From assembly GCA_027532905.1 (NCBI GenBank), contig JAPZUA010000001.1:789950-853949 (forward strand): a stretch of 64,000 nt of DNA. Reading direction: 5' to 3'. Below, piece after piece: positions 1 through 64,000 of this stretch. This DNA is from Magnetospirillum sp. (GTDB lineage: Bacteria; Pseudomonadota; Alphaproteobacteria; CACIAM-22H2). The notes under the pieces were generated by a model, which was not told the DNA's origin, made no database searches, and saw only the letters and a list, made by a program, of their open reading frames with translations. The first letter of the stretch is position 1. Every line of letters begins with the position of its first letter. A program made the translations under genes and the position numbers.

Positions 1-721
1 CGACCGCCAAAGCCGGCACATGGCGCATCGCACCGTCTTCGAGCCAGAAATAGCCGTCCGCCCCGCAGCTCGCACCGACATGGCCCGTATGCGTCGCCGC
101 GACCGCGCGCAACGCAGGCTCGAGCGCATCGAGGCCCGTATAGGCGAACAGCCCGGCATCCGAAAAAACCGCGTAGGCGGCAAGCGGCACCAAGCGCGCC
201 AGGATCTCGCGCGGGCCCACATCGGCATCGAGCATGGCGGGAACGCCTTGCGCGCGCGCGGCCGCAAGTGCTGTCTCCGCCCCTTCGACCCAGCGCACGT
301 CGGCCAAAACAAAATCGGCGGCCTTGAGATTCTGCGTCGGCAGCCATGCGGGCGACGGATCGAGCCCTTTGTCGTGGAACGGGACTACGAGGCGCTTGCC
401 GTCGGCATCGACGATCACGCAAGCATGCGACGAGCGCCCGACCGCGACGGGGCGGATCTCCGACACGTCGAGCCCGGCTTGCCCGAGCTCGGTGCGGATC
501 GAGTCCCCGCGCGCATCGTTGCCGACCCGTGCCCAGACTGCCGCCGCCCCGCCGAGCTTGGCGAAGCTGTAGGCGGCCGAGATCGCCATGCCATCGGCCA
601 CGCGCGCGGCGTCGCTTGCAAGCGCTTTGGCCGGCGGGGCGGGTACCGCATCGACACGATAGATCGACGTTTCGCACACCGCACCCACGGCAACCAAACG
701 CTTCTTAGGCGACATCGTCAT
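1..721 (-). CDS. PfkB-family carbohydrate/nucleoside kinase (3' end cut by window edge)
   Basis: The reverse strand is open from 721 to the window start and reads as the N-terminal 240 residues of a PfkB/ribokinase-type sugar kinase. It opens with a beta strand (KKRLVAVGAVCETSIYRVD), then the glycine-rich ribokinase signature region around KLGGAAAVWARVGNDARGD and a typical lid region. The C-terminal anion-hole motif (usually GAGD) lies beyond the edge, so substrate cannot be named. Two in-frame ATGs exist (721 and 715); 721 is preferred because GGA sits about 10 bases upstream. It is divergent from the O-methyltransferase. A second PfkB kinase (36151-37080) is clearly a different subfamily. 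Confidence 0.85.
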   Translation of the reverse strand, partial: MTMSPKKRLVAVGAVCETSIYRVDAVPAPPAKALASDAARVADGMAISAAYSFAKLGGAAAVWARVGNDARGDSIRTELGQAGLDVSEIRPVAVGRSSHACVIVDADGKRLVVPFHDKGLDPSPAWLPTQNLKAADFVLADVRWVEGAETALAAARAQGVPAMLDADVGPREILARLVPLAAYAVFSDAGLFAYTGLDALEPALRAVAATHTGHVGASCGADGYFWLEDGAMRHVPALAV

Positions 722-796
722 TTGTTTTTTTCCAGCTCGCGACTCCAAAACGGGCCCTATGATGGCTCCAAATCTTGCACGCGGAAAGGTCCCCTC

Positions 797-1459
797 ATGT
801 CGCGCTTCACGTTCGGTCTGCCGGAAGATTTGCGCGGTTATATCCACGCCGTGTCGCTGCGCGAAACGGCCCTGCAGAAGCGCTTGCGCGATGAGACGGC
901 GCAGCTGCCGCAAGGCGGCATGCAGATCAGCCCCGAGCAGGGCCAATTGATGGCGCTGCTGGCGCGCCTCATCGGCGCCAAATTCTATCTCGAAATCGGC
1001 ACGTTCACGGGCTACAGCGCGCTCAGCGTGGCCGCTGCCTTGCCCGAAGACGGGCGTGCCGTCTGCTGCGACGTGTCGGCCGAGTGGACGGCGATCGCAC
1101 GGCGCTATTGGCAGGAGGCGGGGCTTGCAGCGCGCATCGAGCTGCGCCTGGCTCCGGCGCTCGAAACGCTCGACGCGTTGCTGGCAAGCGGCCATGCGGG
1201 TGCGGTCGATCTTGCCTTCATCGACGCCGACAAGACCGGCTATGCCGCCTATCTCGAACGCGTGTTCGCGCTGCTGCGCCCGAACGGCCTCTTGCTGGTC
1301 GACAATGTGCTGTGGGGCGGCAAGGTTGCCGATCCGGCCGCATCAAGCCCCGATACGGATGCCTTGCGCGCCTTCAATTTGCGGCTCAAGGACGATGCGC
1401 GCTTCGACATTTCGCTGTTGCCGGTCGGCGACGGCCTCACGCTCGCGCGCAAGCTCTAG
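797..1459 (+). CDS. SAM-dependent class I O-methyltransferase (caffeoyl-CoA OMT-like)
   Basis: The product is 220 aa, the usual length for the methyltransf_3 / caffeoyl-CoA O-methyltransferase-like family. It shows the SAM-binding motif I (YLEIGTFTGYSALSVA), the acidic motif with the metal-binding aspartate (LAFIDADKTGYAAYLERV) and the post-motif LLVDNVLWGGKV. These are small soluble catechol-type O-methyltransferases that need a divalent metal. The ATG at 797 follows a GGAAAGG ribosome-binding site. An ORF extends further upstream in frame to 20, but that stretch lies over the divergent kinase and is not coding. The substrate cannot be read from the sequence. Confidence 0.92.
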   Translation: MSRFTFGLPEDLRGYIHAVSLRETALQKRLRDETAQLPQGGMQISPEQGQLMALLARLIGAKFYLEIGTFTGYSALSVAAALPEDGRAVCCDVSAEWTAIARRYWQEAGLAARIELRLAPALETLDALLASGHAGAVDLAFIDADKTGYAAYLERVFALLRPNGLLLVDNVLWGGKVADPAASSPDTDALRAFNLRLKDDARFDISLLPVGDGLTLARKL

Positions 1460-1472
1460 GCGGTACCCGCTT

Positions 1473-1967
1473 TTAAGTGCGTGCCGCACCGCGCTGGTTG
1501 TTGAAATTGCCGAACACCTTGTCGGCGACCCGCTTCTGCGCGTCGGGCATCGCGTCATAGAGCGTCGTGAACGACGCCGTCAGATCGACAAGGCCGTCGA
1601 GATGCGCCTTGGCGAATTCCTGGTCGATCTTGATATCTTCAAGCGCCGTCGGATATTGCGTCCCGCGGACACGCCGGGCAGCAACGCGCTTTTCCATGTT
1701 GGCCGCATTGGCGCGCATCGTGCGCGCGACCGGCTCCCAGAGAGGCTGCTGGGCGGGCGTGATCTGCAGATCGGCGTGCAGCCGCACGAGGCGCGCATCG
1801 ATCGTTTCGCGCTTGGGACGCGGCGGTGTCGTCTGCACAGCCGGGGGCACGAGCTGCGTGACGGTAAGGCCCGTCGATTGCGCCTGCGACGGGCTCGCCT
1901 GCCAAGCGACCAGCGTTGCACCCAGAATGGCGGCTAGGACGAGAGGGCGTACGACGGGGCGTTTCAT
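1473..1967 (-). CDS. Periplasmic Spy/CpxP-like protein (LTXXQ-type)
   Basis: The product is 164 aa when started at the ATG whose product opens with a clear signal peptide (MKRPVVRPLVLAAILGATLV, then AWQASPSQA and cleavage). The mature part has the helical pattern of Spy/LTXXQ proteins: LVRLHADLQITPAQQPLWEP, then repeated amphipathic helices and DQEFAKAHLDGLVDL. Spy-type proteins are periplasmic ATP-independent chaperones or envelope-stress proteins. An in-frame start 54 bases upstream would bury the signal peptide and was rejected. It faces the methyltransferase convergently with a 13-base gap. Confidence 0.8.
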   Translation of the reverse strand: MKRPVVRPLVLAAILGATLVAWQASPSQAQSTGLTVTQLVPPAVQTTPPRPKRETIDARLVRLHADLQITPAQQPLWEPVARTMRANAANMEKRVAARRVRGTQYPTALEDIKIDQEFAKAHLDGLVDLTASFTTLYDAMPDAQKRVADKVFGNFNNQRGAART

Positions 1968-2073
1968 GGCGGGGCTCGTTTTGTTGGAGACGATTGCGAG
2001 CCGCAAGATTGCGCGCAGCACCGTCCCGGTCGAAGCCCCGGAAACTACGTAGAACCGAAGATGTGGCGAAAAA

Positions 2074-2148
2074 TGGTGCCGCAGGAGGGAATTGAACCCC
2101 CGACCCGCGCATTACGAATGCGCTGCTCTACCCCTGAGCTACTGCGGC
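2074..2148 (-). tRNA. tRNA-Thr (anticodon CGU)
   Basis: The reverse strand folds as a 75-nt tRNA with encoded CCA. The acceptor arms GCCGCAG and CTGCGGC pair perfectly. The D arm is GCTCAGGGGTAGAGC. The anticodon stem GCGCA/TGCGC encloses loop TTCGTAA, giving anticodon CGT, which reads ACG (Thr). The T arm contains GGGGGTTCAATTCCCTCC-type pairing with TTCAA. No integrase or duplicated tRNA 3' end was seen nearby, so there is no sign that it serves as an attachment site. Confidence 0.97.
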
Positions 2149-2273
2149 ACTGGGGTCTTGGAATCGGCGGCAAACTACAGGAAGCCCCCTGCGCTGGCAA
2201 GTGACGGGAAACGCCGGATTTAAACCCGGCCGATTTGGCCGTCCGGGGCCATTTGTGCGAGACTTTGCCTGGC

Positions 2274-2642
2274 ATGCGGATTTGGCTCGCACTGGCAGCT
2301 TTGAACGGGCTGGTCGCCGTCGCCTTCGGGGCGGCGGGCAGCCATATTCTGTCGGGCCAACTCGAGGCGGCCGATCTCGCCCGCGTGCGCCTGGCCGCCG
2401 ACTACCAGCTCTTCCACGCCCTTGCCCTGCTGGGCGTTGCTGCCCTGGCCGAGCGGCGCGGCAATCTGCGCCTGTTCCTGGCCGGGCTCTGTTTTGCGCT
2501 CGGTATTGCCGGATTTGCGGGCGGACTCTACGCGCGGGCCCTCGCCGGCATCGCGGCCGGGCCCATCGTGCCGATCGGCGGCAGCTTGCTGATGCTGGGC
2601 TGGTTCTGGCTGTTCGCGGCCGCTTTCGGGCACAGGCGCTGA
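2274..2642 (+). CDS. DUF423 small integral membrane protein (YgdD-like)
   Basis: The product is 122 aa and opens MRIWLALAALNGLVAVAFGA, the characteristic DUF423 start, where a glycine-rich first helix is followed by GSH. Four hydrophobic segments are visible (about residues 3-20, 45-58, 67-85 and 98-117), with FHALALLGVAAL and GGSLLMLGWFWLF typical of the family. These proteins sit in the inner membrane and have no firm function. An upstream in-frame start at 2235 adds a polar stretch before the first helix and was not used. Confidence 0.85.
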   Translation: MRIWLALAALNGLVAVAFGAAGSHILSGQLEAADLARVRLAADYQLFHALALLGVAALAERRGNLRLFLAGLCFALGIAGFAGGLYARALAGIAAGPIVPIGGSLLMLGWFWLFAAAFGHRR

Positions 2643-2646
2643 AGCG

Positions 2647-3075
2647 CTAGTTCGGACGCGATCCTGGATCGCCGGAATCGGGGTCGGCCTCGGGCGGCGG
2701 CGGCGGGGCGGGCCCGGCTTGGTGGAAGACCATGCGCCAGACGCCGTCTTCCTGCGCAAAGGCGTTGGTCGCTGCGAGCCAGTCGCGCCCGACCCTTTCG
2801 CTGCAGCTTACGAATGCAACCGCGCCTACAAAATGAATGCGCGGATGCGACATTTCGAGCCCGATCGCCGCCCCGCCGAGCAGCCGCTTCCAGCTGTCGA
2901 GCACGGCTTCCCGGCCGACCAGTGCCGGCCAGCCCGGATGCAGGCACAGGATCGGCAGGGTATGGGCCCATAGGGCCGACATACCTTCGTAATCGCGATC
3001 GGCGAAGGCCTGGTAGAACGCTTCGTTCGCGAAAAGTGCCGCACTGCGTGCGCGCCACGGATCGAAACCCGACAT
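2647..3075 (-). CDS. SnoaL/NTF2-like fold protein (DUF4440/SnoaL_3 type)
   Basis: The product is 142 aa. Residues about 10-120 follow the NTF2-like cone-fold pattern: NEAFYQAFADRDYEGMSALW with helix 1, then CLHPGWPALVGREAVLDSWK, and a sheet ending in WRMVFHQAG. Such proteins act as small binding domains or calcium/calmodulin-kinase-II-association-like enzymes and often have no known substrate. The last 20 residues are an unusual proline-rich acidic tail (PAPPPPPEADPDSGDPG). It is convergent with the DUF423 gene, with 4 bases between stops. Confidence 0.75.
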   Translation of the reverse strand: MSGFDPWRARSAALFANEAFYQAFADRDYEGMSALWAHTLPILCLHPGWPALVGREAVLDSWKRLLGGAAIGLEMSHPRIHFVGAVAFVSCSERVGRDWLAATNAFAQEDGVWRMVFHQAGPAPPPPPEADPDSGDPGSRPN

Positions 3076-3278
3076 TTATCGCCATACCGTTTCTTGCATT
3101 TGCCTGCAATTCGAGGCCCGTCGGGGCCTCGGACCTGCAAAATGCCTATGTTGCGGGGCCTCCCGCGTATCTCTGGCACGAAATCTTGCCCTTCTGTTAA
3201 GGTACACAGTCAAAGAGCCGATTCCCACGGCTTTGCGTGGCGCACCCACGAAACGTTGCAGAAGGTTCAGGCCCAGGC

Positions 3279-4388
3279 ATGGATGCGGCCGTATCGAAGT
3301 CATTTTGGGCCCCGCCGACATTCGCGGAGCGCGGCGCGTCCGTGCCCTTCACCACGCCGATCATCGTGGGCGCGCGCGTGCGCGGGCGCAACAAGGACCT
3401 CGAGCTCGTCGTCCCCAACCCGTCGGGGGCGAAGGGCAACTACATTCTGCAATGGAAGAGCCTGCCCGAAGTCTTCACGCTGTCGGTCCACGATCGCGTG
3501 CTGCACCGTGCGATCGGCGAGGCGATGGCCTCGAACCCGAGTGCGGTGCGCAAAGCGACCTTGAAGACCGCCGCGACTGGCCTTGCCGGGCCTGCCGCCG
3601 CCAAGCAAGCCAAGGCAGTCCTCAAGGAAGAAGAAGATTTCAAGCTGCTGATCCAGTTCTCGCTGCTGTCCGAGACGGTCGCCCAGCTTTCGGGCGGGCA
3701 GCTGCAGATCACGCTCGCGCACGTGCAGAGCGACACCGGCCGCCAGCAGGCAAAGCTCATCCTGGCGCGCGTCGCGCACAAGGTGAAGCTCGAGGGCAAC
3801 GAGCTTTACGCGATGATCGAGACCTGGGCCGACCATATCGGAGCCCTCGGCACGCCGAAGCTGCCCAAAGCGCCGCGCTTGCGCAAGATGCGCAACCGCA
3901 TCGACGAATTCGCCAACTCGATCGGCAGCTGGGCGGAAATCGACCGTTCGGAATCGGCGCAGCTCGGCGGGCTTGCGAGCCTCGTCGCGCGCGAAACCGC
4001 GTCGCTTGCGAGCGAACATTTCGCCACGGTCGACGCGATGCTCGACAATTTCGAATCGACCCTCGGCAAGTGGGAGAAGAACCAGGCCGAGCTCGCGCGC
4101 ATCGCCGACCGCATCTCCTGGATGCTCGACGGCTGGGACCTGCTCGTCGCGATGTGGGAAGACGCGGTGCTGAAGCCGCCCTACGAGCAGCAGGCGACGG
4201 TGCAGGAACTCGCGCGCATTCTGCCGATCGTGCCCGAAGAAGAAGTGTCGGGTGCGCGGCGCGAAAAGGCGCGCGACATCGGCGTGCAGCGCCGCAAGAT
4301 GGTCAAGCCGATGGAAGACTGGATCAGCGGCTCGATCGATCCCGAACTGCGCACGCGGCTTGAGCGCTACAAGGCGAAGGCCGCATGA
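3279..4388 (+). CDS. Unknown helical protein, first of a coupled pair
   Basis: I do not recognise this 369-aa protein. The N-terminal 60 residues (FAERGASVPFTTPIIVGARV, then a short beta-rich stretch ending GNYILQWKSLPEVFTLSVHD) look like a compact domain. The rest is almost all predicted alpha-helix, rich in Ala, Glu, Lys and Leu, with a long amphipathic segment around residues 210-300 and a basic C-terminus. There is no signal peptide or membrane segment, so a cytoplasmic location is inferred. The ATG at 3279 is chosen over one at 3237 because conservation-like composition starts there. Its stop overlaps the next ATG by 4 bases (ATGA), implying translational coupling. Codon use matches the host. 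Confidence 0.8.
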   Translation: MDAAVSKSFWAPPTFAERGASVPFTTPIIVGARVRGRNKDLELVVPNPSGAKGNYILQWKSLPEVFTLSVHDRVLHRAIGEAMASNPSAVRKATLKTAATGLAGPAAAKQAKAVLKEEEDFKLLIQFSLLSETVAQLSGGQLQITLAHVQSDTGRQQAKLILARVAHKVKLEGNELYAMIETWADHIGALGTPKLPKAPRLRKMRNRIDEFANSIGSWAEIDRSESAQLGGLASLVARETASLASEHFATVDAMLDNFESTLGKWEKNQAELARIADRISWMLDGWDLLVAMWEDAVLKPPYEQQATVQELARILPIVPEEEVSGARREKARDIGVQRRKMVKPMEDWISGSIDPELRTRLERYKAKAA

Positions 4389-5824
4389 CCGATACCGGCA
4401 AAGCCTTGGGCGATCTGTCGCAGCGCCTGTCGCAGATTCCGGAAGCGACGCTCGTCGAGCTCGTCTGGACGCTCGAAGGCAAGCGCATCGGCAACCACAC
4501 CGACCACACAGCCGTAACCCTGCTCGGCCAGTTCCGGCCGCGCCTGCAGCTCGTGCGCCCGATGCGCCGCATGTCGGCCAAGCGCCTGTTCGCCCTGCCC
4601 TTCGAGGACATGCTGACCAACGCGCCGCCGGGCAAGGAAAAGATCATCGGCAAGATCAGCCGTGCGGTGATCAACCCGGCCTGGGACCTGCTCGTCGACA
4701 AGATCGGCCGCACCGAAATCGAGCAGATCGAAGAAGAAATCCGCAAGGTCGGACGCGGCACGATCAGCTGGACCGCACTCGGCCACCGGCTGTGGCCGCA
4801 ATGCGCGCAAGCGCTGCGCGAGACGATCGTGCGCGGCGAAAAGACCGTCGCCTTCCGCGCCGAACTGATCCCGAAGCTCGGCGGACCGGAAATGTGGCTC
4901 GATCTGCAGGACATCGCCGACGTCATGGAGATCGCTGAAGAAATCCAGATGATGCGCGACAATCTGCCGCCCAAGCCCATCGTGGCGCTGACCGACCAGG
5001 ACATCGCGGCGATCGGCAATGTCGTGATGGCGGTCGACGCCAAGATGAAGGCGCGCGCGCCCGTCGTCGTCTATGCGCTGGTCGCACGCCTCGACCAGCC
5101 AACCGAAATTCTGTCGATTTTCGTGCGCGTCGCGGAAAAGGGCATGGCCGGCTCGACCGGCGAGCTTGCCTCGATCACGACCGAAGTGATGGTGACCGAC
5201 ATGGAGCAGCGTTTCGAGGACGTGCGCCGATCGCTCTCAGCCGGCGACGGCGAGCGCAAGACGAGCGTGCGCGAGGATCTGGCCAAAGAGGTCGAGCACC
5301 ATCTGGTCGGCATCCAGAAGGGCAAGGACTTGCTGAAGGGCACGTCGGGTGCGGCCGCCGCCAAGCGCCTCGACCGCGTGCGCATGAAGCTCAAAGACAT
5401 GATCGCGGCCAACATCATCGAGAACACGAGCAAGGAAATCGCCTCGGTCCTTTCCGATCTCAAGCGGCTTGCGCCCATGGCGGCGGGCGAAGGCGACATC
5501 GCCGAGATCCAGCAGATGGAAGACCGCCTGCTCGCCCTGCAGCTCGCCTCCAAATTCGCGGGCGATCTCGGCCTCACGCAAGAGGTCAAGGACGAGCTCA
5601 AGCGCGTAGAAACGCAGATCGAAGGCCACACGGGCAAGATGTTCGGCGATCTGCGCTTGAACGGCCTCACGCCCGAGCAGCGCGACGCGATCGAAGCCGA
5701 TCTATTCTCGAGCGTGCGCATGCTCGAACTCGTGTCGGGCGCCGAGCGCGCCGAAAAGACGCTGCTCGAAGGCCTCGACATCATCGACATCAAAATCGCC
5801 GAAGCCGCCAACGCCGCCCGCTGA
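4385..5824 (+). CDS. Unknown helical protein, second of a coupled pair
   Basis: I do not recognise this 479-aa product. It starts MTDTGKALGDLSQRLSQIPE, has a region around residues 55-95 with basic and aromatic residues (PMRRMSAKRLFALPFEDM), and then is nearly all helical with strong heptad-like Leu/Ile/Val spacing at roughly 300-470, suggesting a coiled coil or helical bundle. No signal peptide, membrane segment, Walker motif or catalytic signature is visible. The start overlaps the stop of 3279-4388 by 4 bases, so the two proteins are probably made together and may form a complex. A GC-rich 6-bp stem (5815-5832) spans the stop codon but has no T-tract. Confidence 0.82.
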   Translation: MTDTGKALGDLSQRLSQIPEATLVELVWTLEGKRIGNHTDHTAVTLLGQFRPRLQLVRPMRRMSAKRLFALPFEDMLTNAPPGKEKIIGKISRAVINPAWDLLVDKIGRTEIEQIEEEIRKVGRGTISWTALGHRLWPQCAQALRETIVRGEKTVAFRAELIPKLGGPEMWLDLQDIADVMEIAEEIQMMRDNLPPKPIVALTDQDIAAIGNVVMAVDAKMKARAPVVVYALVARLDQPTEILSIFVRVAEKGMAGSTGELASITTEVMVTDMEQRFEDVRRSLSAGDGERKTSVREDLAKEVEHHLVGIQKGKDLLKGTSGAAAAKRLDRVRMKLKDMIAANIIENTSKEIASVLSDLKRLAPMAAGEGDIAEIQQMEDRLLALQLASKFAGDLGLTQEVKDELKRVETQIEGHTGKMFGDLRLNGLTPEQRDAIEADLFSSVRMLELVSGAERAEKTLLEGLDIIDIKIAEAANAAR

Positions 5825-5847
5825 GCCGGGCGGGGCGGGCGTCGGCT

Positions 5848-7218
5848 TCAGCGCGCTTCGATCTGCGCAGGCCCTGCGTGGACTGGCCGTGCCTGCAAGC
5901 GCGCCGGGGCGCGCCATTCCATGCGGTCAAAAGCGCCGCAATGCGTGCATAGGGCCAGCCACGTCTCGTGCGGCTGGCCGCACGAAGCACACGTCCAAGC
6001 AGGATCGGGGTTCGCGTCGGCCGCACGCGCCAGCCAATGGCGCACGCCGTCCGCGTCGTCGCCTTGCGCCTCGGCAATGCGCTGCATCAGGCGGCAGAGG
6101 CCGAGGCTGGGGGCGGGCCCGTTTGGCACGCCTTCAACCACGCCCTCGGCCGCAAGGGCCGCTTGCGCATGGCGCTTGGCCTCGCCCCACAAATCGGCCG
6201 CAAGGGCCGCCTCGGCAAGGGCGATATGGGTTTCGCGATGCAAGGGCGCGAGCTTGGCGAGCCGTTCGACCTGCTTCACCCATTGCAGCGCATTGGCCAC
6301 GGGCCGAGCCAAACGATATGCCGCCAGCAGATCGGGATGCGGATGGCGCGCCCATTCTTTTTCGACGAGATTGCCCGCCGCACGCGCGCGCGCATCGCGC
6401 GCATAGAGGGTCGCAAGCGTTGCCGCCACTTCCGGCCGGTCGGGTGCAAGCCGCCAGGCGCGCTCGGCGGCGGCGATGGCACTGCGCAGATCGCCTGCCG
6501 CACTGAGTGCGCGGGCATGCGCATGCAAGGCCGCTGCCGCCTGTCCGTCGGCGACGGCAGGCTCGAGCAGTCTGTTGCGGCGGGCCTGGATGAGCGTTTC
6601 GCCCGCTTGTGCCCAGGCACCGCTCTTGGTTTCAAGCTCGACGAGGGCGGCCGACACCCAAGTCGCATCGGGCCGCAGCGCGCGCGCGCGCCGTGCAAGT
6701 TCGAGCGCCTGGTCGGTCTCGCCGCGCTTGATCGCCGCCGCCACGAGCCCACGCAAAGCCGCAAACTCGGTTTCGGGCAAGGCGCGCATCGCTTCGAGAT
6801 ATTTGTTCGCATCGGCCTCGTCGCCGGCAAGTTGCGCTGCCTGTGCGGCCAGCAAGTGCACGACCGGGGCGGCCCCGAGCTTGCCTTGCGCCGACCGCGC
6901 TTGGCGCCGCGCCTCGCTTGCGTCGCCCGACGCGATCGCGACGAGCCCGCGCGTGACGGCTTCGTAGCCTTTGCGCGTGCGCCGCGCCTGGCGCCAATCG
7001 GCAAAGCGCTTGGGCGTGCCCATCGTCGCCCGCCACACGCGATCCAACAGGATCAGCACGAAGCCGATCGCGGCCACGAGCACGGCGAGACCGCCGAACG
7101 AGGTGTCGAGCCGCCAGCCCGCGAACTCGACGCTCGCACTGCCCGGTGCGCCCGCAAGCCACGCGACCACGAGCATCGCAAATGCGGCAACCAGCATCAA
7201 AGAAAGGGTGCGGCGCAT
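5848..7218 (-). CDS. hemY: HemY-like TPR membrane protein of the heme operon, with C-terminal zinc ribbon
   Basis: The product is 456 aa. Two membrane helices at about residues 5-25 and 40-62 are followed by a HemY_N-type segment (RVWRATMGTPKRFADWRQAR) and tetratricopeptide-like helical repeats. The C-terminus carries Cys410-x2-Cys413 and Cys424-x2-Cys427 (CASCGQPHETWLALCTHCGA), a zinc ribbon or rubredoxin-like knuckle recalling that of LapB. Proteobacterial HemY encoded after hemCD is implicated in late heme synthesis or its regulation; it is not the Gram-positive coproporphyrinogen oxidase of the same name. The ATG at 7218 lies 16 bases after the hemD-Mic60 stop. Upstream in-frame sequence overlaps that gene and was excluded. 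Confidence 0.88.
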   Translation of the reverse strand: MRRTLSLMLVAAFAMLVVAWLAGAPGSASVEFAGWRLDTSFGGLAVLVAAIGFVLILLDRVWRATMGTPKRFADWRQARRTRKGYEAVTRGLVAIASGDASEARRQARSAQGKLGAAPVVHLLAAQAAQLAGDEADANKYLEAMRALPETEFAALRGLVAAAIKRGETDQALELARRARALRPDATWVSAALVELETKSGAWAQAGETLIQARRNRLLEPAVADGQAAAALHAHARALSAAGDLRSAIAAAERAWRLAPDRPEVAATLATLYARDARARAAGNLVEKEWARHPHPDLLAAYRLARPVANALQWVKQVERLAKLAPLHRETHIALAEAALAADLWGEAKRHAQAALAAEGVVEGVPNGPAPSLGLCRLMQRIAEAQGDDADGVRHWLARAADANPDPAWTCASCGQPHETWLALCTHCGAFDRMEWRAPARLQARPVHAGPAQIEAR

Positions 7219-7234
7219 GGTTCTGCGGCCCCGC

Positions 7235-9013
7235 TCAGCCGCCGCCCGCAGCGGCAAGAGCGGCAATTTCGCGCTCGACCGCCAGGCGCAGACGCACCGC
7301 TTCGATCCAGTCGCGCGCCGGTGCAATCCACGCCGCCCCTTGCACGCCGTCGAACGCGGCAATTGCACCCGCAAGGTCGCCCGCATTCGCCATCACTTCG
7401 GCGCGCGCCACGCGCGCACTTGCATCGTCGCCTGCGATTTCGCCCACGCGCCGGATCGACAACAGCCCCTGAACGCGTTCGAGCAATTCGCCCCAGCGCC
7501 CGGCAACGTCGCCCGTGCGCGCCGCGGCGACCATCGCGTTTGCAAGGGCCGGAAAGCGCCGGGACAGGCTCGCGCGCGTCTCGATCCCGCGCTCGGCCGC
7601 CTGGGCCAGTGCGAGAAAATCTTCAGGCCGACGCGCCTCGCCCGCCATCTCGCGCACAAGTGCGAGCTCGGCGGCAAAGGGCCGGCCGACCATCGCAGCA
7701 TCGCGCAACTGCCCCACAGCCAAGCGAAACTCGGCGCGCCGCACGGCCGCGCGATCGGCCGTCTGCTCGACAATGCCGCCTTGCAGGCGTTCGACCTCGG
7801 CCTGGATACGCGCAAGTTCGCCCGCCAAGCGGCGATTCTCGGCCATCATCGCGGCCAAGGCCGATTGCGTGCCTGGATCGACCGTCGCACGCGCCTCGAG
7901 CGCTTCGAGCCGCGTTTCGAGCGGACCAAGATCGACGGCGGCGCTTGGCGCCGCAGATGCAACTGTCGGCGCCGGTCGCTGTTCGATCTGCGCCAAGCGC
8001 CGATCGACGGCGGCCAGGCGCTGTTCGAGCGCACCGGTTGCCGGCGGCACGGCGACCGTCGCCGATACGCCGCTCTTGGGCGCCCCCATCGTGTTTTGCC
8101 AATAGAGCGCACCACCCGCCCCGATGCCGCCGGCGAGCAATGCCATCACGAACGGCAGCAATACGCCGCGCGACGCTGCCGGCGGTGCGACGGGCGGACC
8201 GCCGGACGCCGCCGCCGCCGCAGGCTTTGCAGCAGCGGGGCGCGGCTCTGGCCCAATTGCAGGCGCATCCGCTGTCTCGGCCAAGCGGTCGATCGCTTCG
8301 AGTAGGGAAGCTTCGTTGGGCTGTTCGGCGGCGATCGCGGCTTTGAAGCGGCAGCCTTGCTCGCGCGCGATTTCAAGCGCGCTGGGGGCAAGGGCAAGGG
8401 CCGTCACGCGCGCCAACGAATCGCCAAGCCCGGCATCGTGGACGAGGCGCGCGAAAATTTCGGCCGTGCGCGGCGAGAAAAAAGTGACCACGTCGATGCG
8501 TCCACTGCGCAACGCCTCGGCCGCATCGTCGGGCAGTTTGGTGGCCGTGTCGGCGCGATAGAGCTGCACGCGGCGCACGGTGAAACCTTCCGCGCCCAGC
8601 ACGCCCGCAAGATCGCCCGCAACGGCCGTACCCGTTGCGTGGATCAGCGTGCCGTCTTTGGGGTCGAGGCGCTTTTGCACCAACGCCGCCAAAGTTTCGA
8701 CGTCGCCCGAAGCGCTTTCGACCGTGCCGAAACCGGCATTGCGTGCTGCCGCCGCCGTCGCATCGCCCACGCAGAACGCTTTGAGGTCGCGGTTCTTCTG
8801 CGTATGCGCAAAAGCGCGCACGCCGTTGGCCGAGGTGAACAGCACCGCCTGCACGCCCGCAAGATCGAGCGGCGGCGCATCGTCCACGACGATGTCGAGC
8901 AAAGGCGCCACCACCGCGTCGTGCCCGCGCATGGCAAGGGCGACCGCAAACAGATCAGCCTCGCCGCGTGGCCGCGTGACCAGGATCTGCAGGCGGCGCT
9001 TGGGCCCCGTCAT
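7235..9013 (-). CDS. hemD: Fusion of uroporphyrinogen-III synthase (HemD) and Mic60/mitofilin-like membrane protein
   Basis: A single uninterrupted 592-aa frame joins two proteins. Residues 8-245 are HemD (ILVTRPRGEADLFAVALAMR, VLFTSANGVRAFA, VTFFSPRTAEIFARL), which closes hydroxymethylbilane to uroporphyrinogen III. A Pro/Ala linker (246-282) leads to one membrane helix (about 284-305), a coiled coil (about 326-418) and a C-terminal helical domain (425-590) matching alphaproteobacterial Mic60/COG4223, the mitofilin homologue that shapes intracytoplasmic membranes. The start overlaps the hemC stop by 4 bases. In relatives the two parts are usually separate neighbours. The HemD part should be cytoplasmic and the coiled coil periplasmic. 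Confidence 0.88.
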   Translation of the reverse strand: MTGPKRRLQILVTRPRGEADLFAVALAMRGHDAVVAPLLDIVVDDAPPLDLAGVQAVLFTSANGVRAFAHTQKNRDLKAFCVGDATAAAARNAGFGTVESASGDVETLAALVQKRLDPKDGTLIHATGTAVAGDLAGVLGAEGFTVRRVQLYRADTATKLPDDAAEALRSGRIDVVTFFSPRTAEIFARLVHDAGLGDSLARVTALALAPSALEIAREQGCRFKAAIAAEQPNEASLLEAIDRLAETADAPAIGPEPRPAAAKPAAAAASGGPPVAPPAASRGVLLPFVMALLAGGIGAGGALYWQNTMGAPKSGVSATVAVPPATGALEQRLAAVDRRLAQIEQRPAPTVASAAPSAAVDLGPLETRLEALEARATVDPGTQSALAAMMAENRRLAGELARIQAEVERLQGGIVEQTADRAAVRRAEFRLAVGQLRDAAMVGRPFAAELALVREMAGEARRPEDFLALAQAAERGIETRASLSRRFPALANAMVAAARTGDVAGRWGELLERVQGLLSIRRVGEIAGDDASARVARAEVMANAGDLAGAIAAFDGVQGAAWIAPARDWIEAVRLRLAVEREIAALAAAGGG

Positions 9014-9939
9014 TGGAAATAGCCGGGGCCAGCCCGGCCCTTGAGTTCTTCGCCCGCGTCTTCCCCCATCGCCAGCGCGTCGCTCTTGGGGCCTTCGCGC
9101 GAAGTGGTCAGCAGCCCGCTGCCGTCGGGGCGCACAACGAGACCGTCGAGCCGCAGACGGTCGCCCGCAAGCCCAACCGCAAGTGCGCCGATCGGCGTGC
9201 GGCACGAACCGTCGAGCCGCTCAAGCAGTCCGCGTTCGGCCGTGACGGCCACATGCGTGGGCGCATCGTCGAGGGCGGCGAGGTAGCTGCGCGTCTGCGC
9301 GTCGTCGAGACGGCATTCGATGCCGATCGCTCCTTGCGCTACGGCCGGCAGCATGTCGGAAGTGGACAAAACGGCACTCACGTCAGCCAAGCGCCCAAGG
9401 CGCTTCAAGCCCGCATAGGCGAGGAACGTGGCCCCGACCGTGCCATTGCGGACCTTTTCAAGCCGCGTATCCACATTGCCGCGCAAGGGCACGACGACGA
9501 TATCCGGACGGCGGGCACGCAATTGCGCCCCGCGCCGCAAGCTCGCCGTCCCCACGACCGTGCCCTTTGGCAGGTCGTCGAGGCCTGCCACGCCGGGGCC
9601 GGCAATCAGCGCGTCGCGCGGATCTTCGCGTTTCAGCATGGTGACGATGCCAAGCCCTGCCGGCAGGAAGGTCGGCACGTCCTTCATGGAATGGACGGCA
9701 AGATCGATTTCGCACGCCAACAGCGCTTCCTCGATCTCTTTGGTGAACAAGCCCTTGCCGCCCGCTTCCGCGAGCGTACGGTCCTGAATCCGGTCGCCGG
9801 TGGTCTTGATCACCGTGATGGCGATCGCCCCTTCGGCCGCCAACGCCGGATGGGCTGCTGCCAGCAACCGCTTGGTTTCGTTGGCCTGCCACAGCGCCAG
9901 CGGCGAGCCGCGCGTTCCGATCCGCAATAAAGCCGTCAT
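9010..9939 (-). CDS. hemC: Hydroxymethylbilane synthase (porphobilinogen deaminase)
   Basis: The product is 309 aa, full length for HemC, which condenses four porphobilinogens into hydroxymethylbilane in the cytoplasm. Hallmarks are LRIGTRGSPLALWQA at the start, KTTGDRIQDRTLAEAGGKG, the catalytic-aspartate region AVHSMKDVPT, substrate-binding TASLRRGAQL and PLRGNVDTRL, and the dipyrromethane cofactor cysteine in LDGSCRTPIGALA. It heads the minus-strand hemC-hemD/mic60-hemY unit and is divergent from tsaD, with a 95-base intergenic gap that probably carries both promoters. Confidence 0.97.
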   Translation of the reverse strand: MTALLRIGTRGSPLALWQANETKRLLAAAHPALAAEGAIAITVIKTTGDRIQDRTLAEAGGKGLFTKEIEEALLACEIDLAVHSMKDVPTFLPAGLGIVTMLKREDPRDALIAGPGVAGLDDLPKGTVVGTASLRRGAQLRARRPDIVVVPLRGNVDTRLEKVRNGTVGATFLAYAGLKRLGRLADVSAVLSTSDMLPAVAQGAIGIECRLDDAQTRSYLAALDDAPTHVAVTAERGLLERLDGSCRTPIGALAVGLAGDRLRLDGLVVRPDGSGLLTTSREGPKSDALAMGEDAGEELKGRAGPGYFQ

Positions 9940-10034
9940 GGTTCCCCTGTCCTTGTCGCCCTTTATCGCGTGCCGTGCGGGGTTGCTGCAAGCGCGCTTT
10001 CAGGTGCGCCCCGGATCGGCTAAAGCTGGCGCCG

Positions 10035-11075
10035 ATGAAGCCGATTCTGGGTCTCGAAACCAGCTGCGACGAAACCGCCGCCGCCCTTGTGGCGCCGGAC
10101 GGGCGCATCTTGGCGCAGCGCCTGCTCTCGCAGACGCGCGAGCACGCGCCATTCGGCGGCATCGTGCCCGAGATCGCAGCGCGCTCGCACCTTGCGCACT
10201 TGCCGCGCCTTGTGGACGAGACCTTCGCCGCCGCCGGCCTCGGCTGGAGCGATATCGAAGCGGTGGCGGCCACCACGGGGCCAGGCCTCATCGGCGGCGT
10301 GATTGTCGGGGCAACCTTCGGCAAGGCGGCTTCCCTCGCGCGCGGGCTGCCCTTCGTGGCGGTCAACCATCTCGAAGGGCATGCGCTGTCGGCGCGCATG
10401 GGCGCGGATGTGCGGTTTCCGTATCTGCTGCTGCTGGTCTCGGGCGGGCATTGCCAATTGCTCGGCGTGCTCGGCGTCGGGCGCTATCGCCTGCTCGGCA
10501 GCACGCTCGACGATGCGGTCGGCGAAGCGTTCGACAAGGTCGCCAAATTGCTGGGCCTGCCCTATCCGGGCGGACCCGAGATCGAGCGGCTGGCGCACAG
10601 CGGCCACGCCAAACGTTTCGATCTGCCGCGTCCGCTTGCGGGCCGGGCCGGCTGCGATTTTTCGTTCGCCGGTCTCAAGACCGCCGTGCGCTTGCTCGTC
10701 GAAAAAGTCGGCCCGCTCGACGAAAACGCCCGCGCCGACATTGCCGCGTCGTTCCAGGCGGCCGTTGCCGACACGCTCGCCGACCGAACGACCAATGCTG
10801 CGCGCATGTTCGTTGCGGAACTTCCGGCAGCATCCCATTTGGTCGTCGCCGGCGGGGTTGCCGCCAACCGCACCTTGGGCCAGCGTTTGGCAAAGACGGC
10901 CGAACGCTTCGGCCTCGCCTTCGTGGCGCCGCCGCCAGCCTTGTGCACCGACAATGCCGCCATGATCGCCTGGGCCGGGATCGAACGGCTGCAGCTCGGG
11001 CTTGTCGACGGACTCGGCATTGCCTGCCGGCCGCGCTGGCCGCTCGAAGAACTCGCGCGCGTGCCCGCCGCATGA
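10035..11075 (+). CDS. tsaD: tRNA N6-threonylcarbamoyladenosine transferase subunit TsaD
   Basis: The product is 346 aa. TsaD transfers the threonylcarbamoyl group to A37 of ANN-decoding tRNAs with TsaB and TsaE. It begins MKPILGLETSCDETAAALVA and has the metal-binding histidine motif HLAHLP (in the family HxxxH) and SGGHCQLLGVLGVGRYRLLG, plus VVAGGVAANRTL and the C-terminal CTDNAAMIAWAG. The start at 10035 is the family start; 60 extra in-frame bases upstream are not coding. It is divergent from hemC and overlaps gpsA by 4 bases, a common alphaproteobacterial arrangement. Confidence 0.97.
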   Translation: MKPILGLETSCDETAAALVAPDGRILAQRLLSQTREHAPFGGIVPEIAARSHLAHLPRLVDETFAAAGLGWSDIEAVAATTGPGLIGGVIVGATFGKAASLARGLPFVAVNHLEGHALSARMGADVRFPYLLLLVSGGHCQLLGVLGVGRYRLLGSTLDDAVGEAFDKVAKLLGLPYPGGPEIERLAHSGHAKRFDLPRPLAGRAGCDFSFAGLKTAVRLLVEKVGPLDENARADIAASFQAAVADTLADRTTNAARMFVAELPAASHLVVAGGVAANRTLGQRLAKTAERFGLAFVAPPPALCTDNAAMIAWAGIERLQLGLVDGLGIACRPRWPLEELARVPAA

Positions 11076-12082
11076 GCCGCAATTTCAAAACCATTGCCGT
11101 GATCGGCGCAGGCGCTTGGGGAACGGCGCTAGCGCAAACGGCGGCGCGCGCGGGCCTCAAACCCACCTTGTGGGCGTACGAGCCCGCGACCGTTGCCGAA
11201 ATCGCCGAGCGCCACACCAACAGCGTCTTTCTGCCGGGAGTGGCCCTCGATCCCACGATCGCAGCGACGGCCGATCTCGCTGCGGCCGTCGCCGATGCCG
11301 ATATCGTGCTGGCGGCGACACCCGCCCAGCATCTGCGCGCGACCTTGCAGCGCTTGAAGCTGCCAACGGACGTGCCGCTGATCCTCGCCACCAAAGGGAT
11401 CGAGCTTGGCACCGGCGCCTTGATGAGCACGGTGGCGCAAGCGGCGGCCCCCGGCCATCCGATTGCGATCCTGACCGGACCTACCTTCGCGCGCGAAGTG
11501 GCCCTCGCCCAGCCCACGGCCGTGACGCTCGCCGCAAGCGACGCCACACTCGGCCGAGCGCTCGCACAGGCTTTGGCGACACCGCATTTTCGCATCTACC
11601 GCAACGACGACGTGGTCGGCGCCCAAGTCGGCGGGGCCGTCAAAAACGTCGTCGCCCTTGGCTGCGGCATCGTCGCGGGCCTCGCCCTTGGCGACAATGC
11701 GCGCGCGGCCTTGATGACGCGAGGGCTGGCCGAAATGGTACGCCTGGGTGTGGCCCTCGGCGGCCGGGCCGAAACCTTGATGGGGCTCTCGGGCCTCGGC
11801 GACCTCGCACTCACCTGCAACAACGACCAGTCGCGCAACATGCGCTTCGGGCGCGCACTCGGGCGCGGCCTCACGCCTGCCCAAGCGCTCGCCGACCCGG
11901 CCTTGGGCTTGGCGCATGCCGTGATCGAGGGGGTGGAGGGTGCCGCCTCGGTCGGCGCCCTTGCCCGCGAGCGGCGCGTGGACATGCCGATCGTCGCCGC
12001 CCTCGACGCGATTTTGCACCACGGTGCGAGCGTGGCGCAGACCGTCGATGCGCTGCTCAATCGCCCGCTCAAAGAGGAATGA
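11072..12082 (+). CDS. gpsA: Glycerol-3-phosphate dehydrogenase [NAD(P)+]
   Basis: The product is 336 aa, full length. GpsA reduces dihydroxyacetone phosphate to sn-glycerol 3-phosphate for phospholipid synthesis. It shows the dinucleotide-binding motif VIGAGAWGTALAQ (residues about 10-22), the HTNSVFLPG loop, TKGIELGTG, the catalytic lysine region GGAVKNVVALGCGI and the substrate loop GLSGLGDLALTC. ATG overlaps the tsaD stop by 4 bases, and the EVE-domain gene follows after 3 bases, so tsaD-gpsA-EVE-Rieske is probably one transcript. Confidence 0.97.
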   Translation: MSRNFKTIAVIGAGAWGTALAQTAARAGLKPTLWAYEPATVAEIAERHTNSVFLPGVALDPTIAATADLAAAVADADIVLAATPAQHLRATLQRLKLPTDVPLILATKGIELGTGALMSTVAQAAAPGHPIAILTGPTFAREVALAQPTAVTLAASDATLGRALAQALATPHFRIYRNDDVVGAQVGGAVKNVVALGCGIVAGLALGDNARAALMTRGLAEMVRLGVALGGRAETLMGLSGLGDLALTCNNDQSRNMRFGRALGRGLTPAQALADPALGLAHAVIEGVEGAASVGALARERRVDMPIVAALDAILHHGASVAQTVDALLNRPLKEE

Positions 12083-12085
12083 GAG

Positions 12086-12499
12086 ATGGCTTTCTGGCTG
12101 ATGAAAAGCGAACCCGACGTCTATCCGTGGTCGAAACTCGTCGCCGACAAGCGCGGCTCTTGGGATGGTGTTCGCAACCATCTTGCCAAGCTCAATCTCA
12201 AAGCCATGAAAAAGGGTGATCGCGCCTTTTTCTACCATTCCAACATCGGCAAGGAGATCGTCGGCACGATGGAAATCGTGCGCGAAGCCTATCCCGATCC
12301 GAGTGCGGAAAAGGGCGAATGGTTCATGGTCGACGTGGCCCCGCTCACGGCCGCCGCAACCCCGCTTGGCCTTGCGACGATCAAGACGCTGCCCGAGCTT
12401 GCCGAAATGTCGCTCCTCAAAATGTCGCGCCTGTCGGTGCAGCCGGTGCGCCCGGCGGAGTGGAAATTCATCTGCAAGCGCCTTGGCATTGCCCCATGA
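12086..12499 (+). CDS. EVE domain protein (thymocyte nuclear protein 1-like)
   Basis: The product is 137 aa and consists of one EVE domain. The opening MAFWLMKSEPDVYPWSKLV and GSWDGVRNHLAKLNLKAM, then GDRAFFYHSN, are the defining signatures. EVE domains are related to PUA and YTH folds and bind modified bases in RNA or DNA. The tsaD-gpsA-EVE-Rieske neighbourhood is conserved in many alphaproteobacteria (from memory), which may point to a link with modified nucleic acids. A GAGAG ribosome-binding site lies 3-8 bases before the ATG. Confidence 0.93.
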   Translation: MAFWLMKSEPDVYPWSKLVADKRGSWDGVRNHLAKLNLKAMKKGDRAFFYHSNIGKEIVGTMEIVREAYPDPSAEKGEWFMVDVAPLTAAATPLGLATIKTLPELAEMSLLKMSRLSVQPVRPAEWKFICKRLGIAP

Positions 12500-12849
12500 C
12501 GGTGCTGTGCCGCCTCGACGAGATCCCCGATCCGGGCGGCAAAGGGTTTGTGTTCGGCGAGGCCGAGAAACGCGAAGAAATTTTTGTCATGCGCAAGGGT
12601 GACAAGGTCTACGGCTATCGCAATCGCTGCCCGCATGCGCTGGTCCCGCTCGACTGGACGAGCGACCAGTTTCTCGACCCCTCGCGCACCATGATCATGT
12701 GCGCAATGCACGGCGCGCTCTTCGCGATCGAAGACGGGCGCTGCATTGCCGGGCCGACGCGCGGGCGCGGGCTTGCCGCCATCGCCGTGCGGCTGGTCGA
12801 GGACGGCGCGGCAAGCCCCGTTCTGGTATGGGACAAATCGACCGATTGA
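12496..12849 (+). CDS. Rieske [2Fe-2S] domain protein
   Basis: The product is 117 aa. A Rieske cluster-binding pair is visible: Cys-Pro-His (NRCPHALVPLDW) and, about 26 residues later, Cys-Ala-Met-His (IMCAMHGALFAIEDGRC), followed by a GP-containing third loop (CIAGPTRGRGL). There is no membrane anchor, so it resembles soluble ferredoxin-type Rieske proteins. The ATG overlaps the EVE gene stop by 4 bases. The electron partner is unknown. Confidence 0.88.
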   Translation: MTVLCRLDEIPDPGGKGFVFGEAEKREEIFVMRKGDKVYGYRNRCPHALVPLDWTSDQFLDPSRTMIMCAMHGALFAIEDGRCIAGPTRGRGLAAIAVRLVEDGAASPVLVWDKSTD

Positions 12850-12925
12850 CGGCCAAAATGGGCCTCGAACGGCTTGCAACCGGACGGACGGCGCCCTAAA
12901 ACCGACGTTAATAGTCGTTCTACGA

Positions 12926-12943
12926 CGGCCGCCCGAGCGGCCG
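12926..12943 (+). promoter_or_regulatory. Hairpin in the acs leader
   Basis: The arms CGGCCGC and GCGGCCG pair perfectly around the 4-base loop CCGA, with a smaller GTCGT/ACGAC stem just upstream (12914-12926). It sits 22 bases before the acs start and just upstream of its AGGGAG ribosome-binding site. It may be a terminator-like or attenuating leader element, or simply a stable 5' end. There is no T-tract. Confidence 0.35.
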
Positions 12944-12965
12944 CGCCAACAGGGAGTCCCCCCAG

Positions 12966-14903
12966 ATGTCCAACGAGTTGTTCCCGGTCCCGGCCAACAT
13001 CGCCAAATCGGCGCTGATCGACGCTGCCAAGTACAAGTCGATGTACGACCGGTCGGTGGCCGACCCGGCAGGCTTCTGGGGCGAGGCGGGCAAGCGCATC
13101 GACTGGATCAAGCCCTATACGAAGGTCAAGAACACGAGCTTCACGGGCGACGTGCCGATCAAATGGTACGAGGACGGCACGCTCAACGTGTCGGCCAACT
13201 GCCTCGACCGGCACTTGGCCAAACGCGGCGACCAGGTTGCGATCATCTGGGAAGGCGACGACCCGAACGAGCACAAGCACATCACCTACCGCCAGGCCTA
13301 CGAAGAGACGTGCCGCATGGCCAACGTGCTCAAGAAGCACGGCGTGAAAAAGGGCGACCGCGTCACGATCTATCTGCCGATGATCCCGGAAGCGGCCTAC
13401 GCGATGCTCGCGTGCGCGCGCATCGGCGCCATCCATTCGATCGTGTTCGGCGGCTTCTCGCCCGACTCGCTCGTGAACCGCATCCAGGACTGCGATTCGA
13501 ATTTCGTGATCACGGCCGACGAAGGCCTGCGCGGCGGGCGCAAAGTGCCGCTCAAGGTGAATGCCGACGCCGCCCTCAAGAGCTGCCCCTCGGTCAAGAA
13601 GATGCTGGTCGTCAAGCGCACGGGCGGCAAGGTTGATTGGGACCCGGCGCGCGACCTTTGGTACCACGAGGAAGCGGCCGGCGTTGCGGCCGAATGCGCG
13701 CCAGCCGAAATGGCGGCCGAAGATCCGCTCTTCATCCTCTACACGTCGGGCTCGACCGGCAAACCCAAGGGTGTCTTGCACACATCCGGCGGCTATCTCG
13801 TCTATGCGTCGATGACTCACCAATACGTTTTCGACTACCACGATGGCGACATCTACTGGTGCACGGCCGACGTGGGCTGGGTCACGGGCCACAGCTACAT
13901 CGTCTACGGGCCGATGGCCAACGGGGCCACGACGCTGATGTTCGAGGGCGTGCCGAACTATCCGGACAGCTCGCGCTTCTGGCAGGTGGTGGACAAGCAC
14001 AAGGTCAATATCTTCTACACGGCCCCGACCGCGATCCGCGCGCTGATGCGCGAAGGCGAAGCGCCGGTCAAGAAGACGAGCCGTGCCTCCTTGCGCATCC
14101 TCGGCTCGGTCGGCGAGCCGATCAATCCGGAAGCCTGGCTCTGGTACCACAACGTGGTCGGCGACGGCCGTTGCCCGATCGTCGATACGTGGTGGCAGAC
14201 GGAAACCGGCGGCATTCTGATCACGCCGCTGCCGGGTGCGATCGCGACCAAGCCCGGTTCGGCCACCAAGCCGTTTTTCGGCGTGCAGCCCTTGCTCGTC
14301 GACAACGACGGTAAGCTGCTCGAAGGGGCGACCGACGGCAATCTGTGCATTGCCGACAGCTGGCCAGGCCAAGCGCGCACCGTGTTCGGCGACCACAAGC
14401 GCTTCATCGAGACCTATTTCTCGACCTTCAAGGGCTACTATTTCACCGGCGACGGCTGCCGGCGCGACGAAGACGGCTATTACTGGATCACCGGCCGCGT
14501 CGACGACGTCATCAACGTCTCGGGCCATCGCATGGGCACGGCCGAAATCGAGTCGGCCCTCGTCGCACACCCGAAGGTCGCCGAAGCGGCGGTCGTGGGC
14601 TATCCGCACGACATCAAGGGCCAGGGCATCTACGCCTACGTGACGCTGAAAGCGGGCCTCGCGACGTCCGAAGAGCTGCGCAAAGAGCTGGTCGGCTGGG
14701 TGCGCAAGCAGATCGGCCCCATCGCCTCGCCCGATCTGATCCAATGGGCGCCGGGCCTGCCCAAGACACGTTCGGGCAAGATCATGCGCCGCATCCTGCG
14801 CAAGATCGCCGCCAACGAACATTCGGCTCTCGGCGACACTTCGACGCTCGCCGATCCGAGCGTGGTGGACGAACTCGTCAACAACCGCATGAACAAGGGC
14901 TGA
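12966..14903 (+). CDS. acs: Acetyl-CoA synthetase (AMP-forming)
   Basis: The product is 645 aa, full length. Acs activates acetate to acetyl-CoA through acetyl-AMP. It shows the P-loop-like adenylation motif [15 protein letters not shown] (about residues 258-272), the [10 protein letters not shown] motif, the hinge/aspartate region [18 protein letters not shown], and the C-terminal lysine motif [17 protein letters not shown] whose lysine is the acetylation-control site in this family. A gapped AGGGAG ribosome-binding site precedes the ATG. A strong hairpin follows the stop codon at 14927-14954. It stands alone rather than in an operon with a permease. Confidence 0.97.
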
Positions 14904-14926
14904 CGGCGCGGTCGATGGCTTGTGGC

Positions 14927-14954
14927 GCGGGCAGGGTTTGCATTCCCTGCCCGC
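14927..14954 (+). terminator. Hairpin after acs
   Basis: The arms GCGGGCAGGG and CCCTGCCCGC form a perfect 10-bp stem around the 8-base loop TTTGCATT, 24 bases after the acs stop. There is no run of T on either side, so it may be a weak intrinsic terminator or a 3'-end stabiliser. Confidence 0.5.
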
Positions 14955-14973
14955 CCGCCCCTATATACCGGGC

Positions 14974-15384
14974 ATGGTCGGACGCATTTTCACGGGCTTT
15001 GCCTGGCTCGGTTTCCTGTTTTGGTCGCTGCTTTGCTTGGGCGGCTGGGCCGTAATCGCGCTGGGCGGCGACATGCTGCGCTGGATCGCAGGCGCTGCCC
15101 TTGCCCCCGGTGCCGGCGGCACGGTTGCGTCCGTACTGACCTTCATCGAGGCGTTCGGCACGATCGTGCTGACCTGGATCTGGATTGCGGGCTCGGTGCT
15201 GATCCTCGTCGTCGGCACCATCCTGCGGCGGGCGGCTGCGAACGCGACCGTGGTGCGCTTCGAGCAGCGAACAACGAACTTTGGCGACATCGATCCTTCG
15301 CGTATGAAGGACGTCACGCCGCCTTCCGAAATGCAGCCCACGGAAGCCCGGCCGCCGGCACTCAAGCGCCTGCCGCCGGCCTAG
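14974..15384 (+). CDS. Small inner-membrane protein of unknown function
   Basis: The product is 136 aa with two or three hydrophobic segments: about residues 4-34 (GFAWLGFLFWSLLCLGGWAV) and 50-84 (FGTIVLTWIWIAGSVLILVV), then a basic RR and a soluble tail. I do not recognise a family. A start at 14920 would add a polar 18-residue stretch overlapping the acs terminator hairpin, so the ATG at 14974 is used. Its stop abuts the convergent fliP stop with no gap. Confidence 0.7.
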   Translation: MVGRIFTGFAWLGFLFWSLLCLGGWAVIALGGDMLRWIAGAALAPGAGGTVASVLTFIEAFGTIVLTWIWIAGSVLILVVGTILRRAAANATVVRFEQRTTNFGDIDPSRMKDVTPPSEMQPTEARPPALKRLPPA

Positions 15385-16134
15385 CTATCCGCCCGCGAAG
15401 GATTGCACGAGCGAGCCCGCGACGAGATACCAGCCGTCGACGAGCACGAAGAAAATCAATTTGAACGGCAAGGCGACGATAGCCGGCGGCATCATCATCA
15501 TGCCCATCGACATCAACACGGCCGCCACGACCATGTCGATGATCACAAACGGAATGAACAGCAGAAAGCCGATCTCGAAGGCACGCCGCAATTCCGAGAT
15601 CATGAAAGCGGGGATGAGCACGCGATAGGGGGTCGCCTCCGCCGTTTCGGGGGGCGGAATTTTTGCAATGTCGATGAACAGGGCGAGATCGGTCTCGCGC
15701 GTCTGGCGCATCATGAAATCATGGAACGGTTTGGCCGTGCGTTCGATCGCCTGGACTTCCGTGATGCGGTTTTCGATCAGCGGCGAAATGCCTTCGCGCC
15801 AAGCCTGCTCGCCGGTCGGCAGCATGATGAAGAAGGTCAAGAACAGGGCAAGCGACGTGAGCACGGCGTTGGGCGGGGCTTGCTGCGTGCCAAGGGCGGT
15901 GCGCAGCAGCGACAGCACCACGATGATGCGCACAAAGCTCGTCGTCATCATCAGTACCGAGGGGGCAAGTGTGAGCACCGTCATCAGCAGGATGAGCTGG
16001 ACGATGCGCCCCGTGGTCGAGCTGCCGTCGCCGAGATCGAGCGTGAAGCTTTGTGCCGCCGCCGCATGCGGCAGCGCCAGCACGACGAGCAGCGCCAGAG
16101 CGGGCATCAGGAGTTTGCGCAAAGAAACCTTCAC
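15385..16134 (-). CDS. fliP: Flagellar type III export apparatus protein FliP
   Basis: The product is 249 aa, the usual FliP length, a membrane subunit of the flagellar export gate. It has an N-terminal signal peptide (LLMPALALLVVLALPHAAAA), then ILLMTVLTLAPSVLMMTTSF and the C-terminal MMMMPPAIVALPFKLIFFVL, both diagnostic of FliP. The initiation codon at 16134 is GTG; an internal ATG at codon 10 would lose the charged part of the signal peptide. It is the last gene of the minus-strand fhlB-orf-fliO-fliP unit, 10 bases after fliO. Confidence 0.97.
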   Translation of the reverse strand: MKVSLRKLLMPALALLVVLALPHAAAAQSFTLDLGDGSSTTGRIVQLILLMTVLTLAPSVLMMTTSFVRIIVVLSLLRTALGTQQAPPNAVLTSLALFLTFFIMLPTGEQAWREGISPLIENRITEVQAIERTAKPFHDFMMRQTRETDLALFIDIAKIPPPETAEATPYRVLIPAFMISELRRAFEIGFLLFIPFVIIDMVVAAVLMSMGMMMMPPAIVALPFKLIFFVLVDGWYLVAGSLVQSFAGG

Positions 16135-16144
16135 GGGACGGGGC

Positions 16145-16426
16145 TCACGGGACTTGGGGCTGGCGGATCGTTTCGACGACGGCCAGCGAATCGGGGCCGA
16201 TTACGACGAGGTGCTCAGTGTCGTCCCGGCGCAGCAGAACTGCACGCGTTTTCGAATCGAGCGGCAATATCTCGACCGTCTGCAGGCGCCGCTTGCGCCC
16301 GGCCGAAGACATGGCCCCCGCTCCCGGCACGAAGCGCTTGGCAATCCAAGCCACACCTGCGATCAGCGCCACGACGAAGGCGAGGGCGGCCGCGAATTTG
16401 AGCAGGCTTTCGGGATCGAGCGTCAT
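16145..16426 (-). CDS. fliO: Flagellar biosynthesis protein FliO
   Basis: The product is 93 aa. One membrane helix (about residues 8-26, LLKFAAALAFVVALIAGVAW) is followed by a short basic region and a beta-rich cytoplasmic domain (TVEILPLDSKTRAVLLRRDD, then EHLVVIGPDSLAVVETI), the FliO pattern. FliO is a small membrane protein that assists FliP in assembling the export gate. The ATG overlaps the preceding 90-aa gene by 4 bases. Longer in-frame sequence upstream is not coding. Confidence 0.88.
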   Translation of the reverse strand: MTLDPESLLKFAAALAFVVALIAGVAWIAKRFVPGAGAMSSAGRKRRLQTVEILPLDSKTRAVLLRRDDTEHLVVIGPDSLAVVETIRQPQVP

Positions 16427-16695
16427 GGATGCAGCCCCGGTGCCGTTTGCGGGCGCTTGGCGAACGCGAGCAGCATCTGCTGCAGTCGGTCGAGCGCTTG
16501 CAGGAGATTGTCGAGGGCACCGGCGCACGCAAGCCCCTCGGCGCGCGGCAAGGCCGACGTCGACAGGCACAGCTCGCGCACGCGGCCGTCGAGGCCGAGG
16601 AGATCGACCGACTTGCCGTCCTTGCAGGCGGCGTGGGCGGCATCGATCTCGCCGATCGTCGAAACAATGTCTTTCAGAACTTCGACGGCTCTCAT
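16423..16695 (-). CDS. Small unknown protein between fhlB and fliO
   Basis: I do not recognise this 90-aa product. It is helical with heptad-like Leu spacing at both ends (VEVLKDIVSTIGEIDAAH and LDNLLQALDRLQQMLLAFAK) and has three cysteines. It overlaps fhlB upstream and fliO downstream by 4 bases each (ATGA), so it is almost certainly translated with the flagellar genes. A role as a flagellar export accessory or chaperone is inference from context only. Confidence 0.7.
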   Translation of the reverse strand: MRAVEVLKDIVSTIGEIDAAHAACKDGKSVDLLGLDGRVRELCLSTSALPRAEGLACAGALDNLLQALDRLQQMLLAFAKRPQTAPGLHP

Positions 16696-17048
16696 TTCGC
16701 GTTTCCTTGCGGCTTGGCCCCTGGTGTGTCGGCGGCTTGCGGTTTGCCGGCAAGAGCCCCTTGCCTGCGATAGATGTAGCTCAATATCTCCGCGACAGCC
16801 TGGAACGCCTCGACCGGGATCGGACTGTCGACGTCGACCGTCGCCAGCAACCGGATGAGATCGCGGTCCTCGCGGACTTCGACGCCGTTGGCATGCGCGA
16901 TCTCGATCATGCGCAACGCCAACAGCCCCTCGCCCTTGGCCGTTACGCGCGGGGCCGGATCCTGCTCGCGCGCATATTCAAGTGCCACGGCGCGCTTGGC
17001 GCCTTCGCGGCTCGGCTTCTCGGGAGGACGGTTGAAACGACGAACCAA
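16692..17048 (-). CDS. FhlB/FlhB C-terminal-domain-like protein
   Basis: The product is 118 aa. Residues about 18-95 match the cytoplasmic domain of FlhB/YscU proteins (AVALEYAREQDPAPRVTAKG, LLALRMIEIAHANGVEVRED, PVEAFQAVAEILSYIYRR), but the NPTH autocleavage motif and the membrane part are absent. This is the layout of FhlB, which can partly substitute for the FlhB C-terminal domain. The only in-frame initiator is TTG at 17048, preceded by an AAGG ribosome-binding site 9 bases away. Full-length FlhB is encoded separately at 19606. Confidence 0.85.
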   Translation of the reverse strand: MVRRFNRPPEKPSREGAKRAVALEYAREQDPAPRVTAKGEGLLALRMIEIAHANGVEVREDRDLIRLLATVDVDSPIPVEAFQAVAEILSYIYRRQGALAGKPQAADTPGAKPQGNAK

Positions 17049-17302
17049 AACTTCATGCCTTTTCGCGAGCGACGCGGACGGAGGACGATGACGATCTCGG
17101 GTTTACGCTAAACTCGCTAAAACTTTCTTAAAAATTACTTTTTATGCTCATTTTCAAGCGCTTAGCCCCTTCGGTAGCTTATGTAAGAAGAGGGATTCGT
17201 CGGACAAACACATGAGTCCATTCAGAGTTTTTCGTGTTGCAATTTCTCTAAAATTCGAGTTAATTTACACATTATTAACCCTTCCGACCTATCCTGCGGG
17301 CC
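17049..17302. promoter_or_regulatory. AT-rich divergent promoter region of the two flagellar units
   Basis: These 254 bases separate fhlB from flgB and are far more AT-rich than the flanking genes. They contain an imperfect direct repeat (CGCTAAACTCGCTAAA at 17106-17121) and TTAA-containing stretches (about 17130-17150 and 17262-17280) that resemble CtrA half-sites but do not match the full TTAA-N7-TTAA consensus. Promoters for both units are presumably here. No sigma-54 -24/-12 pair was convincing. Confidence 0.5.
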
Positions 17303-17704
17303 ATGGACATTTCGAAGCTTCCGCTGTTTGGCATGATTTCGCGCCGGATGGACTGGCTCAGCCAGCGCCAGACCGTGCTGTCGCAGAACGTCGCCAATGC
17401 CGATACGCCGAACTACCAGCCGCGCGACTTGAAAGCGCTCGATTTTCGCGCCGAGCTGCGCGGCCAGATGTCGCGCTTGGCGCCAGCCACGACAAGCCAG
17501 TCGCATCTGACGAGCCGTACCATCTCGGGCCCCAACCGCGAAGAAAAGCAGCGCCCGACCGAAACCACCTTGTCGGGCAACTCGGTGCAGCTCGACACCG
17601 AAATGATCAAGGTCGCCGACACGGCGATCGACTATCAGATGACGACCAACATCTACCGCCGCCAGCTTGCGATGCTGCGCACGGCCATCGGCCGCACGCA
17701 ATAG
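17303..17704 (+). CDS. flgB: Flagellar proximal rod protein FlgB
   Basis: The product is 133 aa. FlgB is a rod subunit of the flagellar basal body, exported by the type III system. It shows the rod/hook N-terminal signature RQTVLSQNVANADTPNYQPR and the C-terminal helix TTNIYRRQLAMLRTAIGR. It starts the plus-strand operon flgB-flgC-fliE-fliQ-fliR-flhB. Confidence 0.96.
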   Translation: MDISKLPLFGMISRRMDWLSQRQTVLSQNVANADTPNYQPRDLKALDFRAELRGQMSRLAPATTSQSHLTSRTISGPNREEKQRPTETTLSGNSVQLDTEMIKVADTAIDYQMTTNIYRRQLAMLRTAIGRTQ

Positions 17705-17729
17705 ACCCCGTTCCGGAAAGGCCTCCCCA

Positions 17730-18140
17730 ATGGATCTGCAAAAAGCGATGCGCGTTTCGGCCTCCGGCATGGCGGCCCAATCGACCCGCATGCGCGTTAT
17801 CGCCGAGAACCTCGCGAACTCGGATTCGCTCGGCGAAACGCCGGGTGCCGAGCCCTATCGGCGCAAGACCGTGAGCTTCCGCAACGTGCTCGACCGCCAG
17901 CTCGGCACCGACACAGTGCGCACCTCGCGGATCGGCACCGACAAGAGCGCGCTTGCGCGGCGCTACGAGCCGAACCATCCGGCCGCTGACGGCGAAGGCT
18001 ACGTGCTCGCCCCCAACGTCAACAATCTGATCGAAGCCATGGACATGCGCCAGGCCCAGCGTTCGTACGATGCGAACATCAACGTCATCGAAACCTCGAA
18101 GAGCATGATCACGCGCACGATCGACTTGCTGCGCAGCTGA
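17730..18140 (+). CDS. flgC: Flagellar proximal rod protein FlgC
   Basis: The product is 136 aa. The N-terminal signature MDLQKAMRVSASGMAAQSTR and MRVIAENLANSDSLGETPGA, with the C-terminal MRQAQRSYDANINVIETSKS, identify FlgC. It lies 25 bases after flgB with a GGAAAGG ribosome-binding site. It encodes a rod subunit exported through the flagellar gate. Confidence 0.96.
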   Translation: MDLQKAMRVSASGMAAQSTRMRVIAENLANSDSLGETPGAEPYRRKTVSFRNVLDRQLGTDTVRTSRIGTDKSALARRYEPNHPAADGEGYVLAPNVNNLIEAMDMRQAQRSYDANINVIETSKSMITRTIDLLRS

Positions 18141-18181
18141 TCCGTCACGCGAGAGTCCACCCCGATTAAGGAGTTCCATTG

Positions 18182-18502
18182 ATGGCCATCACCTCGCCCT
18201 CGCTTGCCGCCGCCGCCTACCAAGGAGCCGCGCGCATCGCGCGCCCGGGAAGCGGCGAGGCAGCCGGCGAAGCGGCGCCCGCCGGTGCCGATTTCGGCTC
18301 GATCCTCGCCCAGGCATCTCAAAGCGCGATGCAGAGCCTGAAAGCGGGCGAGCAGGCAAGCTTGCGCGCCCTTGCGGGCAAAGCCGACATCGGCCAGGTC
18401 GTGCAGGCGATTTCGGCGGCGGAAACCACCCTGCAGGCGACCATTGCAGTGCGCGACCGCGTCGTGCAGGCTTACCAGGAAATCATCCGCATGCCGATCT
18501 GA
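18182..18502 (+). CDS. fliE: Flagellar hook-basal body protein FliE
   Basis: The product is 106 aa. The C-terminal half is the FliE domain (SMQSLKAGEQASLRALAGKA in part, then VQAISAAETTLQATIAVRDR). FliE links the MS ring to the rod. AAGGAG at 18168-18173 is 8 bases before the ATG at 18182; an in-frame TTG immediately upstream is less likely. Confidence 0.94.
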   Translation: MAITSPSLAAAAYQGAARIARPGSGEAAGEAAPAGADFGSILAQASQSAMQSLKAGEQASLRALAGKADIGQVVQAISAAETTLQATIAVRDRVVQAYQEIIRMPI

Positions 18503-18534
18503 CGTTCGGCAGCGCGTTCCAAAGGCCAAGGTCC

Positions 18535-18810
18535 ATGAACGCCACCGACGTGCTCGAGATTTCGCGCGACGCGATTTGGGTCATGCTCAAGATCTCGGCG
18601 CCGCTGATGCTCGTGGCCCTCGTGGTCGGCCTTGCGATCAGCCTCGTGCAAGCACTCACGCAGATCCAGGAGCAGACGCTCACCTTCGTGCCGAAGATAC
18701 TGCTGCTGTTCGTTGTGTTCGTGCTGACGATCCCGTTCATGTCCACGACCTTGGTCGAATTCACGCGCGAGCTGATGGCCAAGGCTGTCGGCATCGGTGC
18801 GAGCGGCTAG
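18535..18810 (+). CDS. fliQ: Flagellar export apparatus protein FliQ
   Basis: The product is 91 aa with two membrane helices (about 17-38 and 52-72). FliQ hallmarks are the LVVGLAISLVQALTQIQEQT stretch and TFVPKILLLFVVFVLTIPFM. It is a minor subunit of the FliPQR export gate. It follows fliE by 32 bases and is 3 bases before fliR. Confidence 0.97.
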   Translation: MNATDVLEISRDAIWVMLKISAPLMLVALVVGLAISLVQALTQIQEQTLTFVPKILLLFVVFVLTIPFMSTTLVEFTRELMAKAVGIGASG

Positions 18811-18813
18811 GCG

Positions 18814-19596
18814 ATGGAAGCGCTGGCCCAGAGCCTTGCGGCAGCTTTGCCTGCCGAAATCTTCGCCTATTTCCTCGTGTTCGTGCGCGTCGGCGCGGCC
18901 TTGCAATCGATGCCGGGCCTCGGTGAAATCTCGATCCCGCAGCGCATTCGCTTGGCCGTCGGCCTGCTGTTGACGGTCGTCGTGGCGCCCGTCGTCGGCC
19001 CCACCTTGCCGCCTTTGCCCGAATCCGCGATCTTGATGGCCGGTCTTGTCCTCGGCGAAACGCTGATCGGCATCTTCATCGGTCTCGCCGGGCGATTCGC
19101 GATGTCAGCGCTCATCGTCGCAGGCTCGATCATCTCGCAGCAGATCGCCCTCTCCTCGGCAACGTTGTTCGACCCGAGCTTCGGCCAGCAGGGTGCGGCC
19201 GTCTCGGCTTGGCTCGTGGCCGTCGCACTTACGATCGTGTTCGTGACCGACCTCCACCATCTGATGCTGCGCGCAGTGGCGGACTCCTACGCGCTGTTTC
19301 CGGCCGGCCAATTGGCCCCGCTCGGCAGCTATGCCGAGGCTTTGGTGCGCTGGACCGCGCACAGCTTCCTCATCGGCGTGCAGATGTCGGCGCCGTTCCT
19401 GGTGTTCGGCCTCGTGATCAACCTCGCCCTCGGACTCATCGCGCGCCTGCAACCCGCCATCCAGGTGTTTTTCATCGCCCAGCCTGCCTTGATCGCGGTC
19501 GGCTTGCTCGCGATGGGCTTGACGATCGTGGCCACGATGCAGGCCTTCGAGCGCGGGCTGCTCGACAAACTCGAACCGCTGCTGCTGGTCCCGTAG
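18814..19596 (+). CDS. fliR: Flagellar export apparatus protein FliR
   Basis: The product is 260 aa, polytopic, with FliR signatures: an acidic start with FAYFLVFVRVGAALQSMPGL, then LGETLIGIFIGLAGRF and VFGLVINLALGLIARLQPAI, and PALIAVGLLAMGL. It completes the FliPQR gate split between the two divergent units. The gap to flhB is 9 bases. Confidence 0.97.
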   Translation: MEALAQSLAAALPAEIFAYFLVFVRVGAALQSMPGLGEISIPQRIRLAVGLLLTVVVAPVVGPTLPPLPESAILMAGLVLGETLIGIFIGLAGRFAMSALIVAGSIISQQIALSSATLFDPSFGQQGAAVSAWLVAVALTIVFVTDLHHLMLRAVADSYALFPAGQLAPLGSYAEALVRWTAHSFLIGVQMSAPFLVFGLVINLALGLIARLQPAIQVFFIAQPALIAVGLLAMGLTIVATMQAFERGLLDKLEPLLLVP

Positions 19597-19605
19597 GGAG
19601 CCGCC

Positions 19606-20706
19606 ATGGCCGAAGAAGCCGAAGACGATGCGTCAAAAACAGAAGAGCCAACAGCCAAAAGGCTGGAAGACGCGCGCGAAAAAGGCCAGGTCGTCGCCAG
19701 CCGCGAGATCAATCACTGGATGATCTTTTCGGGTGCGACATTGGCGGCCGTCTTTCTCGGCACGTCGATGTGGCAGAACCTGTCCAAAAGCCTGCGCCCC
19801 TTCCTCGACCGGCCGCACGAATTTTCATTCGAAGGGGCGGGCCTGCAGCGCGTGATCGCAAGCGCCTTGTTCGATCCGCTGCTGGCGATCCTGCCGCTGC
19901 TGGCGATCCTGATGGTGGCTGCCCTTGCAGCCCAGCTCCTGCAGAACGGGCTGCTGTTTTCGGCCGAACCGCTCATTCCAAAATTCAGCAAGATTTCGCC
20001 GTTCGCCGGATTCAAGCGCCTCTTCTCGAGCCATTCGATCGTCGAGTTCCTCAAAGGCCTCGCCAAAATCACGATCGTCAGCATCGTGTGCTGGTACGCG
20101 CTCGAAGGCGAGATTGCCAACGTCTCGCGCTTCATCGACATGGAGCCGCTCGAACTCATGCGCGTGATCGGCAGCCTGTCGCTGGTCGTAATGGTCGCCG
20201 TGATCGCCGTCATGACGTTGATCGCGGGCGGCGACTATTTCTACCAACGCTTCCAGCACTACAAGCGCCTGCGCATGTCCAAGCAGGAGATCAAGGACGA
20301 GTACAAACAGTCCGAAGGCGACCCCGTCGTCAAAGGCCGCATCAAGCAGCTGCGTATGGAACGCGCGCGCCGGCGCATGATGAGTGCGATCCCCAAGGCC
20401 ACGGTCGTGGTCACCAACCCGACCCACTTCGCGGTCGCTCTGCAGTACGACGACAGCACGCCAGCACCGATCTGCATCGCCAAGGGCAGCGACCTTATCG
20501 CCCTCAAGATCCGCGAACTTGCAGCCAAACACCAGGTGCCGGTCGTCGAAAACAAGCCGCTGGCGCGGGCCCTCTACGCCACGGTCGAGATCGACGCCGA
20601 AATTCCGCAGGAGCACTACAAGGCGGTGGCCGAAGTGATCAGCTACGTGCTGAATCTGAAAAAGCGCTTGGCGCCGAAATCGGCACCGGCAAACGCACCG
20701 CGCTGA
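19606..20706 (+). CDS. flhB: Flagellar export switch protein FlhB
   Basis: The product is 366 aa. FlhB has four membrane helices (roughly residues 33-55, 85-110, 140-165 and 185-210) and a cytoplasmic domain with the autocleavage motif Asn-Pro-Thr-His in VVVTNPTHFAVAL (residue about 270), which controls the switch from rod/hook to filament export. The N-terminus (KTEEPTAKRLEDAREKGQV) is typical. It is last in the plus-strand unit; the convergent PBP stop lies 3 bases beyond. Confidence 0.97.
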   Translation: MAEEAEDDASKTEEPTAKRLEDAREKGQVVASREINHWMIFSGATLAAVFLGTSMWQNLSKSLRPFLDRPHEFSFEGAGLQRVIASALFDPLLAILPLLAILMVAALAAQLLQNGLLFSAEPLIPKFSKISPFAGFKRLFSSHSIVEFLKGLAKITIVSIVCWYALEGEIANVSRFIDMEPLELMRVIGSLSLVVMVAVIAVMTLIAGGDYFYQRFQHYKRLRMSKQEIKDEYKQSEGDPVVKGRIKQLRMERARRRMMSAIPKATVVVTNPTHFAVALQYDDSTPAPICIAKGSDLIALKIRELAAKHQVPVVENKPLARALYATVEIDAEIPQEHYKAVAEVISYVLNLKKRLAPKSAPANAPR

Positions 20707-20709
20707 GAC

Positions 20710-22845
20710 TCAATTCGACGCCGGATTGGGTGCCGTGTCGTAGGTCGGCACCGAGGACGAAAAACTGTTGAGCAAACGCGCAAACCAGCCCGGCTGCTCG
20801 CCTGCGGCGGGTGCCGACTGTGCCGGCGTGGAAGGTGCCGCATTCACCAACAGCGGCGCTTCGTCCGGCAGGACCGAGCCGGGCACGGCACGCGCGGGCA
20901 AACCGCGATGGGCTTCGACCATCACCGCCTTCCACAGGCGTGCGGGCAGCGAGCCGCCGGTCGTGCGTTCCATCTCCTCGCCGTCGTCGTTGCCGAACCA
21001 GGCCCCGCCCACGAAATCGGCCGTGAACCCCACGAACCACGCATCGCGATAGTCGTTGGTCGTGCCGGTTTTGCCGGCTGCCGGATGGTCGAACGCGGCT
21101 GCGCGCCCGGTGCCCGAGGCGACGACGGCCTGCATGAGATCGTTCATCGTCGCCAGCGCGGCACGGCTCATCACAGGGCCGGGGCCTGAGCCTTGGCGGC
21201 GATAGAGCACGTTGCCCGACGTGTCGCGGATTTCCGCGATCGCGTGGGGCAGCACGCCGTTGCCGCCGTTGGCAAAGGCCGCGTAGGCGCCGGTGAGTTC
21301 GAGCAGATTGACTTCGGACGAGCCCAACGCGGTCGAAAGGTTGCGCTGGATGGGCGACGCAATGCCGAGGCTGCGCGCGGTGCGCACGACATTGTCGATG
21401 CCGGCCTGCTGGGCGATGCGCACGGCTGAGGTATTGACCGAACGCGCGAACGCCTCGCGTACCGATATTTCGCCCGACACGCGATTGTCGAAATTGCGCG
21501 GCCGCCACGTTCCGATCTGCACCGGCGTGTCGGCGATGCGCGCGTCCGCCCGCAAACCCTGCTCGGCGGCAGCCAGATATACGAACGCCTTGAAGGCGGA
21601 ACCCGGCTGGCGGCGCGCATCGACGGCGCGGTTGAACGCGCTCTGCGCGTAGCTGCGCCCGCCGACCATCGCCAGCACGGCACCGTCGGGACGCATCAGC
21701 ACGAAAGCGCCTTGGCTGACTTCCACCTTCGGCCCTTCGCGCGCCAGAATATCTTCGAGTGCGGTTTCGGCCGCGCGCTGCAGGCGGCTGTCGAGCGTGG
21801 TCACGACCACGAGATCGCGCGTCTGCGTGCCGACGAAGCCCTGCACCTTGTCGGCAAGCCAATCGCTGAAATAGCGCCCGCTGCGCAAGGCCGTCGCGTT
21901 GGCAACCGCGATCGTACCCAGCGGCAATTCGCCGGCTGCGAGGCGCTGCGCCGGCGTGAGGAAACCGGCTTCGACCATGTTGTCGAGTACTTCGGCCGCA
22001 CGATTGCGCGCGCGCGCAACGTTCGCCGTCGGCGCCAAGCGCGAGGGCGCTTTGAGCAGCCCTGCGATCACGGCGGCCTCGTGCGCGTTCACAGTGCGCG
22101 CCGATTTGCCGAAATAGCGCTGGGCTGCCGCCTCCACACCGTAGGTGCCCGCACCCAAATAAACACGGTTGAGATAGACCGTCAGAATCTCTTCTTTAGA
22201 AAAACGCCGCTCGATCGCAAACGCGAGCAGCATTTCCTGGATCTTGCGTGCAGCACTGCGCTCGTTCGTAAGGAACACGTTTTTGGCGAGTTGCTGGGTA
22301 ATCGTCGACCCGCCCTGCACCACACGGCCTGCGCGGAAATTTGCGAGGGCGGCACGCGCAAGCCCCTGCGGATCGATGCCGAAATGGCTGTAGAAGCGCC
22401 TGTCCTCGGTCGCCAATACGGCCATCGGCAGCCAGGGCGGCATTTCCTCGAGCTTCACAAGCCCGCCGAACAGATCGCCGTATGTCGCGATCGTCTCGCC
22501 GGCGGGATCGACGAAGACGAGGCTCGGACGGCGCTCGAACACGTTGATGCGCTCGAACGGCGGCAGCGTGAACCAGAAGAACGCCAGCACGCAGGCGCCG
22601 GCTGCACCCGTCCACAGCCCGGCAACGAATCCCCATTTGAGCGCAACGGCGAGGACGCGCCGCAGCAGGCTCGGACCTTTTCGTGCGCGCGCGGGCTTGG
22701 CGCGGCCGGGCTTGGCGCTGCGGGGTGAAGTTTGCGCGCGCGCATCCGGATCGGCGTGCAGGCCGTCGCCGGACGAGGCTTTCGGCGCCGAACCCGCGAG
22801 GCGCGGCTCGCGCCGCTCGCGACCTTGCTGTTTGCGAATCGACAT
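20710..22845 (-). CDS. Class A penicillin-binding protein (PBP1A family)
   Basis: The product is 711 aa and bifunctional. After a basic, Pro/Ala-rich cytoplasmic tail and one membrane helix (about 62-85), the glycosyltransferase 51 domain shows EDRRFYSHFGIDP, GGSTITQQLAKN, RKIQEMLLAFAIERRFSKEE and LTVYLNRVYLGAGTYGVEAA. The transpeptidase domain has the active-site SxxK (PGSAFKAFVY), SxN (ARSVNTSAV) and KTG (AAGKTGTTND) motifs. It polymerises and cross-links peptidoglycan in the periplasm. The Ala/Pro C-terminal tail ends in SFSSSVPTYDT. An ATG at 22845 is chosen; the ORF continues upstream without coding character. It is 10 bases after the amidohydrolase stop. Confidence 0.95.
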   Translation of the reverse strand: MSIRKQQGRERREPRLAGSAPKASSGDGLHADPDARAQTSPRSAKPGRAKPARARKGPSLLRRVLAVALKWGFVAGLWTGAAGACVLAFFWFTLPPFERINVFERRPSLVFVDPAGETIATYGDLFGGLVKLEEMPPWLPMAVLATEDRRFYSHFGIDPQGLARAALANFRAGRVVQGGSTITQQLAKNVFLTNERSAARKIQEMLLAFAIERRFSKEEILTVYLNRVYLGAGTYGVEAAAQRYFGKSARTVNAHEAAVIAGLLKAPSRLAPTANVARARNRAAEVLDNMVEAGFLTPAQRLAAGELPLGTIAVANATALRSGRYFSDWLADKVQGFVGTQTRDLVVVTTLDSRLQRAAETALEDILAREGPKVEVSQGAFVLMRPDGAVLAMVGGRSYAQSAFNRAVDARRQPGSAFKAFVYLAAAEQGLRADARIADTPVQIGTWRPRNFDNRVSGEISVREAFARSVNTSAVRIAQQAGIDNVVRTARSLGIASPIQRNLSTALGSSEVNLLELTGAYAAFANGGNGVLPHAIAEIRDTSGNVLYRRQGSGPGPVMSRAALATMNDLMQAVVASGTGRAAAFDHPAAGKTGTTNDYRDAWFVGFTADFVGGAWFGNDDGEEMERTTGGSLPARLWKAVMVEAHRGLPARAVPGSVLPDEAPLLVNAAPSTPAQSAPAAGEQPGWFARLLNSFSSSVPTYDTAPNPASN

Positions 22846-22855
22846 CGACGCGATT

Positions 22856-23953
22856 TTACACGCGATTGCGGCGAAGTTGCGTCGTGCGCCCGCGCTTCGT
22901 GCGCGCCACGAACGCGACCAACCCGCCGCCCGGCGGCCCCTGATGCTCGGCCCCGCCCGAGACGAAGGCGAAGGGCACGCCCGTCGCCGCCACGATCGTA
23001 CCGGCCAACGCCCCGCGCACACGCCGGAAGGCGGGCTGCGAGGGGTCGGCTGCAAGCCCGAGGGGCACGCCGCGCAGGATTTCGTCCGCCGGCGGCCCGC
23101 CTTTGGCGATCGTCGCAACAAGGCGCTTGGCGTGCACGCGCGATAATTGCGGGCGGGCGCGCAAACCAAGATCGCCCAACGCCGCGACTACGGAAGGCAG
23201 ATCGACCCAATCGGCCATCGCACGATGGGCGATGCGCAGATCGCCGACCCAGGCCGCGCTGTGGCCGAGTGCGACGACCTCGAAGCTCGGGAATTCCGCG
23301 GCCGACGACACGGCGACGCGCGCACTCCAACGGCCCATATCGCGGCGGCGCCACGCGCGTGTTGCAGCCGCAAGGCTAAACTCGCCAAGCGCCACGGATG
23401 CGCCAAGGGCCGTTGCCGCCCGTGCGCGCGATATGCCCTCGGCCCCTTCGCCGGCAGGCCCTTTGATCAGCACAAGATGCGTGTCGCGCGCGCGAAGCTT
23501 CGCCTCGCGCAAAGCAGCACGCACGCTGGCGGCCGCAGCCGAAATGAGCCGCGCATCGCCCAGCATCGTTGCGGCGATCGGCTGCGACACGTGATGTGCA
23601 ATCGCCAAAGCAGGGCTGTTCGCCGTCTTGCCGGCGACCGTGCGGCGCGACAACACAATCATATGCGGTGCTGCCGACGCCTCGATGCCGCCCGAAACGA
23701 CAAACGCCACGCGGGCCGCAACCGCACTGCCCGCAACGCCCAGATGGCGCGCCAGAATGCGCGTCGCGGCTGCAACGAACGTCTTGCGCGACCGATCTTT
23801 GGGACCGCCATCGCCCTGAGTCTTGGCGAGAATGGCGACGACGTCGCGCGCTGCCGGCTGTGCTGCAGTCAACGCTGCTTCAAGGGCACTCAAATCGTCG
23901 AGCCGCGGCAAGGCGAGTGCCAGCAGATCGGCTTTGCGGAATTGGGCTGTCAT
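22856..23953 (-). CDS. Ring-opening amidohydrolase (cyanuric acid hydrolase/barbiturase family)
   Basis: The product is 365 aa, the normal length for this small family, built of three similar domains. The near-invariant C-terminal stretch YVSGGAEHQGPPGGG appears here as FVSGGAEHQGPPGGG, and the domain-one loop as VVSGGIEASAAPHM. Each domain contributes a Ser-Lys pair: Lys44/Ser87, Lys164/Ser216 and Lys284/Ser332. Known members hydrolyse cyanuric acid or barbituric acid. Here the usual KTEGNG motif reads KTQGDG, so the substrate may differ. The ATG at 23953 is used. It is divergent from an ABC binding protein 54 bases away. Confidence 0.9.
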   Translation of the reverse strand: MTAQFRKADLLALALPRLDDLSALEAALTAAQPAARDVVAILAKTQGDGGPKDRSRKTFVAAATRILARHLGVAGSAVAARVAFVVSGGIEASAAPHMIVLSRRTVAGKTANSPALAIAHHVSQPIAATMLGDARLISAAAASVRAALREAKLRARDTHLVLIKGPAGEGAEGISRARAATALGASVALGEFSLAAATRAWRRRDMGRWSARVAVSSAAEFPSFEVVALGHSAAWVGDLRIAHRAMADWVDLPSVVAALGDLGLRARPQLSRVHAKRLVATIAKGGPPADEILRGVPLGLAADPSQPAFRRVRGALAGTIVAATGVPFAFVSGGAEHQGPPGGGLVAFVARTKRGRTTQLRRNRV

Positions 23954-24007
23954 GGTTTTTGCAAAGCTCGCCCGTACAATTTTCGCGCCCATCGAACGGA
24001 GAGCCCG

Positions 24008-25078
24008 ATGCCTGTCTCGAAAACGATTCTAACGGCCGCCACCCCCCTCGCCAAGCCCTTGTCGCGGCGGCATGTTCTGCTGGCGGCGGCGGCTGCCAGT
24101 GTGGCGCTGGCAAGCCCCGCCGTGCATGCGCAAACCCGCACGCCGATCCGGATTACGCTGAATGCGCCGCGCGATGGCTCCAACGCTGCCTTCTTTTACG
24201 CCGCCGCCAAAGGCTACTTCGCCGAAGCGGGCGTGGAAGCGACCCTCGATCCGTCACGCGGGGCCGGCGATTCGATCCAGCGCGTGGCCAGCGACACCTA
24301 CGATTTCGGCTTCAGCGACTTCACGGTGCTGGTTCAGTTCGCCGCGCGCAATCCGGACGTGACGCCGATGGCAGTTGCCGCCCTCTATACGCGCTCGCCG
24401 ATCTCGATCATCAGCCTTGCCAAGTCCGGCATCTCGGCGCCGAAGGATCTCGAAGGCAAAAAGCTCGGGGCACCGGCGACCGATGCGGGCTTCCTGCTGT
24501 TGCCCGCCTTCGTGCAATCGACTGGCATCGACCGCTCGAAGATCCAGATCGAGACGATCGACCTCACCTTGCGCGAAGCGGCCTTGGCGCAAGGGCGCGT
24601 CGATGCGGTGACGGGGTTCGATTCGACGACGTTGTTCAACTTGGCGCGCGTCGGCATTCGCAAGGAAGACGTACGCTTCCTCTATTTCTCGGACTACAAG
24701 CTCGATTTCTATTCGAACGGCCTCATCGTTTCGCGCAAGTTCCTGCGCGAGCGCGAGCCGTTGATTGCGGGCGTGGTCGCCGCCTTCGTCAAAGCCTGGC
24801 GCGAGACGGTCGCCAACCCGGCCGCAACCGTGGCGGCTCTTGCAGCATCCGATGCGCTCGTCGATGTGCCGCTCGAGGTCGAACGCCTCACTTGGCTGCT
24901 GTCGCACCAGGTCGTCAACGAAGAGAGCAAGCGCCTCGGCATCGGCACGCTCGATCCCGCACGCTTCGCCCGCGGTATCGACCAGGTTGCGGGTGCGATG
25001 GAACTGCCGCGCAAACCCACGGTCGCCGAGTTGTGGACCGACAAATACTTGCCGGCTCCTGCCGCCCGCCAGATCTAG
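24008..25078 (+). CDS. Tat-exported ABC substrate-binding protein (NMT1/THI5-like)
   Basis: The product is 356 aa. A twin-arginine signal (LSRRHVLLAAAAA, Arg20-Arg21) is followed by an AxA cleavage site and a SsuA/THI5-type fold: PRDGSNAAFFYAAAKGYFAE, DFGFSDFTVLVQFA, EGKKLGAPATDAGFLLLPAF and FYSNGLIVSRKFL. Such proteins bind small heterocycles, pyrimidines or sulfonates in the periplasm. No permease or ATPase of the matching type is adjacent; the next gene is a UgpC-type ATPase on the other strand. The divergent amidohydrolase suggests that the ligand is a cyclic amide or a pyrimidine-like compound, which is inference. Confidence 0.9.
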   Translation: MPVSKTILTAATPLAKPLSRRHVLLAAAAASVALASPAVHAQTRTPIRITLNAPRDGSNAAFFYAAAKGYFAEAGVEATLDPSRGAGDSIQRVASDTYDFGFSDFTVLVQFAARNPDVTPMAVAALYTRSPISIISLAKSGISAPKDLEGKKLGAPATDAGFLLLPAFVQSTGIDRSKIQIETIDLTLREAALAQGRVDAVTGFDSTTLFNLARVGIRKEDVRFLYFSDYKLDFYSNGLIVSRKFLREREPLIAGVVAAFVKAWRETVANPAATVAALAASDALVDVPLEVERLTWLLSHQVVNEESKRLGIGTLDPARFARGIDQVAGAMELPRKPTVAELWTDKYLPAPAARQI

Positions 25079-25129
25079 GGCGGCAGGGTCGGCATCGCAC
25101 GACGCAGTGCTGCGGCGGCGCGTCTGGGT

Positions 25130-26194
<1,065 letters not shown>

Positions 26195-26350
26195 GTTTCG
26201 CTCCCTAATGTGCCCGCCTGTCCCTGACGATCAGGCCGGGGGCGTTCGGGATCGGCTGCGGTGTGCCCGCAGTCCGCCCGACGCCAGGAGCGAACTTTAG
26301 TCGGTATCGCGGCGGGGCTGCAATGCATTATCAGTCCGCCCCAAACGCAC

Positions 26351-26384
26351 GAAGGGCGCGGGGCAGATCTGCCCCACGCCCTTC
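26351..26384 (-). terminator. Strong terminator-like palindrome after the HU gene
   Basis: GAAGGGCG pairs with CGCCCTTC, then after a single C/A mismatch GGGGCAGA pairs with TCTGCCCC, a 34-base near-perfect palindrome beginning 32 bases after the HU stop. The T-tract on the HU strand is weak. It is most likely the intrinsic terminator of HU. Confidence 0.7.
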
Positions 26385-26415
26385 GATATCGCGAAAGACT
26401 CTCGCGCAGGAAGCG

Positions 26416-26706
26416 TTAGACGGCTTCCTTGAGGTCCTTGGCGGCGCGGAAGGCGATCTTCTTCGACGCCTTGATCTTGATCGCTTCGCCCGTGGCCGGG
26501 TTGCGGCCCATGCGCGCGGGGCGCTTGCGCACCTGGAAGATGCCGAGGCCCGGAATGCGGATCTTGGCGCCCTTCTTCAGGCTCTTGGTCAACGCCGCGA
26601 CGAACGCGTCGAGGACTTCCACAGCCTGCTTCTTGGGCATCTCGTGCTTCTCGGCGAGCTCATAAGCAATCGCCTTCAGCGTCACAACTTCTTGTTTCTC
26701 GGCCAT
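26416..26706 (-). CDS. HU-family DNA-binding protein
   Basis: The product is 96 aa. The HU/IHF beta-arm signature IRIPGLGIFQVRKRPARMGR and NPATGEAIKIKASKKIAF is complete. HU bends and compacts DNA as a nucleoid protein. AGGAGG 11 bases before the ATG gives a very strong ribosome-binding site, fitting high expression. It stands alone; the gene upstream is far away, and a strong palindrome follows. Confidence 0.96.
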   Translation of the reverse strand: MAEKQEVVTLKAIAYELAEKHEMPKKQAVEVLDAFVAALTKSLKKGAKIRIPGLGIFQVRKRPARMGRNPATGEAIKIKASKKIAFRAAKDLKEAV

Positions 26707-27052
26707 CTGCGGATAGGCCTCCTCTTAAGGGTTCTTGGTTGTCGAGGATTTTCGGCGTTGCGCGGGCTTTGAAAGCCGCGCGCGTGGCTTGAATCCCAGC
26801 TCCATGACGTCGCGCGTGCAGTCGGGGAACGACCCCTTCTTGCGTTCGCGCCGCCGCCCGACCGACCGCCCCCCGTGCCGCTAAACGGCGACTCGACTGC
26901 GAATCGAACAAGCAAACGTAAGCCCGGTATGCCGTCTCGCCCGATTCTTGGCAAGCAGGAAAATTGCGGAAATGCTTATGGAATCGACATTGCAGCGCTG
27001 CCACCATGCAACAAAGGTAGGTTTATCAGCAACTTCTTGGCGTCGCCGTGCG
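26707..27052. other. Intergenic region upstream of HU
   Basis: About 346 bases between HU and the convergently placed secreted-protein gene. No ORF with coding character is seen. It contains the HU ribosome-binding site and presumably its promoter. From about 26890 to 27030 it is slightly AT-richer with short purine runs. I recognise no RNA gene or operator. Confidence 0.5.
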
Positions 27053-27379
27053 TCAGCTTACGGGCCTTGCGCAGCGCGTCCAGGTTTGCGCCGATGCCGT
27101 TCCTTGCGGGCGAAACAGCATTGCGTGCTCGCCCATCAGACGCATTTCGATTTCGAGTCCCGCTTCGACTTCGCCTGCCGGCGCCTTGTAGGTGAAACCG
27201 TGGCGCGTGTAACTTCCCTCAATGCGTGCACCGGCCGGCGTGGTCAAACGCGGGCCGTCGATCATGAGGCGCCGCTGGCCGACGGGAGCACACCATTCGC
27301 CGTCGATCGCATCAGCAACGGCCGGTACAGCCCCGACAAGCGCCAATACTGCACCGCAAAAAATCGCCATTTTCCGCAT
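27053..27379 (-). CDS. Small secreted protein of unknown function
   Basis: The product is 108 aa. A signal peptide (MRKMAIFCGAVLALVGAVPA, then VADA) precedes a short domain beginning IDGEWCAPVGQRRLMIDGPR with a conserved-looking pattern ending FRPQGTASAQTWTRC. Two cysteines at the two ends of the domain (WC and RC) may form a disulfide in the periplasm. I cannot name a family. The ATG at 27379 is used rather than an upstream one. Confidence 0.7.
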   Translation of the reverse strand: MRKMAIFCGAVLALVGAVPAVADAIDGEWCAPVGQRRLMIDGPRLTTPAGARIEGSYTRHGFTYKAPAGEVEAGLEIEMRLMGEHAMLFRPQGTASAQTWTRCARPVS

Positions 27380-27443
27380 GAGGCCGCTCCCGCAGGTCAA
27401 GGGTCGAGGGGGCCTTCATTGTCGGACTCGAAATGGCGCTTGT

Positions 27444-27998
27444 CTAGAATGCGCGCGTCGCAACCTCGCAGTTTTTGAACGCGACGCCCGTGAGCCGGTT
27501 TAGGAACGTGCCGTGGCCCACGACCGCGATTTCGTTTTCGGGGCGGGCCGCAAGCCATTGGCGGAACGCGGCAACGCGGCCCTGCAGCAGCGGCTCGGGC
27601 TCTTGCACGATCGCGGTCGGGCGCACGGGATCGTGGTGCCACCACGGATCGTCGAGATGGTCGAAGGCAAGGTCGGGGAAGTCGGCCTTCAAGGCGGCCG
27701 TCGGCCGACCGATATCGCCCGAATGCTCGCATTTCTCGCGGTGCAAGGCTTCCACGTGCCAGCGTGCCGCATGGCCCGCAAACGCGTGCCGCGCCGTCTG
27801 GATCGCGCGCGTGAGCGGCGAGACGACGACGAGTTCCACACGCGCCCAGCGCACCGGATCGGCAAGCGCTTGGGCTTGCGTGCGGCCAAGCTCGGTCAGA
27901 TGCGGATCGAAAATCATCGGATCGACGCGCGCGATCGAATCGAAGGCGGCGTTGAATTCGGATTGGCCGTGGCGGATGAGATGGACTGTTTTGGGCAT
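27444..27998 (-). CDS. Histidine phosphatase family protein (phosphoglycerate mutase-like)
   Basis: The product is 184 aa. The RHG motif that carries the phosphorylated histidine (HLIRHGQSEFN, residues 6-16) is at the start, with the second catalytic histidine in EIAVVGHGTFLNRL. ELVVVSPLTRAIQTA and HREKCEHSGDIG are also typical. The substrate is not determined. It lies head to head with pirin across a 140-base intergenic stretch. Confidence 0.9.
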   Translation of the reverse strand: MPKTVHLIRHGQSEFNAAFDSIARVDPMIFDPHLTELGRTQAQALADPVRWARVELVVVSPLTRAIQTARHAFAGHAARWHVEALHREKCEHSGDIGRPTAALKADFPDLAFDHLDDPWWHHDPVRPTAIVQEPEPLLQGRVAAFRQWLAARPENEIAVVGHGTFLNRLTGVAFKNCEVATRAF

Positions 27999-28138
27999 AG
28001 GCGGTTCGATAAGGCAAAGTGCGGCCCGGCGCAACGACCGTTTCCGCCCAGCGAATGCTGCGTTCGCAAAAGCCCCCTTCCCTTTGCCGCGCAAAAACCC
28101 CACATCTTCCCTTGAGCAACCAAGCAACGGAACGTCCG

Positions 28139-28975
28139 ATGACAGCCTCCGAAAGAAACGTCGAAAAAATCGTGCGCGGCCAGGCCACCAGCGACGGGGC
28201 CGGCGTCAAACTCACGCGCGTAATCGGCACGCACCGGCTACCCGATCTCGACCCGTTTTTGATGCTCGACGAATTCGGCTCGGACGATCCGCAAGCCTAT
28301 CTCGCGGGCTTTCCCGACCATCCGCATCGCGGCTTCGAAACCGTGACCTACATGCTCGCGGGCCGCATGCGCCACGGCGACAACAAGGGCAATGTCGGCC
28401 TGCTCGAGCCGGGCTCGGTGCAGTGGATGACCGCCGGACGCGGCATCGTGCATTCCGAAATGCCCGAACAGGAAGAAGGGCTGATGCGCGGCTTCCAGCT
28501 GTGGGTCAATCTGCCCGCGCGCGACAAAATGTGCGCGCCGCGCTACCAGGACATCCCGCCCGCCGCGATCCCGGTTTTCGAGCCCGGCGACGGCAACCGG
28601 GTCAAAATCATCGCGGGCCGCTATGCGGGCATTGAAGGCCCGGTTTCGGCGGTCGCGACTGAGCCGCTTTATCTCGACGTGCATCTTGTCGCGCAGACCG
28701 CGCTCGCCGTGCCGGTGGCGGCCGACCATGCAGGCTTTGTCTATGTCTACGAGGGGGGCGCGGTCGCAGGCGACAAGCCGCTCGCCAAGGGCGAGCTCGG
28801 CGTGTTGGGCGCAGGCGACCGGCTCACGCTGCGCACCGGCGACGAGCCCGCACGGTTGCTGGTCGTCGCCGGCAAAAAACTCGACGAGCCCGTCGCCAAA
28901 TACGGCCCCTTCGTGATGAACACGCAGGCCGAATTGCACCAGGCCGTCGCCGACTATCGCGCGGGGCGTTTCTAG
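28139..28975 (+). CDS. Pirin family protein
   Basis: The product is 278 aa, a bicupin. The metal-binding motif is intact (FPDHPHRGFETVTYMLAG with His residues, then GSVQWMTAGRGIVHSE, and the Glu). The C-terminal cupin (FVYVYEGGAVAG) is also present. Pirins bind iron and some act as quercetin dioxygenases or in redox signalling. It is divergent from the histidine phosphatase. Confidence 0.92.
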   Translation: MTASERNVEKIVRGQATSDGAGVKLTRVIGTHRLPDLDPFLMLDEFGSDDPQAYLAGFPDHPHRGFETVTYMLAGRMRHGDNKGNVGLLEPGSVQWMTAGRGIVHSEMPEQEEGLMRGFQLWVNLPARDKMCAPRYQDIPPAAIPVFEPGDGNRVKIIAGRYAGIEGPVSAVATEPLYLDVHLVAQTALAVPVAADHAGFVYVYEGGAVAGDKPLAKGELGVLGAGDRLTLRTGDEPARLLVVAGKKLDEPVAKYGPFVMNTQAELHQAVADYRAGRF

Positions 28976-29004
28976 CCTATGCGATCGCGTGGGCGGCCGT
29001 CTGC

Positions 29005-29436
29005 TCAATCGAGCAGAACGATCGCCTCCACTTCGAAGCGCATCGCATCGACCGCGAGTTTCGGTACCGGCACCAGCGTCTGTGCCGGCAATGTCGCACC
29101 GAACATCCGCACAACATTTTCGGTGAGGATGCCGAGCTTCGACATGTCGTGGTCGACGACGAACACCGTCAGCTTCACGACCTTGTCCGGGCGTGCACCG
29201 AGTGCTTCGAGGACTGCGCCAAGATTCGCATAGGCCTGCTCCACTTGGCCGGCGAAATCGGGCGCGAGAGTCCCGGTTCGGTCCTGTCCGCCTTGCCCCG
29301 AGATGAAGGCCAGCCGCCCGGCGGCGGGTACGACAACTGCCGTGCTGTAGCCATTTGGCGTCGGGTCGTGCAGGTGGGAGGGGTTGACGATCGTCGGCGC
29401 TGTACCGCTTGCGACTGTTCGTTCCTTGGAAATCAT
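29005..29436 (-). CDS. RidA/YjgF family enamine/imine deaminase-like protein
   Basis: The product is 143 aa. The motif LAFISGQGGQDRTGTL, AYANLGAVLEALGARPDKVV and TLVPVPKLAVDAMRFEVEAI, ending IVLLD, identifies the RidA fold. The catalytic arginine of classical RidA (usually in RVxxEI) is not obvious; the region reads AMRFEVEAIV. AAGGAG 7 bases upstream supports the ATG at 29436. It is divergent from a WYL regulator across an 85-base gap with an inverted repeat. Confidence 0.88.
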   Translation of the reverse strand: MISKERTVASGTAPTIVNPSHLHDPTPNGYSTAVVVPAAGRLAFISGQGGQDRTGTLAPDFAGQVEQAYANLGAVLEALGARPDKVVKLTVFVVDHDMSKLGILTENVVRMFGATLPAQTLVPVPKLAVDAMRFEVEAIVLLD

Positions 29437-29482
29437 GGTCGTTCTCCTTGCTGAATTGACCAAGATCCGTCTAAAACAAAAC

Positions 29483-29501
29483 GGTGCCAAAAACTGGCAC
29501 C
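29483..29501. promoter_or_regulatory. Operator-like inverted repeat between ridA-like and WYL regulator genes
   Basis: A perfect 7-bp inverted repeat, GGTGCCA - AAAAC - TGGCACC, sits between the two divergent genes, 21 bases before the regulator start. Its symmetry and position match an autoregulatory operator for the adjacent HTH/WYL protein. Confidence 0.65.
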
Positions 29502-29521
29502 AAATAGGCTAGAGTTCGGGC

Positions 29522-30241
29522 ATGAACGTCCGCCTCCGACACGACGCCATCGTGCGCCTGCTGCGACGCCGCGGAACGGCGACGATCGGCGATTTGGCCG
29601 CAGCGGTCGGAGCATCGCGGCGCACGCTCTTGCGCGACATCGCGGCATTGCGCGACCAGGGCTTCGTCATACATTCCGAATGCGGGCGCGGCGGCGGCCT
29701 GCAGCTCGACCCGCAATCGGTGCAGACGACGGCACGGCTGTCGGTGACGGAGGTGTTCGCGCTACTGATCAGCGTTGCCGCAATGCGGGCTGCACGCGCG
29801 TTGCCCTTCTCGGATCTTGCCGATATCGGGCTCGCAAAAATCGAAAAGGCTTTGCCACCCGACAAAGCGCGGGATCTGCGCCGCTTCCTCGATTGCCTGC
29901 ATGTCGGGCGATTGTCGCCCAAGCAGGACATCTCGAACCTTGGCTCGATCGACCCAGAACTCTTGCCGGCGTTCGAAACGGCGTTCCTCCAGCGGCTGCG
30001 GCTGCGGTTCGGCTACCGCGATGCGAAGGGGGCGCAGACGCACCGAACAGTCGAACCGCAGGCCATGCTGATCCTGCCGCCAATCTGGTACCTCGTGGCG
30101 TGGGATCCCGCGCGCGCCGATTTCCGCCATTTCCGCATGGACCGAATCGATCGACCCGAAACGGTTGAAGGCATGCCGTTTCGACGACGGCACGTGCCGT
30201 TCGAAGACGACGTGTGCCCCTTCAGGGATTTGAACCGCTAA
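29522..30241 (+). CDS. HTH/WYL-domain transcriptional regulator (YafY-like)
   Basis: The product is 239 aa. Residues 1-60 are a winged helix-turn-helix of the HTH_11 type (MNVRLRHDAIVRLLRRRGTA, LAAAVGASRRTLLRDIAALR). The C-terminal half contains a WYL-like ligand domain (VEPQAMLILPPIWYLVAWDP, DFRHFRMDRIDRPE). WYL regulators sense small ligands or nucleic acids. It is divergent from ridA-like 29005-29436 and probably controls it through the 29483-29501 repeat. Its stop overlaps the convergent Uup stop. Confidence 0.88.
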   Translation: MNVRLRHDAIVRLLRRRGTATIGDLAAAVGASRRTLLRDIAALRDQGFVIHSECGRGGGLQLDPQSVQTTARLSVTEVFALLISVAAMRAARALPFSDLADIGLAKIEKALPPDKARDLRRFLDCLHVGRLSPKQDISNLGSIDPELLPAFETAFLQRLRLRFGYRDAKGAQTHRTVEPQAMLILPPIWYLVAWDPARADFRHFRMDRIDRPETVEGMPFRRRHVPFEDDVCPFRDLNR

Positions 30242-32052
30242 CCGCCTTCGATTTCCGCGCGCAGCATCTCGAGCTCGAGCCATTCGTCTTCGGCGGCGAC
30301 AAGGCCTGCCTGCACGGCCTCAAGCTCGGCCGAGATGCGCGCAAAGCCGGCCGCATCGCGCGCATAGAAGCCCGCGTCGGCAAGGGTCGCTTCGAGGGAC
30401 GATATCTTGGCGCGCATCTCGTCCATGCGCCCCGGCAGGTTTTCAAGCGCGTGCTTCTGCTTGAAGCTGAGTTTACGCTTGGGCGGTGCTGCGGCGGATG
30501 AAGCGGCCGGTCCGGCGGCGCGCTTGGTTTGTTTGGCTTGAGAGCCTGCCAGCGCCTCGACGCCGCGCCCGCGCTGGGCCACCATGTCGGAATAGCCGCC
30601 CGCATATTCCTGCCACACGCCCTCGCCTTCGGCGACGAGCGTAGACGTCGCAACGCGGTCGAGGAAGTCGCGGTCGTGGCTGACCAGCAGCACGGTGCCC
30701 GCATAGTCGGCCAGAAGTTCCTGCAAAAGATCGAGCGTTTCGATATCGAGATCGTTAGTCGGCTCGTCGAGCACCAAAAGGTTCGAAGGCTTGGCGAAGG
30801 CGCGCGCCAGCATGGCACGTCCGCGTTCCCCGCCCGACAAAGCGGCCACGCGCGTGCGCGCTTGCTGCGGCAAAAACAGAAAGTCCTTGAGATAGGCGAG
30901 CACGTGGCGCGTACCGCCGCCGAGCGACACGGTTTCGCCGTGCCCGCCGGTGAGCGTATCGGCAAGCGTCGCGTCGGGATCGAGCGATTCGCGGCGCTGA
31001 TCGAGCGTCACCATCGCAAGGCCCGTGCCGATGCGCGATTCGCCCGTGTCGGGTGCCAAAGCGCCGGTCAGCAGATTGAGCAACGTCGTCTTGCCTGCCC
31101 CATTCGGGCCGACGATGCCAACACGGTCGCCGCGCAGAATGCGCACCGAAAAATCGGCGACGACCTTGCGCTGCCCGTAGCTTTTGGAAATCCCATCGGC
31201 CGCAATCACGAGCGTGCCCGAGCCGTCGGCGGCGAAGCTCGACATTTTGAGCGTGCCGGGGGCGGCCACACGCGCGCGGCGCTGGGCGCGCAGCGCTTGC
31301 AATTCGCCCACACGGCGCACATTGCGCTTGCGCCGTGCGGTCACACCGTAGCGCAGCCAGTCTTCCTCGCGCGCGATCTGGCGCGACAGCTTGTGCGCTT
31401 CGAGCTCTTCTTGCGCCAGAATTTCGTCGCGCCACGCTTCGAAATGCGCGAAGCCCCGGCCCAAGCGCCGCGTGCGGCCGCGGTCGAGCCACACCATGTC
31501 GCGCGACAACGCTTCGAGAAAGCGCCGGTCGTGGCTGATCAGCACGAGCGCACCACGCGACGAAGCAAGCTCGCGCTCGAGCCAGGCGATGGCCGGCAGA
31601 TCGAGATGGTTGGTCGGTTCGTCGAGCAGCAGAATATCGGGCGAAGGGGCGAGCAGGCGTGCCAAGGCCGCACGCCGCGCTTCCCCGCCCGACAGGCGTT
31701 GCGGGTCTTCCGCTCCGCTCAAGCCGAGAGATTCCAGCAGATAGCGGGCGCGATGGATGTCGCGATCGGCCCCGAGTTCGGCCGTTGCAAAGTCGAAAAC
31801 CGTAGCATAACCACTCAGATCGGGCTCCTGAGCCAAATAGGCGCAAGTGGTGCCGGGCTGCAGAAAGCGCGAACCGCCGTCCGGCTCGAGCGAACCTGCC
31901 GCAATCTTGAGCAAAGTCGACTTGCCGGAGCCGTTGCGCCCGACCAAAGCAAGCCGTTCGCCTGCACCAACGGCGAGTTCGGCGCCGTCGAGCAGGGAAG
32001 GCCCGCCAAAAGAGAGGCGAATGTCCTGTAAATTGAGCAGCGGCGACGCCAT
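30238..32052 (-). CDS. uup: ABC-F family ATPase, Uup-like
   Basis: The product is 604 aa. Two nucleotide-binding domains are complete: Walker A GRNGSGKST and GPNGAGKTT; signatures LSGGEARRAALARLL and LSGGERGRAMLARAF; Walker B ILLLDEPTNHLDLPAI and LLVLDEPTNDLDIETL. A C-terminal coiled-coil extension (about residues 520-604) is the mark of Uup rather than EttA. ABC-F proteins act on the ribosome and, for Uup, on branched DNA. There are no membrane segments. The symbol is assigned by domain layout only. Confidence 0.88.
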   Translation of the reverse strand: MASPLLNLQDIRLSFGGPSLLDGAELAVGAGERLALVGRNGSGKSTLLKIAAGSLEPDGGSRFLQPGTTCAYLAQEPDLSGYATVFDFATAELGADRDIHRARYLLESLGLSGAEDPQRLSGGEARRAALARLLAPSPDILLLDEPTNHLDLPAIAWLERELASSRGALVLISHDRRFLEALSRDMVWLDRGRTRRLGRGFAHFEAWRDEILAQEELEAHKLSRQIAREEDWLRYGVTARRKRNVRRVGELQALRAQRRARVAAPGTLKMSSFAADGSGTLVIAADGISKSYGQRKVVADFSVRILRGDRVGIVGPNGAGKTTLLNLLTGALAPDTGESRIGTGLAMVTLDQRRESLDPDATLADTLTGGHGETVSLGGGTRHVLAYLKDFLFLPQQARTRVAALSGGERGRAMLARAFAKPSNLLVLDEPTNDLDIETLDLLQELLADYAGTVLLVSHDRDFLDRVATSTLVAEGEGVWQEYAGGYSDMVAQRGRGVEALAGSQAKQTKRAAGPAASSAAAPPKRKLSFKQKHALENLPGRMDEMRAKISSLEATLADAGFYARDAAGFARISAELEAVQAGLVAAEDEWLELEMLRAEIEGG

Positions 32053-32231
32053 CGCAATAAAGTCCGATTCCGACCGAATAAAACGCGGGGCCGAAGACTT
32101 ATCCCAAGTGCTGGCTTGTTGCGAAGGTTTCCGGATGTTAATTTTTCCGAAATGTCTGCCCGTGCAGACTTGCGGGCTTACGAGTCTCCTCCCTCTTTGG
32201 CCCCTCTCATCGACCGGCCGCCGAGCAAAAG

Positions 32232-32939
32232 ATGCAAGAGCTTATCCGCAAATACCATTCGGGCGCCTACGTGTTTCGCGAAAACGAGGACGGGGACTAC
32301 GCCTTCATCGTGCGCACGGGCAAGATCCGCCTGTGCTGCCAGCGCGGCTACGACCTCAACACGCTCGAAGATCTGCACGAGGGCCGTCTGTTCGGCGAGC
32401 AGGCCTTCGTCGAGCGCACGCCGCGCCCGTCGGCGGCCGTGGCGATCGCCGAAAGCGAATGCTATGCGATCAATCGCCGCGAGTTTCTGACCAAGCTGCA
32501 GCAGCTCGACGGCGAGCGCATGCGCGCCCTGCGCAATCTTCTACTGTTCGTGGTGCGCGTGCCGATGTTCGACGCGCGCGGCGTGCGCGTGAAGCCAGAA
32601 CTCGCGGCCGACATTCTGAAGCAAATCGCCGCTTTGTGCGTGTCGGACCTTGCTTTGTCGCTGACACGCACCAAAGAGCCGCTGATCAACCTTGTGGCCG
32701 AACAGCTGCGCTTCGAGGTCGAACGGCGCTTACCGCGCGAATTGCGCGCCGAACCGCCCCCACCACCCCCCTCGCCGCTGCGCGACAAGCTCGCTGCCAA
32801 AAACGCCGCACCGGCAACGCGGGTCGCACCAGCAGCTGCGCCAGCACCCGTGCCGCGCGCAACCGCTCCATCGGCTGCCCCGGCATCGACCGCCAAAGCG
32901 AAGAGTGCCTATCCCAGCTTCGACATGCGCAAGATTTAG
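32232..32939 (+). CDS. Cyclic-nucleotide-binding domain protein with Pro/Ala-rich tail
   Basis: The product is 235 aa. Residues about 10-120 are a cNMP-binding (CAP-like) beta-roll (VFRENEDGDYAFIVRTGKIR, GRLFGEQAFVERTPRPSAAV, ESECYAINRREFLTKL). No helix-turn-helix follows; instead there is a helical stretch and a Pro/Ala-rich tail ending YPSFDMRKI. It may be a signalling adaptor rather than a transcription factor. It is convergent with the flavin reductase-like gene, and their stop codons overlap. Confidence 0.82.
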   Translation: MQELIRKYHSGAYVFRENEDGDYAFIVRTGKIRLCCQRGYDLNTLEDLHEGRLFGEQAFVERTPRPSAAVAIAESECYAINRREFLTKLQQLDGERMRALRNLLLFVVRVPMFDARGVRVKPELAADILKQIAALCVSDLALSLTRTKEPLINLVAEQLRFEVERRLPRELRAEPPPPPPSPLRDKLAAKNAAPATRVAPAAAPAPVPRATAPSAAPASTAKAKSAYPSFDMRKI

Positions 32940-33508
32940 GGTGCCCGCCAGCGCGCTTGGCGCGTGCCGCCCGTGTGCGTGAACAGAAGCCGACGATGGC
33001 CCTCAGCGCGCAGATAAAGCCATTCGATCGACACGACCTCGATCTCGACCACGACAAAACGCGCGAACGAATGTTCCGAATCGGCCGAGAAAGCCGCGTC
33101 GTCGGGTCCTTCCAGAAAAATGCCCGGCCCCGGTTCGATCGCATAGGTGCGGCGCGCACTCAAGCCTGCCGCCTGCCACGCGGCTTGCGCTATCGCGTCG
33201 GCACAATGCAGCACGGCACGGCCTTCGAGGCGCAGCTGCAGCTTGGCGTCGGCATCGTAGAAATGCAGCGCTGCGCGCCCGTCTGCGCCAAGCTCTGCGC
33301 ATTTGGCCGAGCGCATGTCGCTGTGGAAGCGCGCGCGCGCGCAGGCCGCATCGGCGCCGCGCAGCACGACCGTGCGCGCACGCGGTGCGCCGTCGAGGCC
33401 GATGGTGGCAAGCGTGGGCGTGCGCCAGGCGTGGCGGCGGTCGCCGACGGCGGCGGCGAGCCTTGCCGCGATGTCAGAGAAAATTTCGTCGGGGTCTGCG
33501 GAGTTCAC
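32936..33508 (-). CDS. Pyridoxamine 5'-phosphate oxidase-like flavin protein
   Basis: The product is 190 aa. The split-barrel FMN-binding region is recognisable (RTPTLATIGLDGAPRARTVV, ARARFHSDMRSAKCAEL, AALHFYDADAKLQLRLEG, LLFTHTGGTRQARWRAP). This matches PNPOx-like proteins of unknown substrate. The GTG at 33508 is chosen because a GAGGA ribosome-binding site precedes it and the product begins where homology-like sequence begins; upstream in-frame ATGs lie in the divergent gene region. Confidence 0.82.
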   Translation of the reverse strand: MNSADPDEIFSDIAARLAAAVGDRRHAWRTPTLATIGLDGAPRARTVVLRGADAACARARFHSDMRSAKCAELGADGRAALHFYDADAKLQLRLEGRAVLHCADAIAQAAWQAAGLSARRTYAIEPGPGIFLEGPDDAAFSADSEHSFARFVVVEIEVVSIEWLYLRAEGHRRLLFTHTGGTRQARWRAP

Positions 33509-33584
33509 GCGCGGTTCCTCTGGCTTGAAACGCCCGCATGAGTATAACCATGCCACGCCACGCAAGACATCGGGAGATCGTGCA

Positions 33585-34349
33585 ATGAAATGGGTCCGCG
33601 CCCGCCACGCCACACGCGAAATCTTCGGCACGCTAGAAGGCGACCGGCTGCTGGTGCATGCGGGCGACATGTTCGCCGGAGCCGCACCGACGGACGAAAG
33701 CCTCGCTTTGGCCGATCTCGTCTATCTGCCGCCGGTGCGGCCAGGCAAATTCATCGGTCTGTGGAACAATTTCCACGCGGCGGCCGCCAAAAACGGCTGG
33801 GCCATCCCGGCCGAGCCGCTTTATTTTCTCAAAGGGGCGAACGCGCTTGCGGCCCACCAGAGCGAGATCGCGATGCCCGGAGAAGATGTCGGGCGCATCT
33901 TCTACGAAGGCGAACTCGGCATCGTGATCGGCAAGACCGCGAAAGCGGCGACACCCGAACAGGCGGCAGCTTCGATCTTCGGCTACACATGCGTGAACGA
34001 CGTGACGGCGTTCGAACTGCTCGCGCGCGATGCAAGCTTCGCGCAATGGACGCGCGCCAAGAGCTTCGACGGGTTCGGTCCGCTGGGCCCGGTCATGGCA
34101 ACCGGCCTCGATCCGCAGTCGCTCGTCGTGCGCACGCGCGTCAATGGGCGCGAGCGCCAGAACTATCCGGTCGCCGACATGATCTTCAGCCCCGTCTCCT
34201 TGGTCGAACGGCTCAGCCGCGACATGACGCTCGAACCCGGCGACGTAATTGCCTGCGGCACGTCGCTCGGCGCCCTGCCGGTCAAGGCTGGCACGCTGGT
34301 CGAAATCGAGATCGACGGGGTCGGCGTGCTCGCCAACCGCTTCGTGTGA
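33585..34349 (+). CDS. Fumarylacetoacetate hydrolase family protein
   Basis: The product is 254 aa. The FAH fold is indicated by KFIGLWNNFHAAAAKNGWAI (in the family, FAHNYxxH-like), EPLYFLKGANALA, YEGELGIVIGKTAKAA, FGYTCVNDVTAFELLARD, KSFDGFGPLGPVMAT, and GDVIACGTSLGALPVKAGTL. Such metal-dependent enzymes cleave or decarboxylate acylpyruvate-like 2-keto acids in aromatic catabolism. The exact substrate is not clear. It stands alone, divergent from the FMN-binding gene. Confidence 0.9.
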   Translation: MKWVRARHATREIFGTLEGDRLLVHAGDMFAGAAPTDESLALADLVYLPPVRPGKFIGLWNNFHAAAAKNGWAIPAEPLYFLKGANALAAHQSEIAMPGEDVGRIFYEGELGIVIGKTAKAATPEQAAASIFGYTCVNDVTAFELLARDASFAQWTRAKSFDGFGPLGPVMATGLDPQSLVVRTRVNGRERQNYPVADMIFSPVSLVERLSRDMTLEPGDVIACGTSLGALPVKAGTLVEIEIDGVGVLANRFV

Positions 34350-34356
34350 GAGGGGC

Positions 34357-34842
34357 TCAAGGGCGGTAGTGGATCGCGATCATTAGATGCGTGACGCGCG
34401 CGCCCTCGCCCAGCGGCAGCAGCAGGCGCGACCAGCCGAAATCCGTGCCGCGATGGCGCGCGATCTCGGTGTACAGATAGACGGGAGCTGCCGCCGCGAT
34501 CGTTCTGTGATAGCCCGCCGCCGCTTTCGTGCCGACTTCGGGAACTTGGCTCACAATGTCCGACAAGCGTCGGCCGGTATAATCGTGACCGAGCCACGCC
34601 GCCACGGCAGAGCCGAAAATGCGGAACTGGAAATCGTCGTCGACCAGTTCGAGCAGATGCAGATAGCCGAGCCACGGCACGATGTCATCGAAGCTGAAAT
34701 GGGCGCGCGGCGGCAGCGGATTGGAACCGCGCTTTTCGTTCCAGATTTCGGCCAGGCGCAGCAGCGACGGCGGCGCCTCGGTCAAGGGCAGCTCGATTTC
34801 GCCCCCTTCAAAGGCAAAACGCAGCTTGTCAGGAGAATTCAT
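34357..34842 (-). CDS. PAS_5-like (PF07310-type) protein
   Basis: The product is 161 aa. It follows the PAS_5 pattern: LLRLAEIWNEKRGSNPLPPR, FDDIVPWLGYLHLLELVDDD, FQFRIFGSAVAAWLGHDYTG, RRLSDIVSQVPEVG. These alphaproteobacterial one-domain PAS-like proteins are of unknown function. The ATG at 34842 is used; an in-frame TTG 18 bases upstream is less likely. Two more proteins of the same type are at 49761 and 50351. Confidence 0.82.
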   Translation of the reverse strand: MNSPDKLRFAFEGGEIELPLTEAPPSLLRLAEIWNEKRGSNPLPPRAHFSFDDIVPWLGYLHLLELVDDDFQFRIFGSAVAAWLGHDYTGRRLSDIVSQVPEVGTKAAAGYHRTIAAAAPVYLYTEIARHRGTDFGWSRLLLPLGEGARVTHLMIAIHYRP

Positions 34843-34884
34843 CTCACTCAGATGCCACAAAATGGTTAGACGTAGGTTAACGCG

Positions 34885-35409
34885 TCAGCGGATGAACTGA
34901 TCGACATAGTCCGCCCCCAAGCCGATCGCGGCGTAGTGCGCGCGGCATTTTTCGATGCGCGTGAACACGTCGTCGTAGCCGGTGTTTTTGCCGTCGGGAT
35001 CGACATAGATCATCGCCCCGTTGACCTGGAAAAATGTGATCATTTCGGGCACGTGCGCATCGACGACGAGCGTGTGCGTCTCGCCCGGCGCTTCGTACAC
35101 GTAGCCGCCTTCGCGCGCGATCCAATCGTGTTCGAGATAGCGCCATTCGCCCTTCAGCACGAAGCCGTGCACGGGCTGAGGATGGCGATGGCGCGACAGC
35201 ACGCCCGATTTGCGCACGCGTAAGAGATTGGTCCAGTAGCCGGCCGAAGCCGACAGCAGCAGCGGCCGGAAATCGACATTCGGCTCGAGCGGCACCCAGA
35301 CGCGTTCGTCGGTCGGGATCGCGGGCGCGATCACGAGCTCGGGCGGCGAGTCCTTGGGCTGCTTATGGCGGTAGGGCTCCCACTTTTTGGCGATCGCGGC
35401 ATCGTCCAT
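34885..35409 (-). CDS. Cupin protein, 2,4'-dihydroxyacetophenone dioxygenase-like
   Basis: The product is 174 aa. The cupin core is visible: SGVLSRHRHPQPVHGFVLKG with two histidines and the glycine-rich turn, and EAPGETHTLVVDAH with a third histidine. This resembles the DAD/ChrR-like cupin group. GAGGAG 8 bases upstream supports the ATG at 35409. It follows the SDR gene on the same strand and is probably in the kdgK-SDR-cupin operon, so its substrate is more likely a sugar acid than an aromatic ketone. Confidence 0.8.
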   Translation of the reverse strand: MDDAAIAKKWEPYRHKQPKDSPPELVIAPAIPTDERVWVPLEPNVDFRPLLLSASAGYWTNLLRVRKSGVLSRHRHPQPVHGFVLKGEWRYLEHDWIAREGGYVYEAPGETHTLVVDAHVPEMITFFQVNGAMIYVDPDGKNTGYDDVFTRIEKCRAHYAAIGLGADYVDQFIR

Positions 35410-35428
35410 GGTCTTCGCTCCTCTCGGG

Positions 35429-36154
35429 TCAGACGGCAGCATAGCCGCCATCGACCGGCAACACGGCGCCGGTCACGAACCCGGCCTCCTTCGACAGCAG
35501 AAAGGCAACCGGCCCGCCGAGTTCGGCCGGCTGGCCCCAGCGCCCCATCGGCGTGCGCGCCAGGATGGGGGCGGCGCGCGCGGGATCGCCGACGAGCGGG
35601 GCCGTGAGCTTCGTGTCGATCCAGCCGGGTGCGATCGCGTTCACGCGAATGCCATCGGCCGCCCACGCGGCGGCTAAGCTCTTCGTCAATTGCACGATGC
35701 CGCCTTTGGAGGCCGAATAGCCGGGCACATAAGGCGAGCCGAAATAGCTCAGCATCGAGGCCGTGTTGACGATCGCACCCTGTCCGCGCGCCAAAGCTGC
35801 GCGTGCCGCCACGCAACAGCGCATCGTGCCCACAAGATTGACCTCGAGCGTGCGGCGAAACCCATCGACATCGAACTCCACGCCGCCGCGCTGGATGGTA
35901 CCCGCACAATTGACGAGGCCCGCGAGCGCTTCGAAGCGGCCCATCAAGGCAGCGACGGCCGCATCGTCGGTCACGTCGAGCAGAAGGGCGTCGATGCCGG
36001 TTTGCGGCTCGAACGCCGCAATCTCGGCCGCCGACACCCCGGTCGCCGTCACGCTGTAGCCGCGCATCGCAAGATGGCGCGCAATCCCGGCACCGATGCC
36101 GCTTGTTCCGCCGGTTACGACGATATGCCCAGCACTGATGGAGGCGGCGCTCAT
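35429..36154 (-). CDS. Short-chain dehydrogenase/reductase
   Basis: The product is 241 aa. The cofactor motif VVTGGTSGIGAGIARHLA (about residues 13-30), LVNCAGTIQRGG, the catalytic YxxxK (GYSASKGGIVQLTK) and the C-terminal GQPAELGGPVAFLLSKEAGF place it in the classical SDR family. It overlaps kdgK by 4 bases (ATGA) and precedes the cupin gene, so a sugar-acid role such as 2-keto-3-deoxygluconate metabolism is inferred. Confidence 0.93.
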   Translation of the reverse strand: MSAASISAGHIVVTGGTSGIGAGIARHLAMRGYSVTATGVSAAEIAAFEPQTGIDALLLDVTDDAAVAALMGRFEALAGLVNCAGTIQRGGVEFDVDGFRRTLEVNLVGTMRCCVAARAALARGQGAIVNTASMLSYFGSPYVPGYSASKGGIVQLTKSLAAAWAADGIRVNAIAPGWIDTKLTAPLVGDPARAAPILARTPMGRWGQPAELGGPVAFLLSKEAGFVTGAVLPVDGGYAAV

Positions 36155-37080
36155 GCGGCCACCCCCGCGCGCGCGGCAGCGACTTCGGCCGCATTCGGAA
36201 TTGGGGCGACGGCCCCGTAGCCTTGCGTCGATAGGGCTGCTGCAACGGCGGCATAGCGTGCCGCCTCGACTGGGTCGGCACCACGCGCAAGGCACGCCAC
36301 GAAAGCGCCGCCAAACGTGTCGCCAGCCCCTGTCGCGTCCACGGGCTTGCACGGGTGCGGGGCAATGCGCACGCGCTTTTCGGGCAAGGCCAGCAGCGTG
36401 CCTTCGGCACCGAGCTTGAGGGCGACGATGCCGGGCCCCTTGGCGAGCAGAAGGTCGGCAAGGCGGTCGGGGTCGCGCTCGTCGTAGATCGCGGCCACGT
36501 CGTCGTAGCTCGGCAGGCAGATGTCGCATTGGAAGACGGCCGCATCGATGGCGATGCGCGCTTGCGCAAGCGGCCACAATTTCAGACGCAGATTCGTATC
36601 GAACGAAACCTTGACGCCGGCGCTACGTGCCGCCGCGATCGCGGCAAAGCAGGCATCGTGGGCACTCTTTGAGATCGCCAGAGAAATGCCGGAGAGGTGG
36701 AGAATTTTGGCTTCGGCGATCGCCTCAAGTGGCAGATCTGCAGGCGCATAGCGGCTCGCGGCCGAGCCTTTGCGGAAAAACGAAAAATGATGGCCGCCTG
36801 CATCGTGCGTGACGAAATAGACGGCCGTGAACGCGTCCGCACGTTTGCGCACATGCGCGTCGTCCACGCCCTCTTCGCGCCACAGATCGCGCAGCATGCC
36901 GCCATAGATGTCGTCGCCCAGCGCCGAGACGTAGCCGACCGACGCTCCTTGGCGGGCGGCTGCGATCGCGAAGTTCGACGAGTCGCCGCCGAAACCTTGC
37001 AGATAGGTGCGGCTGCCGGGTCCGCCGGTCTGATTGAACTCGACCATCGGCTCGCCCATGGCAAGAATTTCGCGCGTCAT
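36151..37080 (-). CDS. 2-keto-3-deoxygluconate kinase-like PfkB sugar kinase
   Basis: The product is 309 aa. It begins MTREILAMGEPMVEFNQTGG, has LQGFGGDSSNFAIAAARQGA, YVSALGDDIYGGMLRDLWRE and the PfkB anion-hole motif PVDATGAGDTFGGAFVACLA. The N-terminal EPMVEFN segment and the overall length are typical of KdgK. It phosphorylates 2-keto-3-deoxygluconate in the Entner-Doudoroff/uronate pathway if the assignment holds. GGAGGGAG directly before the ATG is a very strong ribosome-binding site. It heads the kdgK-SDR-cupin unit and is divergent from ogt. Confidence 0.88.
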   Translation of the reverse strand: MTREILAMGEPMVEFNQTGGPGSRTYLQGFGGDSSNFAIAAARQGASVGYVSALGDDIYGGMLRDLWREEGVDDAHVRKRADAFTAVYFVTHDAGGHHFSFFRKGSAASRYAPADLPLEAIAEAKILHLSGISLAISKSAHDACFAAIAAARSAGVKVSFDTNLRLKLWPLAQARIAIDAAVFQCDICLPSYDDVAAIYDERDPDRLADLLLAKGPGIVALKLGAEGTLLALPEKRVRIAPHPCKPVDATGAGDTFGGAFVACLARGADPVEAARYAAVAAALSTQGYGAVAPIPNAAEVAAARAGVAA

Positions 37081-37220
37081 CTCCCTCCCCTTCGTCTTCT
37101 TTGGTGCGGCAGCTAGTGTCGCAAGGCCAAGCACCGAGCGCAAGATCGCGGCAAGAAGCGGGTGGGTCGGCGCGAACGCTCGCGCCATGTTCTTGCCACA
37201 ACCGCAGACGGAGAGGCACG

Positions 37221-37724
37221 ATGCCCCAAACGATACGCTACGCAACGGCGGCGGCCGACATCGGCTGCGTGCTGATTGCGGCAACCGACAAAGGCCTGTG
37301 CTGGATTGCCATTGGCGACAGCGACGACGAATTGCTGGCCGCCTTGTGCGCGCAATACCCGGCCGCCGAACTGCGCACCGCCGATGCGGAGTTCGCGCGC
37401 TGGTTCGGGTCCGCCCTTGCCGCACTCGAACAGCCGCATGTGGCGTGCAACGCACCGCTGGCGCTTGAAGGTTCGGCCTTCCAGCAACAGGTGTGGCAGG
37501 CCTTGCGCAACATTCCCGCGGGGCAAACCACAAGCTACAGCCGACTTGCCGCCAAGCTCGGCGAGCCACAGGCGACACGCGCGGTCGCCCGTGCTTGTGC
37601 CGCCAACCGTTTGGCGGTGCTCGTCCCCTGCCATCGCGTGGTGGCCGCCGACGGTTCGCTTGCAGGCTATCGCTGGGGGCTTGCCCGCAAAAAGACGTTG
37701 CTCGCCCGCGAGCGCGCGGCATGA
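37221..37724 (+). CDS. ogt: Methylated-DNA-[protein]-cysteine S-methyltransferase
   Basis: The product is 167 aa. The active-site motif LAVLVPCHRVVAADGS carries the acceptor cysteine, and SAFQQQVWQALRNIPAGQTT and SYSRLAAKLGEPQATRAVAR are typical. Ogt/Ada C-terminal proteins remove O6-alkyl groups from guanine by suicide transfer. It overlaps the following dioxygenase gene by 4 bases, a DNA-repair pairing. Confidence 0.95.
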   Translation: MPQTIRYATAAADIGCVLIAATDKGLCWIAIGDSDDELLAALCAQYPAAELRTADAEFARWFGSALAALEQPHVACNAPLALEGSAFQQQVWQALRNIPAGQTTSYSRLAAKLGEPQATRAVARACAANRLAVLVPCHRVVAADGSLAGYRWGLARKKTLLARERAA

Positions 37725-38416
37725 GGCTCGATACGCTCGACTGGGCGGCCCTTGGCGCCGAACTCGACGCCAAGGGCTTTGCCGCCACACGGCCGATTCT
37801 GTCGGCGGCCCAATGCAAGGCGGCCGCCGCAAGCTACGACGACGACGCCTTGTTCCGCTCCACCATCGTCATGGCGCGGCACGGGTTCGGGCGCGGCGAA
37901 TATCGCTATTTCGCCTATCCGCTGCCCGAACCCGTCGCTGGGCTGCGCGAGGCGCTCTATGCGCGACTCGCCCCCATCGCCAATGCGTGGCACGAAAAGC
38001 TCGGCAAGCCTGAGCGCCTCCCGGCAACGCATGCAGCGTTTCTGGCGACCTGTGCAGCTGCGGGCCAGACGCGGCCCACGCCCTTGCTGCTGCGCTATGG
38101 TACCGGCGACTATAATTGCATGCATCAGGACCTCTACGGGGTCGTGCATTTCCCGATCCAAGCGGCATTTTTGCTGTCGCGACCTGAGGCCGATTTTTCG
38201 GGCGGCGCGTTCGTGCTGGTCGAACAGCGCCCGCGCCAGCAGAGCCGCGCGCATGTGGTCCCACTTGCGCAAGGGGCATGCGTGCTGTTTGCGGTGAACG
38301 AACGCCCGGCGACCGGCACACGCGGCATTCATCGCGTGAAGTTGCGCCACGGTGTCGCCGAGATAAGCAGCGGCCAACGCCACACGCTGGGCGTGATCCT
38401 GCACGACGCGGCGTAA
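37721..38416 (+). CDS. 2OG-Fe(II) oxygenase (Oxygenase-NA / DUF2086-like), repair-associated
   Basis: The product is 231 aa. The Fe-binding HxD is in NCMHQDLYGVVHFPIQAAFL, and a distal histidine and arginine (GIHRVKLRHG) complete a 2-oxoglutarate dioxygenase core. The pattern FPIQAAFLLSRPEADFSGGA matches the Oxygenase-NA family annotated as oxidative demethylation of damaged DNA. Translational overlap with ogt supports a repair role. It is convergent with selO. Confidence 0.85.
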   Translation: MRLDTLDWAALGAELDAKGFAATRPILSAAQCKAAAASYDDDALFRSTIVMARHGFGRGEYRYFAYPLPEPVAGLREALYARLAPIANAWHEKLGKPERLPATHAAFLATCAAAGQTRPTPLLLRYGTGDYNCMHQDLYGVVHFPIQAAFLLSRPEADFSGGAFVLVEQRPRQQSRAHVVPLAQGACVLFAVNERPATGTRGIHRVKLRHGVAEISSGQRHTLGVILHDAA

Positions 38417-38420
38417 AGCG

Positions 38421-39860
38421 TTATGTGCCGCAGAAGGTCGCTTCGACGATCTCGTGCGGCAAAGGCGGGGCGGCATAGCGTGCGGCATGGACTTGCGGCG
38501 CATAGGGTGCCGTGACCACGCGCAGCAATGCATCGAGCGGTTCGAGATCGCCGTTGATCTCGGCCGCCGCCAGCGCTTCTCCGACGAGATGGTTGCGCGG
38601 GATGTAGAGCGGATTGCCCGCATCCATGCTGGCGCGCACATCGGCCAAGCCCCGGCCTTCGGCGGCGAGGCGTTTGCGCCATTCGCCGACCCACGCTTCA
38701 AGCCCTTCGGGAACCGGCCCGCCGCCAAGATGGGCTGCCAGATGCCGGAAGGTCAGCGTGAAATCGGCTTTATGGTTGGCCATCGCAGCCAACAGCCCGT
38801 CGATCAGCGACGCGTCGTCGGGCAGCGCCGTTGCGAGGCCGATCTTGGCGCGCATGCGCGCGAGATACGCGTCTTCGAACAGGCCCGCAAACGCGTCGAT
38901 CGCGGCTTGGGCGCTAGCAACTGCCGCGTCTTCGTCCTCGCCCAAGAGTGGGGCCAAAGCTTGCGCCAATCGCGCCATGTTCCAATGCGCGATGCGCGGC
39001 TGGTTGGCGTAGGCGTAGCGGCCCTGATGGTCGATCGAGCTGAACACGGTCGCGGGATGGTAGTCGTCCATGAAGGCGCACGGGCCGTAATCGATCGTCT
39101 CGCCGGCGATCGACATATTGTCGGTGTTCATCACGCCGTGGATGAAACCCACCGCCATCCAGCGCGCGATGAGGTCGGCAGTGCGCGCGACGACGCCGTC
39201 CAGAAACGCGCGATAGGGCTGGGCCGCGTTCGCCGCAGCCGGATCGTGGCGTTGGATTGCGTAGTCGGCGAGCGCTTTGACCGCCTCGCCGTCGCCGCGT
39301 GCCGCAAAAAACTCGAACGTACCTACGCGGATATGGCTCTTGGCGACGCGTGCCAGCACCGCCCCCGGCAGGATCTGTTCGCGAAACACGCGCTCGCCCG
39401 TCGCCACAGCCGCAAGCGTGCGCGTGGTGGGGATGCCCAAAGCCGCCATGGCTTCGCTCACCACATATTCGCGCAAGACCGGCCCCATTGCCGCACGTCC
39501 GTCGCCGCCGCGCGAATAGGGCGTGCGGCCCGAGCCTTTCAAATGCAGATCGTAGCGCTGCCCATCGGGCGCTTTGAATTCGCCGACCAGCAACGCGCGT
39601 CCGTCGCCGAGCTGCGGCGAGAAATGCCCGAACTGATGGCCCGCATAGACGAGAGCCATCGACGCGGCCCCCTCGGGCATCGCGGCCCCGGCAAGCATCG
39701 CGACCCCGGCAGGGCTTGCAAGCCACTCGGGATCGAGCCCGAGTTTCAGCGCTAACGGCATGTTGAGGCGCAAGAGCTTAGGGGCCGCCACACGCGCAGG
39801 GTCCATGCGCGTGTAGAAACGTTCGGGTAGACGGGCGTAGCTGTTGTCGAAAGCAAGCAT
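38421..39860 (-). CDS. selO: SelO-family protein adenylyltransferase (YdiU-like)
   Basis: The product is 479 aa. SelO hallmarks are FDNSYARLPERFYTRM, YAGHQFGHFSPQLGDGRALL, HLKGSGRTPYSRGGDGRAA, GVMNTDNMSIAGETIDYGPC and the pseudokinase DYGP/FMDDYHP region. SelO-type pseudokinases transfer AMP to proteins and act in redox stress. The protein ends EATFCGT; there is no selenocysteine codon evident. The ATG at 39860 is family-typical; 36 bases upstream in frame are not needed. Confidence 0.95.
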   Translation of the reverse strand: MLAFDNSYARLPERFYTRMDPARVAAPKLLRLNMPLALKLGLDPEWLASPAGVAMLAGAAMPEGAASMALVYAGHQFGHFSPQLGDGRALLVGEFKAPDGQRYDLHLKGSGRTPYSRGGDGRAAMGPVLREYVVSEAMAALGIPTTRTLAAVATGERVFREQILPGAVLARVAKSHIRVGTFEFFAARGDGEAVKALADYAIQRHDPAAANAAQPYRAFLDGVVARTADLIARWMAVGFIHGVMNTDNMSIAGETIDYGPCAFMDDYHPATVFSSIDHQGRYAYANQPRIAHWNMARLAQALAPLLGEDEDAAVASAQAAIDAFAGLFEDAYLARMRAKIGLATALPDDASLIDGLLAAMANHKADFTLTFRHLAAHLGGGPVPEGLEAWVGEWRKRLAAEGRGLADVRASMDAGNPLYIPRNHLVGEALAAAEINGDLEPLDALLRVVTAPYAPQVHAARYAAPPLPHEIVEATFCGT

Positions 39861-39975
39861 GGATCGAGTTTGCCCGAGCTGTCGGCAAAACGCCAAGGGG
39901 TCTCTCGCGGGCTAGCCCGCTTCAAAAGCCTTGGCCGTTCGGATAGTTTTGTCGATCTTCGCGAAAGGGAAAACG

Positions 39976-40839
39976 ATGCGGAACTACCCCGAAACGCGCG
40001 CACCGGCCGATGCAGACGCGCGCCGCGCCATCGCACCTGTGGTCTGCTATCCGGTCGAAACCTTGCCGCAGCCCGACATGGCGCTCTATCACGCGGCACG
40101 GGCCGCGCTCGAGACCGTCGAGACGCGGCGCATCGAACCAAGGCAAGGCGGTTGCTTCAAAGTGCCGGCCGGCCATTTCTTCCGCATCCGCAGCGTCGAG
40201 GGGCCGCAGGTCGGCGATCTCAATCTGTGGAGTGCAGCCGACCTCGCCGAGCGCTTCTATTCCGGCAAGACGCGCGCCTTGCACGCCACGCATCTCAGCA
40301 CCGGCGACCGGCTGTGGTCGTGCTTTCCCTATCTACGGCCCATGGCCACGATCACGCACGATACGCTCGACTGGTACGGTGTGGACGACTATGGCGGACG
40401 CATCCACGACGTGATCGGCACGCGCTGCGATCCCTACACGCACAATCTTCTGTCGGGCGGCGGCCAGTATCACCATTGCTGCCATTCCAATCTCAGTCGA
40501 GCGCTTGCGGCACTGCTGCAAAAGCCCGTGCGCGACGTCGAAAACCACGTGCACGACGTTTTCAATGTGTTCATGTGCACGGGCTTCGCGAGAGACACCG
40601 GTCAGTATTTCACCAAAGCAACGCCGGTACGGCCGGGCGACTTCATCGAGTTTTTCGCTGAGATCGATCTGATCGGCGCGCTCTCGGCATGCCCTGGCGG
40701 CGATTGTTCGACCGTGCAGGCCTGCGGCGAGGCCGCGTGCCATCCGCTCGATGTGGAAATTTTGCGCCCCGTGCCAGATGCTTTGCGGGGCTGGATACCG
40801 CCTGCGGCAAACGGCTACGCGCGCGATCATGCGTCTTAG
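39976..40839 (+). CDS. DUF1989 family protein (urea carboxylase-associated type)
   Basis: The product is 287 aa. The DUF1989 pattern is clear: GGCFKVPAGHFFRIRSVEGP, GDLNLWSAADLAERFYSGKT, RALHATHLSTGDRLWSCFPY and the cysteine/histidine cluster QYHHCCHSNLSRALA. Two more cysteine-rich stretches (VRDVENHVHDVFNVFMCTG, ACPGGDCSTVQACGE) follow. Proteins of this family are encoded with urea carboxylase or guanidine genes; none is adjacent here. The ATG at 39976 follows GAAAGGGAAAA. Confidence 0.85.
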   Translation: MRNYPETRAPADADARRAIAPVVCYPVETLPQPDMALYHAARAALETVETRRIEPRQGGCFKVPAGHFFRIRSVEGPQVGDLNLWSAADLAERFYSGKTRALHATHLSTGDRLWSCFPYLRPMATITHDTLDWYGVDDYGGRIHDVIGTRCDPYTHNLLSGGGQYHHCCHSNLSRALAALLQKPVRDVENHVHDVFNVFMCTGFARDTGQYFTKATPVRPGDFIEFFAEIDLIGALSACPGGDCSTVQACGEAACHPLDVEILRPVPDALRGWIPPAANGYARDHAS

Positions 40840-40936
40840 CCGTTTTGCGTCGCGAATCGCAAAGTGTCCTTGCGGGGGTGCCCGCTTCCCGGCAGAGTTT
40901 CGGCCCCATACCCCCCCCGAACGGAGGACCTTGGCC

Positions 40937-41860
40937 ATGACAACCGACATTCTCGACGTCGCCGCCGCGCAGGCAAAGCCCGCGGCGTTGACGCAAGCCG
41001 ACATCGACAGCCGCATTTTCGAACTCTACGACGAGTACTGCCATGGCGGCATCGACCGACGCACCTTCCTGCAGCGCGCTGCGGTCGTGACCGTTGGCGG
41101 GCTTGCAATGGCGCAGGCTTTGTTCCCGCGCTACGCCGATGCGCAGACGATCTCGTTCACCGATCCGCGCATCAAGGCAAGCTACGTGACCTATCCTTCG
41201 CCCGGCGGCTCGTCGGGCACGATGCGCGGCTATCTCGTGCAGCCGACCGGAGCCGGCCCTTTCCCGAGCGTGCTGGTGATCCACGAAAATCGTGGCCTCA
41301 ATCCCTATATCGAAGACGTGGCGCGCCGTGCGGCGGCCGACGGGTTCCTCGCCCTCGCCCCGGACGGGCTTTCGCCGGTCGGCGGCTATCCCGGCAACGA
41401 CGACGACGGCCGCACGCTGCAAGCGAGCCTCGATCCGGCCAAGCTGCGCACCGACATGCTGAACAGTGCGCGCTTCGTGAAGGCGCACGCGCTTTCCAAC
41501 CGCAAACTCGGCGTCACGGGCTTCTGCTGGGGCGGCGGGGCGACCAACTTCCTCGCGGCCACAATGGGCGCCGACATGCAGGCGGCCGTACCCTATTACG
41601 GGGCTGCCCCCGAAACGTCGTCGGTCGCGTCGATCAAGGCGGCGGTCCAGGTGCACAATGCCGAGAACGATCCGGGCATCAACAATCTGTGGCCGGGCTA
41701 CGAGGCAGCACTGAAGGCGGCCGGCGTTTCGTACGAGCACCATTCCTATCCGGGCACGATGCACGGCTTCCACAACAACTCCACACCGCGCTTCAACGAA
41801 GCGATGGCGAAGCTCGCCTGGGACCGCACCGTGGCGCATTTCAAGAAGCACCTCGCCTGA
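40937..41860 (+). CDS. Tat-exported dienelactone hydrolase family protein (YghX-like)
   Basis: The product is 307 aa. An N-terminal extension with a twin-arginine motif (DRRTFLQRAAVVTVGG, Arg41-Arg42) precedes an alpha/beta-hydrolase core with the nucleophile Cys197 in GVTGFCWGGGA, and the acid and histidine regions (ENDPGINNLWPG, TMHGFHNNSTPRF). It is probably exported folded. The N-terminal cytoplasmic stretch of 40 residues before the twin arginine is unusually long. A strong intrinsic terminator follows. Confidence 0.9.
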   Translation: MTTDILDVAAAQAKPAALTQADIDSRIFELYDEYCHGGIDRRTFLQRAAVVTVGGLAMAQALFPRYADAQTISFTDPRIKASYVTYPSPGGSSGTMRGYLVQPTGAGPFPSVLVIHENRGLNPYIEDVARRAAADGFLALAPDGLSPVGGYPGNDDDGRTLQASLDPAKLRTDMLNSARFVKAHALSNRKLGVTGFCWGGGATNFLAATMGADMQAAVPYYGAAPETSSVASIKAAVQVHNAENDPGINNLWPGYEAALKAAGVSYEHHSYPGTMHGFHNNSTPRFNEAMAKLAWDRTVAHFKKHLA

Positions 41861-41885
41861 CGAAACGCCGGAAGGCTTCGAGAGG

Positions 41886-41914
41886 GGGGGCGTCTGCGGG
41901 CGCCCCCTTTTTTT
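41886..41914 (+). terminator. Rho-independent terminator after the dienelactone hydrolase
   Basis: The arms GGGGGCG (41886-41892) and CGCCCCC (41901-41907) enclose an 8-base loop and are followed by seven T residues (41908-41914). It begins 26 bases after the stop codon. Confidence 0.9.
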
Positions 41915-43401
41915 CAGCCGGGGCTGAAAATCGGGAAACTCACGCCGACCGCCCAGGCGAGGACGAGACCGAGCGCAAGACCTGTCGCACCCGGCGACTG
42001 CGTGCGCCGCCCGACCCAGCCCGCCATCGTTCCGAACACGGCGAAGAACAGCACGATGACCGGAATAATGATGAGCAGGAAAAACAGGCGCTCGAAATCG
42101 AGCGCCACCGCGGCACCCAGCGACGCCAGAAACGCAAGCCGTGCCGCGACGACCCGCCACACGCGCGCGCGTCCGCCTTCGGTCGCAAGGCTGTCGGCAA
42201 GCATATAAGGGATCGCACCAACAGCGATCGCCGCAACGATCGGCAGGCGTTCGGCATTCGGCATGAACGAGGCTGCGTAGCGGTCGAGCGCGCCCCCGAA
42301 AACAAAAATGCCGTAGGCGGCAAAAGCAGTAGCCGCCGCCCACGCGACGTGCCCGATGCGCACGCCGTTCCACGCCAGGATCGCCAAAGACAGAAGCCCG
42401 TACACAAACAGATGCACGGCCAGATAATCGGCCACGAGCACAGGCAGGAAACGCGTGTCGAACAGCGTGAGCAGCGGCGGTGTGGCCACCGCCGGCGCGA
42501 AGATCGCGACGAGAAACACGCGCAACTTCACAGCTTCGGCATGCCGCTCACGTCGTGGCAGCAAACTTGCCAAGGGCCAGGCCAGCAACACGAGCCCCGC
42601 CATTAGCAGCAGGATCGGGAGGCCTGTGGCGGCGACGGGCCCAGCGCTCGTACGGCCGAAAACGGCATCGAGCCAGTCGCGCGACTCCTGCAACGCCGCC
42701 GCCGAATAAAGCACGCCGACATGCTCGACATTCGGCGCTGATGCCGCACGCCGACCGCTGCCAGAGGCCGGATCGCCGGTCGTTGTCCCTTCCGCCGCCG
42801 TCGGATCGGCGAGCTTGGCATTGGCAAGCGCATTGGCGCGCAGAAAGCCTTCGAATTCGCCCGAGACCATTAGGAGATTGCGCGGTTCGCTCGGCGTGAC
42901 GGCTTCAGAGAACATCGAGATCGCGACCGTGGCGCGCACACGCGGATCTTCGAGCGCCAGGCGCACGATGATGTCCGACGCCATCGAATGGCCGAGCAGG
43001 GCCACGCGCCCATCGACGAAGGGCAAAGCAAGGGCAGCATCGACCACGCGGCCGGTTTCGCGCATCAGCAATTGCGTGGTGCCGTCGATGCGCGACACGT
43101 CGCCCGACATCGGCACGGGATTGCGGCCGTGCCCTTCGAAATCGAATGACACCGCGACATAGCCGGCCTTTGCAAGCGTCAGCGCGTAGGCCTCCATCAA
43201 TTGCCGCGAGCCCGCAAAGCCGTGCGCGATGACGACAACAGGCGCCGGGGCCGCATCGGCCTGCCGATAGACCGTCGCGGGCGTGGTGCCGACGGCAAGC
43301 GGCGTTATCGCCAGGCCCAAACGCGCGGCTTCGAGGTGCCAGACGCCCGTGCCGCACAGCACGAGCCCCACGATCGCCGCCGCCAAGTGCCGCAAGCGCA
43401 T
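41914..43401 (-). CDS. Alpha/beta-hydrolase fused to a polytopic membrane domain
   Basis: The product is 495 aa. After an N-terminal membrane helix, residues about 35-215 form an alpha/beta-hydrolase core: VVVIAHGFAGSRQLMEAYAL with the HGF oxyanion region, and the nucleophile elbow VALLGHSMASDIIVRLALED (GHSMA). The C-terminal half has about seven membrane helices (from around residue 255). It is probably an inner-membrane esterase or lipase-like protein. ATG at 43401 follows the bchG stop by 5 bases; an in-frame TTG at 43410 would overlap that stop by 4. It lies directly downstream of bchG. Confidence 0.82.
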   Translation of the reverse strand: MRLRHLAAAIVGLVLCGTGVWHLEAARLGLAITPLAVGTTPATVYRQADAAPAPVVVIAHGFAGSRQLMEAYALTLAKAGYVAVSFDFEGHGRNPVPMSGDVSRIDGTTQLLMRETGRVVDAALALPFVDGRVALLGHSMASDIIVRLALEDPRVRATVAISMFSEAVTPSEPRNLLMVSGEFEGFLRANALANAKLADPTAAEGTTTGDPASGSGRRAASAPNVEHVGVLYSAAALQESRDWLDAVFGRTSAGPVAATGLPILLLMAGLVLLAWPLASLLPRRERHAEAVKLRVFLVAIFAPAVATPPLLTLFDTRFLPVLVADYLAVHLFVYGLLSLAILAWNGVRIGHVAWAAATAFAAYGIFVFGGALDRYAASFMPNAERLPIVAAIAVGAIPYMLADSLATEGGRARVWRVVAARLAFLASLGAAVALDFERLFFLLIIIPVIVLFFAVFGTMAGWVGRRTQSPGATGLALGLVLAWAVGVSFPIFSPG

Positions 43402-43406
43402 GGCTT

Positions 43407-44294
43407 TCAAACCGCGACTGCGCTCGCCATCATGCCAAGCACGTAGAGCGGCACGCCGAAGCCGCTATACCAATAGGCTTGGCCGACCGGATCACGCAGC
43501 AGCCGCTGCATCATCAATATCTGCCCGCCGAGCAGCGCGATCACGATCGAGGCCTCGATCGGCCGCCCCCAGCTCAACAGCATCAAGATTACGACGATCT
43601 GCGGCAGCGCCATGATGGCGCACGCTGCCATGGCGGCACGCGTCGGTCCCAGCATTACAGGCAGCGAGTTGATGCCCATCTCTCGGTCGCCCTTGATGGC
43701 TTTGAAGTCGTTGAGCGTCATGATGCCGTGCGCACCGGCTCCGTAGAGCAGTGCCAGCGCCAGGATCTCGGGTTTCGGCAAGGCGCCGCCGAGCATCGCG
43801 GCCGCCCCTGTGATCCAGGCAAGGCTTTCGTAGGAAAAGCCGCATGCGGCATTGCCGAGCCAGCCATTGCGCTTCAAGCGCAGCGGCGGGGCACTATAGG
43901 CCCACGCGAAGAAGAGACCTGCCACCGTCGCGATGACCACCCAGGTGCCGAGGGTTGCCGCCACAAGCAGCGACAGCACCGACCAGATACCCGCGATATA
44001 GAGCCCCCATTTGCCCGGAATGCGGCCTGACGGGATCGGCCGGTGCGGCTCATTGATCGCGTCGACGTCACGGTCGTACCAATCGTTGATGGCCTGGCTC
44101 ATGGCGCAGACGAGCGGCCCTGCGAGCACGATGCCGGCGAGGGCGATGTACCAATTCGCCAGAATCGGCGCGCCCGACGACACGACGCCGCACGTGAACG
44201 CCCACATCGGCGGAAACCACGTGATCGGCTTCAGCAGCTCGAGCACGGCCGAAGGAGCCGGATAGGTCGGGCGCTGGGCGGTGGCGTTCGGCAT
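43407..44294 (-). CDS. bchG: Bacteriochlorophyll synthase BchG (UbiA-type prenyltransferase)
   Basis: The product is 295 aa and polytopic. The signature SQAINDWYDRDVDAINEPHR, PIPSGRIPGKWGLYIAG and YSAPPLRLKRNGWLGNAACG are the conserved BchG motifs, including the Asp-rich isoprenoid-diphosphate loop DWYDRDVD and the second loop TLNDFKAIKGDREMGINSLP. BchG esterifies bacteriochlorophyllide a with geranylgeranyl or phytyl diphosphate in the membrane. No other bch, crt, puf or puc gene is visible; the usual bchP neighbour is missing. The region just upstream begins the AT-rich segment with IS ends. No clean PpsR-type TGT-N12-ACA site was found upstream. Confidence 0.93.
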   Translation of the reverse strand: MPNATAQRPTYPAPSAVLELLKPITWFPPMWAFTCGVVSSGAPILANWYIALAGIVLAGPLVCAMSQAINDWYDRDVDAINEPHRPIPSGRIPGKWGLYIAGIWSVLSLLVAATLGTWVVIATVAGLFFAWAYSAPPLRLKRNGWLGNAACGFSYESLAWITGAAAMLGGALPKPEILALALLYGAGAHGIMTLNDFKAIKGDREMGINSLPVMLGPTRAAMAACAIMALPQIVVILMLLSWGRPIEASIVIALLGGQILMMQRLLRDPVGQAYWYSGFGVPLYVLGMMASAVAV

Positions 44295-44783
44295 GTCGGC
44301 GCTTGGCCGCTGTCACGAGCCAGAGAAATTGAGATTCATCACAAGGCAACCCTTTGTTCTTACTGTACGGCGAAAACAGAAATCCACCTATGCCTTTCAA
44401 GATAAGTGAGATTCGAAGTCGTTTGCATCAAAGAAATCGAGGCTCGATATCTGGACGCCCGAAGTTCAATGGCTTATCGCCTTTGGCCTGAGCCCATGAA
44501 CTTAACCTTTTGTGTGTAGAGTCTGTTGCGTATTGCTCTGATACTAAACATTGGACCGCTGACTGCTAGAGTCTTCGACATCATGCTCCAAGACTGATTA
44601 TCATGCACTCAACCGAGTAAGCTCACATGCTCAGGCTACGTTGGATAAACAATTCTGCTCAGCGGCATAGCTCGTGGGAAACCGACAAGCGCGGACCGGC
44701 TTGGTCCTCTTTAGTCGCCGCGACCTTGGGCACAAGAAGTCTCGCGATTAATCAAAGATTGGAAAACTTTCTGGCAAGTCAGC
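44295..44783. other. AT-rich intergenic region upstream of bchG, with an IS-end relic
   Basis: About 489 bases with no ORF of coding character. Composition changes sharply here from GC-rich genes to a mixed, AT-richer sequence. It contains an orphan insertion-sequence end at 44484-44527. It must also carry the bchG promoter and that of the unknown gene at 44784. Confidence 0.6.
44484..44527 (+). repeat. Orphan IS3-type end
   Basis: These 44 bases align without gaps to the end of the IS relic at 46918-46961 (by eye about 36 of 44 positions, including TGGCCTGAGCCC and TAGAGTCTGTT). The orientation is the same. No transposase sequence follows, so this is a solitary end or a deletion product of another copy. 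Confidence 0.7.
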
Positions 44784-45581
44784 ATGAAAACTAGGAACGA
44801 CAAATTTTTGTGCCGCGCGACTCTTGCAGTTAGCACAAGCGACGAAACCCTTGCGAGGAAACACTTCGTTTCGGCAAGCGATGCCGCAGACTGGGCTCTC
44901 TTGACGGCCCAGCACATGAAACTCTCACTGGGGCCCTCGGCCTACGACAAAATCGACGACGAACTCACAATCGAGATCGGCGGTCACTTTGCAGACGACC
45001 CCACATTGGAGCGACTGACTGTTTTTGTCGGTTCTTTGGCGACCGCGAGTGCCCAACTTGCAAAGAGCGTTGCCGAATTTGAGCAGGACAAACTGCCAAA
45101 ATTTCGTATTGAAGTCGTAAAGCGAGCCGCATCGCGCGCCAAACGAAGATATTGGGTGGCCGCAATGGGGGCAGGTACGCTGGCAGTTGCCGTGATCGGT
45201 GTATTGCTGGTGCCGCCCATTCTGGATCCCGAGCGCGTTGCGGAAGCAATCTTGTCTGGTCCGCCCCCTGCGTTTGCCGGACGCTGGGCAATCGGCGACC
45301 CAGCAGCGAATTGTCAGACCAACTTCATCGATCTGAGCCGCAGGCGATACGAAGCAGTGGTCGGAAGCAGTCGGCAGAGTTTCGTTGCGGCGTACTCCCA
45401 GACGAGTTCCGATGTATTGCGGGTTGAATACGCCCAAGGCGGAATAAAGCTTGCGCAGTTGTTTCGACTGTCACCTCAAACCGGACTTTTGACGATCGTC
45501 AATGTCGAGTCTAGCGAGCCTGAGATCGCAACGGCGGCGCGACGTGTAATTGGTACAGTTCTGACCAAATGCCCCGCTTGA
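44784..45581 (+). CDS. Unknown single-span membrane protein in the IS-bounded region
   Basis: I do not recognise this 265-aa product. The N-terminal half is soluble and helical, a basic stretch (KRAASRAKRRYW, about residues 112-124) leads to one membrane helix (about 125-148, VAAMGAGTLAVAVIGVLLVP), and the C-terminal 115 residues form a presumed periplasmic domain with two cysteines (CQTNFIDLSRR and TKCPA). Topology is inferred from the positive-inside rule. Codon use is less GC-biased than in the host genes, fitting transfer. Confidence 0.65.
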   Translation: MKTRNDKFLCRATLAVSTSDETLARKHFVSASDAADWALLTAQHMKLSLGPSAYDKIDDELTIEIGGHFADDPTLERLTVFVGSLATASAQLAKSVAEFEQDKLPKFRIEVVKRAASRAKRRYWVAAMGAGTLAVAVIGVLLVPPILDPERVAEAILSGPPPAFAGRWAIGDPAANCQTNFIDLSRRRYEAVVGSSRQSFVAAYSQTSSDVLRVEYAQGGIKLAQLFRLSPQTGLLTIVNVESSEPEIATAARRVIGTVLTKCPA

Positions 45582-45790
45582 ATCGATCACAAACGCTCAG
45601 TTAACCAAGGTTAAGATTCGATAAAGAGAGTCTTTAGGATAGTCTGAGTAAGTTGCGCACAAGATTGTATGCAATGCATCATCAACGTGAATGAAGTATG
45701 GATGAGATCGATAAAGTAGGCCTCCTGCCGAAGGGCGACTCGTACGCGAGATCCACCAGAGATCTGAAAAGAACCCAAAACGGCACGCGC

Positions 45791-46852
45791 ATGACAAACA
45801 TCGCAATCGGTATCATTGGAGCGGGGTTGATTGGCCGCAAGCATCTGGCGGAGATCGCGACGCATCCAGATTTCGACCTTGTCGGGATCGCGGACATCAA
45901 TGCCGAACAGGTCGCTGCCGAAAATCCTGCAGCACGTGTCTTCGCCGATTTCCGGCAGATGCTGGACGAAGCCCGGCCCAACGCCGTAGTCATCGCATCG
46001 CCGAACCAGATGCATGCGGAGAACGGCGTGGAATGCGCCCGCCGCGGCATCCATATCCTGATCGAGAAACCGGTCACGGATACGCTCGAGTCAGCCGCCA
46101 AATTGGTCGCCGCGGTCCGCAAAACGGGTATCCGGACACTTGTCGGACACCATCGTCGTCACCATCAGCAGGTCGCGGCGCTGCGTTCGCTGATCGCCGA
46201 GGGTCGAATCGGAAACATTGTTGGCGTCTCCGCCATTTGGGCAACCTATAAGCCCGATTCTTATTTCAAGGCTGCTCCTTGGCGGACGCAAGCCGGCGGC
46301 GGACCAGTTCTGATCAATCTCATCCACGAGATCGATTTCCTTCGTTTCGCTGTTGGCGAAATCTCCGCCGTCAGCGCAACGCTCTCGAACCGCCAGCGCG
46401 GCTTCGCAGTCGAAGATACGGCCGCCATCCTGATCGAATTCGAGAATGGAGCGGTCGGGACCTTTCTCCTCAGCGACAGCGCCGTCTCGCCATGGACGAT
46501 GGAGCAAGGGCTCGGCGAGTCACCGGCGTTCCCGTCGAGCGGCGAGAGCAGCTATCGTCTCGTTGGCAGTCGCGGCGCGCTCGAATTTCCGAATCTGGTC
46601 GAGTGGACGCAGGCTGGGGGCGAACCGAACTGGAATCGACCAACCCATGCGCAGCGCATCAATGTCCCAACGATCAACCCCTACGCGGCACAGCTCGATC
46701 ATTTCCGCGATGTGATCCGCGGCGTGGTGCCGTCTATTCTATCTGTCGAAGATGGTGCTCGCACACTGGTCGCGACGCTCGCCGTCAACGAAGCGTCGCT
46801 GGCAGGCAAGCGGATCGACTTGCGCGATCGCTATGCGGACTTTGTGCGGTGA
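45791..46852 (+). CDS. Gfo/Idh/MocA family oxidoreductase
   Basis: The product is 353 aa. A Rossmann motif IGIIGAGLIGRKHLAEIA, the family lysine in HILIEKPVTDTLESA and HHRRHHQQVAALRSLIAEGR, then a C-terminal sheet domain, identify an NAD(P)-dependent dehydrogenase of the myo-inositol/glucose-fructose type. Substrate is unknown. The frame is open from 45698, but the extra 31 residues have no family match and the ATG at 45791 is used. It ends 65 bases before the IS relic. The gene may be the surviving member of a catabolic cluster. Confidence 0.9.
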   Translation: MTNIAIGIIGAGLIGRKHLAEIATHPDFDLVGIADINAEQVAAENPAARVFADFRQMLDEARPNAVVIASPNQMHAENGVECARRGIHILIEKPVTDTLESAAKLVAAVRKTGIRTLVGHHRRHHQQVAALRSLIAEGRIGNIVGVSAIWATYKPDSYFKAAPWRTQAGGGPVLINLIHEIDFLRFAVGEISAVSATLSNRQRGFAVEDTAAILIEFENGAVGTFLLSDSAVSPWTMEQGLGESPAFPSSGESSYRLVGSRGALEFPNLVEWTQAGGEPNWNRPTHAQRINVPTINPYAAQLDHFRDVIRGVVPSILSVEDGARTLVATLAVNEASLAGKRIDLRDRYADFVR

Positions 46853-46917
46853 CCACCAAATGATCTTGACCTCTTATTCCAGTCGAAAACTTTAGTACGA
46901 TTTGGCTACAACCGCCC

Positions 46918-46961
46918 TGGCCTGAGCCCGTGAACCCACCCATTTGAAGGTAGAGTCTGTT
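46918..46961 (+). repeat. IS end (plus-strand left end)
   Basis: This is the left end of the relic, matched by the right end in inverted orientation and by the orphan end at 44484-44527. All three share TGGCCTGAGCCC at the tip and TAGAGTC near the inner side. Confidence 0.75.
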
Positions 46962-46999
46962 CCTTGGTTTGACCCTGTCTGGGTGGCTGTGGCAACGGG

Positions 47000-47615
47000 G
47001 CGAGGCGCGAAGCCCGGTGGACAGCGCAGCGTCTCGCTCCGCTGCATGGCGAAGACGCTTGCCGCTGCGAAGGCTGCCGGCGTTTGGGTGCCGATCGAAC
47101 TGTGCGGACGTGTCGTGTTGTAGTCGATCCGCCAGGCTTCGATCTTCTCGATAGCATCGACGAGCGAGCCGAACAGTCACTCGTTCAAGCACTCATCGCG
47201 TCGCTTTCTGTTGACGCTTTTGATCGCCGCGTTCTCCGTCGGCCTGCCGGGCGCCATGTAATGCCATTCGATGCCAGTCTCCATCGTGTGCTGCACCGCC
47301 CGTGGCCGTGCCGCAGGCCTCAGAAGTTTCCCGACGCGCGTGAACGTATACGTTCACGCCTTCAAAGCGGCGTTGTCCAGCATCACCTTGGCCATCAGAT
47401 TTTACAACTTCCGGTTCTCCGCCTCTAGAACCTTCAGCCCTCGGGCCTCAGACACCGTCATCGCCCCGTACTTGACTCTCCAGTGGTAGAGGGTCGCCTC
47501 GCTGCTTCCGTGCTGGCGGCACAGCTCCCCGACTTTCCCGCCGGACGCATGCAGCTTCACGATCTCGATGATCTACTCTTCCGTGAACGGCTCTTCTTCA
47601 TAGTCCGCTCCTCTT
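47000..47615 (-). pseudogene. IS3-type transposase remnants (OrfA and OrfB)
   Basis: Reading 47615 down to 47000, OrfA starts near EEPFTEE and is interrupted by TAG where CAG (Gln) is expected, then by TAA where AAA (Lys) is expected after EAENRKL. OrfB resumes after a deletion (WHYMAPGRPTENAAIKSVNR) and is cut by TGA after RRDECLNE. The in-frame stops and lost middle mean it cannot make an active transposase. The boundaries given are approximate. Confidence 0.85.
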
Positions 47616-47622
47616 ATTGGGC

Positions 47623-47666
47623 GGACTCTACACTTCTCAGTGGGCGGGTTTTACGGGCTCAGGCCA
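47623..47666 (-). repeat. IS end (right end)
   Basis: Read on the minus strand it begins TGGCCTGAGCCCGTAAAACC and contains GTGTAGAGTCCGCCC, the inverted partner of the left end. It includes the usual subterminal positions of IS3-group ends. Confidence 0.75.
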
Positions 47667-47842
47667 CAATTCCTCTAGAAGGAAGCTAGGGCTTGAGGCA
47701 ACCACCCCGCTCTCTCGTCCAGAAACTTGCAATCCTATTACAAGATCACACACATCAATCAACAGCGACGTTAGAATCGTTAGGTTAACGCCTGCGCCGT
47801 GGTCGACGTCTATCGGCCCATGCTTTGTCATGATGCACCTCC

Positions 47843-49336
47843 TTAGGCGACCATTGCTGCCGACGCTTCGCGGACCTCTTTCGTCGATCGGTCGGCCGAA
47901 CTCGCCGCTTCGGCGATCTCGCGAACGCTATTTGTGATTTCTTCCACAGCCTGTGCTGCCGTTTGCATGTTCTGCGACATGTCACGCGTCACGGCACTCT
48001 GCTCTTCGACCGCGCCTGCAGTTGAACTCACATACTCGCGGACAGCTTCAATCGACTGTTTGATATTGCCGAGGCCGGTCACTACGTCACGGGTTACAGC
48101 CTGAATGCCGTCGATCTCGGCAGCGATTTTTTCTGTCGCGTCAGCCGCCTGGCGCGCAAGGCTTTTGACTTCTGTCGCGACCACAGCGAATCCGCGACCT
48201 GCTTCACCTGCGCGAGCTGATTCGATCGTCGCGTTGAGCGCCAGAAGGTTGATCTGACCCGCAATGTTCTGAATCAGCGAAACTATGCCACCCATCGCAG
48301 TTGCAGCAGCGGACAGACGCTGTGTACTCGAGTCGGCCTCACCCACGCGTTGGAACGCCTTGTCTGCTTCAACCCGCGACTTCGACATACTTTGCGCAAT
48401 CTCGGCCACCGAAGCGTTGAGTTGTTCGGCACCGGCCGCGACGGCTTGAACATTTGCGGTCGTTTGACTCGATGCAGCCGAGGCAGCCGTTGCACGAGTG
48501 CTTGCCTGAGATACCGCTTGATCGATCGACGAGAGGCTTTCGTCAATCATATGGCGAGCTTGCTCGTTCTTCTTGCGCGCCAAAACAGCCGCCGTCACAT
48601 CAATTGCGAATTTGACGACTTTAAACGGGCGACCCGACATGTCGAGAATTGGATTATAGGATGCTTGAATCCAGACCTCCCGACCACCTTTCCCGAGACG
48701 CTTGAATTCAGCAGCCTGGAACTCTCCGCGTCGCAGCGAATCCCAGAATGCTCGGTACTCGCTGCTGGAGCGCGATTCCGGTTCAACGAACATACTGTGG
48801 TGCTTGCCGCGAATTTCGTCGGGCGCGTAGCCCATTGCGCTGCAAAAGTTCTGGTTCGCATCGAGAATCTTGCCGTCGAGATCAAATTCGATCACCGCCG
48901 AGGACTTCCCGATCGCGGCTAGTTGGCCTTGATAATCAGCGTTTCGTAGCTTGTCCGCTGTAACGTCAGTCGCAAATTTCACGACCTTGTAGGGTTTGCC
49001 GCTCGCATCAATGATTGGATTGTAGCTCGCGCGAATCCAAACCTCCTTTCCGTTCTTTCCGATTCGCCTGTACTCAGCCGATTGGTACTCACCTCGATTA
49101 AGCCGAGCCCAGAACTCATTGTAAGCCGGAGAGGCGGCTTCTGCCGCATCGACAAACATTCGATGATGTTTTCCGCGCACCTCTTCGAGTGTGTATCCAA
49201 GTGTATCGAGAAAATTTTTGTTGGCCGTGCGAATTGTGCCATCGAGACCGAACTCGATTACAGCCTGAGACTTATGGAGCGCGGTGAGTTGGTCCTGCAT
49301 CTCCGACTTTGCGGAATGGAGGTTCAATCCAAACAT
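47843..49336 (-). CDS. Soluble PAS-PAS methyl-accepting chemotaxis protein
   Basis: The product is 497 aa without membrane segments. Two similar PAS-PAC units occupy about residues 20-130 and 142-252 (each with the pattern KHHxMFV and [20 protein letters not shown] / [20 protein letters not shown]). A chemoreceptor signalling domain follows (about 285-495) with the hairpin [20 protein letters not shown] and [20 protein letters not shown]. It would sit in the cytoplasm and feed CheA/CheW arrays encoded elsewhere. No C-terminal pentapeptide for CheR is visible. It begins the AT-richer sensory run. Confidence 0.93.
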
Positions 49337-49402
49337 TGGCGTCTCCCATTTTGTTTTGATCGCAGTTGCCGACTTAGAATCACCAATCTTCTTTTACATA
49401 TG

Positions 49403-49430
49403 GTTAACGTAAACTACTTTACGCTTTAAC
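49403..49430. promoter_or_regulatory. Imperfect inverted repeat upstream of the PAS-PAS chemoreceptor
   Basis: GTTAACGTAAA and TTTACGCTTTAAC are inverted around CTAC, with a two-base insertion in one arm, 66 bases before the chemoreceptor start. It may be an operator; the regulator is unknown. Confidence 0.4.
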
Positions 49431-49441
49431 ACAGTATATCT

Positions 49442-49454
49442 TAGATAGTATCTA
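49442..49454. promoter_or_regulatory. Small palindrome TAGATA-G-TATCTA
   Basis: A perfect 6-bp inverted repeat around a single G, 12 bases beyond the previous one. It may be part of the same control region. The role is not known. Confidence 0.3.
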
Positions 49455-49760
49455 TATATTTTTTTGTCAGAGGTGAATTTCCGAAATGCTTGCATGAGCT
49501 TCTATTGAGAAGTTCGATAAATGAACGATTAGTGCGCAATAAGTTTCGCGATCGATGATCGTAGCTATCAGGCAATGACGATACGCCAGAATCGATATTT
49601 CGATCGGCACCTGGTTTATTGCGATAGCGCGAGCCTGAACGTGGTCAAACTGTCTGCAACAGCACACGTCATTGAAATCGAATGCATAGGATCGATGCAA
49701 TGATTGAAGATGACGTTCAATTGCACAGACGCGCAAAAGTCACGATTGGATCGCTTTTAA

Positions 49761-50270
49761 CTAGCTTGGACCTTGTCTCTGACAGAAACCGCGATAGTCG
49801 ACTCCGCCAACCGCATAGGCAATTCGACCGGTTGAGTCGGCCAACGGCATCAGCACCTGCTCAACTTCACGATAACTATCTGTGTACCGAAACGGCGTTG
49901 TACCAAAAAAGTATTGTGGCTTACCACTCAGCTGCAGTTTTGGAAGCAGCCGATATGTCGCTGATTGGGTTATTCGTGGAATTTCGTCGTCGTCTAGGCG
50001 GCAGCCTTTGAAGTCCTGGCCATAGGCATCGACAAGGTAAGTTCCTAGAAGCCGAACTCGATAGTTCCTGAGTCCTTCAAGAATATCGATCATGAATATT
50101 CGTGGCCAAACCAAGCCGGGAATATCGATTGGATTGAAACTTAGTTTCTCGGGAATGCCGGCGCGGGAGTTAAGACTCTCCCAGTAACCGAACAACGTCT
50201 CAAGAAGTTGGCATTTTATTTCAGGCCGAGGGTACCGAGCTGGGCTCGACACTTTTTGACTTAGATGCAT
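49761..50270 (-). CDS. PAS_5-like (PF07310-type) protein
   Basis: The product is 169 aa. The PAS_5 pattern is visible: LFGYWESLNSRAGIPEKLSF, PIDIPGLVWPRIFMIDILEG, RNYRVRLLGTYLVDAYGQDF, KGCRLDDDEIPRI. It is divergent from another protein of the same type at 50351. The function is unknown; the family is common in alphaproteobacteria and may sense a small ligand. Confidence 0.82.
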   Translation of the reverse strand: MHLSQKVSSPARYPRPEIKCQLLETLFGYWESLNSRAGIPEKLSFNPIDIPGLVWPRIFMIDILEGLRNYRVRLLGTYLVDAYGQDFKGCRLDDDEIPRITQSATYRLLPKLQLSGKPQYFFGTTPFRYTDSYREVEQVLMPLADSTGRIAYAVGGVDYRGFCQRQGPS

Positions 50271-50350
50271 GTTTCTTGATTACGGTGATTCGACTCACGC
50301 TGCCTTGATCTACATCAGAGCAGCAGAATAAATCGCGGAGGTAGCTTAGG

Positions 50351-50998
50351 ATGCTGCAGTTGCGAACACAGACAAACATTTATTGTGTAAGTGTTTACGA
50401 ATTTGAAACGAAGATTAGGCAGTCTTTGTATGTGGAACATTTTCGCGCCAAGCTTCTATCACCATCGGTAAGAGTCGGTAAACCTGACTTCATTGACGGC
50501 GCTGCGCTGCTTTCCGCGTGCAGTCCGCGCTTTGCCCAGTTCTACGGGCTTTGGGACAGTAAACGCGCGGGCCGCGTTATGCCGTCGCGAAGTGACTTTG
50601 AAATCAGCGACCTTAAGCCGTGGCTGGGGTGGATTGCGCTACTCGGTGTTTTGCCTGGCGCGCTACCGGAAGGACACGATTTCGTCTATCGGCTCGTTGG
50701 AACAAACTTTACGCGCTACTACGAAGCGGACCCGACACAGCAACGGGTATCCGAGGCATCTGTACTTGTTGAGCGCGACCTCACACTCCAAAACCTTCGG
50801 GTTATCTGCGATACCAGAACGCCGAGATATCGGTCCGACTCGATTATGTGCGCCAGATTTGAGGCATACAGACAGCCACGCTTGTACGTGCCGCTCGGCG
50901 AGGACGGTAGCTCGGTTGATGTCATTATGCTTCTCGGTTGCGACCCCCATGATTCGATGGGGCGACCTGTTTTTGCGAATCGTTCTTTCGAAAGATGA
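50351..50998 (+). CDS. PAS_5-like (PF07310-type) protein
   Basis: The product is 215 aa. After a non-conserved N-terminus, residues about 55-205 follow the PAS_5 pattern (FAQFYGLWDSKRAGRVMPSR, FEISDLKPWLGWIALLGVLP, DFVYRLVGTNFTRYYEADPT). GGAGG lies about 10 bases before the ATG at 50351. It is the divergent partner of 49761-50270, so the pair likely shares a promoter region. Confidence 0.8.
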   Translation: MLQLRTQTNIYCVSVYEFETKIRQSLYVEHFRAKLLSPSVRVGKPDFIDGAALLSACSPRFAQFYGLWDSKRAGRVMPSRSDFEISDLKPWLGWIALLGVLPGALPEGHDFVYRLVGTNFTRYYEADPTQQRVSEASVLVERDLTLQNLRVICDTRTPRYRSDSIMCARFEAYRQPRLYVPLGEDGSSVDVIMLLGCDPHDSMGRPVFANRSFER

Positions 50999-51398
50999 AG
51001 CCGCTTCCAACTTTGATCGATGATCCAGCATTCACCAATACGCGATACGCCATCTACGCCGTTTCAGACTTGCCATCCCTTTTGACGTCTACGCCTTCTC
51101 CGACCTTTCTGCGATTTCCATCGCAAAGCTGTTTGTGCATCGGATGAAAAGCCGAGCATTGCGGTACCGTATCAATCAGTCCGATTTGGTATTTGTCAGC
51201 CGAAACATCTTGGTTGGTTGATGAATGTCGAGAGTGACGACGCTTTTTGACCTCAATCAATTCATTTTCAGGGAGCGCGCATTAACTTCATCGAGCAATC
51301 GGCGAAAGTGTTGGTGGTCATACATTAGTAGTCTCTTAAGGTAACGTGTTCTAAGATTCCAATGCGTCATACCCCCTAAGAAAGAAGAGGCATCAACT
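50999..51398. other. Intergenic region before the membrane chemoreceptor
   Basis: About 400 bases with mixed composition. Short ORFs on the minus strand (51054-51260, 51257-51466) have no coding character. It should contain the promoter of the chemoreceptor at 51399. Nothing else is recognised. Confidence 0.5.
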
Positions 51399-53096
51399 AT
51401 GCCCCACATCTTCCGGAGACTAATCGACGCCAAAATTGGCACAAAGATTTCAGCGGCAGTCGGCATCTTGCTTCTAGCAATTGCACTGATAAGTAGCTTA
51501 GCCGTTCGCGGAATTGACCGCGTTTACTATGCTTCCGAAGACGTCGCGAAAAACTGGCTTCCGGGCATTCAAGAGGCCGGATATTTACGTTTTGCCATTT
51601 CGCGCCATCGTACGCTCGCTGCACGGCACATACTTGTGAGCGAGCCGGCGCAGAAAACACAAACCGAGGCGGACATCAACGCAATACTGGAGCAAATCGC
51701 CAAGCACCGAATCGCGTATGAACCATTGATATCATCAGCTCAAGAAAAAGCGCTGTATGACGCTTTTGTCGGACAATGGGGCACTTATCTTGCGTCCATT
51801 CCGTCAGTTCTTGATGAGTCGCGGGCCAACAATCAGCAATCTGCAGCAACGATATGGGGGAACGTTACCGTACCCTTTACCTCAGCGGACAAAGCGCTAA
51901 GTGACATTATCGATCTAAATGAGGCAGGGGCTGTTGCGTCAAATAGAAGCGCCTATGCAATAGAACAGGCCGTGCTCTTGCAGGTCATCCTCATGGTCTG
52001 CTTTGCCATAGTGTTCGCGATCGCGGCGGCTGTATTTTTGGTCACTTCAGTCAGTAAGCCAATTGTAGCTATGACGGCTGCTATGAAGGGACTCTCTGAA
52101 AAGAACTTGGCGGTCGATATTCCAGCCGTCGGTCGCGGGGATGAGGTCGGCGCCATGGCTACCGCCGTCCAGGTGTTTAGAGACAACATGATGCGCGCCG
52201 ACCGGCTTGAAGCCGAAGCCGCAAAAGACCGGGCGGTACGGGAGACCCGTGCTGCCGCAATCCTGAAGCTCACACAAAAATTTGACACAAGCGCAGGGAA
52301 CGTCGTGAGCAAGCTGTCCAGCTCTGCTGAAGCGCTCCAGAAGAGTGCAGCCGAAATGACCCAAACAGCCGAAAGCGCCAGCCAACAAGCGACTGCAGTG
52401 GCGGCGGCGTCCGAGGAGGCATCAACGAATGTGCAAACGGTCGCATCGTCGGCCGAGGAGCTATCGGCTTCGATTCAGGAGATCTCTCGTCGGGTCAGCG
52501 AATCAGCCACCATTACCAAAACGGCGGTTGAACAAGCGGACAGAACGAGCGAGACCGTACAGGGGCTGGTCACTGTTGCCGCAAAAATTGGCGACGTCAC
52601 CAAGCTCATCAATGATATTGCCGGCCAGACAAACCTGCTTGCACTCAACGCCACGATTGAAGCGGCGCGTGCAGGCGACGCGGGCAAAGGATTCGCAGTC
52701 GTTGCGTCGGAAGTAAAAGGCCTTGCAACCCAAACAGCAAGAGCAACGGAGGAAATCTCTGGTCAGGTTACGGCGATTCAAAAGGCGTCTGCGGAAACCG
52801 TCGTTGCAATTCAGGGGATCTCCGAAACCATTCGCTCGATTAGCGAGATAGCTGCCGCAATCGCGTCGGCCGTCGAAGAACAAGGCGCTGCGACGCAAGA
52901 AATCGCCCGAAATGTTCAGCAAGCTGCAGCGGGAACTTCGGAAGTTTCGTCGAATATCGCAGGGGTCACAAAAGCCGCATCGGACACTGGGCACGTGGCA
53001 ACGCGGGTCAGTGGGGGAGCAGCTCAGATTACCGACCAAGCCGGGTTTCTGAAGCGTGAGGTCGAAAGCTTTCTTGACGGTGTGCGTGCAGCTTGA
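51399..53096 (+). CDS. Membrane methyl-accepting chemotaxis protein (4HB-type sensor, HAMP, signalling domain)
   Basis: The product is 565 aa. Membrane helices at about 17-37 ([20 protein letters not shown]) and 190-212 flank a four-helix-bundle periplasmic domain. A HAMP domain (about 213-265, [20 protein letters not shown]) is followed by a signalling domain with [20 protein letters not shown] and [20 protein letters not shown]. It detects an unknown ligand. It ends 2 bases before the histidine kinase start, so the two are probably co-transcribed. There is no CheR-tether pentapeptide. Confidence 0.94.
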
Positions 53097-53098
53097 AA

Positions 53099-55231
53099 AT
53101 GCGACTGGGAAAACGAGAAGTCTTGCGAATCGTTATTTCTGCAGCAGTTCTAGCTGCAGCAGCTTTTACATCTTATCGCGAGATCGCGAACGCAGAACTC
53201 ATAGCGAAAAACCAAGTTTCGACCAATGCCTTCTCCGCCAACCGCAATGTTCATATCCTTCTGGATAGTGGAAGAACGGTACTCGACTCGGTCGCTTACA
53301 ATGTCGATATCGTAGATGGCAAGATAGCGCCGAGCGCCAGATTAAACGTAGCGCTTGACCTGGCGAACAAGAGCAAGCTCTTTGTGATCGGAATAATCAT
53401 ATTGGACAAAGAAGGGACCGCAATTGCGACAGCGCATCCACGGACTGGGCTGGGGGTAAGTTATTCGTCCGGAGACTACTTCAATGCTTTGAAGAACGAT
53501 CCCAGCAAACAATTCGCATTTGGCACGCCGCGATATTCTCGAGTCTTCAATGAAGTTCTAGTGCCACTTGCGCGATCGATCCGAGATGTGAATGGCGAGT
53601 TCTTAGGCGTTATCGCGGTCGGCATTTCCTTTCCGGAAATACAGAAAGCGCTCAAGCCGGCATCTGAGATTGGCGACGCAAAATCGCGACTATGGCGAGA
53701 AGACGGGTTGCTACTGGCAAGTTCGGAGAATGACCAAACAGAAGTTGGCATTTTCTATCCAAATATCCCCCTGTTCAGAGAAAGACATTCAGACGCTGAT
53801 ACAGGCATTTTCGTAGCGTACTCGCCCTTAAACAATGAAACGCGCATCTCTGCATGGCGGAATAACTTTTCATACCCGGTCTTTGTCTCCTCGGGCACGA
53901 ACCGTACCCCTGCAATGTTTCGGGCCTACTACACCGCGGCCGCAGTTATGTTTGCCTCTTTCTGCCTGTTGGCGATGATCTGGGTGATCGCCTATCTCGC
54001 AGATCGTGAAATTCGTCAAAGAGAACGTTCAATCGAAGAACTGCGCATATCGCGCGACAAGGCTCAACGTAGTGAGGATGGCCTGCGTCGAGTTCTTGAA
54101 TCTGCGAGTGACGGAATCGTCATTCTGGATTCAGAAATGAAAATACGCAGCTTCAATGATGCGGCCGAACGTATCTTTGGACGACGTGAAGCCGAGTTGC
54201 TCGGGCGACCACTGGACCTATTATTGCCGAACGAGATCCGGGAGAAGCATTCTAGCCTAATTGAAGGTTTTGCCGCAGGTAACGAGCAGGGGCGGCAGAT
54301 GGGCAGTCGGCGCGGTGTGCATGGGCAGCATAGTGATGGATATGCTATTCCGCTCACAGTAACGATCAGTAAAGCCGGCTCGCTAAACGACGAAGTATAC
54401 CTCGCCGTTGTTCGGGATATGAGCGAGACAATAGCTTACGAGAATCAACTCGTCGAGAATGCTCAAGAGCAGGAGCAGCTCCGGATCAAGGCCGAACAGG
54501 CGAACAAAGCAAAATCGCTCTTTTTGGCGACAATGAGCCATGAACTCCGTACGCCCTTGAACGCAATTATTGGCTTTTCCGAAGCGCTCCTTTCCGGCGT
54601 AGCTGGCCCGGTTCTGCCCGAGAGACAGCGGGAGTATCTTGGCTATGTTCTGCAGAGCGGGCGCCATTTGCTCGAAATATTTAACGACATCATCGACATC
54701 AGCCGATTGCAGTCTTGCATGCACACAGCCCAGCTTGAGAATGTCAACATCGCTGAGGTCGTCGATATGGCCGGTACAATGCTTCGTGCGAAGCTCGAGC
54801 AGAAGCAGATCAAGCTTGTTCTGGAACCGGCGGAAGATGTCATCGAAGCTCGAGCCGACGTCCGCGCGCTTCGCCAGATCCTTATAAACATTCTGGGCAA
54901 TGCCGTTAAGTTCTCGCCCGCAGGCGCAACAATCATGTGTACGTGGGAACGTGATGACAGCCACGTATTCATCCGTGTCTGCGACCAAGGGCCCGGCATC
55001 TCGCCGAACGTCGCGCAGAACGTCGGGCTGCCCTTCAATCAGGATCGGCAAATGCATCAGGCAAACAATGATGGGCTTGGTTTGGGATTGGCAATTTCGA
55101 CGGCACTCGCCCGGTCGATGAATGGGCGTATCGTTCTAAGGAATGGCGCAGACATCGGTCTTGAGGCGACGGTTGAACTCGAGTGTTTTGGCGTTGTTGG
55201 AAAGTCGGAACAGACGTTGCCGGCAGAGTAG
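53099..55231 (+). CDS. Membrane sensor histidine kinase with PAS domain
   Basis: The product is 710 aa. Membrane helices at about 9-26 and 282-303 enclose a periplasmic sensor of roughly 250 residues with the dCache-like pattern of EFLGVIAVGISFPEIQKAL. A PAS domain (about 330-445, LESASDGIVILDSEMKIRSF, RIFGRREAELLGRPLDLLLP), HisKA with the phospho-acceptor His481 in ATMSHELRTPLNAIIGF, and an HATPase domain (NILGNAVKFSPAGAT, CDQGPGISP, GLGLGLAISTALA) follow. There is no receiver domain and no response-regulator gene next to it. The ATG at 53099 is used; a TTG at 53093 overlaps the chemoreceptor stop. Confidence 0.92.
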   Translation: MRLGKREVLRIVISAAVLAAAAFTSYREIANAELIAKNQVSTNAFSANRNVHILLDSGRTVLDSVAYNVDIVDGKIAPSARLNVALDLANKSKLFVIGIIILDKEGTAIATAHPRTGLGVSYSSGDYFNALKNDPSKQFAFGTPRYSRVFNEVLVPLARSIRDVNGEFLGVIAVGISFPEIQKALKPASEIGDAKSRLWREDGLLLASSENDQTEVGIFYPNIPLFRERHSDADTGIFVAYSPLNNETRISAWRNNFSYPVFVSSGTNRTPAMFRAYYTAAAVMFASFCLLAMIWVIAYLADREIRQRERSIEELRISRDKAQRSEDGLRRVLESASDGIVILDSEMKIRSFNDAAERIFGRREAELLGRPLDLLLPNEIREKHSSLIEGFAAGNEQGRQMGSRRGVHGQHSDGYAIPLTVTISKAGSLNDEVYLAVVRDMSETIAYENQLVENAQEQEQLRIKAEQANKAKSLFLATMSHELRTPLNAIIGFSEALLSGVAGPVLPERQREYLGYVLQSGRHLLEIFNDIIDISRLQSCMHTAQLENVNIAEVVDMAGTMLRAKLEQKQIKLVLEPAEDVIEARADVRALRQILINILGNAVKFSPAGATIMCTWERDDSHVFIRVCDQGPGISPNVAQNVGLPFNQDRQMHQANNDGLGLGLAISTALARSMNGRIVLRNGADIGLEATVELECFGVVGKSEQTLPAE

Positions 55232-55280
55232 AAATCATGCCGTCTTATGCTCGACAGAGTGCACCAATGCGAGACCTCCA

Positions 55281-57068
55281 ATGAATACGCACACGAATTC
55301 GTCGGAAGCAAACCAGCGGAATCTCTATTCGCCTGAAGCGAGATCCAAACCGTTCCCGCTTACTTTTGCGGCAGCTTTTGTTGTTCTGTTGACCATATCG
55401 ATGGGCTCCTACTCTCTTTATTGGGCACGAGAAGTCTCTGTGGAGGCGCGTCTTGAAGATGCAAAGCGTGTTCTTTATTCAGCAAGCCGCCATGTCCGCG
55501 AACAGTATGATCTGCTTAACGATGTTGCCAACGAAGTAGCTGAAACTGTCAACGGCCGCGATTTGACGTCCATATCCGCGTCAGAGCTGCGGGAGATCAA
55601 GACCCGCATTGAGCGACCACTCGTCAGCAAACAAATTGAGTTTTTCATATTCGATAAGACCGGACAGAATATCTACGCCTCCGGTCCGGGAACGAACGTT
55701 TCTGATCGTGAGTACTTCAGATTCCATGCGTTTCCGAGCGAATTTGAGCAAAGAGCGGATAGCATCGTCAACGCAGCCAATGGCTTGGTGATTAGCGTGC
55801 CGTATGTGGCGCGATTGCGACAAAGGGAGCTTCTGGCTGGCTCGAAGAAACTCAGTAATGCGTCGGGAGATTTTCAAGGCGTTGTCGCTGTATCTATTCC
55901 GACGTCGGCATTCCTCGAAATTTTTAGCTTGCTGCGGCGTGAAGCCGACGACACTATCTTCATGGCGCGCAATGACAGAATTGGGATGGTCCGCGAACCT
56001 GCGCACGAACGGTTCGCTGGTCAAAGCATTCCAAATGCACTGGTCTTCCAGAACTATCCGAGATTCCAAGAGGGGCGCTTTCGTGGTTCCGCTTCTACAG
56101 ACGGAATTCGACGCGTCGGTGTTCACCTAAGTTTAGCGCCACTGCCGCTGGTTCTCGGAAATTCACTCGAGGTTCGCGGACTCGATTGGGAAGGCCTCAA
56201 TCTTGTGCAGCCTCTTCTCGCCACGTCCCTTGCGACGGTATTCGTGGTTCTGGCGTTTTCTCTGGTAGCGGTTCTATTCCAACGAAACGCCGTTAAAGCC
56301 GAGGCGAGGCTCCGGGGTTCCCTCAAGGAACAGGAAGATTTGAGGATAGCCGCTGAAGCTGCAAATGTCGCAAAATCGAATTTTCTAGCAACCATGAGCC
56401 ACGAGTTGCGGTCTCCGCTCAATGCGATCATTGGGTTCGCCGAAATGATCTACCATGGTCATATCGACGCAGCTAAGCGAGAGAAAGTGATCGAATATCA
56501 AGGATACATTCTCAAGAGTGGCCGCCATTTGCTCGCTTTGATTAACGACGTGCTTGATCTCAGCCGTGTGCAGAAACTTGGTCACACGCCGGAGATTTCT
56601 GCAGTCGAAATCAGGTCGCTGATCGAAGAGAGTGTTCTAATGGCCAGCGATCGCGCCGAGAAAAAGCAAGTTCATATCGTCGTTCAGTTCGAGACCGATG
56701 CCATTTGCTTTCAAACTGATCGCCGATTGCTATTTCAAGTCTTGGTAAATCTTATTGTAAACGCCATCAAGTTCTCGCCGCCGGGCAAGGATGTTCGGAT
56801 TCGGGGGGTTCAGAAGAATGATACACTTGAAATCTCAATCTCCGACGAAGGGCCGGGGATGAGCCAAACAGCAATTGATTCGATTGGTAAGCCGTTTCTG
56901 CGTGAGCAAAGTGCGCATTTGGCAAACGAAGAGGGAATAGGTCTCGGTCTTGCGATCTGCGTTGAATCCTTAAATGCCATCGGAGGGAACTTACGCATTC
57001 AGAATAGGAGCCCCTCGGGGCTTCAAGCAGAAGTCAAGATCCCACAGCCAGAACAAACGTTGCAGTAA
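55281..57068 (+). CDS. Membrane sensor histidine kinase
   Basis: The product is 595 aa. Membrane helices at about 29-48 and 312-335 flank a periplasmic sensor with a Cache-like pattern (KQIEFFIFDKTGQNIYASGP, SDREYFRFH, FQGVVAVSIPTSAFLEIFSL). HisKA has His374 in ATMSHELRSPLNAIIGF; the HATPase domain has LIVNAIKFSPPGKD, SDEGPGMSQ and EGIGLGLAICVESLN. It resembles the preceding kinase in its catalytic half, suggesting duplication and divergence. It starts 49 bases after that kinase; no response regulator is adjacent. Confidence 0.92.
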   Translation: MNTHTNSSEANQRNLYSPEARSKPFPLTFAAAFVVLLTISMGSYSLYWAREVSVEARLEDAKRVLYSASRHVREQYDLLNDVANEVAETVNGRDLTSISASELREIKTRIERPLVSKQIEFFIFDKTGQNIYASGPGTNVSDREYFRFHAFPSEFEQRADSIVNAANGLVISVPYVARLRQRELLAGSKKLSNASGDFQGVVAVSIPTSAFLEIFSLLRREADDTIFMARNDRIGMVREPAHERFAGQSIPNALVFQNYPRFQEGRFRGSASTDGIRRVGVHLSLAPLPLVLGNSLEVRGLDWEGLNLVQPLLATSLATVFVVLAFSLVAVLFQRNAVKAEARLRGSLKEQEDLRIAAEAANVAKSNFLATMSHELRSPLNAIIGFAEMIYHGHIDAAKREKVIEYQGYILKSGRHLLALINDVLDLSRVQKLGHTPEISAVEIRSLIEESVLMASDRAEKKQVHIVVQFETDAICFQTDRRLLFQVLVNLIVNAIKFSPPGKDVRIRGVQKNDTLEISISDEGPGMSQTAIDSIGKPFLREQSAHLANEEGIGLGLAICVESLNAIGGNLRIQNRSPSGLQAEVKIPQPEQTLQ

Positions 57069-57238
57069 CGATTTTTTGTATCGACGGGATCTATGTCGTC
57101 TCTAACAGGCCTCGCGCAAGTTTACGAATCAACGTTCAGCCAACTTCTTAACGCCCGCAAAATCTCATTTTCGACACCGGTGTCGGAGGCGGGCGAGACA
57201 GAGGGGATTTACAATTTAGACAGCGACGGAGTTACCTA

Positions 57239-57856
57239 CTAGCGCGGATTTCGCAATAGCCACTCGCGCATCTCGGCGATTTCGCGCTCCTGGGCGGCAA
57301 TGATCTCGTTGGCCCATTTTTTGGTTTGTTCGTTGGTTCCAAACTGCAGAACAACTCGCGCCATATCGATAGCACCCTGATGGTGCGGGATCATTCCGCG
57401 CACGAAGTCGATGTCGGCGTTCCCGGTAAACGCGATCCCCATGTCGCGATGCATCTTCGCATTTGCTTCTTCGAACGCGCGCGTGGAAGGTGTCACCGCG
57501 GCTGAAGCCTGCCCATGCTCCTGATGGCCCTGACCGCTCGCGGCACCCGCCCCCATGCCTTGCCCGCCCATCATGCCCTGCATCATCGGCATCATGTCCC
57601 GCATCATCGGGGCCATGCGCTCCATCATCTGTGCACGTTCCTCCGGCGACCCCGCACGCATCCGCTCCATCATGGGCATCATTTCGCGCATGGTTCGCAT
57701 CATACGCTCCATATCGGCTGGTGGAGCGGCCGTCTGTCCTTGAGGCTGACCCGCGCCGTGACCGGCATGAGGATTCTGTGCAAAACTGCCGATGCTTGCG
57801 GTAGTAGCCAACACCATCACCAGTGCAGAGCGTTGTGCGATGGACTTGATCGACAT
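57239..57856 (-). CDS. Exported DUF305 protein with methionine-rich copper-binding region
   Basis: The product is 205 aa. A signal peptide (residues 1-27) is followed by HAGHG, then a region at 49-102 in which about 21 of 54 residues are methionine in MM-x-x-M patterns (MMRTMREMMPMMERM, MMRDMMPMMQGMMGG), a Cu(I)/Ag(I)-binding composition. The C-terminal DUF305 domain has DFVRGMIPHHQGAIDMARVV and QEREIAEMREWLLR with conserved His and Met. It should act in the periplasm as a copper buffer or chaperone for the neighbouring RND pump. Confidence 0.9.
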   Translation of the reverse strand: MSIKSIAQRSALVMVLATTASIGSFAQNPHAGHGAGQPQGQTAAPPADMERMMRTMREMMPMMERMRAGSPEERAQMMERMAPMMRDMMPMMQGMMGGQGMGAGAASGQGHQEHGQASAAVTPSTRAFEEANAKMHRDMGIAFTGNADIDFVRGMIPHHQGAIDMARVVLQFGTNEQTKKWANEIIAAQEREIAEMREWLLRNPR

Positions 57857-57946
57857 GTTGAGGCCTCCGTTTGGGTCTTGGTTATTTCGGAGGTTGGACC
57901 GGGTTCATTGCAACACCATCTCCAACGTGTAACGGAATGTTGCGGC

Positions 57947-58318
57947 TCAGAACCGTGCCTGCGCGGTTGCACCGTCCGGCCCCGTGATTCGAACAGCGCC
58001 TTTGGTTCCCGGCGGCACCGGAACTGGTGCTGCGCCGACCAGACGGTTCGACTCGCCTGGCTGCAAAGGGAATCGTTGCGTTGCGCCGCCGACGACCAGG
58101 ATCGCGTCGGCACGGTATCCTTGCGCTGACACCGGCCGGTCATTGGCGTCGTAGAGGAACACCACGACATGCGTCGTGCCGTTCGCCACGAGTTCGGCAT
58201 GATGGCGTACTCCGGCATCGACCTTTAGGCCGCCATTCGGACCAGGGCGTGGATCATGCGCGAAGGCAGGTCCGGCGATCGACAAGCCAATCAGAGCGGC
58301 AGAAAGAAGGCGGGTCAT
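57947..58318 (-). CDS. Small periplasmic protein of the metal-efflux cluster
   Basis: The product is 123 aa. The signal peptide MTRLLSAALIGLSIAGPAFA is followed by HDPRPGPNGGLKVDAGVRHH, a His-rich start, then a beta-sandwich-like domain. I do not recognise a named family; similar small proteins sit with copper/silver RND systems. GGAGAT before the ATG at 58318 supports this start over one 12 bases upstream. It lies 19 bases after the pump gene. Confidence 0.75.
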   Translation of the reverse strand: MTRLLSAALIGLSIAGPAFAHDPRPGPNGGLKVDAGVRHHAELVANGTTHVVVFLYDANDRPVSAQGYRADAILVVGGATQRFPLQPGESNRLVGAAPVPVPPGTKGAVRITGPDGATAQARF

Positions 58319-58337
58319 GGAGATCTCCATTTCGGGG

Positions 58338-61300
58338 TCAGAAGGATTCCAGGGACTTCGAGGCGCTGGGTGTGCCGGCGGCTGCCGTATCCGTATCGCG
58401 GACCTGTGCCAAGAGACGTTCCAATGGCTTACGGCCGTAGCGCAGAAACAATGTTGGGGTCAGGAACGTGTCGAGCACCGTGGCAGTTACAAGGCCCCCA
58501 AAAATGGTGACGGCAACCGGATGCAGGATCTCCTTGCCAGGCGCGTAGGGGCCAATCATCAGCGGCAAGAGTGCGACGCCGGCCGAGAGGGCCGTCATCA
58601 GCACGGGCGTAAGCCGCTCCAGCGAACCGCGCATCACAAGTTCGTGCCCGAAGGGCACACCCTCGTGGATCGCCAGATTGATGTAGTGGCTGATCTTCAA
58701 GATGCCGTTGCGAGTGGCGATACCGGTCAGCGTGATAAAGCCGACCATTGAGGCGACGGACAATGGCTGTCCTGCCACCCAAAGAGCAGCCACAGCGCCG
58801 ATCAATGCCAGCGGTACGCTTGCCATTATGATTGCCACGAACAGGATCGAGCGATAGCGCGAGTAGAGAATAGCGAAGATCATCGCCAACGAGATGAGGC
58901 TCAAGAGCCCGATCGTCCGCATGGATTCTTCCTGTGCCTGGAACGTCCCTTCGAGACTGATGAAGAAACCAGGCGACAGTTGTTGGGTCGCGAGCAACTG
59001 ACGGATCTGCGCGACCACGGAAGCCATGTCGGCAGTGCCGTCCGTGTTCGCCATGACGACAATTCGCCGCTTGCCATTTTCGCGAAGTATTTGGTTGGGC
59101 CCATCGGTTTCGACGATGTCCGCGATCTGTCGTACAGGAATCCAACCAAGCGGGGTTTCAATAAGCAGATCGGCGAGGCCCTGGGTCGTCCGTCGTTCGT
59201 CCTGCAGACGGACCACCACGTCGAAGCGACGATTGCCATCGAGGATACGCGATACGATCCGTCCGTTCGACAGTCGCTCGAGTTGCTCGGTGATCTCGGC
59301 TGGCTGCAGTCCGTAAAGGGCAGCGCGCCGATAGTCGACGATGACTTCGAGCTGCGGAATCCGAACTTGCTTTTCGACTTGCAGATCGACAATACCCGGC
59401 ACGCCAGCAAGCTTCTGGCGGAGTTCTTCGGACAGCGCTCGGATGCTGTCGAGGTCCTCGCCGAACACCTTGATCGCAATCTGCGCACGAACGCCTGAGA
59501 GCATGTGATCGAGACGGTGTGAGATTGGTTGCCCCATATTGGTACTGACCGGCAATACGGAAAGCCTGGCGCGGATGTCGTTGACGATCTCGTTCTTCGA
59601 ACGTCCGCTCGGATGCAAATCGACATCGATCTCCGAGGAATGAACGCCTTCAGCATGTTCGTCGAGTTCGGCGCGGCCTGTACGTCTGCCGACCAGCTTC
59701 ACTTTAGGCACCTCCATGATGAGACGCTCGGCGATCAATCCGACTCGATGGCTTTCGGCGAGCGAGATGCCAGGATTCAACAGCATCGAGATCGTCAGAG
59801 TCCCCTCGTTGAAAGGCGGCAAGAACGAGCGCGGCAAGTGCGTGGCGAAAGCGCCGGCGGCAACGACTCCGACGAGTGCACCCGACATCAACGTGCGCGG
59901 ATGACGAAACGACCAGCCAAGGAGGCGGCGATTGCCGCCTTTCAAGACGCGGACGATCAGGCCGTCATGCGCGTCGAGGCGCTTCAGACCGGGCAGCATG
60001 TAGTACGCCAGGACCGGCGTAAGCGTGATCGAAACCACGAGACTCGCGAGGATCGAGATGATGTAGGCCTGCCCCAGAGGCGCGAAGAGCCGCCCCTCGA
60101 TTCCCGTGAGTGCGAAGAGAGGGACAAAAACCAGGACAATGATCATCGTGGCGTAAACGATGCCCGATCGCACCTCCTGGCTTGCTGAAACGACGACTTC
60201 AAAGACCGAACGCGGGTTCCCTTTCTCGCGATTCTCACGTAGCCGCCGGAAGATGTTCTCGACATCCACCACCGCGTCATCGACCAGTTCTCCGATGGCG
60301 ATGGCGAGGCCACCCAATGTCATGGTGTTGATGGAAAGGCCCATCAAATGGAAAATGATCGCAGTGACCAGGATCGAAAGCGGAATAGCCGTCAGCGAAA
60401 TCGCAGTGGTGCGGGCGTTCATCAAGAAGACGAATAGAATGATCGCGACGACCCCGATCGCTTCCAGGAGCACCTTTTTCACGTTGCCAATCGACGTCTC
60501 GATGAAGCTTGCCTGCCGGAACAGCAACTGATCCGCGCGTATGCCATTCGGCAAGGTCGCGGTTATATCGCGAATGGCTTGCTCAACTTGAGCGGTCAGG
60601 CGGATCGTGTCGATGTTGGGCTGCTTCTCAACAGACACAATGACGGCGGAACGCCCCTGGAACCCCGCGTCGCCTCGCTTGATGCGCGGCGCGAAGGATA
60701 CATCGGCGATCTGCCGCAATGCGACGGGCTGCCCTGCGACCGTAGCCACAACGACACTGCGGAGGTCATCCAGGCTGTGGGTACGGCCGATGTTCCGGAT
60801 CAGGAACTCGCGGCTGTATTGGTCCGTGAAGCCCCCGCCGGTATTTGCGCCGAACTGAGCGAGTGCCGCTTCGACTTGCGACTGATTGACGCCCAGCGCG
60901 CGCATGGCGGCGGGATTGGGCGACACGCGGTATTGCCGAACTTCGCCGCCGATCGGAATGACCTGCGCAACGCCGGGGATGGCGAGCAGGCGCGGCCGGA
61001 TCGTAAAGTCGGCCAACTCGCGCAGGTCCATTGCCGAGACGTGATCCGGGCCGGTAACGGCGATCAACATGATCTGGCCCATGATCGAATTGATTGGCCC
61101 CATTTGCGGGACGACGTTAGCCGGAAGCTGGGCTTGGACGAGCGACAAGCGTTCCGCGATCTGCTGGCGATTTCTGTAGATGTCCGTGCCCCAGTCGAAC
61201 TCCACATAGATGATCGACAGCCCGACTCCGGACGTCGAGCGCACGCGGGTTACGCCGGGAAGCCCGTTCATCTGCGCTTCGAGGAGGACAGTGACGAGTT

Positions 61301-61487
61301 GCTCGACCTCAGGCGGTGCCAGCCCCTCGGCCTCCGTCATGATCGTTACCGTCGGCCGGTTCAAGTCCGGAAAGACATCAACCGGGAGCTTGGTGACGGT
61401 GAAGGCGCCATAAAGAACCAGCACGGCCGCAAAGGCCAGCACGAAGAGCCGGTTGCGCAGCGATTGCGTGACGAGAAAGTTGAACAT
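58338..61487 (-). CDS. Heavy-metal RND efflux pump (CusA/CzcA family)
   Basis: The product is 1049 aa, the usual RND length, with 12 membrane helices in two blocks. The start [40 protein letters not shown], the acidic membrane motif [20 protein letters not shown] and the second-half segments ([40 protein letters not shown]) are typical of the heavy-metal efflux group. It exports ions such as Cu+ or Ag+ together with the adaptor upstream and an outer-membrane factor not seen here. It is 10 bases after the adaptor gene. The metal cannot be fixed from the sequence; the methionine-rich neighbour favours copper. Confidence 0.95.
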
Positions 61488-61497
61488 CGCCTGCGCC

Positions 61498-63174
61498 TCA
61501 ACGAATCTGGTTCAGGAGCTCGGCACCTTGTGTGACGATGCGTTTGCCGGCTTCGATCCCCGAGACGATCAGCAATCGACTTCCGTCAAGCGATTCGAAC
61601 CGCACCTCGCGCGGCAAGAAGCGTTCGGCGTTCGTGTGCTCGTAGACGATCGATTGGCCGTTCGGGCCTCGAATGACGCTGGGGCGCGGAACCGCTATGC
61701 CCGTCCGTTCATCGCTGGTGGATGCGAGAACGGTCAGCAGTTGGCCGGCTCGAAGGCCGCCTACCGCCCCCTCCACGCTGAACTGGATCGGGATCGCCTG
61801 ATTGCGCTCAGCCAGCCCCGAACCGCGGTAAGAGAGCGGCAAGGTACGTCCATCCCCCAAGCGCCCGTTTGCTGACCCGTTGATGGCATGAACTTCGAAA
61901 CTCAACGCCTCCACCCAGAAACGCGAAGGATCGACGATCTGGAAGATGATCGCGTTCGGTTCGGCGATTTGACCCGCGATCGCCTGAACAGCCGCAATGA
62001 CTCCCGAAACCGGGGCGACTAGCCTCTCGGCTTGCCGCTGAGCCCGCTCGAGATTGGCTCGCCGCGCGCGTAGCCCTTGCAGTTCTAACTCCGCATCTTC
62101 GAGCTGAGATCGGGCAATTACACTCTGGAGTTGCCGAAACCGCTCGAGACGGCGCTCCACAATAGAGATCTGCTGGTCGAGTTCCCGCGACTGCTGCTGT
62201 TGGCTGGTGACGTCTGCGGCCCCGACGGCCGGTTGAACTAGGGCAAGAACGTCACCGGCCGTAACGCGAGTTCCAAGCCGGGGGAAGCCGCCCGGCGGGG
62301 GAGCAAGCCGTCCGGCCACGGATGCCTGGACATAGCCCGCTGCGTTCGGGTCTGAAATGACGCGCCCAGGGAGTTCCACAGTTCCCGAAAATGTCCGAAC
62401 CTCCGTGAAGACGGTCCTGATGGCGAGAATGCGCTGGGTCGTTTTCGGAACAAAGATTGCGCCGTCGGCAAATCGCTGTGCCACATCCCGCTCTGCGATC
62501 GCGGGAACGGAAGTCGATGGCTCGGCAGCGTCGGAAGGCGTTGCATTCATAAGGATCAGTGCCGCAAGCGCAACCATGGCCGTCTTGCGCGACAGTCGGC
62601 GGAACATTGCGGCCACAACGAGACCCGCAACAAATGCCAGACCGCCGACTATCCAAAGGCTGGCGTCTCTGTTTGCAAGCCGTGTCTGGATGACCTCTGC
62701 CCACAGGCCCCCAAAGATTGCATTCAACAGACCGCCACTTGCCCCCTGGCGTGCCGGAGGCTCGGGAATGGCAAGCGTAGCCGTGAGAACCTCGATTGTA
62801 TCCTTGGCTTGGACAGTGAATGCGATATCGTAACTGCCGGGCCGAGCCAGCCACGGCGCGTCGACCATATAGGCGCCATCCGGCGTCGCCGACGCCTTGA
62901 TCGTCCCAGCCGGGCCGTCTAGTTCGATCTCGGCATCGTGGATGGGCTCGTTGCCTCGAAATGTGTCGAGATAGATTCTCAGATTTGGGCCACGTGCAAT
63001 AGCGACCAACTCGAAATCCGCCGACGACGCGTCTGCGCGCGGCGCAATCGTCAAAGACACCGGCGGCGGCGGCGCGCCGTGGTCATGCCCTTCGTGAGCC
63101 GCAGTTGGCAACGCGCCGAAAAGCATCGCCGACACCAACAGAAAAAACAGTTTATTCAAGGATTTGGAGATCAT
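61498..63174 (-). CDS. Periplasmic adaptor (CusB-like) with an N-terminal extra module
   Basis: The product is 558 aa, longer than usual CusB. A signal peptide and His-rich [12 protein letters not shown] introduce a beta-sandwich module (about 38-140); then a membrane helix (about 172-194) and a second hydrophobic stretch (about 200-216), then the adaptor proper (about 235-555): [20 protein letters not shown], a coiled-coil hairpin around [40 protein letters not shown]. The first 140 residues may bind metal. ATG at 63174 is used; an upstream frame start is TTG. Confidence 0.85.
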
Positions 63175-63257
63175 ATCGGCCCTGTCGATGAAATGGTCCG
63201 ACAATGACCGTAGTGAACGCTCTGCCAGAAATGATTTCGGCTCTGTAACCGATTATT

Positions 63258-64000
63258 TCAGGCCGAGGGCTGCGCCTTGGGGAGACTGACAGAAGCGACC
63301 AGCCCGCCATCAACGTGATTTTCGAACGTCACGGTGCCACCATGTCCCTCGATAATCGTATGCGCGATCGTGAGGCCAAGTCCGAACCCGCCGGTTTCCT
63401 GATTGCGTGATGGTTCGAGGCGGACAAAAGGCGCAAGGGCACGCTTAACATCATCCGGCGCGATGCCTGGCCCCCTATCTCGGATGCTGACGACGACGGT
63501 CTTGGGTCGATCCTCGACAACTACTTGTGCGAGGCGGCCATACTTGATCGCGTTGTCGACTAGATTGCCGAATGCGCGCTTCAATGCGAGACGTCTGCCG
63601 GAAACGCTGACGTTGGCGGCGCCTTCAAGCGTGACGGAACGCCCGCGATCGGTCGCGTCGTCCATAATCGTTTTAAGGATTGCGACGATGTCGATTTGCT
63701 TGATTTCCTCGTCGGCTCGATCACCGCGCAGATAGGCAAGCGTCTGGTCAAGCATCCTTTCCATCTCATCGAGGTCAGCCGCAATTGCTGCCCGCGTTTC
63801 TTGCTCCGCAACGTCCTCGATCCTGAAACGCAGCCGTGTGATCGGCGTCTTGAGATCATGCGAGACAGCCGCCAGCGCCTGGGTACGATCATCAATCAGT
63901 CTGCCGATGCGGCGCTGCATTTCGTTGAAGGCGACCGCGAGTGCTCGGACCTCGCGCGGCCCGTCTTCCGGCACGAGGACAGCGACCTTGCTTCTGTAGA
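63258..64000 (-). CDS. Sensor histidine kinase of the metal-efflux cluster (5' end cut by window edge)
   Basis: The reverse strand is open to the window edge. A HAMP-type tail (EVRALAVAFNEMQRRIGRLI) leads to HisKA with the phospho-acceptor histidine in ALAAVSHDLKTPITRLRFRI, and an HATPase domain with NLVDNAIKYGRLA, IRDRGPGIAPDDV and GFGLGLTIAHTI. The sequence continues beyond 64000 without a convincing start, so the N-terminal sensor is outside. It precedes the adaptor and pump on the same strand and probably controls them with a response regulator outside the window. Confidence 0.92.
   Translation of the reverse strand, partial: YRSKVAVLVPEDGPREVRALAVAFNEMQRRIGRLIDDRTQALAAVSHDLKTPITRLRFRIEDVAEQETRAAIAADLDEMERMLDQTLAYLRGDRADEEIKQIDIVAILKTIMDDATDRGRSVTLEGAANVSVSGRRLALKRAFGNLVDNAIKYGRLAQVVVEDRPKTVVVSIRDRGPGIAPDDVKRALAPFVRLEPSRNQETGGFGLGLTIAHTIIEGHGGTVTFENHVDGGLVASVSLPKAQPSA

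Follow-up and report, generated by a model that had tools for sequence, protein, structure and literature searches.

Transfer of bchG as a single gene has been described in Rhodobacteraceae, where the bchG of Sulfitobacter guttiformis conflicts with the tree of the photosynthesis gene cluster (PGC) (PMC6052148). In Vulcanimicrobium alpinum, the photosynthesis genes are scattered and no PGC is present (PMC12654162). Chlorophyll recycling is known from cyanobacteria, in which ChlG re-esterifies chlorophyllide (PMC9066304). No description of an out-of-cluster bchG that replaces the cluster copy and is accompanied by a phototrophy-linked membrane hydrolase was found in the open-access papers searched, which also yielded no enzyme to which bacteriochlorophyll de-esterification or recycling has been assigned in purple bacteria. 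Plants possess dephytylating alpha/beta hydrolases, namely chlorophyllase, pheophytinase and CLD1. BchO is an alpha/beta hydrolase of the PGC.

The stretch of DNA analysed here (64 kb, hereafter the window) carries a single bchG gene that is followed by a hydrolase gene, here termed abh. Very probably, the PGC of this organism has lost its own bchG, whose role is now filled by a bchG that was acquired horizontally and is located in a two-gene unit, bchG-abh, on another contig. By its sequence, the gene in the window is a genuine and intact bchG and the sole one of the genome. The 295-aa product scores above the curated cut-offs of two BchG models (NF005742: 410.9 bits, cut-off 313; TIGR01476: 347.9 bits, cut-off 212.3), and all other UbiA models are beaten by a wide margin. 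Both Asp-rich motifs of UbiA prenyltransferases can be read in the sequence and are intact (NDWYDRDVDAINEP and LNDFKAIKGDREMG), in agreement with the initial annotation, which had called the BchG motifs complete. It had also named a placement in a non-BchG UbiA group as evidence to the contrary; profile scores and a tree of 57 sequences, in which the protein branches among proteobacterial BchG, both identify it as BchG. The genome (4.26 Mb, 13 contigs) contains one BchG copy and three other UbiA proteins, all of them below the BchG search threshold. The gene is under purifying selection, with a dN/dS of 0.07-0.11 compared to relatives. This value and the position as sole BchG beside an intact PGC indirectly support an enzyme that would esterify bacteriochlorophyllide a, presumably with geranylgeranyl diphosphate like its counterparts in other purple bacteria. 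No BchG was found among phage records.

The organism with the lone bchG is an anoxygenic phototroph with a full PGC elsewhere. Contig C5 of the window's genome (G000) harbors a complete, uninterrupted PGC of 45 kb (about 49-94 kb), including the genes for PufL and PufM. It comprises dxs, hemA, puhE, acsF, puhC, puhB, puhA, lhaA, bchM, bchL, bchH, bchB, bchN, bchF, ppsR, ppaA, bch2, bchP, tspO, pufC, pufM, pufL, pufA, pufB, bchZ, bchY, bchX, bchC, crtF, crtE, crtD, crtC, crtB, crtI, bchO, bchD and bchI (37 genes matched, no stop in any match). The only core-set gene absent from this otherwise complete cluster is bchG. Its canonical position, between ppsR/ppaA and bch2-bchP, is not the one held by the window's bchG and is empty on C5; no bchG remnant was found in the ppsR-ppaA stretch, although relatives carry bchG there. 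Within the window, BchG is the only one of 44 Roseobacter litoralis PGC proteins with a match. The initial annotation had thus rightly noted that the window holds no other photosynthesis gene; puf, bchXYZ and bchP, which it had proposed to look for in the rest of the genome, are all part of the C5 cluster.

Among 61 relatives, bchG and pufLM are found in exactly the same 10 genomes. Two members of the same genus (G009 and G010) have kept bchG inside the PGC in the order ppsR-bchG-ppaA, and an in-cluster bchG is also present in a relative from outside the genus (G021). The window's genome and three others (G002, G003 and G004) have a PGC without bchG and encode bchG elsewhere in the genome. In G002 and G003, the gene is found at the same site as in the window, with about 14 kb collinear at 87% identity, so that the site is common to three species. 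The shared flank comprises abh, a dienelactone hydrolase gene, and urea-related, SelO and PhyH-like genes (the last three named from translations only). In both relatives, bchG starts 16-17 bp behind the stop codon of gyrB (recognised by sequence; matched at 98-99%).

In the window's genome, the end of gyrB is located 22.4 kb away from bchG, and everything in between is absent from G002. In the comparison with G002, an island begins at 44317, which confirms the island boundary noted by the initial annotation, and the AT-rich DNA with insertion sequence ends is real as well: upstream of bchG, the GC content drops from 65% to 55% and then to 47-52%, and an IS3-type remnant is accompanied by a solo end (Table 1). 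No transposase domain was detected in the remnant by Pfam, and no integrase was recognised in the 22.4-kb island. Its cargo includes a CzcA-type RND efflux pump of the metal-efflux type, an HlyD adaptor, a DUF305 protein, and two-component and chemoreceptor genes. The tetranucleotide TCAC occurs at both junctions. As G002 and G003 carry the pair at the same site but lack the island, neither the island nor its insertion sequences caused the isolation of bchG. The island is a later insertion, seen only in this genome, that neither brought bchG nor isolated it. A PpsR-type site (TGTN12ACA) was not found between positions 29913 and 53916, whereas the PGC has six such sites (weak consensus); the control of the displaced bchG is therefore probably uncoupled from the PpsR of the cluster.

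Table 1 Features of the bchG locus (positions refer to the window)
Feature	Position	Strand	Basis or remark
Block collinear with G002 (86.7% nt)	30248..44316		End is 22 bp upstream of bchG
Dienelactone-hydrolase/YghX-like gene, at the start of the ancestral flank that lies downstream of bchG-abh	40751..41860	+	Profile matches; collinear in G002 and G003
abh, predicted membrane-anchored alpha/beta hydrolase with C-terminal multi-helix domain	41914..43410	-	Pfam Hydrolase_4/Abhydrolase_1; conserved bchG neighbor
bchG, bacteriochlorophyll a synthase (displaced, Hyphomicrobiales-type lineage)	43407..44294	-	NCBIfam NF005742/TIGR01476; sole BchG of the genome; dN/dS
Genome-specific insertion, 22.4 kb	44317..64000 in the window, on to ~66733 from window start		Between gyrB and bchG; absent from G002
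Solo copy of the end of the IS3-type element	44484..44527		82% over 44 nt
IS3-type element, decayed, internally deleted	46918..47666	-	20-bp inverted ends; frameshifts and stops; family assigned by eye

In the BchG tree, on which constrained clades were evaluated by the AU test, the displaced proteins belong to a supported lineage apart from the in-cluster BchG of G009, G010 and G021. The wider displaced lineage is mainly composed of Hyphomicrobiales (Methylobacterium, Bosea, Phreatobacter, Beijerinckiaceae and Roseiarcus). The window's sequence and those of G002 and G003 cluster with two Hyphomicrobiales metagenome-assembled genomes (MAGs; L013 and L014) and a Roseiarcus-type pair (L015 and L016), and that of G004 clusters with Bosea, Phreatobacter and a Rhizobiales MAG. 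A single clade was rejected for the seven BchG of the family (AU p = 0.00016) as well as for the four displaced ones (p = 0.010). The control trees, in contrast, keep the four species together: BchH with a support of 100, joined by G009/G010 at 96, and PufM in a position apart from Phreatobacter (PufM alone does not resolve the genus as one clade). The conflicting BchG lineage of species that are united by BchH and PufM makes a xenologous displacement, as opposed to a relocated native copy, well supported. A single clade of the four species was likewise rejected for abh (p = 4e-47). Since the position of G004 conflicts in the BchG tree as well as in that of abh, bchG was probably acquired twice independently within the genus.

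The order to which the window belongs consists of one family with 23 genomes in the database. In the rpoB tree, the genus forms its own clade and L013 and L014 are placed beside Bosea; rpoB was not found in the window's own genome and G002 and G003 serve as proxies. Despite this distance, the BchG of L013 and of the window are about 90% identical, and the synonymous divergence of bchG between them (dS 0.60) is similar to the value found inside the genus (0.49). Cross-order horizontal transfer is the simplest reading of the displaced bchG. As L013-L016 are metagenome bins, this cross-order argument, but not the same-family test, would suffer if one of their contigs were misbinned.

Further bchG arrangements were observed in other genomes. 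The MAG Umea3 bin-2771 (L182-L184 on G070:C20, and L022) carries both an in-cluster bchG and a displaced-type bchG with abh, plausibly representing an intermediate state. In a MAG from Lac Pavin (L181, G062:C191, 9277-9600), the 3' half of a second, broken bchG, 71% to that of the window and with two stops, lies away from other bch genes. In Phreatobacter (L017), Bosea (L018) and a relative (L020), displaced-type bchG follows bchH (bchH-bchG), and abh comes next in Phreatobacter and Bosea; Bosea also has ppsR-bch2-bchP without bchG. In Methylobacterium and Beijerinckiaceae (L021 7007-8269, L023, L071 and L022), displaced-type bchG adjoins an FrhB/FdhB-type gene (BciB-like, a possible 8-vinyl reductase). 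Mini-clusters of late pathway genes thus exist outside the PGC.

The abh gene is located directly behind bchG and encodes a protein of 498 aa. It starts with TTG at 43410 (4-bp overlap with bchG) or, more likely, with ATG at 43401 (5 bp after the bchG stop). The predicted structure (pLDDT 76) consists of an N-terminal helix resembling a membrane anchor, an alpha/beta hydrolase domain of the esterase type, and a C-terminal multi-helix domain that is probably a membrane domain. In a structure comparison of the predicted model, residues 32-253 match esterases, lipases and thioesterases with a Z-score of about 23. Ser141, Glu186 and His229 are invariant in 15 homologues and likely constitute the catalytic triad. 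The protein thereby combines the alpha/beta hydrolase fold with the conserved Ser-acid-His residues of the de-esterase type. A profile search of the PDB returned generic esterases and lipases only.

Both gene orders are found, bchG-abh in L013-L018, G002, G003 and G004, and abh-bchG in L021 and L022. In 80 BchG loci, abh is within reach of bchG in 8 of the 13 that belong to the displaced lineage versus 2 of the 67 others (p = 1.8e-6). Across 387 alphaproteobacterial genomes, among them the window's genome and G002, abh is strongly linked to phototrophy: 9 of the 26 genomes that encode PufLM have it, compared with 3 of the 361 others (Fisher p = 1.2e-9). The latter three are G246, G268 and G160 (L197, L199 and L205), in which abh is present and PufLM was not detected; G246 shares its genus code with the phototroph G164 and may have lost phototrophy recently. 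Tentatively, the hydrolase may be coupled to BchG in function, and the most likely role would then be that of a pigment-turnover esterase. Considering that BchG is its partner, a pigment ester would be the simplest guess for its substrate, by analogy with ChlG recycling. It is rather doubtful, but conceivable, that bchG-abh constitutes a mobile two-gene pigment module, in which BchG would esterify bacteriochlorophyllide and the membrane-anchored esterase would remove the tail of bacteriochlorophyll that was released or had been esterified wrongly, in a bacterial cycle of pigment salvage or proofreading. The module would have repeatedly displaced the bchG of the cluster, and the last step would thereby have escaped control by PpsR.

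Several other explanations for the position of bchG have to be considered. The initial annotation had suggested that a rearrangement separated bchG from a photosynthesis cluster. A native gene that the island or its insertion sequences had removed from the PGC of this genome would account for the gap in the PGC and for the insertion sequence remnants and island directly upstream of bchG. This is hardly credible, given that kinship with the in-cluster bchG of the family was rejected at p = 0.00016 and that the same isolated bchG was found by synteny comparison in G002 and G003 without island or insertion sequences, a pattern that the annotation itself had listed as contradictory. Its second suggestion, a gene acquired alone, holds for the acquisition; the gene came, however, with its hydrolase neighbor. 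In Alphaproteobacteria, the PGC is known to be transferred as one block (PMC6052148), so that the displaced bchG could also be ancestral in the genus, with the newcomer being the PGC or the bchG that it contains in G009 and G010. BchH, however, unites all six species, G004 and the other three species carry distinct bchG-abh pairs, and the in-cluster form is also present in the outside relative G021, all of which renders this scenario very unlikely.

The direction of transfer is not fixed by the clade of G000, G002 and G003 with L013 and L014, and the dS values are similar. The pair could thus have passed from the window's genus to these Hyphomicrobiales MAGs, with the displacement in the genus being older or derived from another donor. 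This is unlikely, as the wider lineage belongs to Hyphomicrobiales and is represented in the genus by two separate branches. As for the gene pair itself, it is possible, though not the favored view, that the adjacency of bchG and abh reflects chance or mere co-transfer and that the hydrolase is unrelated to pigment. In many phototrophs abh is far from bchG, and its presence in three genomes without PufLM would fit as well. On the other hand, the occurrence of both gene orders, at least three adjacency changes on the abh tree, the enrichment in phototrophs and the location of abh near bchP in Methylocystis argue for a link.

The acquisition of a foreign bchG, in line with its phylogeny and with an island that is later than the site, can be outlined as follows. 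Transfer would have preceded the loss of the PGC copy. The native bchG would then have been lost, leaving a clean gap, and the incoming bchG-abh would fill its role, with the displaced BchG complementing the PGC in trans. At 16-17 bp behind gyrB, the pair may be readable from that housekeeping operon in G002 and G003; in the window's genome, gyrB and bchG were later split apart by the island. Even in a superoperon of 45 kb that is tightly conserved, an essential step thus appears replaceable from outside. Given the clean gap and the outside replacement, a PGC without bchG is no sign of lost phototrophy. The abh proteins are an uncharacterised, phototrophy-linked family of membrane hydrolases and candidate partners of BchG; their role is a hypothesis that is directly testable.

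Like abh, BchO is an alpha/beta hydrolase tied to bacteriochlorophyll genes. The two differ in that they show no cross-match in tblastn, and the window's genome has both. If abh and BchG are coupled, the pairing of a synthase with a de-esterifying alpha/beta hydrolase would resemble cyanobacterial ChlG recycling together with the plant hydrolases. In contrast to these, abh has an extra membrane domain, and the likeness shown is that of the alpha/beta hydrolase fold. As in Vulcanimicrobium alpinum, photosynthesis genes need not cluster, but here the cluster is intact and one gene lies outside. Single-gene transfer of bchG is already known; for the replacement by an out-of-cluster bchG, well supported as a displacement, and for the pairing with a hydrolase, no earlier description was found in the open-access papers searched. 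The case shares with the bchG transfer in Rhodobacteraceae (PMC6052148) that the bchG phylogeny conflicts with that of the remaining PGC and that one gene was replaced by the copy of a relative. There, bchG is counted among the numbered PGC genes, whereas here the incoming gene is located outside the PGC, together with a hydrolase partner, and the native place of bchG is empty.
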